DNA of 64,000 nucleotides from Acetivibrio alkalicellulosi (GTDB taxonomy: Bacteria > Bacillota > Clostridia > Acetivibrionales > Acetivibrionaceae). Numbering within the stretch: position 1 is the stretch's first letter; each line of letters starts with the position of its first letter. The stretch lies in contig VLTH01000002.1 in assembly GCA_008125075.1 (NCBI GenBank), positions 695,605 to 759,604 of the forward strand, written 5' to 3'. This document shows, piece after piece, positions 1 to 64,000 of the stretch. The translations under genes and the position numbers were made by a program. The notes below the pieces were generated by a model. It saw only the letters and a list, made by a program, of their open reading frames with translations. It was not told the DNA's origin and searched no databases.

Positions 1-1581
<1,581 letters not shown>

Positions 1582-1697
1582 ATTTAAAATTAGAAGATGG
1601 TCTTTTATAAAGTCTTAATGAGAAATCCGCTTCTTAAAATAGCAAACTTACATTATGTATTTTTGAAGGTATAAGAACCTTAAAAAGTTTACAATTT

Positions 1698-1813
1698 TCT
1701 GGTGGTTATAACGAGAAGGTCACACCCGTTCCCATACCGAACACGGTAGTTAAGCTTCTTAGTGCCGATGATACTTGGATGGAGACGTCCTGGGAAAGTA
1801 GGTCGCTGCCAGA
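1698..1813 (+). rRNA. rrf: 5S ribosomal RNA
   Basis: The conserved 5S core (CCCGTTCCCATACCGAACAC) is present. The terminal stem closes between TCTGG at 1698-1702 and CCAGA at 1809-1813, giving about 116 nt. It follows the 23S gene by about 116 nt, the usual 23S-5S order, and no tRNA lies between or after them. Confidence 0.97.
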
Positions 1814-1820
1814 TTTATAT

Positions 1821-1858
1821 CAAGACCCTGAGTTAATCGCTCAGGGTCTTGTTTTATT
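1821..1858 (+). terminator. Intrinsic terminator of the rRNA operon
   Basis: A perfect 12-bp stem (1821-1832 with 1840-1851) with a 7-nt loop is followed by a T-rich tail, directly after 5S rRNA. Confidence 0.95.
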
Positions 1859-1977
1859 ATAAGTCTAAGACTCAACCTTCTATAAGATAGAGATCCTCTT
1901 ACAATTTTATGTGAAGTTTAGTTAAATCTTGGTATGGGCGAAAGAATTAAAAGAGATTTTTTAATAATATTAATTAT

Positions 1978-2005
1978 TTGAAATTTACTACTAGTATAAT
2001 ATAAT
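1978..2005 (+). promoter_or_regulatory. Candidate sigma-A promoter for the thioesterase gene
   Basis: TTGAAA at 1978-1983 and TATAAT at 2000-2005 are separated by 16 nt, about 70 nt before the thioesterase start. A second overlapping TATAAT lies at 1995-2000. Confidence 0.6.
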
Positions 2006-2071
2006 GTTAAGAGAGTATATAAATTATGGTAACAAAATAAACAAAATAATATAAAGGATGGTCAGATTGAT

Positions 2072-2767
2072 ATGCAGAGAATAAATTTATTTTGCTTTCC
2101 ATATGCAGGTGCATCTTCTATGATATATGCAAAGTGGAAAAATAACATATTAAAATATATAGATATTTTACCAGTTGAATTGGCTGGAAGAGGGAGGAGG
2201 TTTAATGATCCCTTTTATAATTCAATAGACGAAGCAGTTGATGATATATATAATTCAATTAAAAAAGTTATTGATGAAAGTCCATATGCTTTATTTGGTC
2301 ACAGTATGGGAGCTGTTATTGTTTATGAATTATACTACAAGTTAAGAGAACATGGGCATAATATTCCTGAACACATATTTCTCTCAGGGAGAGGACCTTC
2401 TTTTAAGCCATCTGAAGAAAATATACATAACTTAAAAGATGAAGAATTTCTAAAGAAAGTAATGGAGTATGGAGGTACACCAGACGAAGTTGCCAACAAT
2501 AAAGAGCTTCTAGATTTTTTTCTACCAATACTAAGAGCAGATTTTAAAATGATTAATTTATATTCAAGTATTAAAAGGGATGAAAAGATTATTTCCAATA
2601 CAACGGTATTAACTGGAAAGAGTGATGCAACAATAAAAGAAGACATTGGCAAATGGAGTGAATATATATCAGGAGAATTTGAATTAGTTACTTTTGATGG
2701 AGGACATTTTTTCATACATAACAATGAGGAGAAGATACTATCAATTATTAAAAGGAAGTTATCATAG
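2072..2767 (+). CDS. Type II thioesterase (GrsT/SrfAD-like alpha/beta hydrolase)
   Basis: This 231-residue protein has the length and motifs of external thioesterases that clear misprimed carrier proteins in nonribosomal peptide and polyketide assembly lines. The N-terminal LFCFPYAGAS block, the nucleophile elbow GHSMG (Ser78), Asp185 and the C-terminal GGHFF (His212) form the expected catalytic triad. What is odd is the context: there is no NRPS, PKS or carrier protein anywhere in the window, and the gene sits alone between an rRNA operon and the S10 cluster with its own promoter. It may serve a distant cluster or be a stray survivor of one. Family assignment is firm; the substrate is unknown. 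Confidence 0.88.
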   Translation: MQRINLFCFPYAGASSMIYAKWKNNILKYIDILPVELAGRGRRFNDPFYNSIDEAVDDIYNSIKKVIDESPYALFGHSMGAVIVYELYYKLREHGHNIPEHIFLSGRGPSFKPSEENIHNLKDEEFLKKVMEYGGTPDEVANNKELLDFFLPILRADFKMINLYSSIKRDEKIISNTTVLTGKSDATIKEDIGKWSEYISGEFELVTFDGGHFFIHNNEEKILSIIKRKLS

Positions 2768-2770
2768 GCT

Positions 2771-2815
2771 ATTTTGTTTAAAGATTTACTTGTAAAATCT
2801 TTAAATAAGCAAAAT
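2771..2815. terminator. AT-rich hairpin after the thioesterase gene, possible terminator
   Basis: An 11-bp stem (2777-2787 with 2795-2805, 7-nt loop) is extended by ATTTTG at 2771-2776 pairing with CAAAAT at 2810-2815 across a 4-nt bulge. There is no clear U-run, so termination is uncertain. Confidence 0.4.
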
Positions 2816-2934
2816 TCGTGTTATAAAGGAAAATAGTAATAATTAGAAACCATTTAGGGTATAAATGCGTCTTATAATAAAAAGAGCAGTTGGTGTTAAA
2901 TTGTTTAAACAAATTAAAAGGAACGAATTTAATT

Positions 2935-3354
2935 ATGAAAAAAATTATGTTAATTGTTATATCAATAACTATCATGGGTACTATTTTTTTTAGTTGCCAA
3001 GAATTTGATAATGATGAATACTCAAAGAAAGCAATTTTAAAAGTAAGAGTATATAAAGTAATAAATTTTAATGAATTGAAATTAGAACTCATAGCAGAAT
3101 ATGATGAAAAAGAAAAAATTGAGATATTTAAAAAGGCTATTTCAGATGCTAGTAAAATAACAGGCATAGTCAATATAATTGATACAAATTTTAAATTTGA
3201 AATTGTCTATGAAGATGAAAGAAAAGATAGTTATTACTTATGGTTAGGTGAAAAAGGACAGAAAGGTTCTCTAATGAATATAGAAGATACAGATATTATT
3301 TATTCCATTTCAGAGAATTTGACTGATAATATTTCAAAACTGATACGAGATTGA
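2935..3354 (+). CDS. Small predicted lipoprotein of unknown function
   Basis: The start is set at the ATG preceded by AAAAGGA, giving 139 residues; an upstream in-frame start would add 15 residues in front of an otherwise normal signal peptide. The first 20 residues are MKK plus a hydrophobic stretch ending in a lipobox (FFSC), so a lipid-anchored outer-face protein is predicted. The mature part is charged and rich in Lys, Glu and Asp and has no motif I recognise. It is separated from the thioesterase by a hairpin, so co-transcription is doubtful. The gene is real by codon use and ribosome site; the function is unknown. Confidence 0.7.
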   Translation: MKKIMLIVISITIMGTIFFSCQEFDNDEYSKKAILKVRVYKVINFNELKLELIAEYDEKEKIEIFKKAISDASKITGIVNIIDTNFKFEIVYEDERKDSYYLWLGEKGQKGSLMNIEDTDIIYSISENLTDNISKLIRD

Positions 3355-3423
3355 TGTATAAAAATTTAATTTGCACAAATTGGAACTAGATCATAAAAAA
3401 AATAAAATCAAAAAAAAAAGTGC

Positions 3424-3452
3424 TTGCAAAATTAATAAAAGTGTAGTAAAAT
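3424..3452 (+). promoter_or_regulatory. Strong sigma-A promoter of the S10 operon
   Basis: TTGCAA and TAAAAT are spaced by exactly 17 nt. The predicted transcription start near 3459 lies about 270 nt upstream of rpsJ, leaving a long untranslated leader. An A-tract (3395-3420) just upstream could serve as an UP element. Confidence 0.8.
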
Positions 3453-3458
3453 ATTGAA

Positions 3459-3655
3459 TGTTGTGACAAGACATACGATGAGTTGGGAGATTGCTGTAGT
3501 AAATACAGGTAACTTTCAAGGAGAATGTCCGATTCTTGAAACCGGGCGACAAGTCACTGTACATTTTGCAATGCATATTTTTGTGTGTAAATTGACTAAG
3601 TACAGCTCAGGTTGACGGTCCGTAAGGACAATGTTCGACGCCTGAGCTTTTATAT
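3459..3655 (+). promoter_or_regulatory. Structured leader RNA of the S10 operon with attenuator-like terminator
   Basis: The leader contains several pairings. GTGAC (3462-3466) can close on GTCAC (3553-3557), and a small hairpin lies around AGAATGTCCGATTCT near 3522-3536. A terminator-like hairpin has AGCTCAGG at 3604-3611 pairing with CCTGAGCT at 3641-3648, an inner GTCC-GTAA-GGAC, and then a TTTTAT tail, all upstream of rpsJ. It lacks the T-box signature and I do not recognise it as a known riboswitch. Ribosomal-protein feedback by attenuation is the obvious hypothesis. Confidence 0.6.
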
Positions 3656-3731
3656 AACCTAACAAGAAACACCCGGCATAGTGTACAGAAAACTGCTTGT
3701 TGTACGTAACAATTATTAAGGAGGATTATGT

Positions 3732-4043
3732 ATGGCAAACAAACAAAAAATAAGGATCAGACTAAAAGCATTTGATCATCAGGTTCTTGACCAGTCAGCT
3801 GAAAAAATAGTTGATACTGCAAAGAGAACAGGGGCTAGTGTATCAGGTCCAGTGCCACTACCAACTGAAAAAGAAATAATCACAATTTTGAGGGCACCAC
3901 ATAAGTATAAGGACTCCCGTGAGCAGTTTGAAATGAGAACTCATAAAAGACTCATTGATATACTTCTTCCAACACCTAAAACGGTAGATGCCCTTATGAG
4001 ACTTGATTTACCTGCTGGGGTAGATATTGAAATCAAATTATAA
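3732..4043 (+). CDS. rpsJ: 30S ribosomal protein S10
   Basis: First gene of the S10 operon. The 103-residue product has the full family length and the typical [17 protein letters not shown] beginning and [24 protein letters not shown] end. S10 binds the 30S head and, as NusE, takes part in transcription antitermination of rRNA operons. The ribosome site AAGGAGG sits 7 nt before the ATG. It is separated from rplC by about 170 nt, a wide gap for this operon. Confidence 0.98.
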
Positions 4044-4212
4044 GATGTTGCTAGGAACGCTGAAAATATAACTTTCACTACTATTTCACTAAAGGACTTA
4101 TTTGATGCCAAATCAGCTAGGTGAAAAGTGGAAGACAAGATTCAGACATTCCTTAAAGTAAGAGGTCAAGTTCACTAGAAGAGTGAACCAATAACCATAG
4201 GAGGGAACAGGA

Positions 4213-4851
4213 ATGGAAAAATTTATACTTGGCAAAAAACTAGGTATGACACAAATTTTTAATGAAGATGGATTAAGCATACCAGTAACAGTAATAGAAG
4301 CAGGTCCTGTAACAGTTGTTCAGAAAAAATCTGTTGATACAGATGGATATACTGCTGTAAAAGTTGGATATGAAGATGTTGCAGAAAGAAAGCTGAATAA
4401 GCCAGACAAAGGATTATTCTCAAAAATTAAAGTAGCTCCTAAAAAGCATTTAAAAGAATTTAGAATTGATGCTATGGATAAATTTGAATTAGGTCAGGAA
4501 ATAAAAGTAGCTGACATGTTCAAAGACGGTGACAAGATAGATGTGTCAGGTGTTTCAAAAGGTAAAGGATTTGCAGGCGTTATTAAAAGATATGGCCATG
4601 CAAGAGGAAAAGAAACACATGGTTCACATTATCATAGAAGAGTAGGTGCTATGGCTGCTTGTGCTTATCCTGGAAGAGTATTTAAAGGGAAAAAACTACC
4701 TGGTCATATGGGTGTAGATAAAGTTACAGTTCAAAATCTTCATGTAGTTAAAGTAGATGAAGAAAGAAATCTGTTGCTTGTTAAAGGTGCTGTACCGGGA
4801 GCTAAGGGTGGACTGTTAATAATTAAGGATACAGTTAAATCCGGTAAATAA
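4213..4851 (+). CDS. rplC: 50S ribosomal protein L3
   Basis: L3 (212 residues) is an early-assembling protein whose loop reaches toward the peptidyl-transferase centre. It begins [10 protein letters not shown] and has the conserved [13 protein letters not shown] and [13 protein letters not shown] segments. The 169-nt spacer upstream is unusually long and contains a hairpin (GTTCACT 4170-4176 with AGTGAAC 4182-4188) ending about 24 nt before the start. A good ribosome site (GGAGGG) precedes the ATG. rplD follows after 23 nt. Confidence 0.98.
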
Positions 4852-4874
4852 ACTGGGTGAAAGGAGGAATTCAA

Positions 4875-5498
4875 ATGCCAAAAGTTGATGTTTTTGATAT
4901 AAACGGAAAAGTTATTGGTGACATTGAACTTAATGACGATATATTTGCAGTTGATGTTAATAAAAGTGCAGTTCATCAAGTAATAATTAACCAACTAGCA
5001 AATAAGAGACAAGGAACTCAGTCAGCTAAGACAAAGAGTGAAGTAAGAGGCGGAGGAGCTAAGCCTTGGAGACAAAAAGGTACGGGAAGGGCGAGACAGG
5101 GAAGTATTCGTTCAGCTCAGTGGACAAAAGGTGGAATTGTGTTTGCACCTAAGCCAAGAAGCTATAGATATACTCTTCCTAAGAAGTTAAGAAGGGTGGC
5201 ACTAAAGTCAGCACTTTCATCAAAGGTTGCTGAAAATGAAATTGTTGTTTTAGATTCTTTAAACCTAGATACAATTAAGACAAAGCATATGGCAGAAATT
5301 TTGAAAAACTTAAATGTTGACGATAGTGCTGTCATAGTTATTCCAGAAAAAAATGATAACATTGCTAGGTCATCTAGGAATATACCTGGCATAAAGACTT
5401 TACTTGTAAATACTATTAACGTGTATGACATTGTAAAGCATAATAAATTTATAGTGACCAGGGATGCAGTAACAAAGATAGAGGAGGTGTACGCATAA
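4875..5498 (+). CDS. rplD: 50S ribosomal protein L4
   Basis: L4 (207 residues) lines the nascent-peptide tunnel, and in some bacteria it represses its own operon. The start is the ATG after GAAAGGAGG; an in-frame start 18 nt upstream lies before that ribosome site and is rejected. The loop with [19 protein letters not shown] is the conserved tunnel extension. The stop overlaps the rplW start in TAATG, implying translational coupling. Confidence 0.97.
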
Positions 5499-5851
5499 TG
5501 AAATTTGCTGAAGATATAATTAAAAGACCATTTATAACAGAAAAGAGTAATGATGAAATAGCAAACGGCAAGTACACCTTTATTGTTGATGTTAAAGCAA
5601 CTAAAACAGAAATTAAGCATGCTGTAGAAAAATTGTTTCAAGTAAAGGTCCTTAAAGTAAATACCCTTAATTTTGAGGGGAAGCAAAAGAGAATGGGAGT
5701 TCATCAAGGATATAGGGCTGATTGGAAAAAAGCAATAGTTAAAATTGATACTGATCCAAAGCCTGTAACTTACATTGAAAAGGGTGGAAAAGAAGCTGTT
5801 ATTAATAAAAAGTTTAAGACAGCTATTGAAGAATTTGGTGTTACACAATAA
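5498..5851 (+). CDS. rplW: 50S ribosomal protein L23
   Basis: L23 (117 residues) sits at the tunnel exit and docks SRP and trigger factor. It shows the family opening IIKRPFITEKS and the VKVLKVNTLNFEGK strand; the C-terminal ~20 residues extend beyond many bacterial homologues. It overlaps rplD by one base, with AGGAGGTG inside the end of rplD as its ribosome site. Confidence 0.97.
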   Translation: MKFAEDIIKRPFITEKSNDEIANGKYTFIVDVKATKTEIKHAVEKLFQVKVLKVNTLNFEGKQKRMGVHQGYRADWKKAIVKIDTDPKPVTYIEKGGKEAVINKKFKTAIEEFGVTQ

Positions 5852-5893
5852 GATTAATCTTATTAGGTAAGATTGATAAAGGAGTGAAAAGAT

Positions 5894-6727
5894 ATGCCGA
5901 CTAAAAAATATAAACCAACATCTCCGGCAAGAAGGTTTATGTCAGTATCTACTTTTGAGGAAATAACTAAAAACGAGCCTGAAAAATCATTGTTAGCACC
6001 TCTTAAAAACAATGCAGGTAGAAACTCATATGGTAGAATAACTGTTCGCCACAGAGGTGGAGGGCTTAGAAATAAGTATAGAATAATAGACTTTAAAAGA
6101 GACAAAGATGGAATAAAAGCAAAAGTGTCAGCTATTGAATATGATCCAAACAGGTCAGCAAATATAGCGCTATTACACTATTTAGATGGTGAAAAGAGAT
6201 ATATAATTGCACCTGAGGGATTAAAAGTTGGAGATTTTGTTGAATCAGGTGAAGGTGCTGATATTAAGCCAGGAAATACATTACCAATTAGTAATATCCC
6301 TTTAGGTACAGTAATACACAATATTGAGTTAAAACCTGGAAAGGGAGCACAGTTAGTTAGATCAGCAGGTAATTCAGCACAGTTAATGGCAAAAGAAGGT
6401 AAGTATGCACAGGTAAGACTACCATCTGGTGAAGTTAGAATGATTAGTATGAGATGTAAAGCATCTATTGGACAGGTTGGAAATTCAGACCATGAAAACA
6501 TATCAGTTGGTAAGGCTGGAAGAAAAAGATGGATGGGAATAAGGCCAACTGTTAGAGGGGTAGTTATGAATCCTTGTGATCACCCTCACGGTGGTGGAGA
6601 AGGAAAATCACCAATTGGAAGACCAAGTCCTGTTACACCTTGGGGTAAACCTACTTTAGGATACAAGACTAGAAAGAAAAATAAAGCTTCTGATAAGTAT
6701 ATTGTTAAGAATAGAAAGAAAAAGTAA
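5894..6727 (+). CDS. rplB: 50S ribosomal protein L2
   Basis: L2 (277 residues) binds 23S domain IV near the subunit interface and is needed for subunit association. The RNA-binding core and the conserved [19 protein letters not shown] segment are intact, including the histidine of the HPHGGG loop. The ribosome site AAAGGAGTG precedes the ATG. Confidence 0.98.
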
Positions 6728-6788
6728 TCAGATAACAATAGCATTTCCTTTTCTTATGAATAGGTGAATGAAAGGAGGACACGGATAA

Positions 6789-7073
6789 ATGAGTAGATCG
6801 ATAAAAAAGGGACCATATGTTGCACCAAAGCTTCTTGAGAAAATTGAAGCTATGAATGAAAAAAATGAAAAAAAAGTGCTAAAGACATGGTCAAGGGCAT
6901 CTACAATATTTCCACAAATGGTTGGACATACAATTGCTGTGCATGATGGAAGAAAGCATGTTCCGGTATATGTAACAGAAGATATGGTTGGTCACAAATT
7001 AGGAGAGTTTGCGCCTACTAGGACATTTAGAGGTCATGGAAGCCATACTGAAAGATCAACATCATTAAAGTAA
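6789..7073 (+). CDS. rpsS: 30S ribosomal protein S19
   Basis: S19 (94 residues) contacts 16S helix 42 and tRNA in the 30S head. It begins [10 protein letters not shown] and contains [16 protein letters not shown], both family hallmarks. A GAAAGGAGG ribosome site precedes it; rplV follows 32 nt downstream. Confidence 0.98.
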
Positions 7074-7105
7074 TATAGAGTTTAATATGGAAGGAGGAAT
7101 TCCAG

Positions 7106-7582
7106 TTGGCAAAAGAAACAGTTTCTAAAGAGGAACTTCTTGAAGACAAGGAAAAGGCCTTAGAGGTTTATAGCAAGATTCACAGGAGATCAAATAAACC
7201 AGCTGTTCTTACTAAAAAAGAAAGAAGAACACTTGGAATTGGTAAAGATCAAGGAATAGCAACACTTAAATATGCTAGAATATCAGCTAGAAAAGTTAAG
7301 ATTGTTATAGATCTAATTAAAGATAAGGAACTTGATGAAGCTTATGCTATCTTAAGATATACACCAAAAGCAGCATCAGAAATATTGCATAAGTTATTAA
7401 AATCAGCAGAAGCTAATGCAACAAATAACAATGACTTAAATAGAGATGGCTTATATATTGCAGATGCTTATGCAAATCAGGGTCCTACATTAAAGAGGAT
7501 AATGCCAAGGGCACAAGGTAGAGCAAATAGGATCAGAAAAAGAACCAGCCACATTACAATGGTAGTTAAGGAAAGAAATTAA
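7106..7582 (+). CDS. rplV: 50S ribosomal protein L22 with N-terminal extension
   Basis: L22 lines the exit tunnel through a beta-hairpin. At 158 residues this one is longer than the usual 110-120: the canonical fold starts near residue 52 (ATLKYARISARKVK), preceded by about 50 mostly charged residues including the EELLEDKEKALEVYSK segment and a basic TKKERRTLG patch. The start is TTG after AAGGAGG. The tunnel hairpin motif GPTLKRIMPRAQGRANRIRKR is intact. The extension is plain in the sequence; its role is unknown. Confidence 0.95.
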   Translation: MAKETVSKEELLEDKEKALEVYSKIHRRSNKPAVLTKKERRTLGIGKDQGIATLKYARISARKVKIVIDLIKDKELDEAYAILRYTPKAASEILHKLLKSAEANATNNNDLNRDGLYIADAYANQGPTLKRIMPRAQGRANRIRKRTSHITMVVKERN

Positions 7583-7602
7583 CGTAAAAAGGAGGGTGGA
7601 TA

Positions 7603-8283
7603 ATGGGACAGAAAGTTAATCCACATGGATTAAGAATAGGAATTATAAAAGACTGGGATACCAAGTGGTATGCAAATAAGAAAAACTTTAGTGAATTCCT
7701 AGTTGAAGATGTAAAGATAAGAAAGTTTATAAAAAACAAACTTTATTCTTCTGGAATTTCCAGAATTGAAATTGAAAGAGCAGCAAATAAGATAAAAGTA
7801 AATGTTCATACTGCAAAGCCTGGACTTGTGATTGGAAGAGGCGGTTCAGGAATTGATGAGCTTAGAAAACAGTTAATGAAGCTTGCACAAAAAGATGTGC
7901 TTATAAATATAACTGAGATTAAAATTCCGGAATTAGATTCACAGATAGTAGCTGAAAATATAGCATCACAACTTGAAAAAAGAATCTCATTTAGAAGAGC
8001 TATGAAACAAGCTATGTCAAGAACTATGAAACTTGGAGCAAAAGGAGTAAAAACTTCAGTTTCAGGACGCTTAGGTGGAGCAGAAATAGCGAGAACCGAG
8101 CACTACCATGACGGAACTATACCTTTACAGACATTAAGAGCAGATGTTGACTATGGATTTGCTGAAGCAAATACAACTTATGGTAAAATAGGTGTTAAGG
8201 TATGGATATATAAAGGAGAGGTTCTTCCAGCTGTTAAGAAGGAGAAGAAGCCGGAAGGAGGAGAAAAAAATGTTAATGCCTAA
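7603..8283 (+). CDS. rpsC: 30S ribosomal protein S3
   Basis: S3 (226 residues) forms part of the mRNA entry site. It has an N-terminal domain, a KH domain with VIGRGGSGI near residues 77-85, and the C-terminal [20 protein letters not shown] segment. The tail ends in a lysine- and glutamate-rich stretch. The last 14 nt overlap rplP. Confidence 0.98.
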
Positions 8284-8707
8284 AAGGGTTAAACGTAGAA
8301 AAGTTCAAAGAGGCAGAATGAAAGGTGTTGCTACTAGAGGAAATAAAGTAGCACATGGTGAATACGGAATACAGGCATTAGAGCCTGGTTGGATTACAAG
8401 TAATCAAATAGAATCTGCCAGAATAGCTATGACACGTTCTATTAAAAGGGGCGGAAAGGTTTGGATAAAGATTTTTCCAGATAAGCCTGTAACAAAAAAG
8501 CCAGCTGAAACTCGTATGGGAAGTGGTAAAGGTTCACCAGAATACTGGGTAGCAGTTGTAAAGCCAGGAAGAGTAATGTTTGAAATTGCTGGAGTATCGG
8601 AAGAAGTTGCAAGGGAAGCTCTTAGGCTTGCTATGCATAAACTTCCCATTAAGTGTAAATTTGTGACGCGCGAAGAAGAAATGGGTGGTGAAGCAAATGA
8701 AAGCTAA
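8270..8707 (+). CDS. rplP: 50S ribosomal protein L16
   Basis: L16 (145 residues) helps position tRNA in the A site. The start at ATG-TTA-ATG fits the family opening ([11 protein letters not shown]) and follows GGAAGGAGG inside the end of rpsC. Longer readings upstream only translate the rpsC tail in the wrong frame. The conserved RMGSGKG loop and [14 protein letters not shown] helix are present. It overlaps rpmC by 11 nt. Confidence 0.97.
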
Positions 8708-8900
8708 AGAAATGATAGAAAAATCACAGGATGAACTACAGAAGGAACTAGGTGATTTGAAGTCAGAACTATTTAAATTGAGATTTCAACATGCTACAAA
8801 TCAACTTGAGAATCCTATGAAGTTAAAGGATGTAAAAAAATCAATTGCCCGAATTAAAACAATTCTGAGGGAAAGGGAACTTAAGGGTATAAAGGTATAG
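8697..8900 (+). CDS. rpmC: 50S ribosomal protein L29
   Basis: L29 (67 residues) is a two-helix protein next to the tunnel exit. The start chosen is the ATG giving [14 protein letters not shown], matching the family; an in-frame GTG four codons earlier is less likely. [19 protein letters not shown] is the signature helix. It overlaps the end of rplP. Confidence 0.95.
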
Positions 8901-8925
8901 TATCCTTGAAAGGAGGTAGGCTTAG

Positions 8926-9183
8926 TTGTCTGATAGAGGATTAAGAAAAACAAGAGTAGGTAAGGTAACAAGTGACAAAATGGATAAAACCATAGTTGTT
9001 GATATAGTAGGATCTGAAAAGCATCCCCTATACAAAAAGTTTGTTAAAAAGACTTATAAGCTTAAAGCCCATGATGAAAACAATGAGTGTGGTATAGGCG
9101 ATGTTGTTAAAGTTATGGAAACACGTCCCTTAAGCAGGGATAAAAGGTGGAGACTTGTTGAAATTATTGAGAAGGCCCGCTAA
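8926..9183 (+). CDS. rpsQ: 30S ribosomal protein S17
   Basis: S17 (85 residues) is a primary 16S-binding OB-fold protein. TTG start after GAAAGGAGG. The conserved [14 protein letters not shown] opening and the [17 protein letters not shown] end are present. Confidence 0.97.
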
Positions 9184-9208
9184 TGTTAGTTGAAAGGAGG
9201 CTTAAAGT

Positions 9209-9577
9209 ATGATTCAGGTACAGACAATGCTTAAAGTAGCAGATAACACTGGTGCAAAGAGAATAATGTGTATAAAAGTTCTTGGAGGGTCTAAAAGAAA
9301 GTATGCAAATATAGGTGACGTCATAGTTGCTTCGGTTAAAGATGCAACACCAGGTGGCGTTGTTAAAAAGGGCGAAATTATAAAGTGCGTTGTAGTGCGC
9401 TCAAAAAAAGGAGTAAGAAGACCTGACGGTTCTTATATAAGATTTGATGAAAATGCAGCAGTTGTAATAAAAGAAGATAAGAATCCTAGAGGTACACGTA
9501 TATTTGGACCTGTAGCAAGAGAATTAAGGGATAAAGAATATATGAAAATATTGTCACTCGCGCCAGAAGTTTTATAA
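9209..9577 (+). CDS. rplN: 50S ribosomal protein L14
   Basis: L14 (122 residues) lies at the subunit interface and is the contact for the silencing factor Rsf[18 protein letters not shown] at the start and [14 protein letters not shown] at the end are typical. Ribosome site GAAAGGAGG. Confidence 0.98.
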
Positions 9578-9595
9578 GGGAGGAGGCGGCTTAAA

Positions 9596-9940
9596 TTGAA
9601 GAATAAGGTTCATGTTAAAAAAGGTGATACAGTAATAGTTCTAAACGGAAAAGATGCAAAAAAGAAAGGCAAAGTTCTAAAGGTATTTCCAGAAGATAGC
9701 AGAGTGCTAGTTGAAGGTGTAAATGTTACATCAAAACATAAAAAGCCAAGACCACCACAACAGCCTGGAGGAATTATTCATCAGGAGTCACCAATACACA
9801 GCTCAAAGGTTATGCTGGTATGCTCAAGATGTGGAAAGCCATCAAAGACAAAAATGACTGTTTATGAAAGTGGTGCAAAAGACAGAGAGTGCAAAAAGTG
9901 CGGTGAAGTAATAGATTCAGTAAGAGAAGCAAAACAATAA
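9596..9940 (+). CDS. rplX: 50S ribosomal protein L24
   Basis: L24 (114 residues) initiates 50S assembly. It has a KOW motif at the N terminus (KKGDTVIVLNGKDAKKKGKV) and a C-terminal zinc-finger-like pair CSRCGK and CKKCGE. TTG start after GGGAGGAGG. Confidence 0.96.
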   Translation: MKNKVHVKKGDTVIVLNGKDAKKKGKVLKVFPEDSRVLVEGVNVTSKHKKPRPPQQPGGIIHQESPIHSSKVMLVCSRCGKPSKTKMTVYESGAKDRECKKCGEVIDSVREAKQ

Positions 9941-9970
9941 AGTACTCTCTTTAAGGAAGGAGGTTATTAA

Positions 9971-10513
9971 ATGCCAAGATTAAAGGATAAGTATACAGGA
10001 GAAGTAATGCCTGCATTGCAGACAAAATTTAATTATAAAAGCGTTATGGAAGTTCCCAAGTTAGAAAAAATAGTTTTAAACATGGGAGTAGGTGATGTTA
10101 AGGAAAATGCTAAAGCATTGGACTCAGCAGTAAATGATATGGCGCTAATCGCAGGACAAAAGCCTCTTGTAACAAAAGCAAAGAAATCAGTTGCAGCGTT
10201 CAAGTTAAGGGAAGGTATGAGTATAGGATGTAAAGTTACATTGAGAGGCAGCAGAATGTATGAGTTTGCAGATAAACTTTTTAATGTGACACTTCCAAGG
10301 GTTCGTGACTTTAGAGGGATTCCAGTAAATTCATTTGACGGAAGAGGAAACTTCTCAATGGGAGTTAAAGAACAGCTTATATTTCCTGAAATTGATTATG
10401 ATAAAGTTGAAAAAATAAGAGGAATGGATATTACATTTGTAACAACGGCTAAAACTGATGAGGAAGCAAAAGAGCTACTCAAACTTTTAGGTATGCCGTT
10501 CAGCCAGAGCTAA
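9971..10513 (+). CDS. rplE: 50S ribosomal protein L5
   Basis: L5 (180 residues) binds 5S rRNA and forms an intersubunit bridge. It shows [10 protein letters not shown], the [10 protein letters not shown] loop and [18 protein letters not shown], all conserved. Ribosome site AAGGAGG. Confidence 0.98.
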
Positions 10514-10529
10514 AAGGAGGGATTTTTGC

Positions 10530-10715
10530 GTGGCAAAAAAGGCTATGATACTAAAGCAGCAAAAACCACAAAGGTATAAAACAAGAGAATATAATCGTTG
10601 TAAGCTGTGTGGAAGACCCCATGCTTACATCAGAAAATTTGGAATATGCCGTTTGTGTTTTAGAGAGTTGGCCTATAAGGGTCAGATACCCGGTGTTAGA
10701 AAAGCAAGTTGGTAG
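10530..10715 (+). CDS. rpsN: 30S ribosomal protein S14, zinc-binding type Z
   Basis: This is the short 61-residue S14 with two zinc-ligand pairs, CKLCGR and CRLCFR. The zinc form is the usual one in Clostridia; some Gram-positives also keep a zinc-free paralogue induced by Zur, which is not seen here. GTG start after AAAGGAGGG. Confidence 0.97.
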
Positions 10716-10742
10716 GATATCTTGTGAAAGGAGGTTAAACAT

Positions 10743-11141
10743 ATGCAGGCAACAGATATTATCGCAGATATGTTGACCAGAATAAGAAATGCTAGTTCTG
10801 CAAAACATGAAACAGTTGATATACCGGCTTCCAATTTAAAAAAGTCGATAGCATCAATTTTATTAGAAGAAGGATATATAAAGGCTGTAGAAGAAATAGA
10901 TGATGGAAAACAGGGAGTACTAAGAGTTAAACTTAAATATGCTCCTACAAAGCAAAATGTTATTACAGGAATTAAAAGAATCAGTAAGCCAGGATTGAGA
11001 GTTTACGCAGGAAAAGGGGAAATCCCTAGAGTTCTTGGAGGTCTTGGAATAGCTATAATATCTACATCAAAGGGAGTTATGACAGATAAAAAAGCAAGAT
11101 CATCAGGTGTGGGCGGAGAAGTTTTGGCGTTTGTTTGGTAA
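10743..11141 (+). CDS. rpsH: 30S ribosomal protein S8
   Basis: S8 (132 residues) is a central organiser of the 16S platform and the spc-operon repressor in E. coli. It opens [15 protein letters not shown] and ends with [22 protein letters not shown] in full. Ribosome site GAAAGGAGG. Confidence 0.98.
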
Positions 11142-11210
11142 AATAAATTAAATTGTTTCTGAAAAGGGTTTTAAATAAGCTCATAATGTTAAGGACAGGA
11201 GGAAAGAATT

Positions 11211-11753
11211 ATGTCAAGAATAGGAAGAATGCCTATAAAAATACCTTCTGGTGTTGATATAAAAGTTGCTACTGGTAACGTTGTAACTGTCAAAGGCTCA
11301 AAAGGGACTTTGACAAAAACACTTCATAAGGATATGATTATAAAGGTAGAAGATGGTGCTATTTTAGTTCAAAGACCAACAGAACAAAAGAACCATAAGG
11401 CGTTACATGGACTTACAAGGTCCCTTATTAACAATATGGTTGTGGGTGTTACTGATGGATTTGAAAAGGCACTTGAAATAAACGGAGTTGGATATAGAGC
11501 TCAAAAGCAGGGGAAAAAATTGATGTTAACATTAGGATATTCTCATCCAGTTGAAATGGAAGAACCTGATGGAATAACAGTTGAAGTTCCTGCTCCAAAC
11601 AGAATAACTGTAAAGGGAATTGACAAACAGGTAGTTGGTGAGTTTGCTGCTAACATAAGAGGCAAGAGATTACCTGAAGTTTATAAGGGCAAAGGAATTA
11701 AGTATCAAGATGAAGTTATAAGAAGAAAAGAAGGAAAAACCGGTAAGAAGTAG
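11211..11753 (+). CDS. rplF: 50S ribosomal protein L6
   Basis: L6 (180 residues) lies near the sarcin-ricin loop and the factor-binding site. [14 protein letters not shown] at the start and the second-domain motif [20 protein letters not shown] are typical. The 69-nt gap from rpsH is longer than most in this cluster and holds no evident structure. Confidence 0.98.
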
Positions 11754-11769
11754 GAGGGAGTGAGACTAA

Positions 11770-12138
11770 ATGATTAAAAAACCTAGTAAAAACATCGCTA
11801 GAGTTAGAAAACATCTCAGGGTACGTAAAAAAATCATGGGTACAACAGAACGCCCACGTTTAAACGTATATAGGAGCCTTACAAATATTTACGCTCAAGT
11901 AATAGATGACACCACCGGGAAAACCCTTGTTTCGGCATCTTCACTTGATAGTAGCATTAAAGGAAAGCTTGAATTTTGTGGAAACAAGTCGGCAGCTAAA
12001 GAAGTAGGCAAACTTGTTGCACAAAAAGCACTTAAAGATGGTATAAAGCAGGTTGTATTTGATAGAGGCGGATATATTTATCACGGAAGAATAAAAGAGC
12101 TTGCAGAAGGTGCAAGAGAAGCAGGACTAGATTTTTAA
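11770..12138 (+). CDS. rplR: 50S ribosomal protein L18
   Basis: L18 (122 residues) binds 5S rRNA with L5. [20 protein letters not shown] and [23 protein letters not shown] are the expected segments. It follows rplF by 16 nt. Confidence 0.98.
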
Positions 12139-12153
12139 GAGGAGGGAGAACAA

Positions 12154-12654
12154 TTGCAACGAGTTGATGCCAGTGTATTGGATTTAAAAGAAAAAGTAGT
12201 TAATATTGGACGTGTAACCAAAGTTGTTAAAGGTGGTAGAAATTTCCGTTTTAGTGCTTTGGTTGTTGTGGGAGATGAAAATGGTCATGTAGGGACCGGT
12301 ATGGGAAAAGCTGCTGAAATACCTGATGCTATTAGAAAAGGTATCGAAGATGCTAAAAAGAACCTTATTAAAGTTCCATTGGTTGAAACAACTATTCCTC
12401 ACGAGATAATGGGGAATTTTGGAGCTGGAATGGTACTTTTAAAACCAGCTGGACCTGGTACTGGAGTTATAGCTGGAGGTCCAATAAGAGCGGTTTTAGA
12501 GTTGTCAGGAATTAAAGATATTAGAACTAAATCATTAGGCTCTAATAATCCAACTAATATGGTTAATGCAACAATAAAAGGTCTCTCTCAGCTAAAAACT
12601 GTTGAAGAAGTTGCTAAGCTTCGCAATAAAACTGTTGAAGAAGTATTAGGTTAG
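12154..12654 (+). CDS. rpsE: 30S ribosomal protein S5
   Basis: S5 (166 residues) supports decoding fidelity and the mRNA entry helicase site. The double-stranded RNA-binding-like N-terminal domain includes [20 protein letters not shown], and the C-terminal domain has [26 protein letters not shown] start after GGAGGG. Confidence 0.98.
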
Positions 12655-12666
12655 GAGGGAACTCTA

Positions 12667-12846
12667 GTGGCAAATCTTAAAATAACTTTAGTTAAAAGCA
12701 CGAATAAGCTTAAAAAACAACAAGCTGCAACTGTTGAGGCTTTGGGATTAAGAAAAATAGGTGCTTTTGTAGAACAAAAAGACAATCCTCAAATAAGAGG
12801 AATGATTAAGAAAGTTGAACATGTGTTAGCAGTCGAAGAAATATAA
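12667..12846 (+). CDS. rpmD: 50S ribosomal protein L30
   Basis: A 59-residue ORF with GTG start lies between rpsE and rplO. The translation begins [13 protein letters not shown] and continues with the EALGLRKIG and [13 protein letters not shown] segments characteristic of bacterial L30. Ribosome site AGGAGGG precedes it. Confidence 0.97.
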
Positions 12847-12861
12847 AGGGAGGTGTAATCA

Positions 12862-13305
12862 ATGAAGTTGTTTGAATTACAACCTGATGAAGGATCAAAA
12901 AAGCTACCTAAGAGAAAAGGCAGAGGTCATGGTACAGGCAATGGTAAAACTGCTGGTAGAGGTCACAAAGGACAAAATGCTCGTGCTGGTGGAGGAGTAA
13001 GACCTGGATTCGAAGGTGGACAAATGCCTCTTTACAGAAGAGTTCCAAAGAGAGGCTTTAACAATAAGATTTTTGCTAAGGTGTATTCAGAAGTAAAAGT
13101 TTCTGATTTAAACAGATTTGACAATGGAACAGTTGTCAATGAAGAATTGTTAAGAGAAAACGGCCTAGTAAAAAAAGTGGTAGATGGAATCGTTATCTTA
13201 GGAAACGGTGACTTAAATAAAAAGCTTACTGTAAAGGCGGCTAGATTTACCAAAACGGCTTCTGAAAAGATTGAGGCTGCAGGAGGAAAGGTCGAGGTGA
13301 TATAG
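12862..13305 (+). CDS. rplO: 50S ribosomal protein L15
   Basis: L15 (147 residues) is a late 50S assembly protein. The long glycine- and basic-rich N-terminal tail ([20 protein letters not shown]) and the [18 protein letters not shown] turn are diagnostic. It ends one base before secY, so translation is probably coupled. Confidence 0.98.
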
Positions 13306-13306
13306 T

Positions 13307-14593
13307 ATGCGTGCATTAATTGAGACTATGAGAAATGTCTGGAAAATACAAGATTTGAGAAAAAAGCTGGGTTTTACCTTAGTTATGATAGTTATTTTCA
13401 GGATTGGTGCAGCAATACCCGTTCCTTTCTTAAGTCCAGATGCACTTAGGGAAATAGTTGGAGAGGGTTCTATATTTAGTTTAGTTAATATACTTGGTGG
13501 AGGAGCTCTTGCAAATGCAACTATTTTTGCAATGAGTATATCTCCATACATCACAGCTTCCATCATCATGCAACTATTACAAGTTGCAGTTCCTAAACTT
13601 GAGCAGCTTGCAAAAGAGGGGGAAGAGGGAAGAAAAATTATAGCTCAATACACCAGATATGGAACTGTTGTTTTAGGATTTTTACAGGCAACAGGTTTAT
13701 ACTTTGGTTTGATTAATGCAGTTTCAAATCCAGGATGGGTTTCATTTTTAACAATTACGCTATCTTTTACTGCAGGAACAGCATTTTTAATGTGGCTTGG
13801 TGAACAAATCACTGAGCATGGAGTAGGAAATGGTATATCTCTTATAATCTTTGCAGGTATCCTATCAAGCGGTCCTATTGGAGCAGCTGCATTACAGAGA
13901 AACTATGTTCACGGTATGCTTGGTCAAGGCATTTTTGCTATTATAGGTTTATTGGGAATACTTGCACTGTTTTTAGGAATAATTACGGCAGTTGTATGGA
14001 TTCAACAGGCAGAAAGAAGAATACCCGTTCAATATGCAAAAAGAGTAGTTGGAAGAAAAATGTATGGGGGACAGAGCACCCACATACCAATAAAAGTAAA
14101 TATGGCAGGGGTTATTCCTATAATATTTGCTACATCTTTTGTTTACTTGCCTCCAACTATGGTTGGTTTCTTCTGGTCCCAATCAGAACATCCTGTGGCA
14201 ATGTTTTTTAAATTTTTGCCTCAAAAACCATGGATGTCTATTATCGTTGGAGCCCTTATAATGTTCTTTACTTTCTTCTATACGTTTATACAGTTTAATC
14301 CAATTGAACTGGCAAATAATATGAAGAAAAATGGTGGTTTTATCCCAGGGGTTAGACCAGGAAAACCTACATCTGACTACATTTTTAAAGTAATCAACAG
14401 GATAACTTGGTTTTCAGCACTATTCCTTGCAGTATTACAAGTATTTCCTTCGATATTGCAGTATGTAACAAGAATAGAAGGAGTATGGTTTGCTGGAGCC
14501 AGCGTTCTGATTATGGTAGGTGTTGCATTAGAAACTATGAAGCAGATAGAATCACAAATGTTGATGAGACATTATAAAGGATTTTTAGAATAG
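13307..14593 (+). CDS. secY: Preprotein translocase subunit SecY
   Basis: SecY is the pore subunit of the Sec translocon in the cytoplasmic membrane. The 428-residue protein has about ten predicted membrane helices. The conserved VPFLSPD, PYITASIIMQLLQ, GIGNGIS-like (HGVGNGISLIIFAG) and cytoplasmic-loop ERRIPVQYAKR segments are present. Its place after rplO in the spc operon is standard. Confidence 0.98.
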   Translation: MRALIETMRNVWKIQDLRKKLGFTLVMIVIFRIGAAIPVPFLSPDALREIVGEGSIFSLVNILGGGALANATIFAMSISPYITASIIMQLLQVAVPKLEQLAKEGEEGRKIIAQYTRYGTVVLGFLQATGLYFGLINAVSNPGWVSFLTITLSFTAGTAFLMWLGEQITEHGVGNGISLIIFAGILSSGPIGAAALQRNYVHGMLGQGIFAIIGLLGILALFLGIITAVVWIQQAERRIPVQYAKRVVGRKMYGGQSTHIPIKVNMAGVIPIIFATSFVYLPPTMVGFFWSQSEHPVAMFFKFLPQKPWMSIIVGALIMFFTFFYTFIQFNPIELANNMKKNGGFIPGVRPGKPTSDYIFKVINRITWFSALFLAVLQVFPSILQYVTRIEGVWFAGASVLIMVGVALETMKQIESQMLMRHYKGFLE

Positions 14594-14643
14594 TTATTAA
14601 GCTTTAGATTAGTTAACTTTAGTAACAAAATATGGAGGATAGC

Positions 14644-15291
14644 ATGAGATTAATTATATTAGGTGCACCGGGAGCCGGAAAAGGAACTCAAGCAGTAAAT
14701 TTAGCAAAAAATTATAATGTGCCTCACATATCTACTGGTGACATATTCAGAAGTAATATAAAAGAGGGTACAGAGCTTGGTAAAAAGGCAAAAGAGTATA
14801 TTGACAAAGGGCTTTTAGTACCTGATGATGTGACAATAGGAATAGTTGAAGACAGGCTTTCACAGTCAGATTGCAGTAAAGGATTTATCTTAGATGGTTT
14901 TCCAAGAACAATAGAGCAGGCACAAAAGCTTGATAGTATGTTAGAAAACATGGAAGTGAAGCTTGATAAGGTTTTAAACATACATGTTCCAGACAGTGAA
15001 ATTGTAAAGAGAATGTCAGGGCGCAGGGTGTGTCCTGCATGTGGCATGAGCTTCCATACAGAATACAAGCCTACTCAACAGGAAAATATTTGTGACAGTT
15101 GTAAAGCAAATGTAATTCAAAGAGAAGATGACAAGGAAGAAACTGTACTTCAAAGACTTAAGACATATCACAATCAGACAGTGCCATTAATTGAGTACTA
15201 TGGACAAAAGGGAAGCCTTGTTACAGTTGAAGGTAAAGAAAAAATTGAAGATACAACAAGGGATGTTATTAAAGCTTTGGGTGAAGTTTGA
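14644..15291 (+). CDS. adk: Adenylate kinase, zinc-lid type
   Basis: Adenylate kinase interconverts ATP + AMP and 2 ADP in the cytoplasm. The 215-residue protein has the P-loop GAPGAGKGTQ (7-16), the DGFPRT AMP-site motif near 84-89, and a lid with four cysteines (130, 133, 150, 153) that should bind zinc. The start is the ATG 5 nt after GGAGG; an in-frame ATG 12 nt earlier overlaps that ribosome site. The stop overlaps map as TGATG. Confidence 0.98.
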   Translation: MRLIILGAPGAGKGTQAVNLAKNYNVPHISTGDIFRSNIKEGTELGKKAKEYIDKGLLVPDDVTIGIVEDRLSQSDCSKGFILDGFPRTIEQAQKLDSMLENMEVKLDKVLNIHVPDSEIVKRMSGRRVCPACGMSFHTEYKPTQQENICDSCKANVIQREDDKEETVLQRLKTYHNQTVPLIEYYGQKGSLVTVEGKEKIEDTTRDVIKALGEV

Positions 15292-16058
15292 TGATAGTCA
15301 AAAAATCAAAAAATGAAATAGATCTTATGAGAAAATCAAGTGAAATAGTAGCTTTAGCTTTAAAAAAGGTTGAGGAGCTGGTTAGTCCGGGAATTACAAC
15401 TTTAGAACTTGACAGAATAGTAGAGGAATTTATCAGAAGCAAAGGAGCTATTCCATCCTTTAAGGGGTATAAGGCTATTTATCCAAATGTAGAAAATTTC
15501 CCGGGAAGTATATGTTCATCAATTAATGATGAAGTAGTTCATGGAATACCGGGTTTAAGAGAGCTTAAAGATGGCGATATTATAAGTATTGATATAGGTG
15601 CTTATATAGATGGGTTTCATGGAGATGCAGCTAGAACATATCCAGTTGGAAATATATCGCCTGAAGCTCAGAAGTTAATTGATGTAACTAAACAGAGTTT
15701 CTTTGAAGGAATTAAATATGCAACAGTAGGAAATAGAATAATTGATATATCTTCTGCTATAGAAGACTGTGTTGTAAAATCTGGTTTTACTGTTGTTAGG
15801 GAATTTGTAGGGCATGGTATAGGTAAAGAAATGCATGAAGAACCACAAATACCAAATTACAGATGCCGGACTCAAAGGGCTCGATTGGATGTAGGAATGA
15901 CACTTGCTATTGAACCTATGGTAAATCAGGGTACTCATGAGATAAAGGTTTTAGAAAATGGATGGACAGTGGTTACACTTGACGGAAAGCTTTCAGCCCA
16001 TTATGAGAATACAATTGCCATTACTGAAGAACATCCTTTAATATTGACAATACTTTAA
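15291..16058 (+). CDS. map: Methionine aminopeptidase, type I
   Basis: This enzyme removes the initiator methionine from nascent proteins. The 255-residue product shows all ligands expected of the dinuclear metal site (His84 for substrate, Asp101, Asp112, His175, Glu208 and Glu239). No N-terminal zinc or SH3 extension is present. The ATG overlaps the adk stop by one base; a TTG one codon earlier is less likely. Confidence 0.97.
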   Translation: MIVKKSKNEIDLMRKSSEIVALALKKVEELVSPGITTLELDRIVEEFIRSKGAIPSFKGYKAIYPNVENFPGSICSSINDEVVHGIPGLRELKDGDIISIDIGAYIDGFHGDAARTYPVGNISPEAQKLIDVTKQSFFEGIKYATVGNRIIDISSAIEDCVVKSGFTVVREFVGHGIGKEMHEEPQIPNYRCRTQRARLDVGMTLAIEPMVNQGTHEIKVLENGWTVVTLDGKLSAHYENTIAITEEHPLILTIL

Positions 16059-16098
16059 ATAAGTACTAACTTATAAGGATTTTAACAGAGGTGATATA

Positions 16099-16362
16099 AT
16101 GGATGTCAGCTTAGGTCAAATAGTTTATTCAGTTGCAGGCAGGGATGCAGGAAAAAAGTTTATTATAATAGAAATTGTTGATGATAATAATGTTTTGGTT
16201 TCAGATGGTGACCTAAGGAAAATAGAAAAGGCTAAAAAGAAGAAAACAAAGCATCTAAAAGTTACCGAAAAAGTTATTTTACCTTTAAAAGAGAAGCTTG
16301 TAAATGGCGATAGGGTTTCAAATTCCGAAATCAGAAAAGCATTAGCTCAAGTGGACATTTAA
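16099..16362 (+). CDS. KOW-domain RNA-binding protein (L14e-like)
   Basis: This 87-residue protein starts with a KOW/SH3-like strand set (LGQIVYSVAGRDAGKKFIII) followed by a lysine-rich segment (KIEKAKKKKTKHLK). The same small gene occurs between map and infA in many Clostridia and resembles the KOW part of archaeal/eukaryotic L14e. The position implies a translation-linked RNA-binding role; no experimental function is known to me. Ribosome site AGAGGTG. Confidence 0.85.
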   Translation: MDVSLGQIVYSVAGRDAGKKFIIIEIVDDNNVLVSDGDLRKIEKAKKKKTKHLKVTEKVILPLKEKLVNGDRVSNSEIRKALAQVDI

Positions 16363-16526
16363 GCATAAAAGCTTATCATATAATGAAATTGTTTAATGCA
16401 AATAAATGTTACAAAAAGGATGTGTCTGTTTCTAAGGCAATCAAAATGCACTGGGCAAAATAAATTAATTTTATGTAGCTTAGGATTTACGAAATTTGAT
16501 AAAAGAAATAAGGAGGGTTTTAGATC

Positions 16527-16745
16527 TTGTCTAAAGAAGATGTAATTGAAGTTGAAGGAAAAGTTGTTGAGGCATTGCCAAATGCAATGTTTGAAGTGGA
16601 ATTAGATAATGGGCATAAGGTACTTGCACATATATCTGGAAAGCTCAGAATGAATTTTATTAGGATTTTACCCGGAGATAAGGTCACAGTTGAACTTTCT
16701 CCTTATGACCTGACTCGAGGTAGGATAACATGGAGGGCTAAGTAA
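16527..16745 (+). CDS. infA: Translation initiation factor IF-1
   Basis: IF-1 (72 residues) occupies the 30S A site during initiation. The OB-fold motifs [17 protein letters not shown] and [25 protein letters not shown] are complete. TTG start after AGGAGGG. The 164 nt between the KOW gene and infA hold nothing I recognise. Confidence 0.98.
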
Positions 16746-16763
16746 TTTAAGGAGGGTAATATA

Positions 16764-16877
16764 ATGAAAGTAAAACCATCTGTAAAAGTTATATGTGAAA
16801 AATGTAAAGTTATTAGAAGAAAAGGCAGAGTTATGATTATCTGCCAGAACCCTAAACATAAACAAAGGCAAGGATAA
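16764..16877 (+). CDS. rpmJ: 50S ribosomal protein L36
   Basis: A 37-residue ORF translates as [17 protein letters not shown] followed by [20 protein letters not shown], the zinc-ribbon form of L36 with CEKC, a third Cys and a His ligand. AAGGAGGG precedes the ATG. Confidence 0.98.
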
Positions 16878-16909
16878 AAATAGGGGTAATTAGCTATAAA
16901 AATAGCATA

Positions 16910-16964
16910 CAGGAGCGGCTGCATGAGTATTAAAGTGTAAGGCACTTCTTTGCTCATGATCCTG
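16910..16964 (+). promoter_or_regulatory. Structured RNA element upstream of rpsM (alpha-operon leader candidate)
   Basis: Three nested stems stack: CAGGA 16910-16914 with TCCTG 16960-16964, CATGAG 16922-16927 with CTCATG 16953-16958, and AAGTG 16933-16937 with CACTT 16943-16947. A symmetrical 5x5 internal loop separates the second and third. A T-rich stretch follows. It may be a terminator/attenuator or a binding site for a ribosomal protein such as S4. Confidence 0.5.
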
Positions 16965-17034
16965 GATTGTTTATTTTATAAATGACTAGATATTTAAAAA
17001 GTATTTTAAGTAATTTATGGAGGTGTTAAGGAAG

Positions 17035-17406
17035 ATGGCACGTATTGCCGGAGTTGATTTGCCCAGAGAAAAAAGGGTAGAGATCGGACTAACATATATC
17101 TTTGGTATTGGAAGAAATCTTTCAAACAAAATAGTATCAGAGACTGGTATTAATCCTGATACAAGAGTTAGAGATCTGACAGATGATGAAATTAGCAAAC
17201 TTAGGGAAACTATAGATAAGGAATACAAGGTTGAGGGAGACTTAAGAAGAGAAATATCCCTTAACATTAAAAGATTAATGGAAATTGGATGCTACAGAGG
17301 CAGAAGGCATAAAATGGGTCTTCCTGTAAGGGGTCAAAAAACAAAGACTAATGCAAGAACAAGAAAAGGACCTAAGAGAACTGTTGGTGTTCAAAGGAAA
17401 AAATAG
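17035..17406 (+). CDS. rpsM: 30S ribosomal protein S13
   Basis: S13 (123 residues) contacts the P-site tRNA and forms head bridges. The start giving [14 protein letters not shown] is the family start; an ATG six codons upstream overlaps the GGAGG ribosome site. [28 protein letters not shown] at the C-terminal tail is complete (quoted motif: [18 protein letters not shown]). Confidence 0.97.
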
Positions 17407-17427
17407 TTAAAGGAGGTTAGCATTCTG

Positions 17428-17832
17428 ATGGCAACTAAATCATCTGGTGGAAAAAGAACCACTAGAAAAAGAAGAGAACGGAAAAATATTGAGCGTGGTG
17501 CAGCACATATTCGTTCAACTTTTAATAATACAATAGTTACTTTGACAGATGTAGTAGGTAACGCACTTTCCTGGTCTAGTGCAGGTAGCCTTGGCTTTAG
17601 AGGCTCAAGGAAAAGTACTCCTTATGCAGCTCAAATGGCGGCTGAAACTGCGGCTAAAGGTGCAATGGATCATGGATTGAAAACTGTAGAAGTATATGTA
17701 AAGGGTCCTGGTTCAGGAAGAGAAGCTGCAATAAGGGCACTGCAGGCTGCAGGTTTGGAAGTAAGTTTAATTAAAGACGTAACTCCAATTCCTCATAATG
17801 GATGCAGACCACCAAAAAGAAGAAGAGTGTAG
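17428..17832 (+). CDS. rpsK: 30S ribosomal protein S11
   Basis: S11 (134 residues) lies on the 30S platform near the E site. [30 protein letters not shown] and the C-terminal [18 protein letters not shown] are all conserved. Ribosome site AAAGGAGG. Confidence 0.98.
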
Positions 17833-17880
17833 TAGTAGACTTATAAGTAGTAATTGGGTATCTACTATTTTCTTATTTTA
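17833..17880 (+). terminator. Hairpin with T-rich tail between rpsK and rpsD
   Basis: TAGTAGA at 17833-17839 pairs with TCTACTA at 17861-17867 around a 21-nt loop, and T-rich sequence follows. It could be a weak terminator or part of an rpsD leader; S4 is known to repress rpsD from its leader in Bacillus subtilis. Confidence 0.35.
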
Positions 17881-17911
17881 TAATTAATAATTGCTGGAGG
17901 TGTAAAAATAA

Positions 17912-18538
17912 ATGGCAAGATATACTGATGCATCTTGTAGACTCTGCCGCAGGGAAGGTGAAAAGCTTTACCTGAAAGGAGAAAGATGCACTACAAATAA
18001 ATGCTCTATTTCTAGAAGAGCTTATGCTCCTGGTCAACATGGACAGAACAAAAAGAAGATGTCTGAATATGGTATTCAGCTAAGAGAAAAGCAAAAGGCA
18101 AGGAGATACTATGGCGTTTTAGAAAGTCAGTTTAGAAAGTATTTTGATATGGCAGTTAATAAAAAAGGGATTACAGGTGAAAACCTACTCCAAATACTTG
18201 AACTTAGACTTGACAATGTAGTTTATAGAATGGGACTTGGTATGTCAAGACCTGAGTCAAGGCAACTAGTAAGACATGGTCACTTTACTGTAAATGGAAA
18301 AAAGGTTAACATACCTTCTTACTTAGTTAAAGTTGGAGATGTAATAGCAGTAAATGAAAAGAGCAGAAGTTCAATAAAGATTAAGGATAATTCAGAGGTA
18401 GCTGCTGGTAAGCCTAGTCCTCAATGGATTGATTATGATGCAGATAACCTAACATGTAAAGTAGCTGCTCTTCCTTCAAGAGAAGACATTGATTTACCAC
18501 TAAAAGAAAGCCTTATAGTTGAGTTATACTCCAAATAA
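17912..18538 (+). CDS. rpsD: 30S ribosomal protein S4, zinc-type
   Basis: S4 (208 residues) nucleates 16S 5'-domain assembly. Near the N terminus it carries a cysteine set ([18 protein letters not shown] and a further TNKC) as in zinc-containing S4. The S4 RNA-binding domain ([14 protein letters not shown] and [20 protein letters not shown]) is intact. The gene stands 79 nt from rpsK behind a hairpin. Confidence 0.97.
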
Positions 18539-18688
18539 TTATAGAATAATATTAAGTGTATTTGTTTGGTTCAGCAACTGAGGATCTATGTTTTGAGATG
18601 AAAGTTTGGCAGATAAAATAGAGATTAGAGAATTTAGAATCAGTTGCCCTCAAAAAATCAAATAGTTCTTAAAAAGGGAGGGTTTTTG

Positions 18689-19636
18689 ATGATTGAAATT
18701 GAAAAGCCGAGGATTGAAAACGTAATATCCAGCGAAGATAATATGTATGGCAAGTTTGTGATAGAACCATTGGAAAGAGGATATGGTATAACTCTTGGTA
18801 ATTCACTGAGAAGAATATTACTTTCATCTTTACCCGGTGTAGCTGTAACATCAATCAAAATAGACGGAGTATTACATGAGTTCTCAACTATACCAGGTGT
18901 AGTAGAAGATGTGACAGAAATAATTCTTAATGTTAAGGGTCTGTCATTAGATTTACACAGCGAAGGCCCAAAAGTTGTGTATATTGATGCTGATGGTGAA
19001 GGAGACGTTACAGCAGCAGATATTAAAGCAGATGCTGATGTAGAAATCTTAAATCCTGATCATAAAATTGCAACCCTAAGCGGTGAGCACAGGCTGTATA
19101 TAGAATTGACTATAGACAGGGGAAGAGGCTATGTTTCTGCGGAAAAGAATAAACTTCCAGGGCAGCCTATTGGAGTTATACCTGTTGACTCGATTTTTAC
19201 TCCAGTCAGAAAGGTCAACTACTCAGTTGAAAATACTCGTATTGGCCAGGTTACAGACTATGACAAACTAACGTTTGAAGTATGGACTAACGGTAGTATT
19301 AAACCAGATGAATCAATCAGTTTAGGTGCAAAAGTAATGAGTGAACATTTAAATCTCTTTATAGATTTATCCGACAATGCAAAGAATGCAGAAATAATGG
19401 TAGAAAAAGAAGAAACTAAGAAAGAAAAAGTTCTTGAAATGACAATTGAAGAGCTGGATCTTTCAGTGAGATCCTATAACTGCCTAAAAAGAGCAGGTAT
19501 TAATACTGTAGAGGATCTAACTAACAGAACTGAAGAGGACATGATGAAAGTTAGGAACTTAGGAAGAAAATCACTAGAAGAGGTTTTAAACAAGTTAAAG
19601 GTATTAGGGCTTGCACTTGCGCCTACTGATGAATAG
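18689..19636 (+). CDS. rpoA: DNA-directed RNA polymerase subunit alpha
   Basis: The alpha subunit dimerises to nucleate RNA polymerase. The 315-residue protein has the N-terminal assembly domain ([22 protein letters not shown]) and the C-terminal DNA-binding domain ([18 protein letters not shown] and [10 protein letters not shown]). The start is the ATG after AAAAGGGAGGG; a longer form adds 15 residues absent from the family. The 150-nt spacer upstream contains CAACTGA/TCAGTTG repeats that could pair over about 70 nt. Confidence 0.98.
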
Positions 19637-19685
19637 CAAGTATTAGGAATTAACCTTTAGATTTTAAGGTAAAGGAGGTATTTAA

Positions 19686-20210
19686 ATGCCAGCGCAAAGA
19701 AAATTAGGGCGTGCTACAGATCAAAGAAAAGCAATGCTTAAAGGATTGGTTACAGCCCTATTTGAAAATGGTAAAATTCAAACTACTGAGGCAAGAGCCA
19801 AGGAAGTTAAAAATATTGCAGAAAAGCTTATTTCCTTAGCTGTTAAAGAGTGTGATAGCTTTACATCTAAACAAGCTAAAATAAGTACTGTTAAGTTAGA
19901 TGAAAAAGGTAAAAAGGTAACAGTTACTAAGAAATCAAAAAGTGGAAAAGACTATGAAGTGGTGGAAAGAGAAATAAAAACTGATATGGTAACTGTAGAT
20001 AATGCATCAAGACTTAATGCTAGAAGAAAAGCAATGAATTGGCTTTACAGAATCAAAGACAAGGATGGAAAGCAGATAAGCCTTACAAATAAGCTGTTTG
20101 ATGAAATTGCACCAAAGTATAAGGACACAAACGGTGGGTACACAAGAATTTATAAGATGGGACCAAGAAGAGGCGATGCAGCAGAAGTTGTTGTACTTGA
20201 GTTAGTTTAA
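19686..20210 (+). CDS. rplQ: 50S ribosomal protein L17 with ~50-residue insertion
   Basis: L17 lies near the tunnel exit. The N-terminal half ([20 protein letters not shown]) and C-terminal half ([17 protein letters not shown] and [18 protein letters not shown]) are canonical. The protein is 174 residues instead of about 112-130. The extra segment, roughly residues 58-115, is Lys/Thr/Val-rich ([20 protein letters not shown]) and could form a beta-hairpin. It is in frame with a normal ribosome site, so it is not a frameshift artefact. Confidence 0.96.
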
Positions 20211-20230
20211 AAAATAACAGGAACAAAAAA

Positions 20231-20272
20231 AGGGATCATGTGGCCATATGTCATGTTGATCCCTATTTGTTT
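20231..20272 (+). terminator. Intrinsic terminator after rplQ
   Basis: AGGGATCA at 20231-20238 pairs with TGATCCCT at 20257-20264, with further CATG pairing inside, followed by ATTTGTTTATT. It lies between rplQ and ecfA1, so ecfA1 may depend on readthrough or its own promoter. Confidence 0.65.
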
Positions 20273-20294
20273 ATTAAAAAATGGGAGCAAAACA

Positions 20295-21134
20295 GTGGAA
20301 AGTTTAATATACTTAAAAGATGTTAAATACAAATACAAAGATAACCAGAATAATACAGCATTAAAGGATATAAATGTAAAGATTGCTAAAGGAGAATTCA
20401 TTTCTATTATAGGTAGTAATGGATCTGGAAAATCTACTTTTGCAAGACTTTTAAATGCAATTATTCTTCCTAGTGAAGGTATTGTAAGGATAAAAGGAAT
20501 GAATTCTTGGGATGACAGCTTTTTATGGGATATAAGAAAGTGTGTTGGAATGGTATTTCAAAATCCTGATAATCAGATTATTGCAATGACAGTAGAGGAG
20601 GATGTTGCTTTTGGTCCAGAGAATCTGGGGCTTTCACATAATGAAATTATACAAAGGGTACATGAGTCCTTAAGAGAAGTTGGAATGGACGAATATATGA
20701 AGGTATCTCCTCAGAATTTATCTCAAGGTCAGAAGCAAAGAGTTGCATTGGCTGGAATACTTGCAATGAGGCCTGAATGTATAGTTTTAGATGAAGCAAC
20801 TTCCATGCTAGACCCTCAAGGGAGAGATAATGTAATGAAAATAATTAAAAGACTAAACACAGAACACAAGATTACAATTATTTATATTACTCAGTACATG
20901 GAAGAGGCAATTATGGCAGATAGGGTGTTGGTGTTTAATGATGGAAGAATACAAATGGATGACAACCCTCAAAAAGTGTTTTCAAATGTTAGTGAGATTA
21001 AAAAATTAGGACTTAGTACTTCTCAAGTTGCAGAGTTGTTTTATGAATTGTCTAAAGAAGGGTATAATTTACCAAAAGATTTGTTGACTATAGAAGATGC
21101 AATTAAAGCTTTCAAGGAAGTTTTGAACTCCTGA
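20295..21134 (+). CDS. ecfA1: Energy-coupling factor transporter ATPase EcfA1
   Basis: One of the two ATPases of the ECF module that powers exchangeable S-components for vitamins and metals. The 279-residue protein carries Walker A GSNGSGKST, the signature LSQGQKQRVALAG and Walker B IVLDEATSMLDP. The GTG start preceded by GGGAG is preferred; an upstream in-frame ATG would start within the rplQ terminator. The last 23 nt overlap a convergent methyltransferase gene, and ecfA2 is about 950 nt further on instead of adjacent. Confidence 0.95.
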   Translation: MESLIYLKDVKYKYKDNQNNTALKDINVKIAKGEFISIIGSNGSGKSTFARLLNAIILPSEGIVRIKGMNSWDDSFLWDIRKCVGMVFQNPDNQIIAMTVEEDVAFGPENLGLSHNEIIQRVHESLREVGMDEYMKVSPQNLSQGQKQRVALAGILAMRPECIVLDEATSMLDPQGRDNVMKIIKRLNTEHKITIIYITQYMEEAIMADRVLVFNDGRIQMDDNPQKVFSNVSEIKKLGLSTSQVAELFYELSKEGYNLPKDLLTIEDAIKAFKEVLNS

Positions 21135-21705
21135 CTATCCAATATCCCTTTTCTTTATTTACAACTTCACAATTTCCGTACACCGATTCAAGTTTCTCAA
21201 AGGTAGATTGTGCGCCTTGCTTTTTTTGAATAACCAGATAAATAAAGCCCCCATTATTTAAAAAGTTAATACTGTTTTCATAAATAGGGTATATTACTTT
21301 TTTCCCAGTTCTGACAGGTGGGTTGCTTACTATAAGGTCAAATTTTTCTTTTACATTAAAAAAACCGTCACTTTGAAAGGCAGTAGCATTTGAAATATTA
21401 TTTAATGAAATATTATTTAATGTAAGATCAATTGCTCTATTGTTAATATCTATCATTGTGACAGAACAATCAGGGTTTAAAGCTGCTAAAGATATTCCTA
21501 CAACTCCATAACCGCATCCAATATCTAATATTTTGCCTTTTACAGATGGTATTGATCGTATTAATAAATCGCTGCCAAAATCAACCTTGCTTTTTGAGAA
21601 AACACCTGCATCAGTAACAAGATTAATTAATCGGTTATGTATATTATATTCTATCTTACTATAGTTGTGTGCCACATCAGGGTTTTCTGAATAATAGTGA
21701 TTCAT
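21112..21705 (-). CDS. Class I SAM-dependent methyltransferase, RsmC/YbxB-like
   Basis: The 197-residue protein has the SAM-binding motif DIGCGYGVVGISLA near residue 62 and the NPPVRTGK motif typical of small-domain methyltransferases acting on exocyclic amines of RNA guanines (the RsmC family). It opens HYYSENPDVAHNYS, common in the Gram-positive YbxB branch. It is transcribed against ecfA1 and ecfA2 and overlaps the end of ecfA1, splitting a normally contiguous gene pair. The rRNA target is inferred from the family only. Confidence 0.88.
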   Translation of the reverse strand: MNHYYSENPDVAHNYSKIEYNIHNRLINLVTDAGVFSKSKVDFGSDLLIRSIPSVKGKILDIGCGYGVVGISLAALNPDCSVTMIDINNRAIDLTLNNISLNNISNATAFQSDGFFNVKEKFDLIVSNPPVRTGKKVIYPIYENSINFLNNGGFIYLVIQKKQGAQSTFEKLESVYGNCEVVNKEKGYWIVRSSKLP

Positions 21706-21725
21706 GTCAAGTTTTCCTCCTATTT

Positions 21726-21927
21726 AGGGTGTGTAACAAAAGTGAAGAAAAATATTCCAGAAACTTAAGTTGCGCAGTCTAGAGCATGTAAATACTCCTC
21801 GTGGCCTTTGCAAAACTCGCTAGCGCTCAAACAATGATCTCCCTTTCCTCGCTGCATTAACAGGCTTTACTACTTGCTTCACAATGTTTCTTCCATAATA
21901 TTCTTCATTTAAATAACATGCACCCTC
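21726..21927. repeat. MITE-like interspersed repeat, copy A
   Basis: About 200 bp bounded by inverted ends: AGGGTGTGTAACAAAAGTGA on the left, and the complement of AGGGTGCATG on the right. Shared internal blocks include ATTCCAGAAACTTAAGTT, AAATACTCCTCG and TCCCTTTCCTCG. No ORF of note. Related copies lie near 35450, 41427, 55309, 55521 and 63075-63163. Confidence 0.8.
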
Positions 21928-22023
21928 CTATTAATATGATAGTGTTTTTAAACTATAAATATTTTAACCAGTATTATTACATGCTATAATTATAATATAA
22001 AATTATAAAAACAGGTGAGAAAA

Positions 22024-22086
22024 ATGATTAATATTTTAATAAAAATAAATATTATTGCTTACCAGAATGAAAGTGTGATAAAGTGA
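22024..22086 (+). CDS. 20-codon leader ORF coupled to ecfA2
   Basis: ATG preceded by ACAGGTGAGAAAA opens a 20-residue reading frame, MINILIKINIIAYQNESVIK. Its TGA overlaps the GTG start of ecfA2 in the sequence GTGA. ecfA2 has no clear ribosome site of its own, so translation of this short frame probably delivers ribosomes to it. The peptide itself, hydrophobic and Ile/Asn-rich, may have no function. Confidence 0.55.
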   Translation: MINILIKINIIAYQNESVIK

Positions 22087-22901
22087 CGATAATAGTTAAA
22101 AATCTTACTCATATATATATGAAGGGAACAGCTTTTGAAAAAAAGGCTCTTGATGATATAAATTTAAAGATTAAAGATGGGGAAATTGTAGGCATAATTG
22201 GTCATACTGGTTCAGGTAAATCGACTTTGATACAGCACTTTAATGGGCTATTAAAGCCATCCTATGGTAATGTTTCTATAGATTCTAATCAAACAAATAA
22301 AATAAATCAAGTTGGAATTGTATTTCAGCAACCGGAATATCAGCTTTTTGAAGATAATGTATATAATGATATAGCATATGGTCTTAAAAAGAAGGATACT
22401 CCTATAGAAATTATTGATAAAAAGATAAATGAAATTATGAAAATTGTAGGTCTATCTAATGATGTTTTAAATAAATCACCTTTTGAACTTTCAGGAGGAC
22501 AAAAAAAAAGAGTGGCAATGGCAGGAATACTTATATTAGAGCCTAAAATATTAGTATTAGATGAACCTGCTGCGGGGTTAGATCCACAGGGACGTGAAGA
22601 TATATATAGATTGATACAAAATTTGCATAAGGAAAAAAAGATTACTATAATTTTAGTTTCTCATAGCATGGAAGATATAGTAACCCTTGTAGATAGATTA
22701 ATTGTGATGAATGATGGGAAAATAGAAATGGATGGTACTATAAAACAGGTATTTGAAAATTTGAACAGACTTGAAAATATAGGTCTTAAGGCACCTCAAA
22801 TCAGATATTTTATGAGGGAATTAAAGAAATTAATTCCTAATTTAAATGAAAACATTTTTACAGTAAAGGAAGCAAAGGAAGAAATAAGAAAGTTTCTGTA
22901 A
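22083..22901 (+). CDS. ecfA2: Energy-coupling factor transporter ATPase EcfA2
   Basis: The second ECF ATPase (272 residues) starts TIIVKNLTHIYMKGTAFEKKALDD, typical of EcfA2 (first block TIIVKNLTHIYMKGT). It has Walker A GHTGSGKST, signature LSGGQKKRVAMAG and Walker B LVLDEPAAGLDP. GTG start overlapping the stop of a 20-codon ORF. In most Clostridia ecfT follows at once; here ecfT is about 24.2 kb downstream, with an accessory block between. Confidence 0.94.
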   Translation: MTIIVKNLTHIYMKGTAFEKKALDDINLKIKDGEIVGIIGHTGSGKSTLIQHFNGLLKPSYGNVSIDSNQTNKINQVGIVFQQPEYQLFEDNVYNDIAYGLKKKDTPIEIIDKKINEIMKIVGLSNDVLNKSPFELSGGQKKRVAMAGILILEPKILVLDEPAAGLDPQGREDIYRLIQNLHKEKKITIILVSHSMEDIVTLVDRLIVMNDGKIEMDGTIKQVFENLNRLENIGLKAPQIRYFMRELKKLIPNLNENIFTVKEAKEEIRKFL

Positions 22902-22920
22902 AGTTTCAAAGCAATTGTCG

Positions 22921-22943
22921 TAGGGAACCATAGGGGTTCCCTA
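22921..22943. terminator. Hairpin between convergent ecfA2 and the GH3 gene
   Basis: TAGGGAACC at 22921-22929 pairs with GGTTCCCTA at 22935-22943 across a 5-nt loop. There is no U-run, so it may be a weak bidirectional stop or a repeat remnant. Confidence 0.4.
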
Positions 22944-22984
22944 GCGAGCAAGAATGGTTATGAGCAACGCAAAGTTTCTTTAAG

Positions 22985-25165
22985 TTATAAAACTTTAAAA
23001 ACAGCTTTTATAAGATCTTCATCTTTTGAAGATCCTCCTACCATTACTTCAAATTCACCTGGTTCAACAAAACTATTTAGATTGGAATCAATAAGTGCAA
23101 GAGAAGATATTGGAATTTTTATTTGAACATTTTTTGTTTCGCCTCCATTTAATTCAACTCTGGCAAAGCCTTTTAATTCCTTGATAGGAGTAGTAACACA
23201 ACTATAAATATCATTTATATATACCTGTACAATTTCAGTTCCCTTAACAGTTCCAGTGTTTTTAACATCTATTGTAAGTAAAAGCTCATCGTCAGTATCA
23301 AGTTCATAAGAAGCCAACTTAAGGTTAGAATACTCATAGCTTGTATATGAAATGCCATAGCCAAAGTGGAAAAGGGGTTCTGATGTTAAATCGGCATACT
23401 TTCCTCCATGCCAGCCAGGATATTGATTATAATAGACAGGTTGTTGACCCACATGTCTTGGAAATGATATTGATAGTTTTCCACATGGATTGTAGTCACC
23501 AAATAAAATTGATGCAACTGCATTACCACCTTCCATACCAGGATTCCAAGCTTCTATAATGGCATGAGCATTATCCTTAACCCATGGAATTGTGAGAGGT
23601 TTGCCGTTTATTAATACAACAATAAGAGGTTTTCCAGTGTTTTTTAGCTCTTTTAAAAGTTCTTCCTGACGACCTAATAAATCAAGGCTTGCTCTATCAC
23701 GAGTTTCTCCATTTAAAACAATTGTATCACCTACAACAGCAATAATAATATCACAGTCAGATGAAATTTTTAATGCAGCATCTATGTTATTTATACTTTC
23801 ATCAATGACGTCGCAGCCTTTTTCATAAACAACTTCAAATTCTGAGCCAGCACGTTTTTTTATGCCTTCAAGAATTGTTACAATAGACGTTGTGTCGTAT
23901 TTGTTATACTCTAGTGTAGATCTTTCAGGAAAATCTCTAGGACCAAAAGACCAGTCTCCTAGTTGAGCAACAACATCATCTGCATTTGGGCCTACTACAG
24001 CAATTTTTTTAATTTTATTGGTAATAGGAAGTACATTTTCTTCATTTTTTAAAAGCACAATTGATTCTAAAGCACTTTTATATGATGCATTTTTATGCTG
24101 ATCACATCCTATAATGCTATTTGAATTACTACAGTCAGGATATCTCTTTTCATCAAAGAGCCCTAGCTTAAATTTCATCAATAATATTCTTAAACACGCC
24201 TGATCAATTAGTTTTTCACTTATAATACCTTTTTTAACCAATTCAACTGCATTATCATAAAACTCAGGTGTAGTCATTATCATGTCATTTCCTGCATTTA
24301 TAACTATTTCACAAGATTTCTTTAAAGAAGGAGCAATTTTTTGCAATGAGTAAAGATTTCCTGTATTATTCCAGTCTGTTACTACAAAGCCTTTAAAATT
24401 AAATTGGTTTTTTAGTATATCTGTAAGAAGCCATTTGTTTGCAGAGCAGGGAAGTCCGTCAATTGAGTTATAACCTGCCATAATAGTAGCACAACCAGCA
24501 TCAACAGCAGCTTTAAAAGGAGGTAAAAAAACAGTCTTCAGCTTTCTAGGTGATACATCACTTTCAGTTGAGTCTCTTCCACCCTGAGTTTCTCCATATG
24601 CTGCAAAGTGTTTAGGGCATGATAGTATACTGTAAGGGTCTGATAGTTTTTCTCCCTGATAACCTTTTACCATGGCAGCCCCAAGTACCCCTGCAAGATA
24701 TGGGTCTTCACCAAAGGTTTCATCTACACGCCCCCAACGCATATCTCTTCCCAGACATAAAACAGGTGAAAATGTCCAGTGTAGACCAGTTAAGATAACT
24801 TCTTTTGCTGTAATATGAGCTACTTCTTGAAGGAGATCGGTATTCCAACTAGAGGATAAACCTAATTGAGATGGAAAAACAGTTGCATCATTGTAAAATG
24901 CATGTCCATGTATTGCATCTATTCCAAAAATAAGGGGGATACCAAGCCTAGTTTCTTCAGACGAAATCTTCTGAAGCCTTATTGCTTCTTCTCCAACAAT
25001 ATGTAAAAAAGATCCTACATTTTTATCTTTTATCCAAAGTTCAGGCTCTTTTCTTCCGTCAACCTGACACATCTGACCTACTTTTTCCTCAATAGTCATT
25101 CTATTTAATAAATCTTGAGCTCTATCTTCATAACTATAACTTTGAATTTTGTATATTTCAGTCAT
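22985..25165 (-). CDS. Glycoside hydrolase family 3 beta-glucosidase
   Basis: This 726-residue enzyme should release glucose (or xylose) from beta-linked oligosaccharides. It has the GH3 N-terminal barrel, with the KHFAAYGETQGGRD block near 185-198 and the nucleophile Asp264 in GFVVTDW. The C-terminal sandwich carries NGETRDR, a likely acid/base region, and a fibronectin-like end domain (SYTSYEYSNLKLA onward). There is no signal peptide, so it acts in the cytoplasm on imported oligosaccharides. The start is the ATG after AAAAGGGAGGG. It is monocistronic, convergent with ecfA2, and starts just beyond a 50-nt palindrome. A cytoplasmic glucokinase (ROK) and a sugar ABC system elsewhere in the window fit the same use. 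Confidence 0.95.
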   Translation of the reverse strand: MTEIYKIQSYSYEDRAQDLLNRMTIEEKVGQMCQVDGRKEPELWIKDKNVGSFLHIVGEEAIRLQKISSEETRLGIPLIFGIDAIHGHAFYNDATVFPSQLGLSSSWNTDLLQEVAHITAKEVILTGLHWTFSPVLCLGRDMRWGRVDETFGEDPYLAGVLGAAMVKGYQGEKLSDPYSILSCPKHFAAYGETQGGRDSTESDVSPRKLKTVFLPPFKAAVDAGCATIMAGYNSIDGLPCSANKWLLTDILKNQFNFKGFVVTDWNNTGNLYSLQKIAPSLKKSCEIVINAGNDMIMTTPEFYDNAVELVKKGIISEKLIDQACLRILLMKFKLGLFDEKRYPDCSNSNSIIGCDQHKNASYKSALESIVLLKNEENVLPITNKIKKIAVVGPNADDVVAQLGDWSFGPRDFPERSTLEYNKYDTTSIVTILEGIKKRAGSEFEVVYEKGCDVIDESINNIDAALKISSDCDIIIAVVGDTIVLNGETRDRASLDLLGRQEELLKELKNTGKPLIVVLINGKPLTIPWVKDNAHAIIEAWNPGMEGGNAVASILFGDYNPCGKLSISFPRHVGQQPVYYNQYPGWHGGKYADLTSEPLFHFGYGISYTSYEYSNLKLASYELDTDDELLLTIDVKNTGTVKGTEIVQVYINDIYSCVTTPIKELKGFARVELNGGETKNVQIKIPISSLALIDSNLNSFVEPGEFEVMVGGSSKDEDLIKAVFKVL

Positions 25166-25185
25166 TTGCAACCCTCCCTTTTATT

Positions 25186-25248
25186 GAAGCAGGGGGACGG
25201 TTCTTTTGCTTCCATGCATGGAAGCAAAAGAACCGTCCCCCATGCTTC
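25186..25248. repeat. Perfect 50-nt palindrome (REP-like element)
   Basis: Bases 25192-25216 are the exact reverse complement of 25217-25241, with no loop. The pairing extends outward as GAAGCA/TGCTTC with one unpaired base. Each arm contains GGGGGACGGTTCTTTTGC, a sequence type I recall as common in intergenic repeats of Clostridia. It lies between two co-directional genes, upstream of the GH3 gene and downstream of the macroglobulin gene. Confidence 0.85.
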
Positions 25249-25330
25249 CTTCTATTATTACATAGATTTAGTGCAATAATCAAGAGGAGGATTTAGAATA
25301 AATTCTATTGCAGCCTTTTATTTATATTTT

Positions 25331-28300
25331 TTACATTTCCACATTTATATTAATAGGTGGAAGGATTGTTTCAACAAATGGGTTATAATAATCGTATACC
25401 CTTACGGCAGACGAATTAACGTTTACAGGATACCCTGGCCTCATTAGAATGTCTAATGACTTTAATTCATTAGGTTGAAAATCTCTAATATATATATCTA
25501 TTCTTCCATAACTTAAGCTGTATTCTTCTATTACTCCCTTTTCTACTAGGCTTTTTAAGCTATAGTCATCCACTGTGAATCCTTGTGGTACGTCTACAAT
25601 AACCATAAGGTTTTGGACAGTATCATTTTTTCTGTTGATAATCATTATATTATTCGTTACCTCTTCATTGACCTTTAAGTTAGTATTAAATCTTCTTGAT
25701 ATTTCAAAATGGTCAGTACTTTTAATCATATCATAGGGAATATAGTATTCCTTAATAATATCATAGGATATGGGATAACTAGTATTTATCATTACTATAT
25801 TTTCATTTTTTATAGTATCAAATTCCAGCTGATAAAGATCAAGTACTTCACCAGATTTAATATCAATTTGTTTTTTTTCATCATTTACCTGTATAGTTAC
25901 AGTGAAGTCTTCTTTAACGGGATTTATACTTTCAATCAGAGCTTTTAAACACAAAATAGTAGCCTGGGTTGTTGAAAAAGCACCATAGGGATCTTTGTTT
26001 GAAATAATATATGATATAAATTGCTGGTTTATATCAGGGTGCAAGCCTGATTTAGATAGTGCTATTGATGCAAGGGCTGTGGTTTGTAAACTTTGTATTT
26101 TTCCATATGATCCATAGTAATCTCTTCTATTAGATTTTAAGTAGGTATAAGTATTTTCTCGGTGAATATTATTTATAAGCTGATTTATAACTGTATCTGC
26201 CATTTTGTCTCCGGTATTTACTAAGATATTAGCAATAAGTGCTAGAGTATAATTATCATCAACTTTATCCAATCCATTTTTTAAGTAGGTTATAGTTCTG
26301 TCAAATCGTGAATCATCTTTACAAACTTCTGATAATGCCCAGGCAATGTATGCATTATGAGAGAAATTATCATATGAATTAATACTATGGCTTCTGCCTG
26401 TAATTTCAAAAGAACCATCTTGTTTTTGTTTTCCAAATAGAAATTCTTTCATTCTATTTATAAGGTCATCATCAACATAATGAACTTTTTTAAGATCATT
26501 AAACTGCATCAGACCATATGCAGTCAGTACAGTTTCCGCAGGTCTATGACCATATAAGGAGAAACCTCCTTTTTCACCATTTACTTCGTATGTCAGGATT
26601 TTTTGAAACCCTTTTTCAATATAATCATATGCAACTTTTTCTATATCCAAACTAGATGTGTTTGTGTCTTTAAGATATTTAAGTACTAAAATATTAGGAT
26701 ATAAGCTAGATGAAATCTGCTCAAAACATCCATTGGGAAGTCTTAATACACCCTCTAAACCACCTACTACATGACTCATATTAGATGTATAAAGATTTAC
26801 TCTTATTTTTTTAGTATCATCAATTGCATTGCTCAAAAAGAAAACATCTTGATTTATTCTTTCTTTAATGCTTCCACTAGAAGCAACTTCATCTATGCAC
26901 AATCCCTGAGGGGATACTTTAACGCTCTTTTTTACAGCATCACTCATTGAATCACTTTGGGCGTCAACTCTAAGGGAGAAGTTGCCAAAACTATTTATTT
27001 TTATTGGTACATATAAAAATTTCTGTCCATTAGGAGGAACTATAACATTTATTTCTGATTGTCCATCTATTAATGTAAACCATTGGTCTTCCTTTATTGT
27101 AAGCGTGACTTCTTTAGAAGAATCTGTGTAGTTGAATACTGTTAAAGGCATTTTGAGTTCATCTCCAGCCTTTAAGTTTCTTGGAAGTTCAAAATCTATA
27201 AAAAAGTCCTGAAAAACAAGAATGTTTTCTGTATTACTACCTAAATAACCATTAATTGAATTAGCAGCAGCCATAACCTTCCAAGTTGTTATGTTGTCGG
27301 CTAGAGGAATTTTAAAAGTTGCCTTACCATCCTGTGCTATAATTTGTGGAGCAAAATACACTGATTCTAAAAAATTACTTCTAAGTGTTTTTGAATTATC
27401 CGAGTCACTTGATAAGGCTTCTGAGTCAAAAGAGTTAGTGACAGATGGTGATACTGAGCCAAAAGAGTTAGTGTCAGATGGTGATGCTGAGTCATGAAGT
27501 TCTCCCGGTGAAAAGTTAGAACCTAAAGTGGTGTTAGGTCTAGCAGAGCTTGTTCCACTTTCCATTGAGAACATAGAATCAAAGTATTTATTATTTAGAT
27601 TATAATTTGGTATCAATATTATTAGTAAAATACAAAAAGTAATTGCTGCGGATATACCTGTGATATTAGGAATAGAGTAATAAGTTTTAAAATACTTTGA
27701 TAAAAGGTTTAGCAATAGTACATAGATTAATGTAGAGGGGATAATTAGCAATAGCATTAATTCTATAATACCAAAATTGATATGAGTATTTGAATAATAT
27801 AAATCTAGTAAAAATGAAACAAGTATAAATATAGCTAAATATCCAGCATAGAAAAATATAAACATTCTAAAAGGCTTAAAGAGTATTAATAAATAAACAA
27901 TTATGAAAATAATTATTATAGCAAGCATCCACCAAAATCGGTTTAGAGTGTTCTGTTTTTGAGTAAAATTATTATGGCTTAACTGGTCTATTTTAGGCCT
28001 TGATAAAGACTCTTCTAAAAGAAGTGCTTTTAAAGTACTTTGTGATGCATTACTCAAAATAGCTTCATAAAACATATGATAATCTTTGTTGTCAGAGGAT
28101 AATGCGTTTTTAATGTTGTCAATTGCCATATCGTAATTTGCCAGTGTAAGAATAGCTTCATCAAGTATACTTAATCCTATTGCACTGTTTAAAGGATTAT
28201 TATTACTGTCCCTAATATCAAAAGAAATCTCTATATCTTCACCAGGTTTAAAGGCTCTATTTTCCTTAATAATATCAACAGTCATATTTTTCTCAGGGTT

Positions 28301-29872
28301 TATAAAAATAGTTTTTTGAGAACGTATAATTCTATTATTTCTATCAGGATTAAAAAGGCCTGCTGGGTTAGTTTGTTTTTCTGCATACATATTTATCAGC
28401 CCATATATATCTTGTGGCAATTCAATTTCTATCCGACTATTATCTGTAATGAAAGTATTTATAATTTGATTATTTTTGCTTATGAAAACTCTTGTGGGTA
28501 TATTGAAGGTGTTACTTACAATGTCTAAAGAAATAGTTTCATTTTGACTGTATACCCCTTTATCAGTCCTGAGTATCATTTCTCTCGAACTGTCATAAGG
28601 AATCTTAAAGTTAATATATTGCTCATGAACAATTTGGTCATGGTCTTCATAATAAATAATGGCATCAATTGTATAATAATCATTATTTAAATTTACTGGT
28701 ATAAATGAGAATTTAGCAATACCATTTTGATCGGTCACAATTTCTCTATTTATATCTCCAGCTAGTCTTATATAAGCTTTTAGGGGAGAACCATCGATTT
28801 TTGTTGTAAAAACATATGCTTCGTTTTCAATTCCAGGTATAAGGCTATTGTTTTCTGGAATAATCTTAGCTATTATTTTACTCATAGAAGAATATATGGT
28901 GATTTCATCAGTTACAAGGTAATTAGAATTGTCAATTACTTCAGCAGTTATTATATTCTGACCTTCAGTATTTATTTTAAAACTAAAGTCTCCTTTGCCA
29001 TATTCATCAAGGAGCAATTGAGTAATTACATCATTATTAACCTTTAGTTTCACATTTGCATTTGATACAGGCTGGCCAAAAAAATATGTTGCGTCAATGG
29101 TTCCTGTGACCTGCTCATTTAATAGATATTCTGTAGAATCTGTTTTTATGGTTACATTAAACTTAGGTAAAATATAGGGAGTTACTTGAAAATCCCTTTG
29201 TAATGAAGAGCTATCAAAGTCTGCTGTAATAGTATATGTTCCGCTATTTACTTTATCACCTACTAAAAAGTTACCGCTGAGAATGCCGTATTCAGAAGAA
29301 GGAAGAGTCTTTTTGTAAACAGTGTTTTGCTTAGCATCAGTTATTGTAACATCAACGTCTGTTTGTAATGGATGATCGTTTCTTGAATCTGTAACTAGTA
29401 CTCTGAAGTTTAGTTCATCACCTGGTCTGTATAATGGTTTGTCAAGAGTTATATTCATGTTATTTGTTGAAGACATATGGTTAATTACAATTTTCTTTAG
29501 AATCCTGTCCCGATTAGTATTTGATGAAACTCTAAAGTCAAGATAGTATTCTCCAGACAAATCTTCAAGGATATTAAAATTTACTGCCAACTGACCTAAG
29601 TCGTCGGTGTAACCCTGAAATACTTCCTTTACACGCTTCTTATTTTCATTTAAAAGATTTATACTGACTTTTGATTTTACAGGCTCGGACTTTTTTGAAT
29701 TTAACACAAAAATTTGACAACTGCCAGGTGCACCACTTATGTACTTTTCCTGAGTTGTAATAGTTATTTCAAGGTTTGAAATGCTTATGTAATAAATAAG
29801 ATTTATTAAGAGTGACAGTGCAAATATGACTCCTGATATAAAAAGTACATACTTAAGGATTTTCTTTTTCAT
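25331..29872 (-). CDS. Alpha-2-macroglobulin family protein with internal membrane segments
   Basis: Bacterial alpha-2-macroglobulins are protease traps at the cell surface. This 1513-residue protein has an N-terminal membrane anchor (about residues 5-30) and a chain of beta-sandwich MG domains, including LDKPLYRPGDELNFRVLV. Between about 645 and 755 it has several hydrophobic helices. A Ser/Asp/Thr-rich linker (about 765-830) follows with two 11-residue repeats (SPSDTNSF, SPSVTNSF), a plausible bait region. Then come the conserved A2M segment ending in ITTWKVMAAA and a thioester domain with GCFEQ (Cys about 1049) and an alpha-toroid. The start follows GGAGGTGGG; a longer frame adds 27 residues before it. 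An SLH-anchored carboxypeptidase lies just upstream on the same strand. The internal helices are unusual for the family. Confidence 0.9.
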   Translation of the reverse strand: MKKKILKYVLFISGVIFALSLLINLIYYISISNLEITITTQEKYISGAPGSCQIFVLNSKKSEPVKSKVSINLLNENKKRVKEVFQGYTDDLGQLAVNFNILEDLSGEYYLDFRVSSNTNRDRILKKIVINHMSSTNNMNITLDKPLYRPGDELNFRVLVTDSRNDHPLQTDVDVTITDAKQNTVYKKTLPSSEYGILSGNFLVGDKVNSGTYTITADFDSSSLQRDFQVTPYILPKFNVTIKTDSTEYLLNEQVTGTIDATYFFGQPVSNANVKLKVNNDVITQLLLDEYGKGDFSFKINTEGQNIITAEVIDNSNYLVTDEITIYSSMSKIIAKIIPENNSLIPGIENEAYVFTTKIDGSPLKAYIRLAGDINREIVTDQNGIAKFSFIPVNLNNDYYTIDAIIYYEDHDQIVHEQYINFKIPYDSSREMILRTDKGVYSQNETISLDIVSNTFNIPTRVFISKNNQIINTFITDNSRIEIELPQDIYGLINMYAEKQTNPAGLFNPDRNNRIIRSQKTIFINPEKNMTVDIIKENRAFKPGEDIEISFDIRDSNNNPLNSAIGLSILDEAILTLANYDMAIDNIKNALSSDNKDYHMFYEAILSNASQSTLKALLLEESLSRPKIDQLSHNNFTQKQNTLNRFWWMLAIIIIFIIVYLLILFKPFRMFIFFYAGYLAIFILVSFLLDLYYSNTHINFGIIELMLLLIIPSTLIYVLLLNLLSKYFKTYYSIPNITGISAAITFCILLIILIPNYNLNNKYFDSMFSMESGTSSARPNTTLGSNFSPGELHDSASPSDTNSFGSVSPSVTNSFDSEALSSDSDNSKTLRSNFLESVYFAPQIIAQDGKATFKIPLADNITTWKVMAAANSINGYLGSNTENILVFQDFFIDFELPRNLKAGDELKMPLTVFNYTDSSKEVTLTIKEDQWFTLIDGQSEINVIVPPNGQKFLYVPIKINSFGNFSLRVDAQSDSMSDAVKKSVKVSPQGLCIDEVASSGSIKERINQDVFFLSNAIDDTKKIRVNLYTSNMSHVVGGLEGVLRLPNGCFEQISSSLYPNILVLKYLKDTNTSSLDIEKVAYDYIEKGFQKILTYEVNGEKGGFSLYGHRPAETVLTAYGLMQFNDLKKVHYVDDDLINRMKEFLFGKQKQDGSFEITGRSHSINSYDNFSHNAYIAWALSEVCKDDSRFDRTITYLKNGLDKVDDNYTLALIANILVNTGDKMADTVINQLINNIHRENTYTYLKSNRRDYYGSYGKIQSLQTTALASIALSKSGLHPDINQQFISYIISNKDPYGAFSTTQATILCLKALIESINPVKEDFTVTIQVNDEKKQIDIKSGEVLDLYQLEFDTIKNENIVMINTSYPISYDIIKEYYIPYDMIKSTDHFEISRRFNTNLKVNEEVTNNIMIINRKNDTVQNLMVIVDVPQGFTVDDYSLKSLVEKGVIEEYSLSYGRIDIYIRDFQPNELKSLDILMRPGYPVNVNSSAVRVYDYYNPFVETILPPININVEM
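27423..27488 (-). repeat. Tandem 33-bp repeat encoding the bait-like linker
   Basis: Two adjacent 33-bp units (27423-27455 and 27456-27488) differ at only a few bases and encode two 11-residue Ser/Thr-rich units inside the macroglobulin gene. Confidence 0.8.
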
Positions 29873-29962
29873 AGACCCACCTCCGGAATTATATATACAT
29901 TTAGACGCAAAAAGAAATAATTGGTTCCGGAAGCACGAAATTGTTTTTAACAAGTTAAAGGG

Positions 29963-29998
29963 CTGCTCACTAATTTCTTAGCGCAACGGCCCCCTTAT
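29963..29998 (-). terminator. Hairpin between the carboxypeptidase and macroglobulin genes
   Basis: On the minus strand AAGGGGGCC and GCAGCCCTT can pair around an interior loop just after the carboxypeptidase stop. The stem is imperfect and the tail (TAACTTGTTAAAAAC) only weakly T-rich. Confidence 0.35.
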
Positions 29999-30010
29999 GA
30001 ATAATAAAAG

Positions 30011-31411
30011 TTAATTATATTCTAACACTGACTTAAAATCAATATACTGATTAATAAGAACTATCATTTCTTCGCGTGTAGAATAATTATCTAGAAATAG
30101 ACTTCCATTGTAGCCTTTAATTATCCCACATTTATATAATTTAGCAATGTGGTGTACAATACTTTCGTCCAAATTACTAAACTTTTCTGTAGTTAGTAGT
30201 TCTTCATCATATGGTATTGATATATCTCCTAATGATTTTGAAATGACCAGAGCAACCTCTTGACGACTTATTAATTCTTTTCTTTTTTCGTGCCAGGAAG
30301 AATCAATTAATCCAGTATCTATTGCTTCGTTAATAAACGTTTTAGACCAGTACTCTAAGTTATCTATTGGAGTTATTCCTTTAATTCTCATGATTAAAGC
30401 TATAAACTCTTCTTTTGAAGCATTAGCACGGGGTCTAAAAGAACCATCGCCATATCCTGAGATATAACCTTTACCCAAGAATGAGTTTATCTGTTCTTCT
30501 GACCACCTGTACCTGATATCATAAAAGCTCTTTTGCAAATGAATTGAGCTTTGCTTAAAGCCATAATCTAAAAGTCCAAGTACCTCCTGAAACATATTTG
30601 TACGATTTTGATTTTGCATAAGTACACATATTAATTCAAGGCCTTCATTATTTCTAGCTGAGAAAACACCTGTATTTCTTGCTGCATTTGTATAACCTGT
30701 TTTAATTCCATTTATTTTAAAAATCGATGTATCATAGGTTATGTCACGAAAGAAACGGTTTGTCGATCTTATAAGTCGAGAACCTCTTTTGTTTGTAGGA
30801 CGTAAATTGAACTGGCTTTTTGAAACTATTTCACGAAACTTTGAATTAGATGTAGCATAACGGGCAATATTTGCCATATCTCTAGCCGTTGTTATATTAT
30901 TAGGGTGTCTATCTCCTACATCAAGGCCAATTGGATTGGTAAAGTTGGTGTCTTTTGCTCCAATTTGTTTTGCCTTGTCATTCATGAGTTTTAAAAAACC
31001 AGACATACCACCACCAATATTTTCTGCAATTACATTAGCTGCATCATTTGCAGAGACTAACATAAGCATATGCAATAGGTCATTTAAGTATATTTGCTCC
31101 CCAATTATTATTCCAGCATTAGTACCACCAATACCTATATTTCTTACTGCTGTAGTGCTTGCGGTATATGGTCTTGAAAAATCCCCAAATTCAATTGCTA
31201 TTATAGTCGTCATAATCTTTGATATACTTGCTGGATGTAAAACTTTATCAGAATTTTTTTCAGAAATTACAGTGTTTGAGTTTGCATCGATTAGTATGTA
31301 AGAAGTAGAACCTGGTGCTAAATTGAGTTTTTGACCTTGTGCGTAAGAATAAAAAGGAGTAATGAATAAAGCTAAACATAAAATAACTGTAATGCATTTT
31401 TTGCTAAACAT
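30011..31411 (-). CDS. D-alanyl-D-alanine carboxypeptidase (DacF-like) with C-terminal SLH domains
   Basis: This enzyme trims the terminal D-Ala of peptidoglycan pentapeptides outside the membrane. The 466-residue form has a signal peptide (first ~25 residues, ending YSYAQG). The catalytic triad motifs of class S11 are SISK (Ser62, Lys65), SAN (120-122) and KTG (237-239). From about residue 315 three SLH-like repeats follow (GYISGYGDGSFRP is the clearest), which should attach it to wall polymers. The start is the ATG after CTGGAGG. The macroglobulin gene lies immediately downstream on the same strand, so the two may be co-expressed. Confidence 0.93.
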   Translation of the reverse strand: MFSKKCITVILCLALFITPFYSYAQGQKLNLAPGSTSYILIDANSNTVISEKNSDKVLHPASISKIMTTIIAIEFGDFSRPYTASTTAVRNIGIGGTNAGIIIGEQIYLNDLLHMLMLVSANDAANVIAENIGGGMSGFLKLMNDKAKQIGAKDTNFTNPIGLDVGDRHPNNITTARDMANIARYATSNSKFREIVSKSQFNLRPTNKRGSRLIRSTNRFFRDITYDTSIFKINGIKTGYTNAARNTGVFSARNNEGLELICVLMQNQNRTNMFQEVLGLLDYGFKQSSIHLQKSFYDIRYRWSEEQINSFLGKGYISGYGDGSFRPRANASKEEFIALIMRIKGITPIDNLEYWSKTFINEAIDTGLIDSSWHEKRKELISRQEVALVISKSLGDISIPYDEELLTTEKFSNLDESIVHHIAKLYKCGIIKGYNGSLFLDNYSTREEMIVLINQYIDFKSVLEYN

Positions 31412-31564
31412 AAATAAAACCTCCAGATTTTTTCTTTTGTTAATAACTACAATAAATTTATTCAAATATTTTGTTATGGAAAGAATAGTCGCTTTAATAA
31501 ATATCGTCATTTATATGTGAGCTATAAATCAGAAAATTAAATAAAAATTCTCAAACCTCTTAAA

Positions 31565-31618
31565 CTTGATTCACAATGTTGATCTTATTCTAATTCCTCA
31601 CATTCATTAAATGCATCC
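31565..31618. repeat. Decayed end of the MITE-like repeat (tentative)
   Basis: CTTGATTCACAATGTT, a CTTATTC block and CATTCATTAAATGCATCC follow the order of the right end of the intact copies (CTTGCTTCACAATGTTTC ... GCACCC), but similarity is low. It lies in the roughly 300-nt intergenic stretch between divergent dacF and sfsA, which otherwise shows only AT-rich promoter-like sequence. Confidence 0.35.
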
Positions 31619-31709
31619 ATTGAATAGATACCATATATTCTTAATATAAGTATATATATTCATGATATAATAATACTTAAAATATACACCATAATAATAG
31701 GAGAATCAA

Positions 31710-32396
31710 ATGAAATATTCTTTAATAAAGAAAGGGGTGTTTTTAAATCGCCCCAACAGGTTTATAGCAAATGTATCTATTGATGGAAGGGAAGAGACAG
31801 TTCATGTGAAAAATACAGGGCGTTGCAAGGAAATACTAATACATGGCACTTCTGTTGTTTTAGAAGAATCCCAAAATAAAGAAAGAAAAACAAGGTATTC
31901 ACTAATTGCAGCCTATAAGGATAATATGTTAATAAATATTGATTCTCAGGTTCCCAATCAGGTTGTATTTGAGGCTGTTAAGCAAGGAAAAATCGAAGAA
32001 TTAAAGAATATTTCTCATATAAGGAAAGAAACAAAATACAAGAATTCCAGATTTGATTTATATTATGAGAAAGAAGGCTTAAAAGGATTTGTTGAAATAA
32101 AAGGGGTTACATTAGAAAAAGATGGTATAGCCAAGTTTCCTGATGCACCTACCCAAAGAGGAACTAAACATATATATGAAATAATAAATTCGTCAGAAAA
32201 CGGATACCAAAGCTTTATTTTCTTTCTTATACAGTTTAGAGGTGTTAAATATTTTACACCAAATAGAATAATGGATGAAAGTTTTGCGTATGCACTAAAA
32301 GAAGCACATAATAAAGGTATAGCCATTTTAGTTTACGATTCAATTGTAACAGAAAATGGGATTGATTTAGGGGACATGGTAGAACTCAAAATATGA
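31710..32396 (+). CDS. sfsA: SfsA family DNA-binding/nuclease protein
   Basis: The 228-residue product matches SfsA in length and motifs: an OB-like N-terminal part (RPNRFIANVSIDG and HVKNTGRCKEIL), then the nuclease-like core FVEIKGVTLEKDGIAKFPDA with TQRGTKHIYE. Long called a sugar fermentation stimulation protein, the family has a restriction-endonuclease-like fold. It is a single gene between a divergent wall enzyme and a convergent VWA gene, and its cellular role is not clear. Confidence 0.95.
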   Translation: MKYSLIKKGVFLNRPNRFIANVSIDGREETVHVKNTGRCKEILIHGTSVVLEESQNKERKTRYSLIAAYKDNMLINIDSQVPNQVVFEAVKQGKIEELKNISHIRKETKYKNSRFDLYYEKEGLKGFVEIKGVTLEKDGIAKFPDAPTQRGTKHIYEIINSSENGYQSFIFFLIQFRGVKYFTPNRIMDESFAYALKEAHNKGIAILVYDSIVTENGIDLGDMVELKI

Positions 32397-32464
32397 CAGG
32401 GTGGATGTTATTTTAGTGAAGAATACTATATGGAAGATTAATAGTAAAACAAGTTTAGAATTCT

Positions 32465-32502
32465 AAAAAGGTCGGAGCATTGAGCCCCCACCTTTTTAAT
32501 TA
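32465..32502. terminator. Bidirectional terminator between sfsA and the VWA gene
   Basis: AAAAAGGT at 32465-32472 pairs with ACCTTTTT at 32490-32497. The A- and T-runs at each side suit both convergent transcripts. Confidence 0.7.
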
Positions 32503-32539
32503 TTGCTAAGTTTAAATAATAGCGCTTGAAAAATGGAAA

Positions 32540-34237
32540 TTACATTTGTGCATTGAACAAACTTCCAAGTTTATAGGCAACATCTTCTGTATCAGCATTA
32601 ATAAATGCCGCTTCATTAATTAATGACAATCTTTCCAGTTCGTCAATATTTGCATTATAGCCAATTGTATAAACTGGTATTCTTAATGACTTAAGAAGTC
32701 CACTTACATCATTAAATTTGTGTCCATAATTAGGTTCACCATCACCTAAGACAAATAGCATTAACTTTGCATTTGGATTTTTTTCTTTTTCCTCAAGCAA
32801 CATTCTTAAAGCCACAATAATACCGTCAAACATGGCAGTATTACCATCTAGTGTTAGATCTTTTACAGCACCTGTAAATAGTGACCTTTGATTTAAGTCA
32901 AACTTTGCTATTGGAAGATTAATAGTTACATTTGTGCCAAATGAAACAAGTCCGATAGAAGTATCGCTTTTAATAAATTTAGATGCGCTCAATAGAGATT
33001 CTTTAAGCATATTCAATGGTTCACCCATCATGCTACCAGATACATCAGCTACAAAAACTGCAACTATATCATAGTTAGAATCTTTCTTTTCCTTCCATAA
33101 TCTCTGAGCTTGTGATATTGAATCACCATCAAAGTATTCAAATTCAGGAGAGTAATCATCAAAACTATTAAAGCCATATTCTGAAGCTGTCTTCTGATTT
33201 TCATTAGATTTACAAAATTCAATAAATGCAGCTAGTATTTCTTGTTTTTCATAAGATAAGTTTCCTATAGCATACATTGGACTATCATGCCTTACTCCAA
33301 ATGGCGTAAATATATAATCTCTTTTTAACTCAGGTGAATTTACAAATGTCTGGTATTCCAGTATGAATCCGTCCAGTATTCCTGAACGAGCCGATTCTCT
33401 CATTTGTAGTGTTGTATATGAGACGAAGGGAATATTTAATTGAAATTTTTCAAATCCTTGAATGGCTTTTTCGCTTAATATATCACTTTGGTCAAAAGTA
33501 CTTAATGTTGAGAGTAGATAATTTAAACCTGTTGAACTTGCAAATGGATTTGTATATCCCATATCTAATTCATTTTCTGCAACAGCTTCAGTGATTGTTC
33601 TTATGTTTATATCCCCATATTTATCAGTGAGTTGTTTGTGTTTCCTTTTAGATAAAAGAACTCCTGCTATGTTTCCTACAAGCCTTTTTTCAATTAGTGT
33701 AATATTAGCATCTTTTGATTTTAACATTTCTCCCCAGAGTTCGTTAGAAGGAGTAAAAGCATCTGGAAGGTATTTACCTGAAACGATATAATCCATTCCC
33801 TCACCAGAAGAAATAGATCTTATTTTGACTGATACATTACTTGCATTTATTACTATATTAGAATTATTAAAAGCCTTAGCCATTTCAACTAGCCAACCAT
33901 CTTTCCCATCACCAGCTTTTTCAGGTGAAGAAAAGATTTCAATATATGTAGTTGTAGTGTTTTTTACTTGAATAGGATATTTAGAAATATCAGGCAAGGT
34001 GTCCATTAGATTAACTGGATCAATATTTATGTGTTCTTTTCTAGGCTCAACTGTATTAATTGTTATATTTTTACAAAGCCTGTCTAATCGACTAATTGCT
34101 CTTTCTGTTGACATGGTTTCTGTGTTGTTACCAAGCTTTCCTGTTAAAGTAATTCCTCCATAAATAACACCAAACACCAATAAAGATATTCCAAATAGTG
34201 TTGCTAGAATTTTAAAACTGTTATTATTTTGCGACAT
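32540..34237 (-). CDS. Membrane-anchored substrate-binding-like + VWA domain protein
   Basis: The 565-residue protein has one N-terminal membrane helix (about 10-32). An extracellular periplasmic-binding-like domain follows (about 90-345; VEMAKAFNNSN, TNPFASSTGLNYLL and DGFILEYQTF resemble type-2 solute-binding folds). A C-terminal VWA domain has an intact MIDAS, DVSGSM (Asp398, Ser400, Ser402), and later GNTAMFD and LGDGEPN. The start is the ATG with AAAGGATGG upstream; a TTG seven codons earlier is less likely. The upstream gene on the same strand encodes a membrane coiled-coil protein, a probable partner. There is no permease or ATPase nearby, so a ligand-sensing or adhesion role is more likely than transport. 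Confidence 0.85.
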   Translation of the reverse strand: MSQNNNSFKILATLFGISLLVFGVIYGGITLTGKLGNNTETMSTERAISRLDRLCKNITINTVEPRKEHINIDPVNLMDTLPDISKYPIQVKNTTTTYIEIFSSPEKAGDGKDGWLVEMAKAFNNSNIVINASNVSVKIRSISSGEGMDYIVSGKYLPDAFTPSNELWGEMLKSKDANITLIEKRLVGNIAGVLLSKRKHKQLTDKYGDINIRTITEAVAENELDMGYTNPFASSTGLNYLLSTLSTFDQSDILSEKAIQGFEKFQLNIPFVSYTTLQMRESARSGILDGFILEYQTFVNSPELKRDYIFTPFGVRHDSPMYAIGNLSYEKQEILAAFIEFCKSNENQKTASEYGFNSFDDYSPEFEYFDGDSISQAQRLWKEKKDSNYDIVAVFVADVSGSMMGEPLNMLKESLLSASKFIKSDTSIGLVSFGTNVTINLPIAKFDLNQRSLFTGAVKDLTLDGNTAMFDGIIVALRMLLEEKEKNPNAKLMLFVLGDGEPNYGHKFNDVSGLLKSLRIPVYTIGYNANIDELERLSLINEAAFINADTEDVAYKLGSLFNAQM

Positions 34238-34276
34238 AAAAAAGACCCATCCTTTCAACTAATAAGCTAAATTATA

Positions 34277-34371
34277 TATAGACATTCATTAGCATTAGAT
34301 CATCAACACAGAATAAAAACATTAAGTGCCAATGAATGTCTCCTAGGATTTGCTGTTTGTCACAGCAAATA
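34277..34371. repeat. Inverted repeats between the VWA gene and its upstream neighbour
   Basis: AGACATTCATT (34277-34287) and AATGAATGTCT (34331-34341) are exact inverted repeats 43 nt apart. A second hairpin, ATTTGCTG 34348-34355 with CAGCAAAT 34363-34370, follows. They could form a leader or processing structure in the minus-strand transcript. The segment ACATTCATTAGCA recurs near 35321. Confidence 0.55.
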
Positions 34372-34408
34372 AGTTGCACGTAAATTAAATCAAAAGCATA
34401 CATGCCTT

Positions 34409-35236
34409 TTATAAGGGGGAGTTTTTATTAAAACTATCAGGAACAGTAGGGTTTTTAGATGAAGCTTTCGATTTTTGCTTTAGCTGAGCCAGTTCACTTA
34501 TATTAGTTTCATTTCTTATCAACTCATCTAATTCTTTGATTTCATTCATACTATCAATATCACCATAACCAAGACTGTTAAATTTAGCTATTTGAAGTAA
34601 CAGAGCATCGAGCTTGAGTATTATTTCTTCATTATCGATCATAGAATTTTTAACAAAACCGATATATTCGTTATAAATACTCATTTTTGAATCAATAAGC
34701 TCTTGAGAGAATCTACTTTTTACGATATTGTCAGTAATTCTATCATAATCCTCCTGATCAAAGGCATTTACTTTATTTAAAATACTTTTAACTTTGTTAT
34801 AAAAAACATATTCAACATCAAAAATTATATCATTAAATCTTTGATAATATTTATCTATTATACTATATTTTTCGAGTAGAAGCTCATTTATTTTATTTTT
34901 TCTCTTTATCAATCTTTCGGTCTGTTCTATGACGGTAGTTATGTCGTTATCAAAAGCTTTTTTTCCATAGGATTGTCTTAGAGCAGTAAGGCAGTCCTCT
35001 AAGTTTTTAATATCTCGTATCTTTATAGTTACATTTTCTTTAGGAATCGAAATCAGTTTATAGTTTCCATAAATAAATAAAACAAGACTCATAAATATAG
35101 CTGTTCCACCTATTGAAGAACTTAAAACACTTGATTTACTCAAAATATTTATTAATCCAGGAGAAAACAACATAATATTTAAAAAGGCAATTCCTATATT
35201 TAAAAATAATAATTTTAATATCTTATTTCCGGTCAT
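34409..35236 (-). CDS. Two-helix membrane protein with coiled-coil C-terminal domain, unknown function
   Basis: The 275-residue protein has two hydrophobic helices (about 8-28 and 42-60) and then about 200 mostly helical, charged residues with coiled-coil character, ending in a Ser/Lys/Asn-rich tail. Most of it should be cytoplasmic. I recognise no enzyme motif. It is the first gene of a probable two-gene unit with the VWA protein downstream. By position it may couple that extracellular domain to the cytoplasm. Confidence 0.7.
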   Translation of the reverse strand: MTGNKILKLLFLNIGIAFLNIMLFSPGLINILSKSSVLSSSIGGTAIFMSLVLFIYGNYKLISIPKENVTIKIRDIKNLEDCLTALRQSYGKKAFDNDITTVIEQTERLIKRKNKINELLLEKYSIIDKYYQRFNDIIFDVEYVFYNKVKSILNKVNAFDQEDYDRITDNIVKSRFSQELIDSKMSIYNEYIGFVKNSMIDNEEIILKLDALLLQIAKFNSLGYGDIDSMNEIKELDELIRNETNISELAQLKQKSKASSKNPTVPDSFNKNSPL

Positions 35237-35277
35237 TATATCTCACGCTCCTGAATTAAACCTCTGATTTAATGGGA

Positions 35278-35307
35278 GTGCAATTTGTTTGCCTCGCAAA
35301 CATGCAC
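35278..35307. promoter_or_regulatory. Hairpin in the leader of the coiled-coil membrane protein gene
   Basis: GTGCA (35278-35282) pairs with TGCAC (35303-35307), and TGTTTGC with GCAAACA inside it, leaving a 3-nt loop. It lies about 45 nt upstream of the minus-strand start. Confidence 0.45.
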
Positions 35308-35449
35308 ATCCTGAAGCAACATTCATTAGCAATATACTTTTTATCGTATGTTTTTGCTCATGAATCTCTAATTCAATATAATTGTAATACATTTTATCCC
35401 TTCAATCAATGAATATATTTTAAGGTGATGTATTAATAAAAGTTTTAAA

Positions 35450-35598
35450 AAAATTCCAAAAACTTAAGTTTCCCAGTTTAGAGCCTATAAATACTCCTCG
35501 GGGCCTTTGCAAAACTCGCTTGGCGAAGAAGGATGCTCTCCCTTTCCTCGTCGTATTAGCAGGTTCTATGACTTGCTTTACAAGGTTTATTCCATGAT
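35450..35598. repeat. MITE-like interspersed repeat, copy B (ends lost)
   Basis: The interior blocks of the family are present in order: AATTCCAAAAACTTAAGTTT, ATACTCCTCGGGGCC, CAAAACTCGCTTGGCG, CTCTCCCTTTCCTCGTCG and GACTTGCTTTACAAGG. The GGGTGCAT ends are missing. A minus-strand reading frame across it is an artefact of the repeat. Confidence 0.75.
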
Positions 35599-35630
35599 GT
35601 GAGCTTTTATGCTTATAAATGTCTATTAAA

Positions 35631-35662
35631 TTCATAAAATCTTCACATATAAATGTTATAAT
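35631..35662 (+). promoter_or_regulatory. Response-regulator box and promoter, site 1 (autoregulation)
   Basis: TTCATAAAATCTTCACA (35631-35647) contains two TTCA(T/C)A half-sites in direct repeat at 11-bp spacing, the layout bound by OmpR/PhoB-type dimers. TATAAT follows at 35657-35662, exactly 9 nt after the repeat, so the box occupies the -35 region as at activated Pho-type promoters. The response regulator starts about 190 nt downstream. Confidence 0.75.
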
Positions 35663-35849
35663 AAAGCAAAAAATATAAATGAAATGATCAATGTTATGAT
35701 AGAGATGAAGATAAAAAGTTTACTGATGTAAGACTGATGGTTCTATTATAAATTAAGAATAGACAATTAATTAACAAGGGTTATAAAGAATTATGACTTT
35801 TTATATAGGTCATATTTTTTTAAAAACTCATGCAGTTGGAGGAATTTTT

Positions 35850-36551
35850 ATGATAAGCTGTTCTAAAAAAGTTTTAGTGGTAGATGATGAAGAAAAAATA
35901 GTTCAGGTTGTTAAGTCCTATCTTGAGCATGCTGGATATGAGGTCTATGAAGCATATAATGGTAAAAATGCTCTTGAAACATTTGAGATAATTATGCCCG
36001 CATTAGTAGTTTTAGACTTAATGCTTCCTGATATTTCAGGAGAAGAAATATGTAAAAGATTAAGAAAGATATCGAAGGTACCTATTATTATGCTAACTGC
36101 AAAAGTTGAAGAAGAAGACATTTTAAAGGGATTGAATATTGGAGCTGACGATTATATTACAAAGCCTTTTAGCCCAAGGCAGCTTGTTGCCCGTGTAGCA
36201 GCATTACTAAGGAGGGTTTTTGAGCAAAATAGTGTACTGGGAAATCTCACTTCTTATAATGGTGGAGAGCTTATTATAGAAAATGATAAACGTGAGATAC
36301 TTAAAAATGGAACACATGTTAACCTTACACCTAATGAGTATAAAATATTAACAACATTAGCAAGTTATCCTGGAAAAACTTTTACTAGAGAAGAGCTTAT
36401 TTGCATGGCTTTGGGTGAAGATTTTGACGGCTTTGATAGAACTATAGACTCTCATATAAAAAATCTCAGACACAAAATTGAAAATGATCCTAGGGCTCCA
36501 AGATACATTTTGACAGTTCATGGAGTGGGTTATAGGTTTGGAGGAGAATAG
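35850..36551 (+). CDS. OmpR-family response regulator
   Basis: The 233-residue protein has a receiver domain with the acidic pair Asp12/Asp13, phospho-acceptor Asp56 and Lys105, and a C-terminal winged helix (LTPNEYKILTTLASYPGKTF and HIKNLRHKIENDP). The ATG after GGAGG is the start; 19 codons upstream belong to a leader frame. It forms an operon with the histidine kinase 44 nt downstream. Its predicted DNA site, a TTCATA direct repeat, is found upstream of itself and of two nearby genes. Confidence 0.96.
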   Translation: MISCSKKVLVVDDEEKIVQVVKSYLEHAGYEVYEAYNGKNALETFEIIMPALVVLDLMLPDISGEEICKRLRKISKVPIIMLTAKVEEEDILKGLNIGADDYITKPFSPRQLVARVAALLRRVFEQNSVLGNLTSYNGGELIIENDKREILKNGTHVNLTPNEYKILTTLASYPGKTFTREELICMALGEDFDGFDRTIDSHIKNLRHKIENDPRAPRYILTVHGVGYRFGGE

Positions 36552-36595
36552 TTATAGTAATTTATATCACTTAATGTTAATGGGAGGGAAAGTAT

Positions 36596-37987
36596 TTGAA
36601 ATACAACATAAGGACTAAACTATCTATATTTTTTGTCCTCGTTGCAGTTGTAAGCTTTTCTCTTATAAGTGTACTGACAAATATATTTGTAGATAGACAT
36701 TTTAGAGAATATGTTATGCGAAATCAGGAACAAAAGCATAGGGGAATAATTAATTCCATAACTCAGCAGTATATGGGAGATGGAATGTGGAATATGGATA
36801 TTATTGATACTGTGGGAGTAAGCTCTTTAGAAAGCGGCCTTATTATAAAAGTGAGGGATGAGTCAGGAAATTTATTGTGGGATGCAACAAGCCATAATGA
36901 GGGTATGTGCCAGAGAATTATAGAACAGATGTATAATAATATGAATACTAGATATCCAAATATCGAGGGAGGATATATAGAAAAACCCTACCCTATTTTT
37001 TATCATTCTCGCAGGGTAGGTACTGTGGAAATAGGATCCTATGGGCCTTTTTATCTAAACGATCATGACATGGAATTTATCAATACCTTAAATATGGTAA
37101 TTTTAGTAGTGGGGATCGTTTGTTTATTATTTGCCTTGCTTCTTGGTCAGATTGTTTCTAGGCGATTAAGTACTCCTATAACAAGAGTTATTGACACCGC
37201 TCAGTTAATTTCAAAGGGTTATTATTCAGATAGGGTGGAGGAGAAATCAAATACCATAGAAATATGTCAATTAACTGATACCATTAATAATCTTGCTGAA
37301 ACTCTTGAGAATCACGAGCTACTAAGTAAAAGACTTACTTCGGATGTTGCCCATGAGTTACGTACCCCTCTAGCAACTCTTCAAAGTCATATGGAGGCAA
37401 TGATTGATGGTATTTGGGAACCTGACCTAAAGAGGCTTAAAAGCTGCCATGAAGAGATTATTAGGTTGAGTAAAATGGTAGGTGATTTAGAAAAGCTAGC
37501 TAAGTATGAAAGTGAAATGATTGTATTAAACAAGGTTAGTTTTGATGTAACAGATTTAGTGAGACGGATAGTTTATAACTTCGAGCCAGAATTTAAAGAT
37601 AAAGGAGTAGGAATAACCCAGTCAGGAGAGAAAGAAGAAATTATGGCTGACAGGGATAAAATAAGTCAAGTTATTATTAATGTCATATCTAATGCTCTAA
37701 AGTATACACCTAAGGGTGGCAAGGTCAGTGTTTATGTCAAAAGAATGGAAAATATAATTAAAATCAGTATTAAAGATAATGGCTTGGGAATACCTGAAAG
37801 GGATTTACCCTTTATATTTGAAAGATTTTACAGAGCAGATAAATCGAGAAATAGGCTAACAGGTGGATCTGGTATTGGGCTTACAATAGCCAAAACTATA
37901 GTAGAATCTCATAAAGGATATATTGACGTTCAGAGTAAAGAGGGTGAGGGGTCTGAATTTACCATATGTTTGCCTAGATCACAATAA
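36596..37987 (+). CDS. Membrane sensor histidine kinase
   Basis: Partner of the OmpR-type regulator. It has two membrane helices (about 11-32 and 166-186) flanking an extracytoplasmic sensor of about 130 residues, a HAMP linker, a dimerisation domain with His253 in DVAHELRTPL, and a catalytic domain with N-box VISNALKYTP, DNGLGIPERD and the GGSGIGLTIAK G-box. TTG start after GGGAGGG. The signal is unknown; the regulated genes next door suggest metal, redox or Fe-S stress. Confidence 0.95.
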   Translation: MKYNIRTKLSIFFVLVAVVSFSLISVLTNIFVDRHFREYVMRNQEQKHRGIINSITQQYMGDGMWNMDIIDTVGVSSLESGLIIKVRDESGNLLWDATSHNEGMCQRIIEQMYNNMNTRYPNIEGGYIEKPYPIFYHSRRVGTVEIGSYGPFYLNDHDMEFINTLNMVILVVGIVCLLFALLLGQIVSRRLSTPITRVIDTAQLISKGYYSDRVEEKSNTIEICQLTDTINNLAETLENHELLSKRLTSDVAHELRTPLATLQSHMEAMIDGIWEPDLKRLKSCHEEIIRLSKMVGDLEKLAKYESEMIVLNKVSFDVTDLVRRIVYNFEPEFKDKGVGITQSGEKEEIMADRDKISQVIINVISNALKYTPKGGKVSVYVKRMENIIKISIKDNGLGIPERDLPFIFERFYRADKSRNRLTGGSGIGLTIAKTIVESHKGYIDVQSKEGEGSEFTICLPRSQ

Positions 37988-38097
37988 TGTCATTAAGAAG
38001 AAACTTAAGGTAAGAATTTTTATGATTAATGAAATCCTACCTAAGCTTATCATATAGATTTGATAGGAGTATAAAAGAGGGGATATTTTTGTTTACC

Positions 38098-38129
38098 TTC
38101 ATAAAATCTTCATACAACTTTGCTAGACT
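38098..38129 (+). promoter_or_regulatory. Response-regulator box and promoter, site 2 (DUF2318 gene)
   Basis: TTCATAAAATCTTCATA (38098-38114) is a perfect TTCATA direct repeat at 11-bp spacing. TAGACT with a TG extension follows at 38124-38129, again 9 nt after the repeat. Confidence 0.75.
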
Positions 38130-38163
38130 GACCTTAATTAATATTTTAGAAGGTGGGGTTGCA

Positions 38164-38688
38164 ATGAAGGGTAAAAAAAACAATAAAAAAATAACTAGTC
38201 ACTCTAAATCTAAAAAAAATATTTTAATTATCTTGGGTAGTGCAATAATATTAATGGTAGTTATTTTCATAATTAAAGGAAATTTTGGCGGAGAGGTCAA
38301 AACTGCTTTAAGTGAAGGTGGCGACTTGTTAATACCAAAGAATGAAATAACTGAAAATGTCAGCTTTTTTCCGTTGAAAGTAGAAAATACTAATATGGAA
38401 ATATTGGCTGTAAGAGCATCAGATGGATCAATTAGAACTGCATTTAATACATGTCAGGTATGTAACGGTTCTCCAAAAGCTTATTATAAGCAGGAAGGAG
38501 ATGTTGTGGTTTGTCAAAATTGTGGTAACAGATTTGCAATGGATATGATAGAGCAGCAGAGGGGTGGATGTAACCCAATCCCTATAATGAAAGATAATAA
38601 GAAGGATGTTGAGACAAATATTATTATTGCAGGGGATTATATAGCAAGAAACAAAAATATGTTTACTTCTAATTGGAAGACTAGATAA
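38164..38688 (+). CDS. DUF2318-family membrane-anchored metal-binding protein
   Basis: The 174-residue form has a lysine-rich N terminus, one membrane helix (about 20-38) and an outward domain with the DUF2318 cysteine pattern: CQVC (97, 100), CQNC (117, 120) and Cys136 in GGCNPIP. DUF2318 proteins are often found with Fe-S and iron or copper handling membrane proteins and are thought to bind metal or heme; function is not settled. The start is the ATG after AGGTGGGG; a longer frame translates the promoter. It belongs to the predicted regulon of the adjacent response regulator. Confidence 0.85.
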   Translation: MKGKKNNKKITSHSKSKKNILIILGSAIILMVVIFIIKGNFGGEVKTALSEGGDLLIPKNEITENVSFFPLKVENTNMEILAVRASDGSIRTAFNTCQVCNGSPKAYYKQEGDVVVCQNCGNRFAMDMIEQQRGGCNPIPIMKDNKKDVETNIIIAGDYIARNKNMFTSNWKTR

Positions 38689-38747
38689 CAATGCTCTTCC
38701 GATGACCCAGTTTTTATTTAAAGTAAATTTTTGGCACTTTAGCTATC

Positions 38748-38779
38748 TCCATAAAATCTTCATAGGAATTAAGTATACT
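38748..38779 (+). promoter_or_regulatory. Response-regulator box and promoter, site 3 (small membrane protein)
   Basis: TCCATAAAATCTTCATA (38748-38764) keeps one perfect and one near-perfect half-site at 11-bp spacing. TATACT at 38774-38779 follows after 9 nt. Confidence 0.75.
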
Positions 38780-38808
38780 TAATTTAATAAAATGAAGGAG
38801 GAAAACTC

Positions 38809-39045
38809 ATGAATAATCAAGATTATAAGGGAAAATCATATGGATTTCTTAAGCATTTATTGTGTATTGTACCAATAGTTGTTCTTATAATATTGTATGT
38901 GACTAGATTTAGAGGAATTCCAACGGGGAACATACTAGGTGTTGGCTTAATGATTCTGTGTCCATTATCACACTTATTGATAATACCTTTAATAATGAGA
39001 AAAAAGCAAAAAGATACAGATGAAAAGAAATCAAGCTGTCACTAA
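38809..39045 (+). CDS. Small two-helix membrane protein, DUF2933-like
   Basis: The 78-residue protein has two membrane helices (about 14-31 and 40-61), the segment ILCPLSHLLIIPLIM and a C-terminal SSCH. The LCPLxH pattern resembles DUF2933 proteins, which are often found near copper and heavy-metal genes; this link is tentative. AGGAGG precedes the ATG, and a response-regulator box drives it. A terminator follows. Confidence 0.65.
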   Translation: MNNQDYKGKSYGFLKHLLCIVPIVVLIILYVTRFRGIPTGNILGVGLMILCPLSHLLIIPLIMRKKQKDTDEKKSSCH

Positions 39046-39146
39046 GAAAGCATAAGCTGCAATAAATGAGAAAACTAGAAACAAGATTACCGACAAGTCT
39101 TCATGAATGTTTATTATATTACTTATTTTACCATTCAAATTATGCG

Positions 39147-39215
39147 TGCTCCTATAAAAGAGCTTATCTAAATCGGTTCAAAGATTTGGGAAGCTTTTAG
39201 GGAGCATTTTATTTT
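39147..39215 (+). terminator. Long stepped terminator hairpin
   Basis: TGCTCC, TAAAAG, GCTT and AAATC on the left pair in turn with GATTT, AAGC, CTTTTA and GGAGCA on the right (39147-39206), followed by TTTTATTTT. It ends the transcript of the small membrane protein gene. Confidence 0.75.
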
Positions 39216-39229
39216 GTGCGTCAATTTCT

Positions 39230-39258
39230 TATGTGACTTTGTCACATACTTTTATAAA
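39230..39258 (+). promoter_or_regulatory. Crp-type operator TGTGAC-TTT-GTCACA and -10 box upstream of the ferredoxin gene
   Basis: TATGTGACTTTGTCACATA (39230-39248) is a perfect inverted repeat of the TGTGA/TCACA type. TATAAA at 39253-39258 is a likely -10, which places the operator near -26, a position expected for repression. A Crp-family regulator is encoded 0.9 kb away whose recognition helix has the RExxxR pattern that reads TGTGA in E. coli Crp. Confidence 0.65.
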
Positions 39259-39299
39259 AAAAGGTGATAACATATAAAGAAAAGGCAGGGGGCTTCATT

Positions 39300-39500
39300 A
39301 TGAAGGTTAAAAAAAGAGCGATAATACCAAAAAATCAATGTGTAGCATGTGGAGTGTGTGTTAAAGTTTGTCCTAGAAATGCCATTTCAATAATAAGTGG
39401 AGTATATGCAAAAGTAGATGACTCTCTATGTGTTGGATGTGGATTGTGTGCAAAGGCCTGTCCTGCATCAATAATAAAAATGGAGGGTGATGTACAATGA
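39300..39500 (+). CDS. 2[4Fe-4S] ferredoxin-type protein
   Basis: The 66-residue protein has two cluster motifs, CVACGVCVKVCP and CVGCGLCAKACP, each CxxCxxCxxxCP. It should carry electrons or act as the Fe-S subunit for the membrane protein whose gene overlaps its stop by 4 nt. The ATG is chosen because the residues before it lack conservation and the AGGGGGC site fits. Confidence 0.88.
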   Translation: MKVKKRAIIPKNQCVACGVCVKVCPRNAISIISGVYAKVDDSLCVGCGLCAKACPASIIKMEGDVQ

Positions 39501-40078
39501 AAACTAAAAAGCACTGGTATGACTATTTATGGATAGCATCAACATTATATCTTTTACTTGGTTTTATAAATATTTTATTTGCATGGCTGGGACTTTTGTG
39601 CTTTTTTATTCCACTAATTATATCAATTGTAAAAGGGAACAAAGCTTATTGCAACAAGTATTGTGGTAGAGGGAAGTTATTTAATTTATTGGGAAACAAA
39701 CTCGGACTATCAATAAAAAGGGAATGTCCTACTATTTTAAGAAGACAATGGTTTCGCTATTCTTTTTTGATATTTTTCTTAACTATGTTTGGTAATATGA
39801 TTTTTGTTACCTACATGGTATTTGGAGGGTCAAGAGAATTAGTGAATGTTGTTAAACTTCTTTGGACGATAAACTTTCCTTGGAATTTTTCATATAACAA
39901 CAGTATAAGCCCCTGGATAGCACAATTTGCTTTTGGATTTTATAGCGTAATGCTTACATCTACTGTACTTGGAATAATAACTATGATTTTTTTCAAACCT
40001 CGTACATGGTGTGTATATTGTCCAATGGGAACTATGACTCAGGCTATTTGTAAAGTAAAAAATCATGGAAAAGAATAA
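39497..40078 (+). CDS. Membrane 4Fe-4S-binding protein (NapH/NosR C-terminal-like)
   Basis: The 193-residue protein has about four membrane helices and two cysteine motifs on the same side, CNKYCGRGKLF and CVYCPMGTMTQAICK. They resemble the CxxxCP elements of NapH- and NosR-type polyferredoxin membrane proteins. It overlaps the ferredoxin gene by 4 nt and probably forms a two-protein redox unit with it. The electron acceptor could be the DUF2318 protein encoded just upstream, which is inference from position. Confidence 0.78.
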   Translation: MKTKKHWYDYLWIASTLYLLLGFINILFAWLGLLCFFIPLIISIVKGNKAYCNKYCGRGKLFNLLGNKLGLSIKRECPTILRRQWFRYSFLIFFLTMFGNMIFVTYMVFGGSRELVNVVKLLWTINFPWNFSYNNSISPWIAQFAFGFYSVMLTSTVLGIITMIFFKPRTWCVYCPMGTMTQAICKVKNHGKE

Positions 40079-40083
40079 TATTT

Positions 40084-40119
40084 AAGCTGCATTTTATATA
40101 AAGAGCAGCCTTATATTTT
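40084..40119. terminator. Hairpin between convergent Fe-S operon and crp-type gene
   Basis: AAGCTGC (40084-40090) pairs with GCAGCCTT (40105-40112) with one bulged base, followed by ATATTTTT. Confidence 0.5.
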
Positions 40120-40779
40120 TCGTAGTTTTTGTTGATCAATAATTTCAATAGTGCCTCTAGAAAGTTTTACAATGCCATCAATTTGAAATTGTTTTAATAA
40201 TCTTGAAACCACTTCCCTTGCAGTTCCTAAGTCCTTTGCTATTGAATCATGGGTTGCAGTAATTATGGAGCTTTCTATTAGTTTACTTCGTTCTAATAAT
40301 ATATCTGCCAACCTTCTTCCAGTACTTGAAAAAACTAAATTATTTAAAACTACCATTACTTCAGAAAAACGGTCAGAAACTAGTTCAAGCACATAATTTT
40401 TAGCTTTATGATTAGAATCAATAATATTCTTAAAAGTATTTTTTGGAATAATTAGTAGTTCTGTATCTTCAAGTAATTCCATTTGAACTTCAATATGAAG
40501 GCTTTTTATCATACATGCTGCACTTAAAATACACACATCACCTTCTAAAAGTCGATATAAAGTAATTTCTCCACCGTTTGGCGAGGTTATATATACCCTT
40601 CCAACACCCTTATTTATGATTTCCAAACCAGAACACTCATTGTTATCATGACTAAGTCTTGTACCTTTCTTAAGTTTTTTAATAAAAGCCATCCTTAATA
40701 TATTATCTCTTTCTTCTCGGGATAAATCATTCCAAAAATTTAAACATTGGCCAAGTAAGTTTTCCATCTTTATGATCAC
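40111..40779 (-). CDS. Crp/Fnr-family transcriptional regulator
   Basis: The 222-residue protein has a cyclic-nucleotide-binding-like domain (about 25-130) and a C-terminal winged helix with the recognition helix GTAREVVSRLLKQF. It lacks the N-terminal four-cysteine cluster of Fnr, so it is not an Fe-S oxygen sensor of that type, and the cAMP-contact motif is not clear either. The GTG start sits 5 nt after AGAAGG. It is convergent with the ferredoxin/membrane Fe-S operon, whose promoter has a matching palindrome. Confidence 0.9.
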   Translation of the reverse strand: MIIKMENLLGQCLNFWNDLSREERDNILRMAFIKKLKKGTRLSHDNNECSGLEIINKGVGRVYITSPNGGEITLYRLLEGDVCILSAACMIKSLHIEVQMELLEDTELLIIPKNTFKNIIDSNHKAKNYVLELVSDRFSEVMVVLNNLVFSSTGRRLADILLERSKLIESSIITATHDSIAKDLGTAREVVSRLLKQFQIDGIVKLSRGTIEIIDQQKLRKI

Positions 40780-40897
40780 ATGCCCCTTCTTATACTAGTT
40801 TGTGTTTTTAGCTCCTATATTAATCCCAGACGAACTTATTAACTATGATTGTAGCTTCTACAGCCATCATATCAATTAATAATAAGAATTTGTTTTT

Positions 40898-41350
40898 TTA
40901 ATTAACTGGGAAGTTGGATTTGTCTACTATAATTATTGTATCTTCATTTTTATGGGGTTCAATATCAATTTCCTGGCTTTGTGAATAAATAGTTATTTTG
41001 AATCCATTATATTCATTCTTATCTTTAATACCCCAATTTTCCAATATAGTTTTACCGTTTTCTGAATTGAGTAAGTATGGACCATATTCAACCCCTTCAA
41101 TTTCTATTACATCATGTAACTTTAATATTATTCGTTTTACTGTAAGAAATTCATCACTTTTCTCACCAAAAGTAAGTCCATAATCCTTAGTTTCCATTAT
41201 GTATGTAATTAATGCTTTTTCTATTTGTTGAGCATTTCGCAAATCTGTTCTATCCCGAGATGTGCTAGAAAATAAAACAAATATTATTGATAATATTACA
41301 AACACAGAGACAGGTATAGCTATAATAATTAAAATTCTTTTAGTGTTCAA
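40898..41350 (-). CDS. Single-pass membrane protein, unknown function
   Basis: The 150-residue protein has an N-terminal membrane helix (about 5-27) and an outward domain that begins with an amphipathic stretch (RNAQQIEKALITYIMETKD). That arrangement is reminiscent of pseudopilins, though there is no prepilin cleavage motif. I do not recognise the family. TTG start; AAGGAG lies 12 nt upstream, a loose spacing. Confidence 0.5.
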   Translation of the reverse strand: MNTKRILIIIAIPVSVFVILSIIFVLFSSTSRDRTDLRNAQQIEKALITYIMETKDYGLTFGEKSDEFLTVKRIILKLHDVIEIEGVEYGPYLLNSENGKTILENWGIKDKNEYNGFKITIYSQSQEIDIEPHKNEDTIIIVDKSNFPVN

Positions 41351-41426
41351 ATGTTATTCATCTCCTTAAAGTATTATAAAATCTATAGAGTATTATACCA
41401 TATTATAGTAGGCAATAATAAATAAC

Positions 41427-41480
41427 AATTCCAGAAACTTAAGTTATACAGTCTAAAGTCTGTAAATATTCCTCGGGGCC
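41427..41480. repeat. MITE-like interspersed repeat, copy C (left-half fragment)
   Basis: AATTCCAGAAACTTAAGTTA, CAGTCTAAAGTCTGTAAATA and TTCCTCGGGGCCT match the left third of the intact family members; the rest is missing. It lies in an 838-nt intergenic region that otherwise holds AT-rich sequence, a terminator-like hairpin and a 22-codon ORF ahead of amtB. Confidence 0.7.
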
Positions 41481-41938
41481 TAATGGAGGTGTTTAAAGTT
41501 TAAATAGAAAATGTTTTATGTCTATTTTTGAAATTTATACACAGCTGTCTTTCATATCGTGATAATATATTTTTTGGAGTGTAATCTAGAATTAATTACA
41601 ATTTATTTTGAAATACAGACTGTATTATCCTTGCTTTATCAACTTACTTAAGTAATGTTTTTCAATATAAGGCTACCATTGCTTATGCTATAACCTTTCG
41701 TCATATAACTTAATATTGCTGTTCACATTATTATCAGAAAAAGCAATTATGAAAATGTTCTAGTAGAATAAAATTGAATAACTTAAATGAAAATTATCCA
41801 CTTTGAAGTATTTGAAATTTTCTCTTGCATTTTTTTATAATATGCAGTATTATTAATATAGTATTTAACGATTAGTAATGATAAATTGGTTGTAAATAAA
41901 TTTAATATAACCGTGCGGTTAAGAATTTTAAAGAAATC

Positions 41939-41986
41939 AAACAAAGGTGTTTATTCTTACAATAATATACCTTTGTTTTTTTTATA
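41939..41986 (+). terminator. Terminator/attenuator-like hairpin in the amtB leader
   Basis: AAACAAAGGT (41939-41948) pairs with ACCTTTGTTT (41969-41978), followed by a run of T. A small tight hairpin, TAACC/GGTTA near 41909-41922, precedes it. Both lie about 200 nt before amtB with no gene to terminate just upstream on this strand, so attenuation is possible. Confidence 0.6.
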
Positions 41987-42018
41987 CAAAAAACCTTGGT
42001 CAGGAAGGGGGTTGTGTG

Positions 42019-42087
42019 ATGAATAAAACTAACTTAGTAGAAAATCTGTGGGAAAACTTCCAAGGGTACAATTTATTCAAAACATAA
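42019..42087 (+). CDS. 22-codon ORF upstream of amtB
   Basis: ATG after AGGAAGGGGGTTGTGTG opens a 22-residue frame (MNKTNLVENLWENFQGYNLF and two more residues). The ribosome site is good. It lies between the attenuator-like hairpin and amtB and may be a leader peptide or a small protein; no homologue is known to me. Confidence 0.4.
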   Translation: MNKTNLVENLWENFQGYNLFKT

Positions 42088-42188
42088 AAAAACAAAATCT
42101 AATGGAAAAAATATAGCCATTTAAGGCTCATATTAAAACAAGTTAAAGCCCTATTTAAAGGGGTAGTCAAATATTTTAGGAGGTTATT

Positions 42189-43514
42189 ATGAAACTATTT
42201 AAGCGATTATTTGTTGTAATTTTATTTATGTTTATCCTTTTAATCCCTGCATTTGTTTTAGGGGCTACTGGAGAAAATGTGTCTGGTGCAGAAGCACTGT
42301 TTGTAGCTAATAATACATGGATGTTGGTGGCAACTATCCTGGTTTTTATTATGCACCTTGGGTTTGCAACTTTAGAGACTGGTCTAACTCGTGCAAAAAA
42401 CACCGTTAATATTCTTTTTAAAAACACTGCAATTGTTGCCATAGGACTTCTCACTTATGCTATAATTGGATTTAACCTCATGTATCCAGGAGAATTTATA
42501 ATTGGTGAATTTTTTGGATTTGGGGGATTTGGTGTTTCAAGTCCCGAAGGAGCTGCAGGTCTCATTAACTACGCTGGAGGGGCTTACACCTACTGGACAG
42601 ACTTTATCTTTCAGGGTATGTTTGCTGCTACAGCAGCCACAATTGTATCTGGAGCTGTAGCCGAGAGAATAAAGCTTCACAGCTTTCTTATCTTCAGTGC
42701 TATATATGTAGCACTTATATATCCCTGGGTGGGAAGCTGGCACTGGGGTGAAGGATGGTTGAGCCAAATGGGTTTTTATGATTTTGCTGGTTCAACTTTG
42801 GTTCATAGCGTAGGCGGTTGGGCGGCTCTTGCAGGAGTAATTCTTCTTGGACCACGTATTGGCAAATATGTAAACGGCACTATAAAACCTATAATGGGAC
42901 ACAGTATGCCCCTCGCTGCTATAGGAGTCTTTTTGCTTTGGTTTGGTTGGTTTGGCTTCAATGGTGGATCAGTCCTTTCAGCTGATCCTGGTGAAGTTTC
43001 ACTAGTTTTTGTAACTACATGCCTTGCAGCAGCTGCTGGTGTAATGGGAGCTATGATTCTCTCTTGGATAGTCCAGAAAAAGCCTGACCTAACAATGGCT
43101 TTAAATGGAGCTCTTGCAGGACTAGTTGGGATTACAGCTGGTGCAGATGTTATTAGTCCTATGGGTTCTGTAATAGTTGGTTTTATAGCAGGAATTATAG
43201 TTGTATTTTCCGTAATCGCTTTTGACAGACTTAAGCTTGATGATCCTGTTGGAGCTTTATCTGTTCACTTGGTCTGTGGAATTTGGGGCACATTAGCAGT
43301 TGGTATTTTCAGTGTAGAACATTCGTTTTTCATTCAACTATTGGGAGTTGCATCTTATGGAGCGGTATGTTTCACATCTGCATTTATTATTTTTGCACTG
43401 GTAAAGAAGTTCCTTGGTCTCAGAGTTTCCAAAGAAGAAGAACTCAAAGGCCTCGATATTGGAGAACATGGTATGGAAGCATATAGCGGCTTTCAAATAT
43501 TTAGAAATCAATAA
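42189..43514 (+). CDS. amtB: Ammonium transporter AmtB
   Basis: AmtB conducts ammonium/ammonia across the membrane. The 441-residue protein has a cleavable signal peptide (first ~25 residues), eleven predicted helices, and conserved family blocks [36 protein letters not shown] and [14 protein letters not shown], with the pore histidines in [13 protein letters not shown] and [16 protein letters not shown] precedes the ATG. glnK follows after 11 nt, the classical pairing in which the PII trimer blocks the channel. Confidence 0.97.
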
Positions 43515-43525
43515 GGAGGATTTTT

Positions 43526-43867
43526 ATGAAACTTATAATTGCATATATTCAGCCTGAGAAACTAAACGAAGTTAAACAAGAACTCTTGAAAGAAGGTATT
43601 ATGAAAATGTCTGTTACTAATTCCCTTGGTTGTGGTCAGCAAGGAGGATATAAAGAGTCCTACCGAGGAGTTGAAACAGAAGTAAATCTTCTTCAAAAGA
43701 TGAGAATAGAGATAGCAATTAATGACGAATTCGTCGATAAAACCACAAACGCTATAATAAGAGGAGCAAAAACAGGAAATATAGGTGACGGAAAGATTTT
43801 TGTTCTAGACCTTGTTAATTGTATTAGAATTAGAACTGGAGAAAATGGTAGTGATGCAATTGGATAG
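43526..43867 (+). CDS. glnK: Nitrogen regulatory PII protein (GlnK type) without Tyr51
   Basis: PII proteins sense ATP/ADP and 2-oxoglutarate and gate AmtB. The 113-residue protein has the T-loop segment [18 protein letters not shown] and the B-loop [11 protein letters not shown]. Position 51, the uridylylated tyrosine in enterobacteria, is threonine (YRGVET), so control by uridylylation is not expected. Tyr46 remains. It is translated just after amtB, as expected for a dedicated channel regulator. Confidence 0.95.
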
Positions 43868-43948
43868 ACAAATATATAGCAGCCTTTTATAATAAATTCT
43901 ATTTAAATGCTTAGCCAGCCACTATACCACACGTCCTAAAAATCAAAA

Positions 43949-44046
43949 AAAGGTGCCATTAATTAATGGCGCCTTTGTCAATTTAAAATTGACAATGAAA
44001 AAAAAATAGCTTAAACTTTAGCTTAGGAGGATTATCCTCTGTCAAC
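43949..44046 (+). terminator. Terminator and cluster of inverted repeats after glnK
   Basis: AAAGGTGCCATT (43949-43960) and AATGGCGCCTTT pair as a strong hairpin. Next, TTGTCAATTT/AAATTGACAA (43975-43995) and GAGGAT/ATCCTC (44027-44039) form further hairpins. TGTCAA at 44039-44044 could compete for TTGACA. The first is the likely amtB-glnK terminator; the rest of this 265-nt gap may be a structured RNA. Confidence 0.6.
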
Positions 44047-44132
44047 AATCTGTTTTACTTAAATGTAGTATGAAATATTATAAAATTTACATAATATAAA
44101 ATAAAAAGAATATATTAAAGGAAAGCGAAAAC

Positions 44133-44963
44133 ATGTTTTTATTTTTTAATGAATTAAAAAGGTTATACTACTTTATCGTGGCAATTAGTTGTGTAATACT
44201 TCTAATAACTCAAGTAATTTTTAATACTAATTTTTTGATTACATTTCTATTTCTAGTTACTTTGAATCTTTTGGTTTTATATAAATTAAATTTATTTGCG
44301 TTTGGGAAACTAGTAAATATAATATCAAACGAGTGTGATCCTGAAAAATTTATTTCACTCTCAAAAAAAATGATGAACACAAAATTATATGGTGAAATAA
44401 TAAAGAAAAAAATTCAAGCACATTTTGTTTGGGCACTTATGTGGAATGGGAGTTATGAAGAAGCTTTACAAAACTTAAATACTATTCAAAAATCAATTTC
44501 AAAAAAAACAGAGACTACTAAACAAAAAAAAGTACTAAATACTAAGCAAATTTCCATTTACCAATTATTAATTGGAATTTATACTGCCAATAAAGATTTC
44601 AAAAATGTTAGAAAAGTTTATGAGGAACTTAAGGAATATATAACCAATTCAAAGGTTAGTAAAATGAAAAAAGATGACTATAAGAACATATTAACTTCTG
44701 ATTATTTATATATTAACTTTCTTGAAGGAAATTTTGAAAATTCAGAAGAAATTTTTAAGTTGATGGAAATAAGATATCTTCAGGAATATAAAAATTCATA
44801 TTGTAAACTGTTAAGAATTTCGGCTAAGTTTCATCTTGGTAATATATATCTAAGATTTAACAAAAATAATGAAGCTAAGGAAGCGTTTGAGTATGTGGTG
44901 TCAATGGGCAATAAACTAAATATTGTTAATGAAGCAAGAAGTTACTTAGATAGTATGCAATAA
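44133..44963 (+). CDS. Membrane-anchored TPR-like protein, paralogue 1
   Basis: The 276-residue protein has two N-terminal membrane helices (about 10-30 and 34-52) and a cytoplasmic helical-repeat domain of the TPR type (NGSYEEALQNLNTI, NKDFKNVRKVYEELKEYI, LGNIYLRFNKNNEAKEAFEYV). It is about one-third identical by eye to the next gene, sharing ECDPxxFI, YINFLEGxxEN and EAKxAFEYV. No family name comes to mind. AAAGGA precedes the ATG. The AT-rich, Lys/Asn-heavy coding looks like accessory DNA. Confidence 0.7.
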   Translation: MFLFFNELKRLYYFIVAISCVILLITQVIFNTNFLITFLFLVTLNLLVLYKLNLFAFGKLVNIISNECDPEKFISLSKKMMNTKLYGEIIKKKIQAHFVWALMWNGSYEEALQNLNTIQKSISKKTETTKQKKVLNTKQISIYQLLIGIYTANKDFKNVRKVYEELKEYITNSKVSKMKKDDYKNILTSDYLYINFLEGNFENSEEIFKLMEIRYLQEYKNSYCKLLRISAKFHLGNIYLRFNKNNEAKEAFEYVVSMGNKLNIVNEARSYLDSMQ

Positions 44964-45054
44964 TATTATTAAGCCCAGTGTTTTTTAGATAGTAAATAAG
45001 GTTTTAGGTAAGAGATGTTAAGTTAAATAAAATAATATAAAGATTGGTGATAAA

Positions 45055-45876
45055 ATGTTATTCATGTTTAATAAATATAAAGTTCTATTTATATCCATGA
45101 TTATTATAGGATTTATAATGTTTATGGCAATTCTTGATGATAATTTTTTTATAGTTTCACTGCTTCTAGTTGTAGTATGGGGTTTCTTATGGGGGATTAT
45201 ATTAAATACTTTAGCTTATAAAAAAGTATTAAGGATATTATACGAAGAGTGTGATCCTAAAAGATTTATTACTTACTGCAAACAAATAATAAGACAAAAG
45301 TCAGTAACAAAAATTGCATTAGAAGAGCTTAGACTGCATTTATGCAAGGCTTTGTTAGATGAAGGGAATTATAAAGAAGCAAGAGAAGTCTTAAACATGG
45401 TTGATGGTTTTTATCTTAATGAGTCTAAACAACCTAAACCAAAAAAAAATATATACATATATAAAGTATATATCCTTCATTCATTAATAGCCATTCATGT
45501 TTGTAATAAAGATTTCGAAACGGCTAGGAAAGTATTTGATAATATGAAGGAGTATATATTTAACGCGCGAATTTTATCAATACATCACTCTTTTGTTATG
45601 AACTTATTAACTTTGGATTTTTTGTATATTAATTTTCTTGAAGGAGATATTGAAAATCAAGAAGAAAGCGTAGAGCTTGTGGAAATGTTATACAATTTTG
45701 ATTATGAAAAAGCTAGTAATAATTTTGAAAGAGTTTCTGCTATGTTTATGTTAGGAGTAATATATGTTAGGAGTAAAAAATTTAATGAAGCAAAAAAAGC
45801 ATTTGAATATGTAGCAACAAAAGGTAATAAATTAAGTATTGTTAGTACAGCCAAAACTTATTTAGAGAAAATATAG
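45055..45876 (+). CDS. Membrane-anchored TPR-like protein, paralogue 2
   Basis: This 273-residue protein repeats the plan of its neighbour: two N-terminal membrane helices (about 9-27 and 32-50), then a helical-repeat domain with GNYKEAREVLNMVDG, NKDFETARKVFDNMKEYIF and RSKKFNEAKKAFEYVATKGN. The two genes are in tandem, 91 nt apart, and probably arose by duplication. Function unknown; TPR repeats suggest binding of a partner at the inner membrane face. The 300-nt gap that follows holds nothing I recognise. Confidence 0.7.
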   Translation: MLFMFNKYKVLFISMIIIGFIMFMAILDDNFFIVSLLLVVVWGFLWGIILNTLAYKKVLRILYEECDPKRFITYCKQIIRQKSVTKIALEELRLHLCKALLDEGNYKEAREVLNMVDGFYLNESKQPKPKKNIYIYKVYILHSLIAIHVCNKDFETARKVFDNMKEYIFNARILSIHHSFVMNLLTLDFLYINFLEGDIENQEESVELVEMLYNFDYEKASNNFERVSAMFMLGVIYVRSKKFNEAKKAFEYVATKGNKLSIVSTAKTYLEKI

Positions 45877-46179
45877 AATTAAAATTATGTATCATAATTG
45901 CTAAACTAAAAAAAATAAACACCACATACTAAAAGCCTACATAAAGTATTTTTTTTCATTGTTCACCATGCTATACATCCCATTATAAAACCTTTATTTA
46001 TATGATTTCTAAACCAGAACACTTGCTATAATGATAGAAAGATATAAAACAAGCGAGTTGAGGAATACTTACTATTAATTATATTATTGAAAAACATTCA
46101 ACAACATTTTGTTAAGTCGAAAAATACCAAAAACTATCTGGCGACATTTCTGAATTTATATAGCTATTTCCAAATTTCT

Positions 46180-47001
46180 TCACCTGACAGGGAAATCAAA
46201 GAAAGTATTTGGAAAAGGTTCATTCTGCAAGGTGAAATGCCACCACTCCTTAGAATAAAACCTGAAGCCTTTGTTTTCCATAGTTGTCCTTAAAAGGGCT
46301 CTATTTTGCTTTTGAATGTCTGTTAAGTTTTTATAATAATATCCTGATTTTTCTCCAAAAAAGTCAAATGGGCCCCCCATATCCAATTCAAGTCCTGTTT
46401 GAAGACAGATAAGAGATAAATCAACTGTGCTGCCTCGGCTATGAGCAGATCTTCTTGCAATATATCCAAGAGATATCAGTTTGCTTTTATCAATATCAGG
46501 GTAGTAGGATTCCTTCATTAACTGATCTAAAGGATCATTTACCCATTTGACAAAAGAATCTACAGCACTTTGCGGTCTGTACCCATCATATACAATTAAA
46601 CCAATACCATCTTCTCTTAATGTGTTTTGTACTTCTTTTAGTGCAATTGCCGCTTCATATGTTAGTATGCAACTATTTGAATAATAGCCAGGAACTATTC
46701 TCCCTGTAAAGTTATTATGGGTAGAATACCTCATATCTACATGTATTTCAGGTACTATTTCATTAAGATAAACAAAGCCTTCTGGGAGAAGTTGCTTTTT
46801 AGCTATTTTTTGAGGAAGAAAAAAACTTGTTTTTGCAGTAGTTGATATTCCAGCACAGCTTTCAGACACAGCACTTTTATTAGTAGATGTATATGGAATT
46901 ACACTTATGCTATCAAGATTTTTATAGTATAAATAGTATATAGAAGCTATAGATAAAATAAAAAGTGCAAATATTGTATTAATAATAAGTATCTTTTTCA
47001 T
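46180..47001 (-). CDS. D-alanyl-D-alanine dipeptidase, VanX/DdpX family
   Basis: Zinc peptidase of the M15D family that cleaves D-Ala-D-Ala. The 273-residue protein has an N-terminal membrane anchor (about 3-25) and the motif SAHSRGSTVD (zinc ligands His187 and Asp194), catalytic Glu252 and ligand His255 in EWWH, and the DGYRP arginine (Arg142). The anchored form points to wall turnover or D-Ala recycling outside the cell rather than to cytoplasmic vancomycin resistance; no vanH, vanA or vanRS genes are nearby. The start is the ATG after GAGGTC; a TTG five codons earlier is rejected. Confidence 0.9.
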   Translation of the reverse strand: MKKILIINTIFALFILSIASIYYLYYKNLDSISVIPYTSTNKSAVSESCAGISTTAKTSFFLPQKIAKKQLLPEGFVYLNEIVPEIHVDMRYSTHNNFTGRIVPGYYSNSCILTYEAAIALKEVQNTLREDGIGLIVYDGYRPQSAVDSFVKWVNDPLDQLMKESYYPDIDKSKLISLGYIARRSAHSRGSTVDLSLICLQTGLELDMGGPFDFFGEKSGYYYKNLTDIQKQNRALLRTTMENKGFRFYSKEWWHFTLQNEPFPNTFFDFPVR

Positions 47002-47122
47002 TATTGTTGACCTCAAACCCTTTTAATAATATGATTATACTTAAATTATAATAAAAATAAATAATATTGTAAAAGCAAGTACATTATAAATTTTAAAAAG
47101 TGCTTTAAGGGGAAGCTAAGAT

Positions 47123-47932
47123 ATGATTAAAAACATGACGCTAGGAAGATACTACCCAGTTAAATCTTTAGTACATGAAATTGATCCAAGAATAAAGATA
47201 GTGGTGGCAGTATCACTTATGATTACTATATTACTCACAAACTCATATGCAATTTTCGTTACACTAGCATGCTTAATACTTATTTCGATTAAATTTGCAA
47301 GAATTCCAATGGCATATGTTTTAAAAGGTCTAAGGCCTATTTTGTTTATAATTATTTCTACAGCTTCAATTAATATTTTCTTAACATCCGGAATAGTATT
47401 ATTTGAATATGGATTTATTCAAATAACTTATGAAGGGGTAGATAGAGCGGCTAAATTAGTATTTAGAATTATACTTCTTATGACTGGCACATCTTTGCTT
47501 ACACTGACTACCACACCAATAACACTAACAGATGGATTGGAAAAGCTTTTTAGTCCATTGAAAGTATTAGGTGTTCCAGTGCATGATTTTGCAATGATGA
47601 TATCTATTTCGCTAAGATTTGTTCCTGTACTTTTAGATGAGGCAAACAGAATTATGAAGGCACAAGCTTCAAGAGGAGTAGACTTTCAAAAGGGTAGCAT
47701 TGTAAAGAGAGTAAAAAACATAGTTTCTATAATGATACCCCTGTTTGTTAGTGTATTTAAGAGAGGGGATGAACTAGCTGTGGCAATGGAAGCAAGATGT
47801 TATAGAGGAGGCGAAGGAAGAACTAAAATACGGCAACTTAAGATAAAAACAAGAGATATAGCAATATTATTTTGCATAATAGCAATTCAATTTATACTAC
47901 TATATGTACAATACCTTTATATATTAGTATAA
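47123..47932 (+). CDS. ecfT: Energy-coupling factor transporter transmembrane protein EcfT
   Basis: EcfT is the scaffold that links the two ECF ATPases to vitamin-binding S-components. The 269-residue protein has about five to six membrane helices and the two cytoplasmic coupling motifs, ASRG (in QASRGVDFQKGS) and ARCYRG (in AMEARCYRGGEG). It starts with SLVHEIDPRIK, typical of the family. AAGGGGAAG precedes the ATG. It is followed by ROK and truA genes but lies about 24 kb from ecfA2. Confidence 0.95.
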   Translation: MIKNMTLGRYYPVKSLVHEIDPRIKIVVAVSLMITILLTNSYAIFVTLACLILISIKFARIPMAYVLKGLRPILFIIISTASINIFLTSGIVLFEYGFIQITYEGVDRAAKLVFRIILLMTGTSLLTLTTTPITLTDGLEKLFSPLKVLGVPVHDFAMMISISLRFVPVLLDEANRIMKAQASRGVDFQKGSIVKRVKNIVSIMIPLFVSVFKRGDELAVAMEARCYRGGEGRTKIRQLKIKTRDIAILFCIIAIQFILLYVQYLYILV

Positions 47933-47999
47933 TAGTTGTAGATGATAATTATAACGTTTAGAAAACATAAATTTCTTAAAAATTTTTGGGAGGATAAAA

Positions 48000-48947
48000 A
48001 TGTATCGTGTTGGAATTGATCTTGGAGGAACAAATATAGCAGCTGGAGTGGTGCGTGATGATGGTGTTATTATGTGTAAGGACAGTGTGCCTACACAAAG
48101 AGAAAGAACATATAGAGAAATAATAAAGGATATGGCTACATTGACTATGGAAGTGGTAAAAAAGTCAGGGGTTGGAATTGAAAACATTAAAAGTATTGGT
48201 GTTGGAAGCCCGGGTACACCTGATTGTAAGGACGGAGTTATTGTTTATAATAATAATTTGAATTTTCGGAATGTTCCAATAAGGGCAATAATGCAAGAAT
48301 ACATAGATTTGCCTGTTTATGTTGACAATGATGCCAATTGTGCAGCTTTAGCTGAAAGTGTAGCTGGAGCAGCAAAAGGAACAGGATCATCTGTTACAAT
48401 TACATTAGGAACTGGAATAGGAAGTGGAATAATTATTGATGGGAAGGCGTACAGTGGTTTTAACTGTGCAGGAGCTGAGCTAGGGCATACAGTAATAATA
48501 TACGATGGAGAGCAATGTACTTGTGGAAGAAAAGGTTGCTGGGAAGTATACGCCTCTGCAACTGCATTAATCAGACAAACTAAAAGAGCAGCAGAGCAAA
48601 ATCCTGATTCTGCTATAAATAGTCTTGTTGAGGGTGATATGTCTAAGATTGATGCTAAAACTGCTTTTGATGCTGCAAAAATGGGAGACCAAATAGGACA
48701 AAATGTTGTTAATCAATACATAAGATATATTGGAGAGGGAATTATTAATGTTATTAATATTTTTATGCCAGAAGTATTAGTAATAGGTGGAGGAGTATGT
48801 AAGGAAGGGGAATTCCTTTTAAAGCCTCTAAGAGACATTGTAAAAGAGGGAGTTTATAGTAAGGAAGAAATACCTCAAACACAGATTAAGACTGCACAAA
48901 TGGGCAATGATGCGGGAATTGTTGGTGCAGCAATGCTTCAAATATAG
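48000..48947 (+). CDS. glcK: ROK-family glucokinase
   Basis: Phosphorylates glucose with ATP in the cytoplasm. The 315-residue protein has the ATP-binding start GIDLGGTNIAAGVV, the sugar-site DNDANCAALAE and the ROK zinc motif CTCGRKGCWEVYASATAL. There is no N-terminal helix-turn-helix, so it is an enzyme rather than a repressor. GGGAGG precedes the ATG. It fits downstream of the cytoplasmic GH3 enzyme and the sugar importer. Confidence 0.92.
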   Translation: MYRVGIDLGGTNIAAGVVRDDGVIMCKDSVPTQRERTYREIIKDMATLTMEVVKKSGVGIENIKSIGVGSPGTPDCKDGVIVYNNNLNFRNVPIRAIMQEYIDLPVYVDNDANCAALAESVAGAAKGTGSSVTITLGTGIGSGIIIDGKAYSGFNCAGAELGHTVIIYDGEQCTCGRKGCWEVYASATALIRQTKRAAEQNPDSAINSLVEGDMSKIDAKTAFDAAKMGDQIGQNVVNQYIRYIGEGIINVINIFMPEVLVIGGGVCKEGEFLLKPLRDIVKEGVYSKEEIPQTQIKTAQMGNDAGIVGAAMLQI

Positions 48948-48963
48948 TAAAAACATTGAGTTT

Positions 48964-48991
48964 AAAGGGGCACATAACAGTGCCCTTTTTA
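48964..48991 (+). terminator. Intrinsic terminator after glcK
   Basis: AAAGGGGCAC pairs with GTGCCCTTTT around ATAACA, ending in T-rich sequence. Confidence 0.85.
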
Positions 48992-49058
48992 GTTAGAAGT
49001 TTAGAACAAAGTGAAAGACTTTAAAGAATGATTTTTTATATACTGGAAGTTGAGGTAA

Positions 49059-49799
49059 ATGAACGTGAAAAATATAAAATTAATAATAGAGTACGAGGGA
49101 ACTAATTATCACGGATGGCAAATACAAAAAAATGCCAAGACTGTTCAGAGTACAATTGAAAAGGCTATAAAGGGTTTGACAGGTGAAGAAATAAAATTAA
49201 CTGCATCAAGCAGAACAGATTTTGGAGTACATGCCTATGGGCAGACAGCTAACTTTAAAACACATTCTAGTATACCTGCCGATAGGTTTTCTTATGCGCT
49301 AAACAAAATGCTTCCTGATGACATAGTAATAAAACAATCAGAAGAGGTAGAAATAGATTTTCATGCAAGATATAATGCAAAGGGAAAGAAATACAGATAT
49401 ATTATATATAATTCTCAATTTCCTTCAGCTATTTTAAGAAACAGAGCATATCATATTCCTTTTAAACTTAATTTTGAAAACATGAAAGAAGGAGCAAGTT
49501 TTTTTTGTGGTACTCATGATTTCTCAGCATTTAAATCCAGTGGTAGCAGTGTAAAAACATCTATTAGAACAATTACAGAGATATCACTTGTTAAAAACGA
49601 GGATATAATAAAAATGGAGATAGCTGGAGATGGATTTTTATACAACATGGTACGTATTATTGCAGGAACTTTAGTTGACGTTGGAATGGGAAGAATTGAG
49701 TCAAAGGATATTATAGGTATTATTGAAGGACGAGACAGAAAAAAAGCTGGTAGGACTGCACCAGCACAGGGATTGTATCTACTAGAAGTTTATTATTAA
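49059..49799 (+). CDS. truA: tRNA pseudouridine(38-40) synthase TruA
   Basis: Isomerises uridines 38-40 of the tRNA anticodon arm. The 246-residue protein has the catalytic Asp54 in SSRTDFGVHAYGQ, the KKYRYIIYN strand and the GDGFLYNMVRIIAGTL helix. In many Clostridia it follows ecfT directly and precedes rplM-rpsI; here a glucokinase intervenes and rplM-rpsI are absent downstream. Confidence 0.97.
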   Translation: MNVKNIKLIIEYEGTNYHGWQIQKNAKTVQSTIEKAIKGLTGEEIKLTASSRTDFGVHAYGQTANFKTHSSIPADRFSYALNKMLPDDIVIKQSEEVEIDFHARYNAKGKKYRYIIYNSQFPSAILRNRAYHIPFKLNFENMKEGASFFCGTHDFSAFKSSGSSVKTSIRTITEISLVKNEDIIKMEIAGDGFLYNMVRIIAGTLVDVGMGRIESKDIIGIIEGRDRKKAGRTAPAQGLYLLEVYY

Positions 49800-49834
49800 G
49801 GAATGCTTTAGAAATAACTTAATATTCTCAAGTA

Positions 49835-49862
49835 CAAAATCCCGATGTTTTTACGGGTTTTG
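49835..49862 (+). terminator. Hairpin after truA
   Basis: CAAAATCCCG (49835-49844) pairs with CGGGTTTTG (49854-49862) with one bulge. It is a probable terminator; the U-run is in the stem. Confidence 0.5.
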
Positions 49863-50032
49863 GACGATGAGAATTGGATGTTATTTCTTAGCCATTATTA
49901 ATCATTAATTCCCACTTTACGTTTATCCTATGTTGGTGAGCTTTATGCTCATTTATATCTAATTAAGTTTCCATAACAAATAACATTTTTTTTGAACAAA
50001 ATTTAAAAAATGCAAAAGTGCAAAAATTACCG

Positions 50033-50098
50033 TTGACACAGGTGGTGCGAAGTGCTAAAATAAAAATTTTTGACAATAATTTAAGCTTGTAGTATAAT
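50033..50098 (+). promoter_or_regulatory. Two tandem near-consensus sigma-A promoters upstream of carD
   Basis: P1 is TTGACA 50033-50038, 17 nt, TAAAAT 50056-50061. P2 is TTGACA 50070-50075, 17 nt, TATAAT 50093-50098. The leader to carD is about 300 nt and contains CACCTTGAAAACGAAT near 50190-50205. This resembles the TTGAAAACTGAA segment of Firmicute rRNA operon leaders and spacers. Tandem perfect promoters and this motif suggest descent from an rRNA operon control region. Confidence 0.8.
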
Positions 50099-50407
50099 TA
50101 ACTTATAAGTATCATTTTATCATGTGTTATCAGTTCTATAGATATTGATTTACAAAGCAGTATTGTTTATGAAACACCTTAATTTAAGCACCTTGAAAAC
50201 GAATATTGCATCTTTTTGTTGTGTTATTTGAAAAATATATGATAAAGACTTGTATATAAATCTATTTTTTAGTTTAGCAAGGGGTAGATTAAAATTACAT
50301 GTGTGTCTTATCTTTTTGTAGGATGGGGTTTTATTGTTCCTATGGAAAGGATGTATAAATTATAATATGTTAGAAAAAAGGTCTGGTTATTTTGTGGAGG
50401 AGTGTGT

Positions 50408-50887
50408 ATGTATAATATTGGAGATCGAATTGTTTATCCTATGCACGGCGCAGGTGTCATAGAGTCAATTGAGGAAAAGGAGATTTTGGGGAATACGCAA
50501 AGCTATTATGTAGTTAAAATTCCAATAGGTGAAATGCGAGTTCTTATTCCCACTGGTAATGTCAACCACATAGGTATTAGGGAAATAATAAGTGAAACAG
50601 ATGCAGATAAGGTTTTTATGTTGCTTGGAAGTAAATCTGACATAACTACAGCTAATTGGAATAAGCGATATAGAGAGAATATGGACAAGATGAAAAGTGG
50701 AAACATTTACGAAGTTGTTGATGTTGTTAATGCGTTAATTCAAAGAGAACGAGAAAAGGGACTTTCAACTGGTGAGAGGAAAATGCTCAGCAGTGCTAAA
50801 CAAATACTTATAAGTGAGCTTGTGTTAGCTAAGAATATGGATCCATGTGAGCTGGAAAACATAATAGATAATTTTTTGAGTCATTAA
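50408..50887 (+). CDS. carD: CarD/CdnL-family RNA polymerase-binding regulator
   Basis: CarD-type proteins bind the RNA polymerase beta subunit and stabilise open promoter complexes, often at rRNA promoters. The 159-residue protein has the N-terminal Tudor-like domain (GDRIVYPMHGAGVIESIEEK to VLIPTGNV) and a C-terminal helical domain. The start is the ATG 7 nt after GGAGG; an in-frame GTG lies six bases earlier. It stands behind two strong promoters and ends at a strong terminator, so it is mostly monocistronic. Confidence 0.92.
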   Translation: MYNIGDRIVYPMHGAGVIESIEEKEILGNTQSYYVVKIPIGEMRVLIPTGNVNHIGIREIISETDADKVFMLLGSKSDITTANWNKRYRENMDKMKSGNIYEVVDVVNALIQREREKGLSTGERKMLSSAKQILISELVLAKNMDPCELENIIDNFLSH

Positions 50888-50964
50888 AAAATAAATGGCT
50901 CTAAATACATAAGATTTTTAATTTTAGAAAAGGAATTTATTTCCTCTCTGTTACTTATATTATT

Positions 50965-50995
50965 AAAAAAGCTGTTTTCAAGACAGCTTTTTTTG
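50965..50995 (+). terminator. Intrinsic terminator after carD
   Basis: AAAAAGCTGT pairs with ACAGCTTTTT around TTTCAAG and runs into seven T. Confidence 0.92.
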
Positions 50996-51049
50996 TGTAA
51001 TATTATATTCTAAGAGTATTGATAATAAGGGAATGGGAGATTTTTTAGT

Positions 51050-51784
51050 ATGAAAAACATTAAAAAGTTTGTAAGTGCTATAATTGTAGCAGCTGGTAAA
51101 GGTACGAGGATGAACCTAGACATTAATAAACAATACATGGAAATATGTGACCAGCCTGTACTTGCAAGAACCCTTAATGCCTTTGAAATGTGCAAACTAA
51201 TAAATGAGGTAATTTTGGTGGTTAATGAAAGTGACATATTTTATTGCAAAGAAAACATTGTTGAATTTTTTAAGTTAAATAAAATTAAGAAAATAGTTTG
51301 TGGAGGGAAAGAAAGGCAAAATTCTGTTTATAATGGATTGCTTGAAATAAGTAAACATTCAGATATTGTTGTTATACATGATGGGGCAAGGCCTTTTATA
51401 AGTGAGGAGATTATAGGAAATTGTATTAGTGGAGCTTATGAATACAATGCCTGTACAGCAGCTGTACCTGTTAAGGATACTATAAAAGGAGCTGATATAA
51501 ATGGTTTTGTTGAAAAAACTTATGATAGAAAAACACTCTGGTCAATTCAGACTCCCCAGGCATTTAGATATGACATAATTGTTAAAGCTCATGAAAAAGG
51601 AATAGAAGATAAAACAATAGTTACCGACGACACAAGCCTTACAGAGTATTTAGGTTACCCTACAAAGCTGGTTATGGGAAGTTATGATAATATTAAAATA
51701 ACAACAATTGAAGATTTAGAGTTTGGAAAGGCAATAATAGAAAAAGGGTTGGCAAAAAAATATGGGAGGACTGATTTTGAGTGA
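51050..51784 (+). CDS. ispD: 2-C-methyl-D-erythritol 4-phosphate cytidylyltransferase
   Basis: Third step of the MEP isoprenoid pathway: CTP + MEP to CDP-ME. The 244-residue protein has the nucleotide loop AAGKGTRMN, the QNSVYNGL segment, HDGARPF and VPVKDTIK, and TDDTSLTEYLG near the end. It overlaps the ABC ATPase by 4 nt, so it leads an ispD-natAB operon. Its usual partner ispF is about 3 kb downstream on the other strand. Confidence 0.96.
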   Translation: MKNIKKFVSAIIVAAGKGTRMNLDINKQYMEICDQPVLARTLNAFEMCKLINEVILVVNESDIFYCKENIVEFFKLNKIKKIVCGGKERQNSVYNGLLEISKHSDIVVIHDGARPFISEEIIGNCISGAYEYNACTAAVPVKDTIKGADINGFVEKTYDRKTLWSIQTPQAFRYDIIVKAHEKGIEDKTIVTDDTSLTEYLGYPTKLVMGSYDNIKITTIEDLEFGKAIIEKGLAKKYGRTDFE

Positions 51785-52512
51785 TTGAAATACAAAATAT
51801 ATCAAAGCATTTTGATAAAGTAGTTGCTGTAAACAAAATAAGTCTTAAAGTAAACAACGGTGAAATTTTTGGGCTTTTAGGTGAAAATGGTGCAGGTAAA
51901 ACTACCACATTGAGAATGTTGGCAACTATGTTAAAGCCTACTTCAGGAAGGGCAAAATTAGCAGGTTTTGATATAATTAAAGATGCTGAAAAAGTAAGAG
52001 GGAGTATTGGTATACTTTTTGGAGGAGAGACTGGGCTTTATGATAGACTAAGCTGTGAAGAAAATATTGCATATTTTGGTCAGTTAAATGACATGAAAAC
52101 ACCGGAAATAAAGGAAAGAATTAAAGTGCTTTCAAAGGCTTTTGGAATGGATTCATACTTAAAAAGAAGAGCTGGAAAACTGTCAAAGGGCATGAAGCAG
52201 AAAGTTGCCTTTGCTAGATCTATTATTCACAACCCAGACATAATGCTTTTTGATGAACCTACATCTGGACTTGATATCAGCTCCATAAGAGGTGTGCAGG
52301 AATTTATTAAAAACTGTAAGGAAGAAGGAAAGACTATTATTCTTTCAAGTCATAGTATGAGTGAAGTTGAAAAATTGTGTGACAGGGTGGGTATAATAAA
52401 CAAGGGAAGCCTTGTTGAATATGGAACTTTAGAAGAGTTAAAGCAAAAACACAGTGATGAAGATTTAGAAGAAATATTCATAAAATTGGTAGGTGGAAAA
52501 AATGAACATTAA
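51781..52512 (+). CDS. ABC transporter ATP-binding protein, NatA-like
   Basis: The 243-residue ATPase has Walker A GENGAGKTT, signature LSKGMKQKVAFA and Walker B IMLFDEPTSGLD. The sequence is of the sodium/drug exporter (NatA) type. GTG start overlapping the ispD stop; an 11-nt overlap with the permease gene follows. It probably works with the ABC-2 permease as an exporter. Confidence 0.93.
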   Translation: MIEIQNISKHFDKVVAVNKISLKVNNGEIFGLLGENGAGKTTTLRMLATMLKPTSGRAKLAGFDIIKDAEKVRGSIGILFGGETGLYDRLSCEENIAYFGQLNDMKTPEIKERIKVLSKAFGMDSYLKRRAGKLSKGMKQKVAFARSIIHNPDIMLFDEPTSGLDISSIRGVQEFIKNCKEEGKTIILSSHSMSEVEKLCDRVGIINKGSLVEYGTLEELKQKHSDEDLEEIFIKLVGGKNEH

Positions 52513-53716
52513 GCATATTTGGATAGTATTAAAGAAAGAAGCAAAAGATATAATAAGAGACAGAAAGACAATAATTACCAGTATTGTGGTTCCTATGCTA
52601 CTTATACCTTTACTTAATATATTAGTTGGGGGAAGTATAAGCAGGCTTAATTATGATATGACAGAAAACGTTACTGTTGCACTTTCAAAAGAATCAAATA
52701 CAGAAGAAATAAGGGAACTGGTAGAAAATCAGATATTTAATGAGTTTTCAAACATAACTTTATTGGATGTTGATGATCACATAGAAGCTATTGAAAAGTC
52801 GACAGTTCGAGTAGTTATGGATTTTGACAAAGACTATAAAGTGAAATTAGAGGAAGGAAAGCCCTTTGTAATAAGTCTTATGTATGACAGATCACAGACT
52901 AAATCACAAGGAAGTCTTCATATTGTATGGGATGCCATAGAGAGTTTTAATAAAAAGATTGTTGCTCAAAGAATTGAAGCCTTGGGATTAAACTTAAATT
53001 TATTGCAACCAGTACAAGTTGAAGAATATAATGTTGCAGATGATGAAAAAACAAGTGGGAGCATGCTGTCAATGTTTTTACCCCTATTAATTGTAATCTT
53101 ATTATCTGCTGGAGGAATAGCTCCTGCTGTTGACCTTGTAGCAGGTGAAAAAGAAAGAAACACACTTGAACCATTGCTTACTACAAAAATAGGAAGGTCT
53201 TCTCTTTTAGTGGGCAAATATCTAACGGTTACATTGTTTTCTTTAATTACAGTTATAGCCACCATGACGGGAGTGTTGGTAGGATTTTTTATAAACCCTG
53301 GTTCACTTACAATGGGAGCAGATGCAACTATTACGGGGTTTACTGTTCCACCTGCTGCTCTTTTAATGGCTATAGTTATATCAATAACTTTAGGGATGAC
53401 CTTTGCAGGAATACAAATTGCCTTGAGCACATATGCTAAGTCATTTAAAGAAGCACAGACATATCTTTCTTTTTTGATGATGGCAGCAATGATACCTGGA
53501 TATGCTACTATGTTTATGCAAGCTAATGAAATTCCCCAATACATGTTTGTTTTGCCTGTTTTAAATGCGTTATCTGCATTTAAAGAAATATTAACGTTTA
53601 ACATTAATAATACAAATTTGGTTTTAGCATTGTGTTCTTCTTTGGTTTATGTAATAATTGCTCTTTATCTAGCAGCCTCAATGTTTAAAAAGGAGAGGAT
53701 TCTTTTTAGAACATAG
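52502..53716 (+). CDS. ABC-2 type permease, NatB-like
   Basis: The 404-residue protein has an N-terminal helix (about 21-45) and a large extracytoplasmic loop of about 150 residues (TENVTVALSKESNTEE onward). A cluster of helices from about 180 follows, with VAGEKERNTLEPLLTTKI, the hallmark of NatB/ABC-2 exporters. The ATG after AGGTGG is chosen over a GTG three codons earlier. Substrate (Na+, peptide or drug) is unknown. A sensor kinase gene follows on the same strand. Confidence 0.9.
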   Translation: MNIKHIWIVLKKEAKDIIRDRKTIITSIVVPMLLIPLLNILVGGSISRLNYDMTENVTVALSKESNTEEIRELVENQIFNEFSNITLLDVDDHIEAIEKSTVRVVMDFDKDYKVKLEEGKPFVISLMYDRSQTKSQGSLHIVWDAIESFNKKIVAQRIEALGLNLNLLQPVQVEEYNVADDEKTSGSMLSMFLPLLIVILLSAGGIAPAVDLVAGEKERNTLEPLLTTKIGRSSLLVGKYLTVTLFSLITVIATMTGVLVGFFINPGSLTMGADATITGFTVPPAALLMAIVISITLGMTFAGIQIALSTYAKSFKEAQTYLSFLMMAAMIPGYATMFMQANEIPQYMFVLPVLNALSAFKEILTFNINNTNLVLALCSSLVYVIIALYLAASMFKKERILFRT

Positions 53717-53833
53717 TGTTTATAAATTGTAAAAATAATAAAGAGGTTTTTTAGTCTTAATGGAGAATAATATATAAGATATGAAAAATGTAATATAAGT
53801 ATTTATGTCTGGCAGATTTGGAGGACATGTAAT

Positions 53834-54739
53834 ATGTTTATTATATCTAATTTACTTATTTTGATAAATAATATAAGTAAATTTCACGCAATTCTTTTTT
53901 TTGTTCTTGGTTCAGTTTTAACTGTTGCAATTATTATGATTAAAGATAAAACTACTTTTGGCATAAGTAAATATACAAAAGAAGTTGTTATAGAGAGGGA
54001 AAGGCTTGCAGAATTAGGCAAGCTAACAGCTGGAGCTGCTCACAGCCTTAAGACGCCTGTTATGTCTATATCGGGAAGCTTAGAAGCTTTAGACGAACTT
54101 GTTGATGAATATAACAGGTCTATTGGAGATAATGAAGTGACAGAAAAGGATCATATGGAAATTGCAAAGGAAATGAAAGACTGGATTAGTAAGGCAAAAC
54201 CATACTGTTCATATATGTCGCAGACTATTACTGCTGTTAAAGGTCAAGCCAGTAAAAAGAACAATGCAAAAAGTGAAATTTTTACTATTGAAGACATGAT
54301 TGAAAGAGTAGAGATTTTGTTAGATTATGAGATTAGAAAACACTATTGTAATATGAACATTAATATTAAGTTAGATAAAAACACTCAAATAAAAGGTGAA
54401 ATAAATGATTTAGTTCAAGTTATGAACAATATTATTTCAAATGCCATTGAAGCATATGATGGAAGTTCTGGGAATATTGACGTAATTATTGATAGTAAAG
54501 ATGACAGAGTGGAAATTCAAATAAAGGATTATGGAAAAGGGATTCCAGATAAGATAAGAAAGAAGCTATTAAAAAATATTGTAACAACTAAAGGGAAAAA
54601 AGGTACAGGAATAGGCATATACCTATCCTATTATACAATTAAAAAGAAGTTTAGAGGTACAATGTGGATTGAAAGCCAAGAAGGTAAAGGAACTTCTGTT
54701 TACATTAGAATTCCTGTAAATAATAAATTAGCTTTTTAG
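53834..54739 (+). CDS. Sensor histidine kinase without partner regulator
   Basis: The 301-residue protein has one or two N-terminal membrane helices (about 5-37) and almost no sensor domain. It has a short dimerisation domain with the phospho-acceptor in AGAAHSLKTPV, the N-box MNNIISNAIEAYDG and the glycine loop GTGIGIYLSYYTIKK. No response regulator is adjacent. Such small-sensor kinases next to ABC exporters often sense the state of the transporter, so a link to the NatAB-like pair is reasonable inference. Confidence 0.88.
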   Translation: MFIISNLLILINNISKFHAILFFVLGSVLTVAIIMIKDKTTFGISKYTKEVVIERERLAELGKLTAGAAHSLKTPVMSISGSLEALDELVDEYNRSIGDNEVTEKDHMEIAKEMKDWISKAKPYCSYMSQTITAVKGQASKKNNAKSEIFTIEDMIERVEILLDYEIRKHYCNMNINIKLDKNTQIKGEINDLVQVMNNIISNAIEAYDGSSGNIDVIIDSKDDRVEIQIKDYGKGIPDKIRKKLLKNIVTTKGKKGTGIGIYLSYYTIKKKFRGTMWIESQEGKGTSVYIRIPVNNKLAF

Positions 54740-54752
54740 AATGTACCAACTT

Positions 54753-55223
54753 TTACTCAACAGTGATGCAACAAAAAGCTTGAATTCCCTTGCCCTGTCC
54801 AAATTGGGTCAAACCTTCACCAGTTGTTGCAGTAATGCCTATAGAATCTTCTGTTATTGAAAGTAGATTTGATATGCTTTTTCTCATATCGGGTATTTTA
54901 GGACTTATTTTAGGCACAAGGCATTCAATGGAAATTGAAACATGCACTATTTTTTTATCATTTAAATACTTTAGAGCCTCAAGAAGATATACGCTACTGT
55001 CTTTAATGCCCTTGTCAAGGCACAATTCATCACTAATTTTACCAAGGATGTTAACGCATGTTACACCTGAAATGGCATTTGTTATTGCATGTAGTATAAC
55101 ATCTGCATCACTATTTCCTTCTAATGGTGCACAATCATCAAAAACAACTCCACCTAAAATCAACTTTTTAGATTTATCATTAAAATCAAATCTGTGACTA
55201 TCCTGTCCAATACCGACTCTCAT
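54753..55223 (-). CDS. ispF: 2-C-methyl-D-erythritol 2,4-cyclodiphosphate synthase
   Basis: Fifth step of the MEP pathway. The 156-residue protein has the zinc ligands Asp8 and His10 in GQDSHRF and His42 region in SDADVILHAI, and the CDP-binding TATTGEGLTQFG end. It is on the opposite strand from ispD, from which it is usually inseparable, so a local inversion or insertion has split the pair. Confidence 0.95.
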   Translation of the reverse strand: MRVGIGQDSHRFDFNDKSKKLILGGVVFDDCAPLEGNSDADVILHAITNAISGVTCVNILGKISDELCLDKGIKDSSVYLLEALKYLNDKKIVHVSISIECLVPKISPKIPDMRKSISNLLSITEDSIGITATTGEGLTQFGQGKGIQAFCCITVE

Positions 55224-55308
55224 AATAGTTTATTCCCCCATATTTAAGCTGAAAATTTAAAATCATTATATCAAAATAGAGGATTCTTTACAACTACCAA
55301 ACCTGTTA

Positions 55309-55512
55309 GGGGGTGCATGTAACAAATGTGAAGAAAAATATTCCAGAAACTAAAGTTTCGCAGTTTAGAGCCTGTAAATGCTCCTCGGTGTCGAGCAAAA
55401 CTCGCTTCGCTCAAACAATGCTCTCCCTTTCCTCGTCGCATTAACAGGCTCTACAACTTGCTTTCACAATGTTTCTTCCATGTTTTTCTTCACTTAAAAA
55501 ATATGCACCCCC
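55309..55512. repeat. MITE-like interspersed repeat, copy D (most complete)
   Basis: The 204-bp element is bounded by GGGGGTGCATGTAAC on the left and ATATGCACCCCC on the right, inverted relative to each other. The subterminal GTGAAGAAAAA/TTTTTCTTCAC inverted pair continues the symmetry. Interior blocks are shared with copies A-C. Confidence 0.88.
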
Positions 55513-55567
55513 TGTTAAGAGGGGGTGCATTTAGTGAATGTGAAGAAAAACATTCCAGAAACTTAAG
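55505..55567. repeat. Second truncated MITE end abutting copy D
   Basis: GGGGGTGCATTTAGTGAATG at 55521 onward, then TGAAGAAAAACATTCCAG and AAACTTAAGG, repeats the left end of the element. Together with the right end of copy D it makes a strong hairpin (GCACCCCC 55505-55512 with GGGGGTGC 55521-55528). Confidence 0.8.
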
Positions 55568-55644
55568 GATTGTAAAAGGTAAAATGTTCTTTCAAATGAG
55601 GAAAATATGTGATATTATTATTCCATAAACAGGATGTGAGGCAA

Positions 55645-57441
55645 ATGGGATATATTTTTTTAGGGGTATATAGTAAGTTAAGAAATAAAGTTTTAAATAT
55701 GAGTATAAATACTAAAATTACTCTATTTTATTTTGTATTTATTGCTTTTACAGTTTGTATTAGCGTTTTTCTTTATACAAAAATTCATCTTAATGTTATG
55801 AAGGATAAATTAAGTGAAGTATCAATGCAGACTCTTTTTTCAATCAATTCAAATTTAAACTCAACAATAGGCAGTATAAATAACTATTCTAAAATGATAA
55901 TATCTAATAAAGCCGTACGCGAAGCTTTGCTTGATGAACATTTTATTGATTTTCATAAAGCAAAAGAGGCAAATGATTATCTCATGAGACTTATTGAAGA
56001 AATACCTACCATGTCATCTATATATATATTTGACATCAGTGGGAATCGACGAGCTGCAGCAGATAAAAGGTCGGTTATGTGGATGAAGATTAGAAATGTT
56101 AGAAAAGCCCACTGGTTTAAAAGTGTTAATGAGTTAAGGGGAGCATATATTTTAGAACTAAATGCTGGAGATATATTTTATAATACACCAGATAATAATT
56201 TTGTTTCATTGATTAGAATGATTAGGGATATTGATTCTCAAGAACCTATAGGTTATATGGTTATTAATATATCAGAAAAAGTTTTTGTTGATTCATTTGA
56301 AAGAATTATTGATAAATCTGATATGGAAATTATTTTACTTGATAAAAATAATAATGCAGTTATGTCTAATAATAACAAGGAAAAGTACCACTTAGATGAA
56401 TTTATTTTAGCAGCTGAAAATGAGGGGTATTACTCAAAGGTTACTAATATTGAGAACAAGCAATATATACAATCTATCGTAACAATGGAAAGACACGGAT
56501 GGAAAATAATAAGTCTAATTCCATTTGAACTAATGTCTGATGAATCAAAATCTTTAAGTATTATCACTTTTATTATAATACTTCTAAATGGAATTATACT
56601 GTTTATTGGTTCAATTTTAATATCAAAAATGATTACAAAACCAGTTAAAAAACTTATTAAGGCTATGAAAAAAATTGAAAATAGAGAGTTTAAGATGGTC
56701 AATATAAAATCTGGAAAAGATGAGATAGGTAAGCTTAAAGAAGGCTATAATATGATGATTAAAGAAATACAAAATCTTTTACAAAAGACTATTGAAGAGC
56801 AAAAAATAAAGCGTAAAGCAGAGCTGAATGTTTTACAGGCACAAGTAAAACCTCATTTTCTATATAATACTTTAGATGCTATGGGTTACCTTGCTTTATC
56901 AGGGAAAAATGATGAGTTGTATGAGGGACTTGAAGCTTTAGGTAGTTACTATAGAAATAGCCTTAGCAAAGGAAAAGAAGTTATAACTATAAAAAAAGAA
57001 ATTGAAATAGTAAAGTCTTATTTAACAATCCAAAAAATTAGATATGGTGACGACTTTTCTGTTATTTATGATATTGATGAAAAAGCTTACCCATACCATA
57101 CATTGAAACTGGTACTTCAGCCTTTAGTGGAGAATGCACTTTATCATGGAATTAAACCTAAAGGAGAGACAGGAATAATAAAAGTTTCAGTTGTATTTCA
57201 AAATGATAGTATCATTATGTCAGTTGAGGATGACGGGATTGGAATGGATGAAGATAAGTTAAATGCTATAACAAAAGACAACATTGATAAAAACAGCTTA
57301 AGTTTTGGTTTGAAGGGAACTATAAAACGTTTGCAATTTTTCTATGGTATTTCTGATGTGTATTCAATAGAAAGTAAAAAGAGAGTGGGTACTAAGGTAT
57401 CTATTATAATTCCATTAGAAAGGGGAGATGGCGATGATTGA
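55645..57441 (+). CDS. Sensor histidine kinase, YesM type
   Basis: Partner of the YesN-type regulator. The 598-residue protein has two membrane helices (about 25-45 and 310-328) enclosing a large extracellular Cache-like sensor, a HAMP linker (KPVKKLIKAMKKIENREF), a His-kinase domain with the phospho-acceptor His404 in QAQVKPHFLYNTLDA, and an ATPase domain (QPLVENALYHGI, DDGIGMDE). The ATG after GTGAGG is preferred to a GTG 12 codons upstream. It overlaps the regulator gene by 8 nt. Confidence 0.94.
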   Translation: MGYIFLGVYSKLRNKVLNMSINTKITLFYFVFIAFTVCISVFLYTKIHLNVMKDKLSEVSMQTLFSINSNLNSTIGSINNYSKMIISNKAVREALLDEHFIDFHKAKEANDYLMRLIEEIPTMSSIYIFDISGNRRAAADKRSVMWMKIRNVRKAHWFKSVNELRGAYILELNAGDIFYNTPDNNFVSLIRMIRDIDSQEPIGYMVINISEKVFVDSFERIIDKSDMEIILLDKNNNAVMSNNNKEKYHLDEFILAAENEGYYSKVTNIENKQYIQSIVTMERHGWKIISLIPFELMSDESKSLSIITFIIILLNGIILFIGSILISKMITKPVKKLIKAMKKIENREFKMVNIKSGKDEIGKLKEGYNMMIKEIQNLLQKTIEEQKIKRKAELNVLQAQVKPHFLYNTLDAMGYLALSGKNDELYEGLEALGSYYRNSLSKGKEVITIKKEIEIVKSYLTIQKIRYGDDFSVIYDIDEKAYPYHTLKLVLQPLVENALYHGIKPKGETGIIKVSVVFQNDSIIMSVEDDGIGMDEDKLNAITKDNIDKNSLSFGLKGTIKRLQFFYGISDVYSIESKKRVGTKVSIIIPLERGDGDD

Positions 57442-59029
57442 TTGTTTATTGAGGGTTATGATTGTGGATGATGAAGAGAAGGAAAGAAATCTTCTTAAAA
57501 TTTGCATTAACTGGAATGAACTTGGCATGGAGATAGTAAGAGAAGCTTCAGGAGGAAGAGAAGCTTTAGACTGTCTAGAAGAAGTTAACCCAGATATAAT
57601 AATTACAGATATAAGGATGCCTTTTATGGACGGTTTGGAATTTAGCAAAACAGTTGTTGAGGCATATCCATACATAAAAGTTATGGTGCTCACAGCTTAT
57701 GAAGAATTTGAGTATGCAAAGGAAGGTATTAAAGCAGGAGTAGCAGACTTCTTACTTAAGCCTATCAAGAGATCAGAGATAAAAAGTGCATTAATCAATA
57801 TTAGAAATAAAATTCAAGCGGAAAGATTACATAAAACCGAGTATGAAAAACTAAAAAAACAGTTGGAAGATAGCTTTAGCTATCTTAAAGAAAAATTTTT
57901 AAATGAACTTATTCAAAAGAGCTATTCTTTAGATGAAATAAAAAATAAGTTATCCTATTTTTCAGTTGACAGCATTGAAAGATACATTAGAATCGCATTG
58001 ATAGAAGCATCTCACCCTGATATAGATATTACAGAAGAACAAAAGGTTCTATTGGAGATGAAATGTACTGAGCTTATAAAGCAGTACTTCAAAGATGATG
58101 AATGCATACATATATTTGTAGATAATAGTGGTAGGAGTGTTATATTAAGTGGTAACAAAGACATTGAACTTGTAGAATGTTGTGAGCAAATCAAGGTAAT
58201 GATTATAAACAGACTAAAATGCTATGTTTCCATTGGAATAGGAAATGAATATAGTGATTTTAAATATATAAAAAAGTCTTACAAGGAAGCATGTGAAGCT
58301 ATAAATTATAAAGTTCTTTTAGGTAAAAACCATATAGTGAGTTTTGAGGATACAAATATAAATCAAGATACATTGGATATAAAACAGGATGATATAAATG
58401 AAATTGGGTTCTTTATAAAAATAGGCATGAGTGAAAAAGCAATTGAAGGGATACAAAAGATTTTTCATAATTTTCACGTTTCAGGATTTAAGTCTATTGA
58501 TCATTTAAGAATAATTACCATAAATATTGTAACTGTTATTTTAAATTCTATTACCGAGTTAGGGCTAGGTTATAATGATGTTTTTGAAAACAGTGTTTTA
58601 CCTTACGACCCCATTATGAAAATTGATAATGTTCCTGAAATGAATGATTATATTACAAAAATGATAACACACATTGTAGATAGGATTAAGAGCATTAGAA
58701 CAAGAAAAACAAATAAGATTGTTAAAGATATAATAGACTATTTGAATGAAAACTTATCAAATTCCCAGTTGTCACTTACTTTAGTTGCAAAAGCTTTTTA
58801 TATGAATTCAAGCTATTTAAGTAGAATATTTAAACAGGAAACAGGACAAACCTTTGTGGAATATTTGACAAAGCTAAGAATTGAAAAGGCGTTAGATTTA
58901 TTTAAAGGAACTGATTTGATGCTCTATGAAGTTGCTGAAAAAATAGGAATACCAGATCCCAATTATTTTGGTAAGTGTTTTAAGAAACATGTGGGGTTAT
59001 CGGTAAATGACTATAAGAAAACTGTTTAA
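57434..59029 (+). CDS. AraC-family response regulator, YesN type
   Basis: The 531-residue protein has a receiver domain (acidic pair near 12-13, Asp59 in ITDIRMP, Lys at LLKPIKR), a long central region, and a C-terminal AraC double helix-turn-helix (about 430-531; SLTLVAKAFYMNSSYLSRIF and YEVAEKIGIPDPNYFGKCF). The ATG spaced 7 nt from GGGGAG is chosen over one two codons earlier that touches it. It should activate the sugar transporter operon that follows. Confidence 0.95.
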   Translation: MIDCLLRVMIVDDEEKERNLLKICINWNELGMEIVREASGGREALDCLEEVNPDIIITDIRMPFMDGLEFSKTVVEAYPYIKVMVLTAYEEFEYAKEGIKAGVADFLLKPIKRSEIKSALINIRNKIQAERLHKTEYEKLKKQLEDSFSYLKEKFLNELIQKSYSLDEIKNKLSYFSVDSIERYIRIALIEASHPDIDITEEQKVLLEMKCTELIKQYFKDDECIHIFVDNSGRSVILSGNKDIELVECCEQIKVMIINRLKCYVSIGIGNEYSDFKYIKKSYKEACEAINYKVLLGKNHIVSFEDTNINQDTLDIKQDDINEIGFFIKIGMSEKAIEGIQKIFHNFHVSGFKSIDHLRIITINIVTVILNSITELGLGYNDVFENSVLPYDPIMKIDNVPEMNDYITKMITHIVDRIKSIRTRKTNKIVKDIIDYLNENLSNSQLSLTLVAKAFYMNSSYLSRIFKQETGQTFVEYLTKLRIEKALDLFKGTDLMLYEVAEKIGIPDPNYFGKCFKKHVGLSVNDYKKTV

Positions 59030-59214
59030 TGATTAGTTAAAACTTATTTCACATTTCACCAGTTCACTTCTGGTAAAATAATTACTCTTTTGAGTAAAAT
59101 CTGTGCGTTCAAATACTTTTGTAGACGCAGTATTATAAATATGTAAGGGATAGATGAGATATTACTTCGGATATTTCAAAATTCCAAACTATTCTAATTA
59201 GGGGAGGTTGTAAT

Positions 59215-60522
59215 ATGAACAGGTTTATGTCAAAAGTTTTATGTGGTGTTTTGACTGGTGGACTGATGTTTTCACTGATGGCTTGTGACACTAGTGAAAA
59301 AATCAGTACAGGGGGAGAAGTTGAATCTGGTTATTCAGACAAGAAAGTGACATTAACATTATCTCATATTTGGGCAGCAGATAGCGAAACTCAAAAAAAG
59401 CCTTTTGAACAAATTCTAAAAGACTATCAAATTGAAAACCCTCATGTAAAAATTGTAGTAGACGCAGTTGAAAATGAGATCTATAAAACAAAGATTAAAA
59501 CATCTATTTCTGCAAATGAGGCTCCGGACATATTCTTTACATGGGGCGCAGGTTTTGCAAAACCTTTTGTAAGTTCAAACAGTGTTTTAGCTCTCGATGA
59601 TTACTTAAATGACGGTACGAAAGACAGAATATATGAAGGTACAATGGAGAATTTCACATATGAGGGTAAGATATATGGCTTACCAATGTATATGTGGACA
59701 GCGGTACTATATTGTAACTCAGAACTTTTTGAAAAATATGACGTAAAGATTCCAGATACTTATGATGAATTATTAGAAGCTGTCGATGTATTTAATGAAA
59801 ATGGTATTATTCCCATTACATGTGGTGAAAAGGAAAGATGGCCAGGAATGTTTTTTCAAAATATCTTAGCTATTCGTACAGCTGGAGTTCAATTATCAAA
59901 TAAGGCACTAAATAAAGAAGCATCATTTAATCAAACTGCATTTATTGAATCAGCTGAAAGGCTAGAAGAACTTGTCAAAAGAGGGGCCTTTGATAAATCA
60001 GTTATGGCTTTGACAAAGGATGAATCAGAAGCAGATTTTATGATGGGCAAAGTTGCCATGTACTATATGGGCAATTGGGCAGCGGGCTCGTGGGATGCAG
60101 AGGATAGTTTAATAAAGGGAAACGTTGTATGCAAAAATTTTCCTTCCATAGAGGGTGCTAGCGGTGACCCAAATGGGTTTTTAGGAGGATCAATTGAGAC
60201 TTTTATGATTAATGCCAATACCAAGGAAAAAGAAGAAGCTGTTAAGCTTGTTAAGTACATTACTGAAAAAATGTCATATCAGGCAACAGAAGTTGGTTTT
60301 GGTTTACCAGCTTGGAAAGGGGATGTTGATAAGTCAAAAATATATCCAACAAATGCTCAGATTTTTGAATTAGTCAAGGATGCTACAGGATATGTTCTTG
60401 CGTGGGATACATTTTTAGAAGGTGCCGATGCTGATACTCATAAAAATCTAGTAGCAGAGATATTTGCAGGTACAATAACTCCTGAAAAGTTTGCAGAAGA
60501 AATGCAGAAGTTGAATGAGTAA
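59215..60522 (+). CDS. Carbohydrate ABC transporter substrate-binding lipoprotein
   Basis: The 435-residue protein has a lipoprotein signal ending in LMAC (Cys24) and a family 1 extracellular solute-binding fold (WAADSETQKKPFEQILKDY at the start, NEAPDIFFTWGAGF, GLPMYMWTAVLYCNSELFEK and MYYMGNWAAGSW). It binds a sugar or oligosaccharide at the cell surface for the two permeases downstream. GGGAGG precedes the ATG. The 185-nt gap from the regulator has short hairpins (ACCAG/CTGGT near 59060) but no clear promoter to me. Confidence 0.94.
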   Translation: MNRFMSKVLCGVLTGGLMFSLMACDTSEKISTGGEVESGYSDKKVTLTLSHIWAADSETQKKPFEQILKDYQIENPHVKIVVDAVENEIYKTKIKTSISANEAPDIFFTWGAGFAKPFVSSNSVLALDDYLNDGTKDRIYEGTMENFTYEGKIYGLPMYMWTAVLYCNSELFEKYDVKIPDTYDELLEAVDVFNENGIIPITCGEKERWPGMFFQNILAIRTAGVQLSNKALNKEASFNQTAFIESAERLEELVKRGAFDKSVMALTKDESEADFMMGKVAMYYMGNWAAGSWDAEDSLIKGNVVCKNFPSIEGASGDPNGFLGGSIETFMINANTKEKEEAVKLVKYITEKMSYQATEVGFGLPAWKGDVDKSKIYPTNAQIFELVKDATGYVLAWDTFLEGADADTHKNLVAEIFAGTITPEKFAEEMQKLNE

Positions 60523-60566
60523 AAGAGAGACTTTTAAAGAAATATAGTAAATATTTGTATAAATTT

Positions 60567-61023
60567 TTTAGGAGCAATGAAATATAACTCAGCTATAGTT
60601 TAATCTACAGTATTTATTCTAAATAGTCTACATATAAAAATCAAAATAATAATTTCTGCTATGGTTAGTTTAATCCACAACATTATTTATATTCTAATAG
60701 TCTACATACAAAATCAAAATAATAGTTTCTGTTATACTATAATCTACAACATTATTATAATCTAGATATCCAACATGCAAAATCAAAATAATAATTTCTG
60801 TTATAGTTTAATCCACAACATTATTTATATTCTATATAGCCAAACATACAAAAATCAAAATAATAATTTCTACTATAGTTTAATCCACAACATTATTATA
60901 TTCTATATAGCCAAACATACAAAAAAATTTAAATAATAACTTTTTAATATAATTTAATCTCCTACATTGTTAGTTCAAAACAGTTTACTTAAAAACTGAA
61001 GTTATATTTCATTTGTTCCTAAA
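60567..61023. repeat. Tandem array of ~70-bp units bounded by inverted repeats
   Basis: The left arm TTTAGGAGCAATGAAATATA (on to 60592) and the right arm (60996-61023) are inverted copies differing by one substitution and two indels. Between them, units headed by AATCAAAATAATAATTTCTG start at 60639, 60712, 60781 and 60853, with a degenerate one near 60926, so the period is 69-73 bp. Each unit contains TTTAATCCACAACATTATT and a TCTATATAGCCAAACATACA-like block. There is no ORF. It fills the gap between the binding protein and permease genes. Confidence 0.88.
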
Positions 61024-61057
61024 ATGCTTTTGCAAAATTTTGTATTGGGGTGAAATG

Positions 61058-61945
61058 ATGGATAGAGTAATGAGCAATAAAATTACAATAATGATTATGG
61101 TTTTGCCAGCCTTTATTATTTTTGCAGCAATTGTTATAGCACCAATATTTCTTTCAGGGTACTACAGTTTATTGCGATGGGATGGATTTGGAAAACCTGA
61201 ATTTATCGGGATTCAAAACTATATTAGATTATTAACTGATAATTCAGGGGTGTTTGGAAAGTCTATGATGAATTCGTTAATTCTCGTAGCATTATCAGTT
61301 TTTATACAACTTCCTATTGCATTGATACTGGCTTTAATTCTATCTACGGGAATAAAGGGTGAAAGTTTTTATAGAACAGTATTTTTTATACCAGTAATAA
61401 TATCAACTGTTGTTGTAGGGCAGCTTTGGATGAAAGTATACCACCCCTCATATGGATTACTCAATACTTTACTAAATAATATAGGTCTTGGTTCTTATGC
61501 GAGAGCATGGTTAGGTGATACAAAGACATCCCTAATGGCAGCTTTTGTACCTATTGTGTGGCAGTACATTGGTTATCACATGCTGTTGATGTACTCATCA
61601 ATAAAAACAATACCTGAAGAAATATTTGAGGCAGCAAAGATAGATGGTGCATCGTACTTAAAAACATTTTTTAGAATTACAATACCTCTTATAAAGCCCA
61701 TTATTAAAGTTTGTGTCATTATAGCAATAATAGGCTCGCTAAAGGTTTTTGATTTGGTATATATACTTACAAATGGTGGACCTGTTCACTCAAGCGAAGT
61801 TCCAAGTACATTAATGTATAATACTATATTTGAAAGGTACATGTATGGATCGGGAAGTGCTATGGCTATTGTTATCATTCTAAGTTGTCTTTTGATAACT
61901 TTGGTAGTACAAAAATTCTTCAAAGTTGATAACTATACGTACTGA
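61058..61945 (+). CDS. Carbohydrate ABC transporter permease, MalF type
   Basis: The 295-residue membrane protein has six helices and the EAA loop (EEIFEAAKIDGASYLKTFFRITIPLIKP; core EAAKIDGAS) that contacts the ATPase. The second ATG in GGGGTGAAATGATG has the better spacing. It follows the binding protein gene after a 535-nt repeat-filled gap. No ATPase gene is present in the cluster, so a shared MsmX-type ATPase is expected. Confidence 0.94.
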   Translation: MDRVMSNKITIMIMVLPAFIIFAAIVIAPIFLSGYYSLLRWDGFGKPEFIGIQNYIRLLTDNSGVFGKSMMNSLILVALSVFIQLPIALILALILSTGIKGESFYRTVFFIPVIISTVVVGQLWMKVYHPSYGLLNTLLNNIGLGSYARAWLGDTKTSLMAAFVPIVWQYIGYHMLLMYSSIKTIPEEIFEAAKIDGASYLKTFFRITIPLIKPIIKVCVIIAIIGSLKVFDLVYILTNGGPVHSSEVPSTLMYNTIFERYMYGSGSAMAIVIILSCLLITLVVQKFFKVDNYTY

Positions 61946-61975
61946 TATTGAAATCTTCAAATGGGGGGTGGGAAA

Positions 61976-62851
61976 ATGATCAATTCGAAAAAATCTAAAA
62001 TGAGAAATAGTCTTTCGGGATTTAGGGGAAAAAAAGTTGGGAAATTTTTTATAAATATATTTTTAATTATATTTACTATTATTCAAATTTTTCCACTTAT
62101 ATGGCTGGTGTTATTTTCATTAAAAAGCAATTCTGAGATTTTTGGAGGTAATATTATAGGACTTCCAGCAAAATTTTTATGGGAGAACTACCGACAGGCT
62201 TTTGTAGGTGGAAAAGTTGGATTGTATTTTATAAATAGCTTTATTGTTACGGGGTTAACAATTGTATTTTCGGGTATTTTAGCAAGTATGGCTTCTTATG
62301 CAATAGCGAGAATGAAATGGTTTTTTAGTAAAACTGTATTGATGATTTTTTTAGCAGGAATGATGATACCTATTCATGCTGCATTATTGCCACTATTTAT
62401 AATTCTTAAAAATCTAAACATTTTAAATTCTCCTCTGGCATTAATAATACCCTATACGGCATTTGCCTTACCTATTGCAATTTTTGTTCTTACAACATTT
62501 TTAAGAACTATACCAAGGGAGCTTGAAGAAGCTGCATTGCTAGACGGATGTAATGTTTATCAGGTTTTCTTCAAAATAATATTACCTATTTTAAAACCTG
62601 CTTTAGCCACAGTTTCAATACTCACATACATAGCATCGTGGAATGAATTAATGTTTGCAGTAACATTTATATCAAAGGAACAATACAGGACTTTAACTGT
62701 AGGAATTATGTCCATGGTTGGACAGTATTCAACTAATTGGGGACCAATAGGAGCAGGCCTAGTAATAGCAACACTTCCGACAATAGTAATTTATATTATG
62801 CTTAGCAAACAAGTACAAAAGAGTTTAATATCCGGTTCAGTAAAAGGATAG
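61976..62851 (+). CDS. Carbohydrate ABC transporter permease, MalG type
   Basis: The 291-residue partner permease has six helices and the EAA motif EEAALLDGCNVYQVFFKIIL (core EAALLDG). The ATG after GGGGGGTGGG is preferred over one five codons earlier. It ends the sugar transporter operon; a hairpin terminator lies about 110 nt downstream. Confidence 0.94.
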   Translation: MINSKKSKMRNSLSGFRGKKVGKFFINIFLIIFTIIQIFPLIWLVLFSLKSNSEIFGGNIIGLPAKFLWENYRQAFVGGKVGLYFINSFIVTGLTIVFSGILASMASYAIARMKWFFSKTVLMIFLAGMMIPIHAALLPLFIILKNLNILNSPLALIIPYTAFALPIAIFVLTTFLRTIPRELEEAALLDGCNVYQVFFKIILPILKPALATVSILTYIASWNELMFAVTFISKEQYRTLTVGIMSMVGQYSTNWGPIGAGLVIATLPTIVIYIMLSKQVQKSLISGSVKG

Positions 62852-62964
62852 TAGAAATGAAGGGATAATTTTGAAATCTATATTTATCAGGGAGTTTATA
62901 TATAAAATATTTACAAGCATGCATAAAATTCCTCTTTAAACTTATGCAATTTTAAATTGCTAAT

Positions 62965-63014
62965 TCAGGATTCAGAATATTTAAATCTCCCTGTTCTGAA
63001 TCCTGAACTCTTTT
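62965..63014 (+). terminator. Intrinsic terminator of the sugar ABC operon
   Basis: A perfect 13-bp stem (TCAGGATTCAGAA 62965-62977 with TTCTGAATCCTGA 62994-63006) has a 16-nt loop and is followed by ACTCTTTT. Confidence 0.85.
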
Positions 63015-63074
63015 ACAAGCACTGCTACAAGTTGATTTGAAGAAAAATGTTTATCAAAAAATAAACTTTATCTA

Positions 63075-63163
63075 CAATGCTTCTTCTGTATTTTTTCATT
63101 TTTGTTACACACGCCATGTTAACATGGGTGCATATTTTTCTTCACATTTGTTACATGCACCCC
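63075..63163. repeat. Remnant ends of the MITE-like repeat
   Basis: CATTTTTGTTACACACGCC (to about 63113) and TTCACATTTGTTACATGCAC (to 63163) are complements of the left ends of copies A and D. GGGTGCATATTTTTC at 63126 is joined directly to the second, as if the interior had been deleted between the inverted ends. Confidence 0.7.
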
Positions 63164-63178
63164 GACTTTTGTCAGCCC

Positions 63179-63207
63179 TTGACACTTATTATAAGATATA
63201 TTAATAT
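63179..63207 (+). promoter_or_regulatory. Sigma-A promoter of proS
   Basis: TTGACA 63179-63184 and TAATAT 63202-63207 are spaced by 17 nt, with a predicted start near 63214, just before the T-box leader. Confidence 0.75.
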
Positions 63208-63213
63208 TAATAT

Positions 63214-63438
63214 AATAATAAAGATCAATGAAAGGACTACGAAAGATTAGGGTTTAAAGAGAATGGAGTTTATGGCTGAGAGACTCCTAAAACCAACACT
63301 TTCTTCCCATCCTGGAGATGCAGTTGATGAGGCTGCCGAAGGTGCCACGTTAAAGGCACATAAGAGTCGGGTTTTACCAAGTTGGGTGGTACCGCGGATT
63401 AATAATACTCCGTCCCATTATTTAGGGGGGAGTTTTTT
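63214..63438 (+). promoter_or_regulatory. T-box leader controlling proS
   Basis: The diagnostic T-box sequence GGGTGGTACCGCGG lies at 63384-63397, and CGTCCCA after it can form the antiterminator. The competing terminator is ACTCC (63407-63411) with GGAGT (63429-63433) plus inner CCC/GGG pairs, followed by a T-run. Stem I seems short (about 63241-63303; GAAAG/CTTTC, GGAGT/ACTCC). CCA in AACCAACAC is a possible proline specifier. Uncharged tRNA-Pro should favour readthrough into proS. Confidence 0.92.
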
Positions 63439-63466
63439 ATTTTGAAAAAAATAAGGAGGTAAAAAA

Positions 63467-64000
63467 ATGAGAGTATCAAATATGTTTATTCCAACTCTAC
63501 GGGAGGTTCCAGCAGAAGCTGAAATTGCAAGCCACAAACTTATGCTAAGAGCTGGACTTATGAGAAAGCTGGCATCAGGTATTTATTCCTTTTTGCCAAT
63601 GGGATATCGGGTTTTTAGAAAAGTAGAGCAAATTGTAAGAGAAGAGATGGATAGAGCAGGTGCACAGGAACTCATTATGTCTGCACTTTTACCAGCAGAA
63701 GCATATCAGGCATCTGGTAGATGGGAAGTTTTTGGAGCTGAAATGTTTAGATTAAAAGACAGAGGAGGTAGGGAGTTTTGCTTAGGGCCTACTCATGAAG
63801 AAATTTTCACTGAAACGGTAAAAAATGAGACAAGATCTTATAGGTCCCTTCCTCTTACCCTTTATCAGATACAGACTAAATATAGAGATGAGAGAAGACC
63901 TAGATTTGGAGTAATGAGATCAAGGGAATTTGTAATGAAAGATGCCTATAGCTTTGACAGAGACGAGGCAAACCTTGATATATCTTATAAAAAAATGTAT
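63467..64000 (+). CDS. proS: Prolyl-tRNA synthetase, N-terminal part (runs off window)
   Basis: Charges tRNA-Pro. The first 178 residues are visible: [20 protein letters not shown], the motif 1 region [22 protein letters not shown], and the class II motif 2 segment [23 protein letters not shown]. It is the bacterial type with the LGPTHEEIF block before the editing insertion, which lies beyond the window. AAGGAGG precedes the ATG. Confidence 0.97.

Follow-up and report, generated by a model that had tools for sequence, protein, structure and literature searches.

The response regulator locus and its promoters

The window, a 64,000-nt stretch of the Acetivibrio alkalicellulosi genome, contains genes for an OmpR/PhoB-type response regulator, a membrane sensor histidine kinase, an FtrD-like protein, and a hydrophobic 78-aa protein (Table 1). 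A motif scan found three copies of the repeat TTCATAAAATCTTCAYA, all on the + strand (35631-35647, 38098-38114, 38748-38764), with half-sites 11 bp apart and a TAnnnT box exactly 9 nt downstream of each. This confirms the original prediction of a direct repeat with this layout ahead of three genes. The third copy, TCCATAAAATCTTCATA, starts with TCCATA and departs from the described repeat at one position.

Table 1. Features of the regulator locus in the window
Feature	Coordinates	Strand	Details
Operator 1, before the response regulator gene	35629..35647	+	aaTTCATAAAATCTTCACA
-10 box TATAAT	35657..35662	+	Extended -10 TG; start predicted at A 35669
OmpR/PhoB-type response regulator, 233 aa	35850..36551	+	Pfam Response_reg and Trans_reg_C above cut-off
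Membrane sensor histidine kinase, TTG start	36596..37987	+	Pfam HAMP, HisKA, HATPase_c above cut-off
Operator 2, before the FtrD-like/DUF2318 gene	38096..38114	+	ccTTCATAAAATCTTCATA
-10 box TAGACT	38124..38129	+	Extended -10 TG; start predicted at A 38136
FtrD-like Cys-rich protein, 174 aa	38164..38688	+	Pfam PF10080 (DUF2318 in the original prediction)
Operator 3, before the 78-aa gene	38746..38764	+	tcTCCATAAAATCTTCATA
-10 box TATACT	38774..38779	+	Extended -10 TG absent; start predicted at A 38786
78-aa hydrophobic protein ending SSCH	38809..39045	+	Two homologues in genome G044

The start sites were placed by the A conserved at motif position +38. The -10 box of site 2 is weak. A scan of 30000-45000 of the window gave no known RNA, in the leader or nearby, at the Rfam gathering threshold, and the fold of the 184-nt leader from the predicted start to the regulator start codon is not notable (z = -1.45; 16/200 shuffles as good). 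Ferredoxin and Fer4_5 genes at 39300-40078 have no operator directly upstream and were excluded from the regulon. In the fetched relatives such genes were not found beside the motif, except for one 22% match (locus L120).

Rarity of the site and conservation of its geometry

In the window alone, the count at up to 3 mismatches is unimpressive and falls within chance: 5 matches were found vs 2.31 expected, and 5 were reached in 10/100 shuffles. A genome-wide search for the motif followed by N9 and a -10 box had been proposed with the original prediction. The whole 5.3 Mb genome has only four sites with at most one mismatch, three of them in the window, and TAnnnT lies at exactly offset 9 in 4/4 of these vs 0/21 sites with two mismatches. 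The fourth site is on the same contig, 2.3 Mb away, with the box TAGTAT at the identical 9-nt offset, and precedes a gene with HMA, DsbD_2, and cupredoxin-like domains. This adds a site elsewhere in the genome to the three originally described. The original prediction was made without knowledge of that site.

The geometry was followed in 62 fetched regions (60 from relatives, locus L026, and part of the window), which had been picked by kinase orthologue or motif match, not by -10 box, and cover some of the motif matches. TAnnnT is found at offset 9 in 80/91 sites; no other offset between 0 and 17 has it in more than 9, and at offset 22 it occurs in 14/91. The 11 sites lacking the offset-9 box include exact-motif sites in G021 and G029. 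Flanks are diverse, the 91 sites forming 82 clusters at 70% identity, and with similar flanks removed the box is at offset 9 in 71/82 sites and at other offsets from 0 to 24 in no more than 9. Named genomes provided further sites, 39/44 of them with the offset-9 box; these loci overlap the other genome set, and the 44 distinct sites are those left after removal of duplicates and of already-seen sites (19/65). Across 60 genomes, motif plus box matched 96 times and the reversed pattern 0 times.

Among the 71 non-redundant box-bearing sites, C at -1 (97%) and T at -2 (83%) are conserved, and the upstream unit is therefore TCTTCA, longer than the repeat originally described. In the window sites these positions (-2/-1) read aa, cc, and tc. 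An extended -10 TG is present in 47/71 sites and A at +38 in 71%. Because the 17 motif bases and TAnnnT in the 71-site logo were selection criteria, independent evidence that bases are conserved comes only from the columns around them (C -1, T -2, TG, A +38). No -35 hexamer lies under the box; the -35 position, at 17-bp spacing, reads ATAAAA in 62/71 sites. Together with the offset of 9 kept across relatives, this supports the predicted OmpR/PhoB-class geometry in which an activator replaces the -35 element.

The motif is present in 32/36 genomes with a kinase orthologue vs 2/24 without (Fisher p = 2e-10), and the HMA-DsbD_2-cupredoxin gene in 36/36 vs 1/24 (p = 1e-15), in tests that ignore shared ancestry and use tables counted by hand with the own genome included. 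Kinase orthologues were matches above 540 bits; the next matches were at or below 316 bits. Two genomes (G009, G037) have motif and box without a regulator/kinase orthologue. Four others (G020, G022, G038, G041) possess the kinase and were missed by the strict pattern; near variants exist in them. This tracking of the kinase orthologue by the motif, the offset kept across relatives, and the resemblance of the motif to the CopR box of Corynebacterium glutamicum together support the original prediction of an OmpR/PhoB-family regulator at -35-less promoters, with autoregulation and control of a metal or redox membrane locus.

The sensor-regulator pair and the genes downstream of the motif

The regulator has a receiver and a winged-helix output domain and adjoins a HAMP-HisKA-HATPase kinase, as expected of the OmpR/PhoB family. 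Within the genome its closest paralogue shares 43% identity (180.6 vs 512.9 bits). The kinase scores alike against WalK, BaeS, and heavy-metal models, always under the cut-offs. In its extracytoplasmic domain Cys105 is identical in 37/37 aligned sequences and is the only likely metal ligand invariant across this wider set. His100 is frequent, not invariant, and residue 111 is variable, the window kinase having Gln where 22/24 sequences have His. The sensor structure was predicted with a mean pLDDT of 91. Foldseek returned nothing at E <= 0.001 (best 5.5e-3, sensor domains) and a PDB sequence search no match below E 0.2; therefore no metal site can be argued from the sensor structure.

In the FtrD-like protein Cys97, 100, 117, 120, and 136 are identical in 31/31 aligned sequences, window included. 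The two homologues of the 78-aa protein in G044 (43% and 47%) are also both encoded downstream of the motif. The earlier label of this protein, DUF2933-like, reflected a general resemblance and is not upheld by Pfam or NCBIfam, where no match was found at E <= 0.001.

Genes of the relatives were called with a simple ORF finder, which leaves small genes and starts uncertain; on these calls a gene starts 15-300 nt downstream at 92/106 motif and box sites. The 92 genes comprise 30 FtrD-like, 19 HMA-DsbD_2-cupredoxin, 10 DUF6803-like (counted by a common N-terminal string, one scanned against Pfam), 7 regulator, 3 78-aa family, 1 other HMA, and 22 other genes, and their assignment to copper handling is by family only. 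The window FtrD-like ORF was called too long, which put operator 2 inside the ORF and outside the 30 FtrD-like sites. In relatives a Cu-type ATPase is often present as well. Of the HMA-bearing P-type ATPases encoded in the fetched regions, 18/18 have CPC and 16/18 MxxSS, and small GMxCxHC proteins are common there. The sole CsoR gene found in the A. alkalicellulosi genome adjoins a Cu-type ATPase on contig C3; the genome motif scan placed no box with at most one mismatch at that locus, and by location the CsoR gene is not linked to the motif promoters.

Proposed regulon and relation to known systems

The sites with their fixed geometry, their rarity in the genome and conservation in relatives, their co-occurrence with the kinase, the families of the target genes, and the resemblance to the CopR box support the reading that this is probably a CopRS-like two-component regulon, with predicted binding, activation, copper signal, and start sites. 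The kinase would respond to a copper-type signal from outside the membrane and phosphorylate the adjacent regulator. The regulator in turn would occupy, head-to-tail, two half-sites of the ATCTTCA type at 11-bp spacing. As the operator ends 9 nt before an often extended -10, the bound regulator would occupy the -35 place and recruit RNA polymerase as PhoB does. In this genome the regulator is predicted to act on its own operon, the FtrD-like and 78-aa genes, and the distant HMA-DsbD_2-cupredoxin-like gene. Their products would jointly deal with copper and with thiol redox at the membrane, alongside the separate CsoR/Cu-type ATPase locus. The sensor-regulator pair thus appears to turn on a small group of copper-handling genes, and the arrangement recurs in dozens of related genomes.

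The same regulon and geometry could serve another signal. It might be silver or a different soft metal, or else thiol/disulfide or redox stress outside the membrane, sensed by way of the kinase's invariant Cys. FtrD-like, DsbD_2, and DsbD_TM are redox-type families, Cys105 is the sensor's only invariant likely ligand, and the kinase model scores favour no class, but a non-copper signal is unlikely given neighbours of HMA, cupredoxin-like, Cu-type ATPase, and chaperone-like kinds and a box that resembles that of the copper regulator CopR. A different OmpR-type regulator might bind the sites, the adjacent pair being a passenger, and G009 and G037 would fit this. The co-occurrence of motif and kinase, the site at the regulator's own promoter, and the distance of the nearest paralogue make it improbable.

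About as improbable is a repressor operator placed over a weak promoter. The box does sit in the -35 region and the direction of its effect is deduced, but no -35 hexamer lies beneath it, and the constant 9-nt spacing and the many extended -10 elements agree with an activator standing in for the -35 element, as described for PhoB (PMC4496699). The window-only shuffles would agree with chance repetition in an AT-rich genome, which was rejected on the rarity of the site, the fourth site, the 4/4 vs 0/21 boxes, the 80/91 offset, and the 96 vs 0 reversed matches; the differing flanks speak against duplicated promoters, and either origin is exceedingly improbable.

Building on the CopRS-like regulon, it is conceivable, though doubtful, that Clostridia have an anaerobic copper envelope pathway. 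In it, HMA-DsbD_2-cupredoxin and FtrD-like proteins might join with small membrane proteins rich in Cys, His, and Met in a single electron- and copper-transfer chain. An extracytoplasmic Cu(I)/thiol sensor would induce this chain as a whole, and it would need no oxygen-dependent multicopper oxidase. The analysis supplies a family of clostridial sensor systems with a predicted binding site, a rule for the promoters, and a list of candidate targets, and it ties the poorly known FtrD-like, DUF6803, HMA-DsbD_2-cupredoxin, and small Cys-rich proteins to copper.

The box of Gram-negative CusRS/CopRS-type systems is an inverted repeat. These systems share with the clostridial one a kinase for extracytoplasmic copper paired with a response regulator. 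Homologues of the regulator on Enterococcus and Carnobacterium plasmids (53-56% identical) share the adjacent kinase and copper-type genes and differ in the multicopper oxidase-domain gene next to the regulator, an oxygen-dependent enzyme in these Bacilli versions. Their operator is weakly recognisable in Enterococcus (L242, one 3-mismatch site with box), and no matching site with box was found in Carnobacterium (L241).

A literature search (titles and abstract starts, part of the matches) found no paper describing the clostridial regulon, and a search with the motif letters gave no title on such a regulator among the matches listed. TTCATA, OmpR, and heavy metal are all absent from the main text of a C. 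thermocellum DAP-seq paper (PMC8457756). The CsoR copper meta-regulon of gut Firmicutes, in the portion of PMC4938975 that presents it, overlaps in targets (DUF2318, HMA + DsbD_2 with or without DUF2318, CopA ATPase), but CsoR is a one-component repressor whereas the clostridial system is two-component. The PhoB class, in the pertinent sections of PMC4496699 and PMC4415409, is likewise OmpR-family with 11-nt direct repeats and no canonical -35; the clostridial half-site and targets differ, and extended -10 elements are common.

The proven copper regulator CopR of C. glutamicum, as presented in the relevant passages of PMC3140484, binds TGAAGATTTgaTGAAGATTT, as demonstrated by EMSA with mutations. 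CopRS is likewise a two-component copper regulator with a direct repeat TGAAGATTT at an 11-bp period, activating its own operon and having a P-type ATPase among its targets. It differs in having one site for two divergent operons, whereas the clostridial system has four sites, one at a distant locus. Relative to the mapped cg3286 start the CopR site is at -266 to -285, unlike clostridial sites fixed 9 nt from the -10; the copR start itself was left unmapped. The clostridial targets (FtrD-like, HMA-DsbD_2-cupredoxin) are also unlike those of CopRS; the comparison was made between the DNA boxes. The reverse complement of the CopR box is AAATCTTCA-2-AAATCTTCA. Compared by eye, the downstream clostridial half-site AAATCTTCA is identical over 9 nt, and the upstream half matches as TCTTCA in most relatives and more poorly in the window. 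This resemblance suggests a copper operator half-site common to a corynebacterium and Clostridia.

Promoter layout in the window and in relatives

Judged from sequence, the promoter layout shared by the response regulator gene, the FtrD-like gene (PF10080) and the 78-aa gene is real, functional-looking and conserved. All three repeats were confirmed at their stated positions, each 9 nt ahead of a -10 box (see table). The third copy has one mismatch, which the original description passes over. The number of window matches at up to 3 mismatches (5 against 2.31 expected) is within the range of chance, and the genome is therefore the decisive test.

The genome (5,307,226 bases) was searched with the reversed pattern as control. 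At up to 2 mismatches the motif gave 25 matches and the control 19. At up to one mismatch four sites were found: the three window copies and a fourth on this contig, at a distance of 2.3 Mb. A TAnnnT box lies at exactly offset 9 (nucleotides between motif end and box) in all four and in none of the 21 two-mismatch sites. The search that the original prediction proposed, for motif + N9 + TANNNT, returned three exact matches and none in the control; the window's third site (TCC start) falls under the relaxed pattern. The fourth site, new to that prediction, points to copper. Beginning 32 nt past the end of its box is a 600-aa gene whose product has an HMA (PF00403) and a DsbD_2 (PF13386) domain, with a cupredoxin match that stays below threshold (PF13473, 23.9 bits; cut-off 27). 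Dockerin proteins lie on both sides of operator and target gene, one of them a serpin close upstream of the operator.

Conservation was assessed in 60 genomes (own, genus, family, order and class). In 62 regions (60 from relatives, the fourth-operator locus L026 and part of the window), scanned with up to one mismatch, 80 of 91 sites carry TAnnnT at offset 9. The runner-up within offsets 0-17 has 9 sites. With a background of 0.033 per offset, set by the other offsets 0-17, a binomial model gives the count at offset 9 a negligible probability. Outside that range, offset 22 has a box in 14/91 sites. With similar flanks collapsed, offset 9 accounts for 71/82 sites and every other offset from 0 to 24 for at most 9. 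Among the 11/91 sites lacking a box at offset 9 are some in G021 (L134) and G029 (L137) that match the motif exactly. In the named genomes, offset 9 is kept in 39/44 distinct additional sites. Reversing the consensus left 3 matches in 1.39 Mb, and a box accompanied none of them. In one locus (L098) operators overlap upstream of an FtrD-like gene, giving four serial half-sites at 11-bp steps.

A logo was built from 71 non-redundant sites with a box, selected for the 17 motif bases and TAnnnT but not for flanks. C at -1 (97%), T at -2 (83%) and A at -3 (49%) are conserved, so the upstream unit is TCTTCA or ATCTTCA; the downstream unit is AAATCTTCA. TTGACA is absent from the -35 position in these sites and ATAAAA stands there in 62/71. 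An extended -10 TG is present in 47/71, and the expected transcript start carries A in 71%. Together with the predominance of offset 9, this composition agrees with the predicted PhoB/OmpR-type geometry, in which the activator would replace a -35 element.

Features of the window and of related loci
Feature	Reference	Position	Strand	Details
Operator 1 (response regulator)	window	35631-35647		TTCATAAAATCTTCACA, 9 nt, TATAAT
Operator 2 (FtrD-like)	window	38098-38114		TTCATAAAATCTTCATA, 9 nt, TAGACT
Operator 3 (78-aa gene)	window	38748-38764		TCCATAAAATCTTCATA, 9 nt, TATACT
Fourth operator	contig C2	3080211-3080227	-	
Serpin with dockerin	L026	6508-7974	-	
Second dockerin protein	L026	3033-4337	+	past target gene
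Regulator-kinase pair	window	35850-37987		
Overlapping operators	L098	3233-3271		
Motif and box, DUF6803-like gene	L130 (G009)	4533		
Dispersed repeat	window	35447-35595		about 35 bp upstream of operator 1
Dispersed repeat	window	about 21748-21899		
Dispersed repeat	window	about 55334-55482		
Palindrome	window	39232-39246		TGTGACTTTGTCACA
2[4Fe-4S] ferredoxin	window	39300-39500		
Fer4_5 membrane protein	window	39497-40078		
Crp/Fnr-type gene	window	40111-40779	-	

Target genes and co-occurrence with the kinase

A called gene start lies 15-300 nt past the box in 92 of the 106 sites that have both motif and box (relaxed motif, one mismatch allowed). The targets are FtrD-like (30), HMA-DsbD_2-cupredoxin (19), DUF6803-like (10), regulator (7), the 78-aa family (3, window included), another HMA gene (1) and others (22), among them a cytochrome b5-like protein as well as proteins whose zinc-ribbon matches stay below threshold. 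A further site, in L127, is not counted here: it overlaps the start called for a DsbD_TM gene. A frequent order in relatives, whole or partial, is FtrD-like, HMA-DsbD_2-cupredoxin, HMA-bearing P-type ATPase, 70-aa HMA protein, regulator, kinase. The HMA-bearing ATPases in the fetched regions contain CPC (18/18) and MxxSS (16/18), which are marks of Cu(I) pumps. A site in Acetoanaerobium noterae, with TAAATT at offset 9, is followed on visual inspection by an HMA-DsbD_2-cupredoxin-like ORF and then by an ATPase, one more ORF, the regulator and the kinase.

Kinase orthologues (53-66% identity) were found in 35/59 other genomes and in none of the four other same-genus genomes sampled, one of which is 55% complete. 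The regulator-kinase pair as a whole is likewise missing from these four but common in the order, a patchy distribution that suggests transfer or repeated loss. The relaxed motif + N9 + TANNNT gave 96 matches in the 60 genomes (reversed: 0). Motif and box occur in 32/36 genomes with the kinase (own included) versus 2/24 without (Fisher p = 2e-10, uncorrected for shared ancestry), and the HMA-DsbD_2-cupredoxin gene (E <= 1e-60) in 36/36 versus 1/24 (G027), likewise uncorrected. The four kinase-bearing genomes missing the strict pattern (G020, G022, G038, G041) have near variants. G009 and G037 have motif+box sites and no regulator orthologue; the G009 genome is 100% complete, lacks a kinase orthologue too, and has its site before a DUF6803-like gene.

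The extracytoplasmic domain of the kinase is modelled with high confidence (mean pLDDT 91); its likeness to known sensor domains is weak, with no match at E <= 0.001. Among likely metal ligands in 37 aligned sequences (window plus 36 of 80 named loci), Cys105 is the sole invariant residue. His100 is frequent, and at position 111 the window has Gln where 22/24 sequences have His. The metal is accordingly deduced from targets and operator rather than from the sensor.

Other elements near the locus

A dispersed repeat of ~150 bp, by eye richer in GC than its surroundings, has copies in the window at the positions tabulated. Of 155 genomic candidates, 40 matches were scored (self included), the others being 79-90% identical; copies lie on both strands and on all three contigs. 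Six aligned copies have a mean column identity of 86%, and no Rfam match was found. The repeat is possibly a MITE-like element or an RNA of new type. The perfect palindrome ahead of the ferredoxin and Fer4_5 genes, with the Crp/Fnr-type gene adjacent, looks like a Crp-family operator, though its count (a single match with 2 mismatches allowed, 1.03 expected) is in itself no evidence.

Comparison with known copper and PhoB systems

The predicted autoregulation and control of a metal or redox locus by the adjacent regulator are supported and can be narrowed, on genomic grounds, to a putative CopRS-like copper regulon with predicted operators, a putative signal and a fourth, unlinked target. Taken one by one, the regulator class, the promoter mechanism and the families of target genes are already known; no description of their combination or of the clostridial operator was found in the literature searched.

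The CsoR copper meta-regulon of gut Firmicutes takes in similar target families (PMC4938975). In the A. alkalicellulosi genome one CsoR gene adjoins a Cu-type ATPase ORF that scores above the family cut-off; a second ATPase, nearby, scores below it. No operator with up to one mismatch was found at this locus, so the CsoR and two-component systems look separate. On Bacilli plasmids, regulators 53-56% identical to the window's have an adjacent kinase and multicopper oxidase-domain genes alongside. The Enterococcus region additionally has CopY-family regulator, HMA and DUF2933 genes and a weakly visible operator (3 mismatches, box at offset 9); in the Carnobacterium region no operator with a box was found.

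PhoB promoters have direct repeats of 11 nt (PMC4415409) and lack a canonical -35, the activator recruiting sigma region 4 (PMC4496699). The clostridial sites share both the 11-nt repeats and the missing canonical -35, and would thus be of the type described for PhoB. Corynebacterium glutamicum CopR (of CopRS) activates copper resistance genes and binds the direct repeat TGAAGATTTgaTGAAGATTT, as demonstrated by EMSA on mutated fragments (PMC3140484). The clostridial motif was derived before this box came to notice. The reverse complement of the CopR box, AAATCTTCAtcAAATCTTCA, contains the 9-nt unit of the clostridial downstream half-site and has the identical period of 11 bp, but fits the upstream half of the window sites more poorly.
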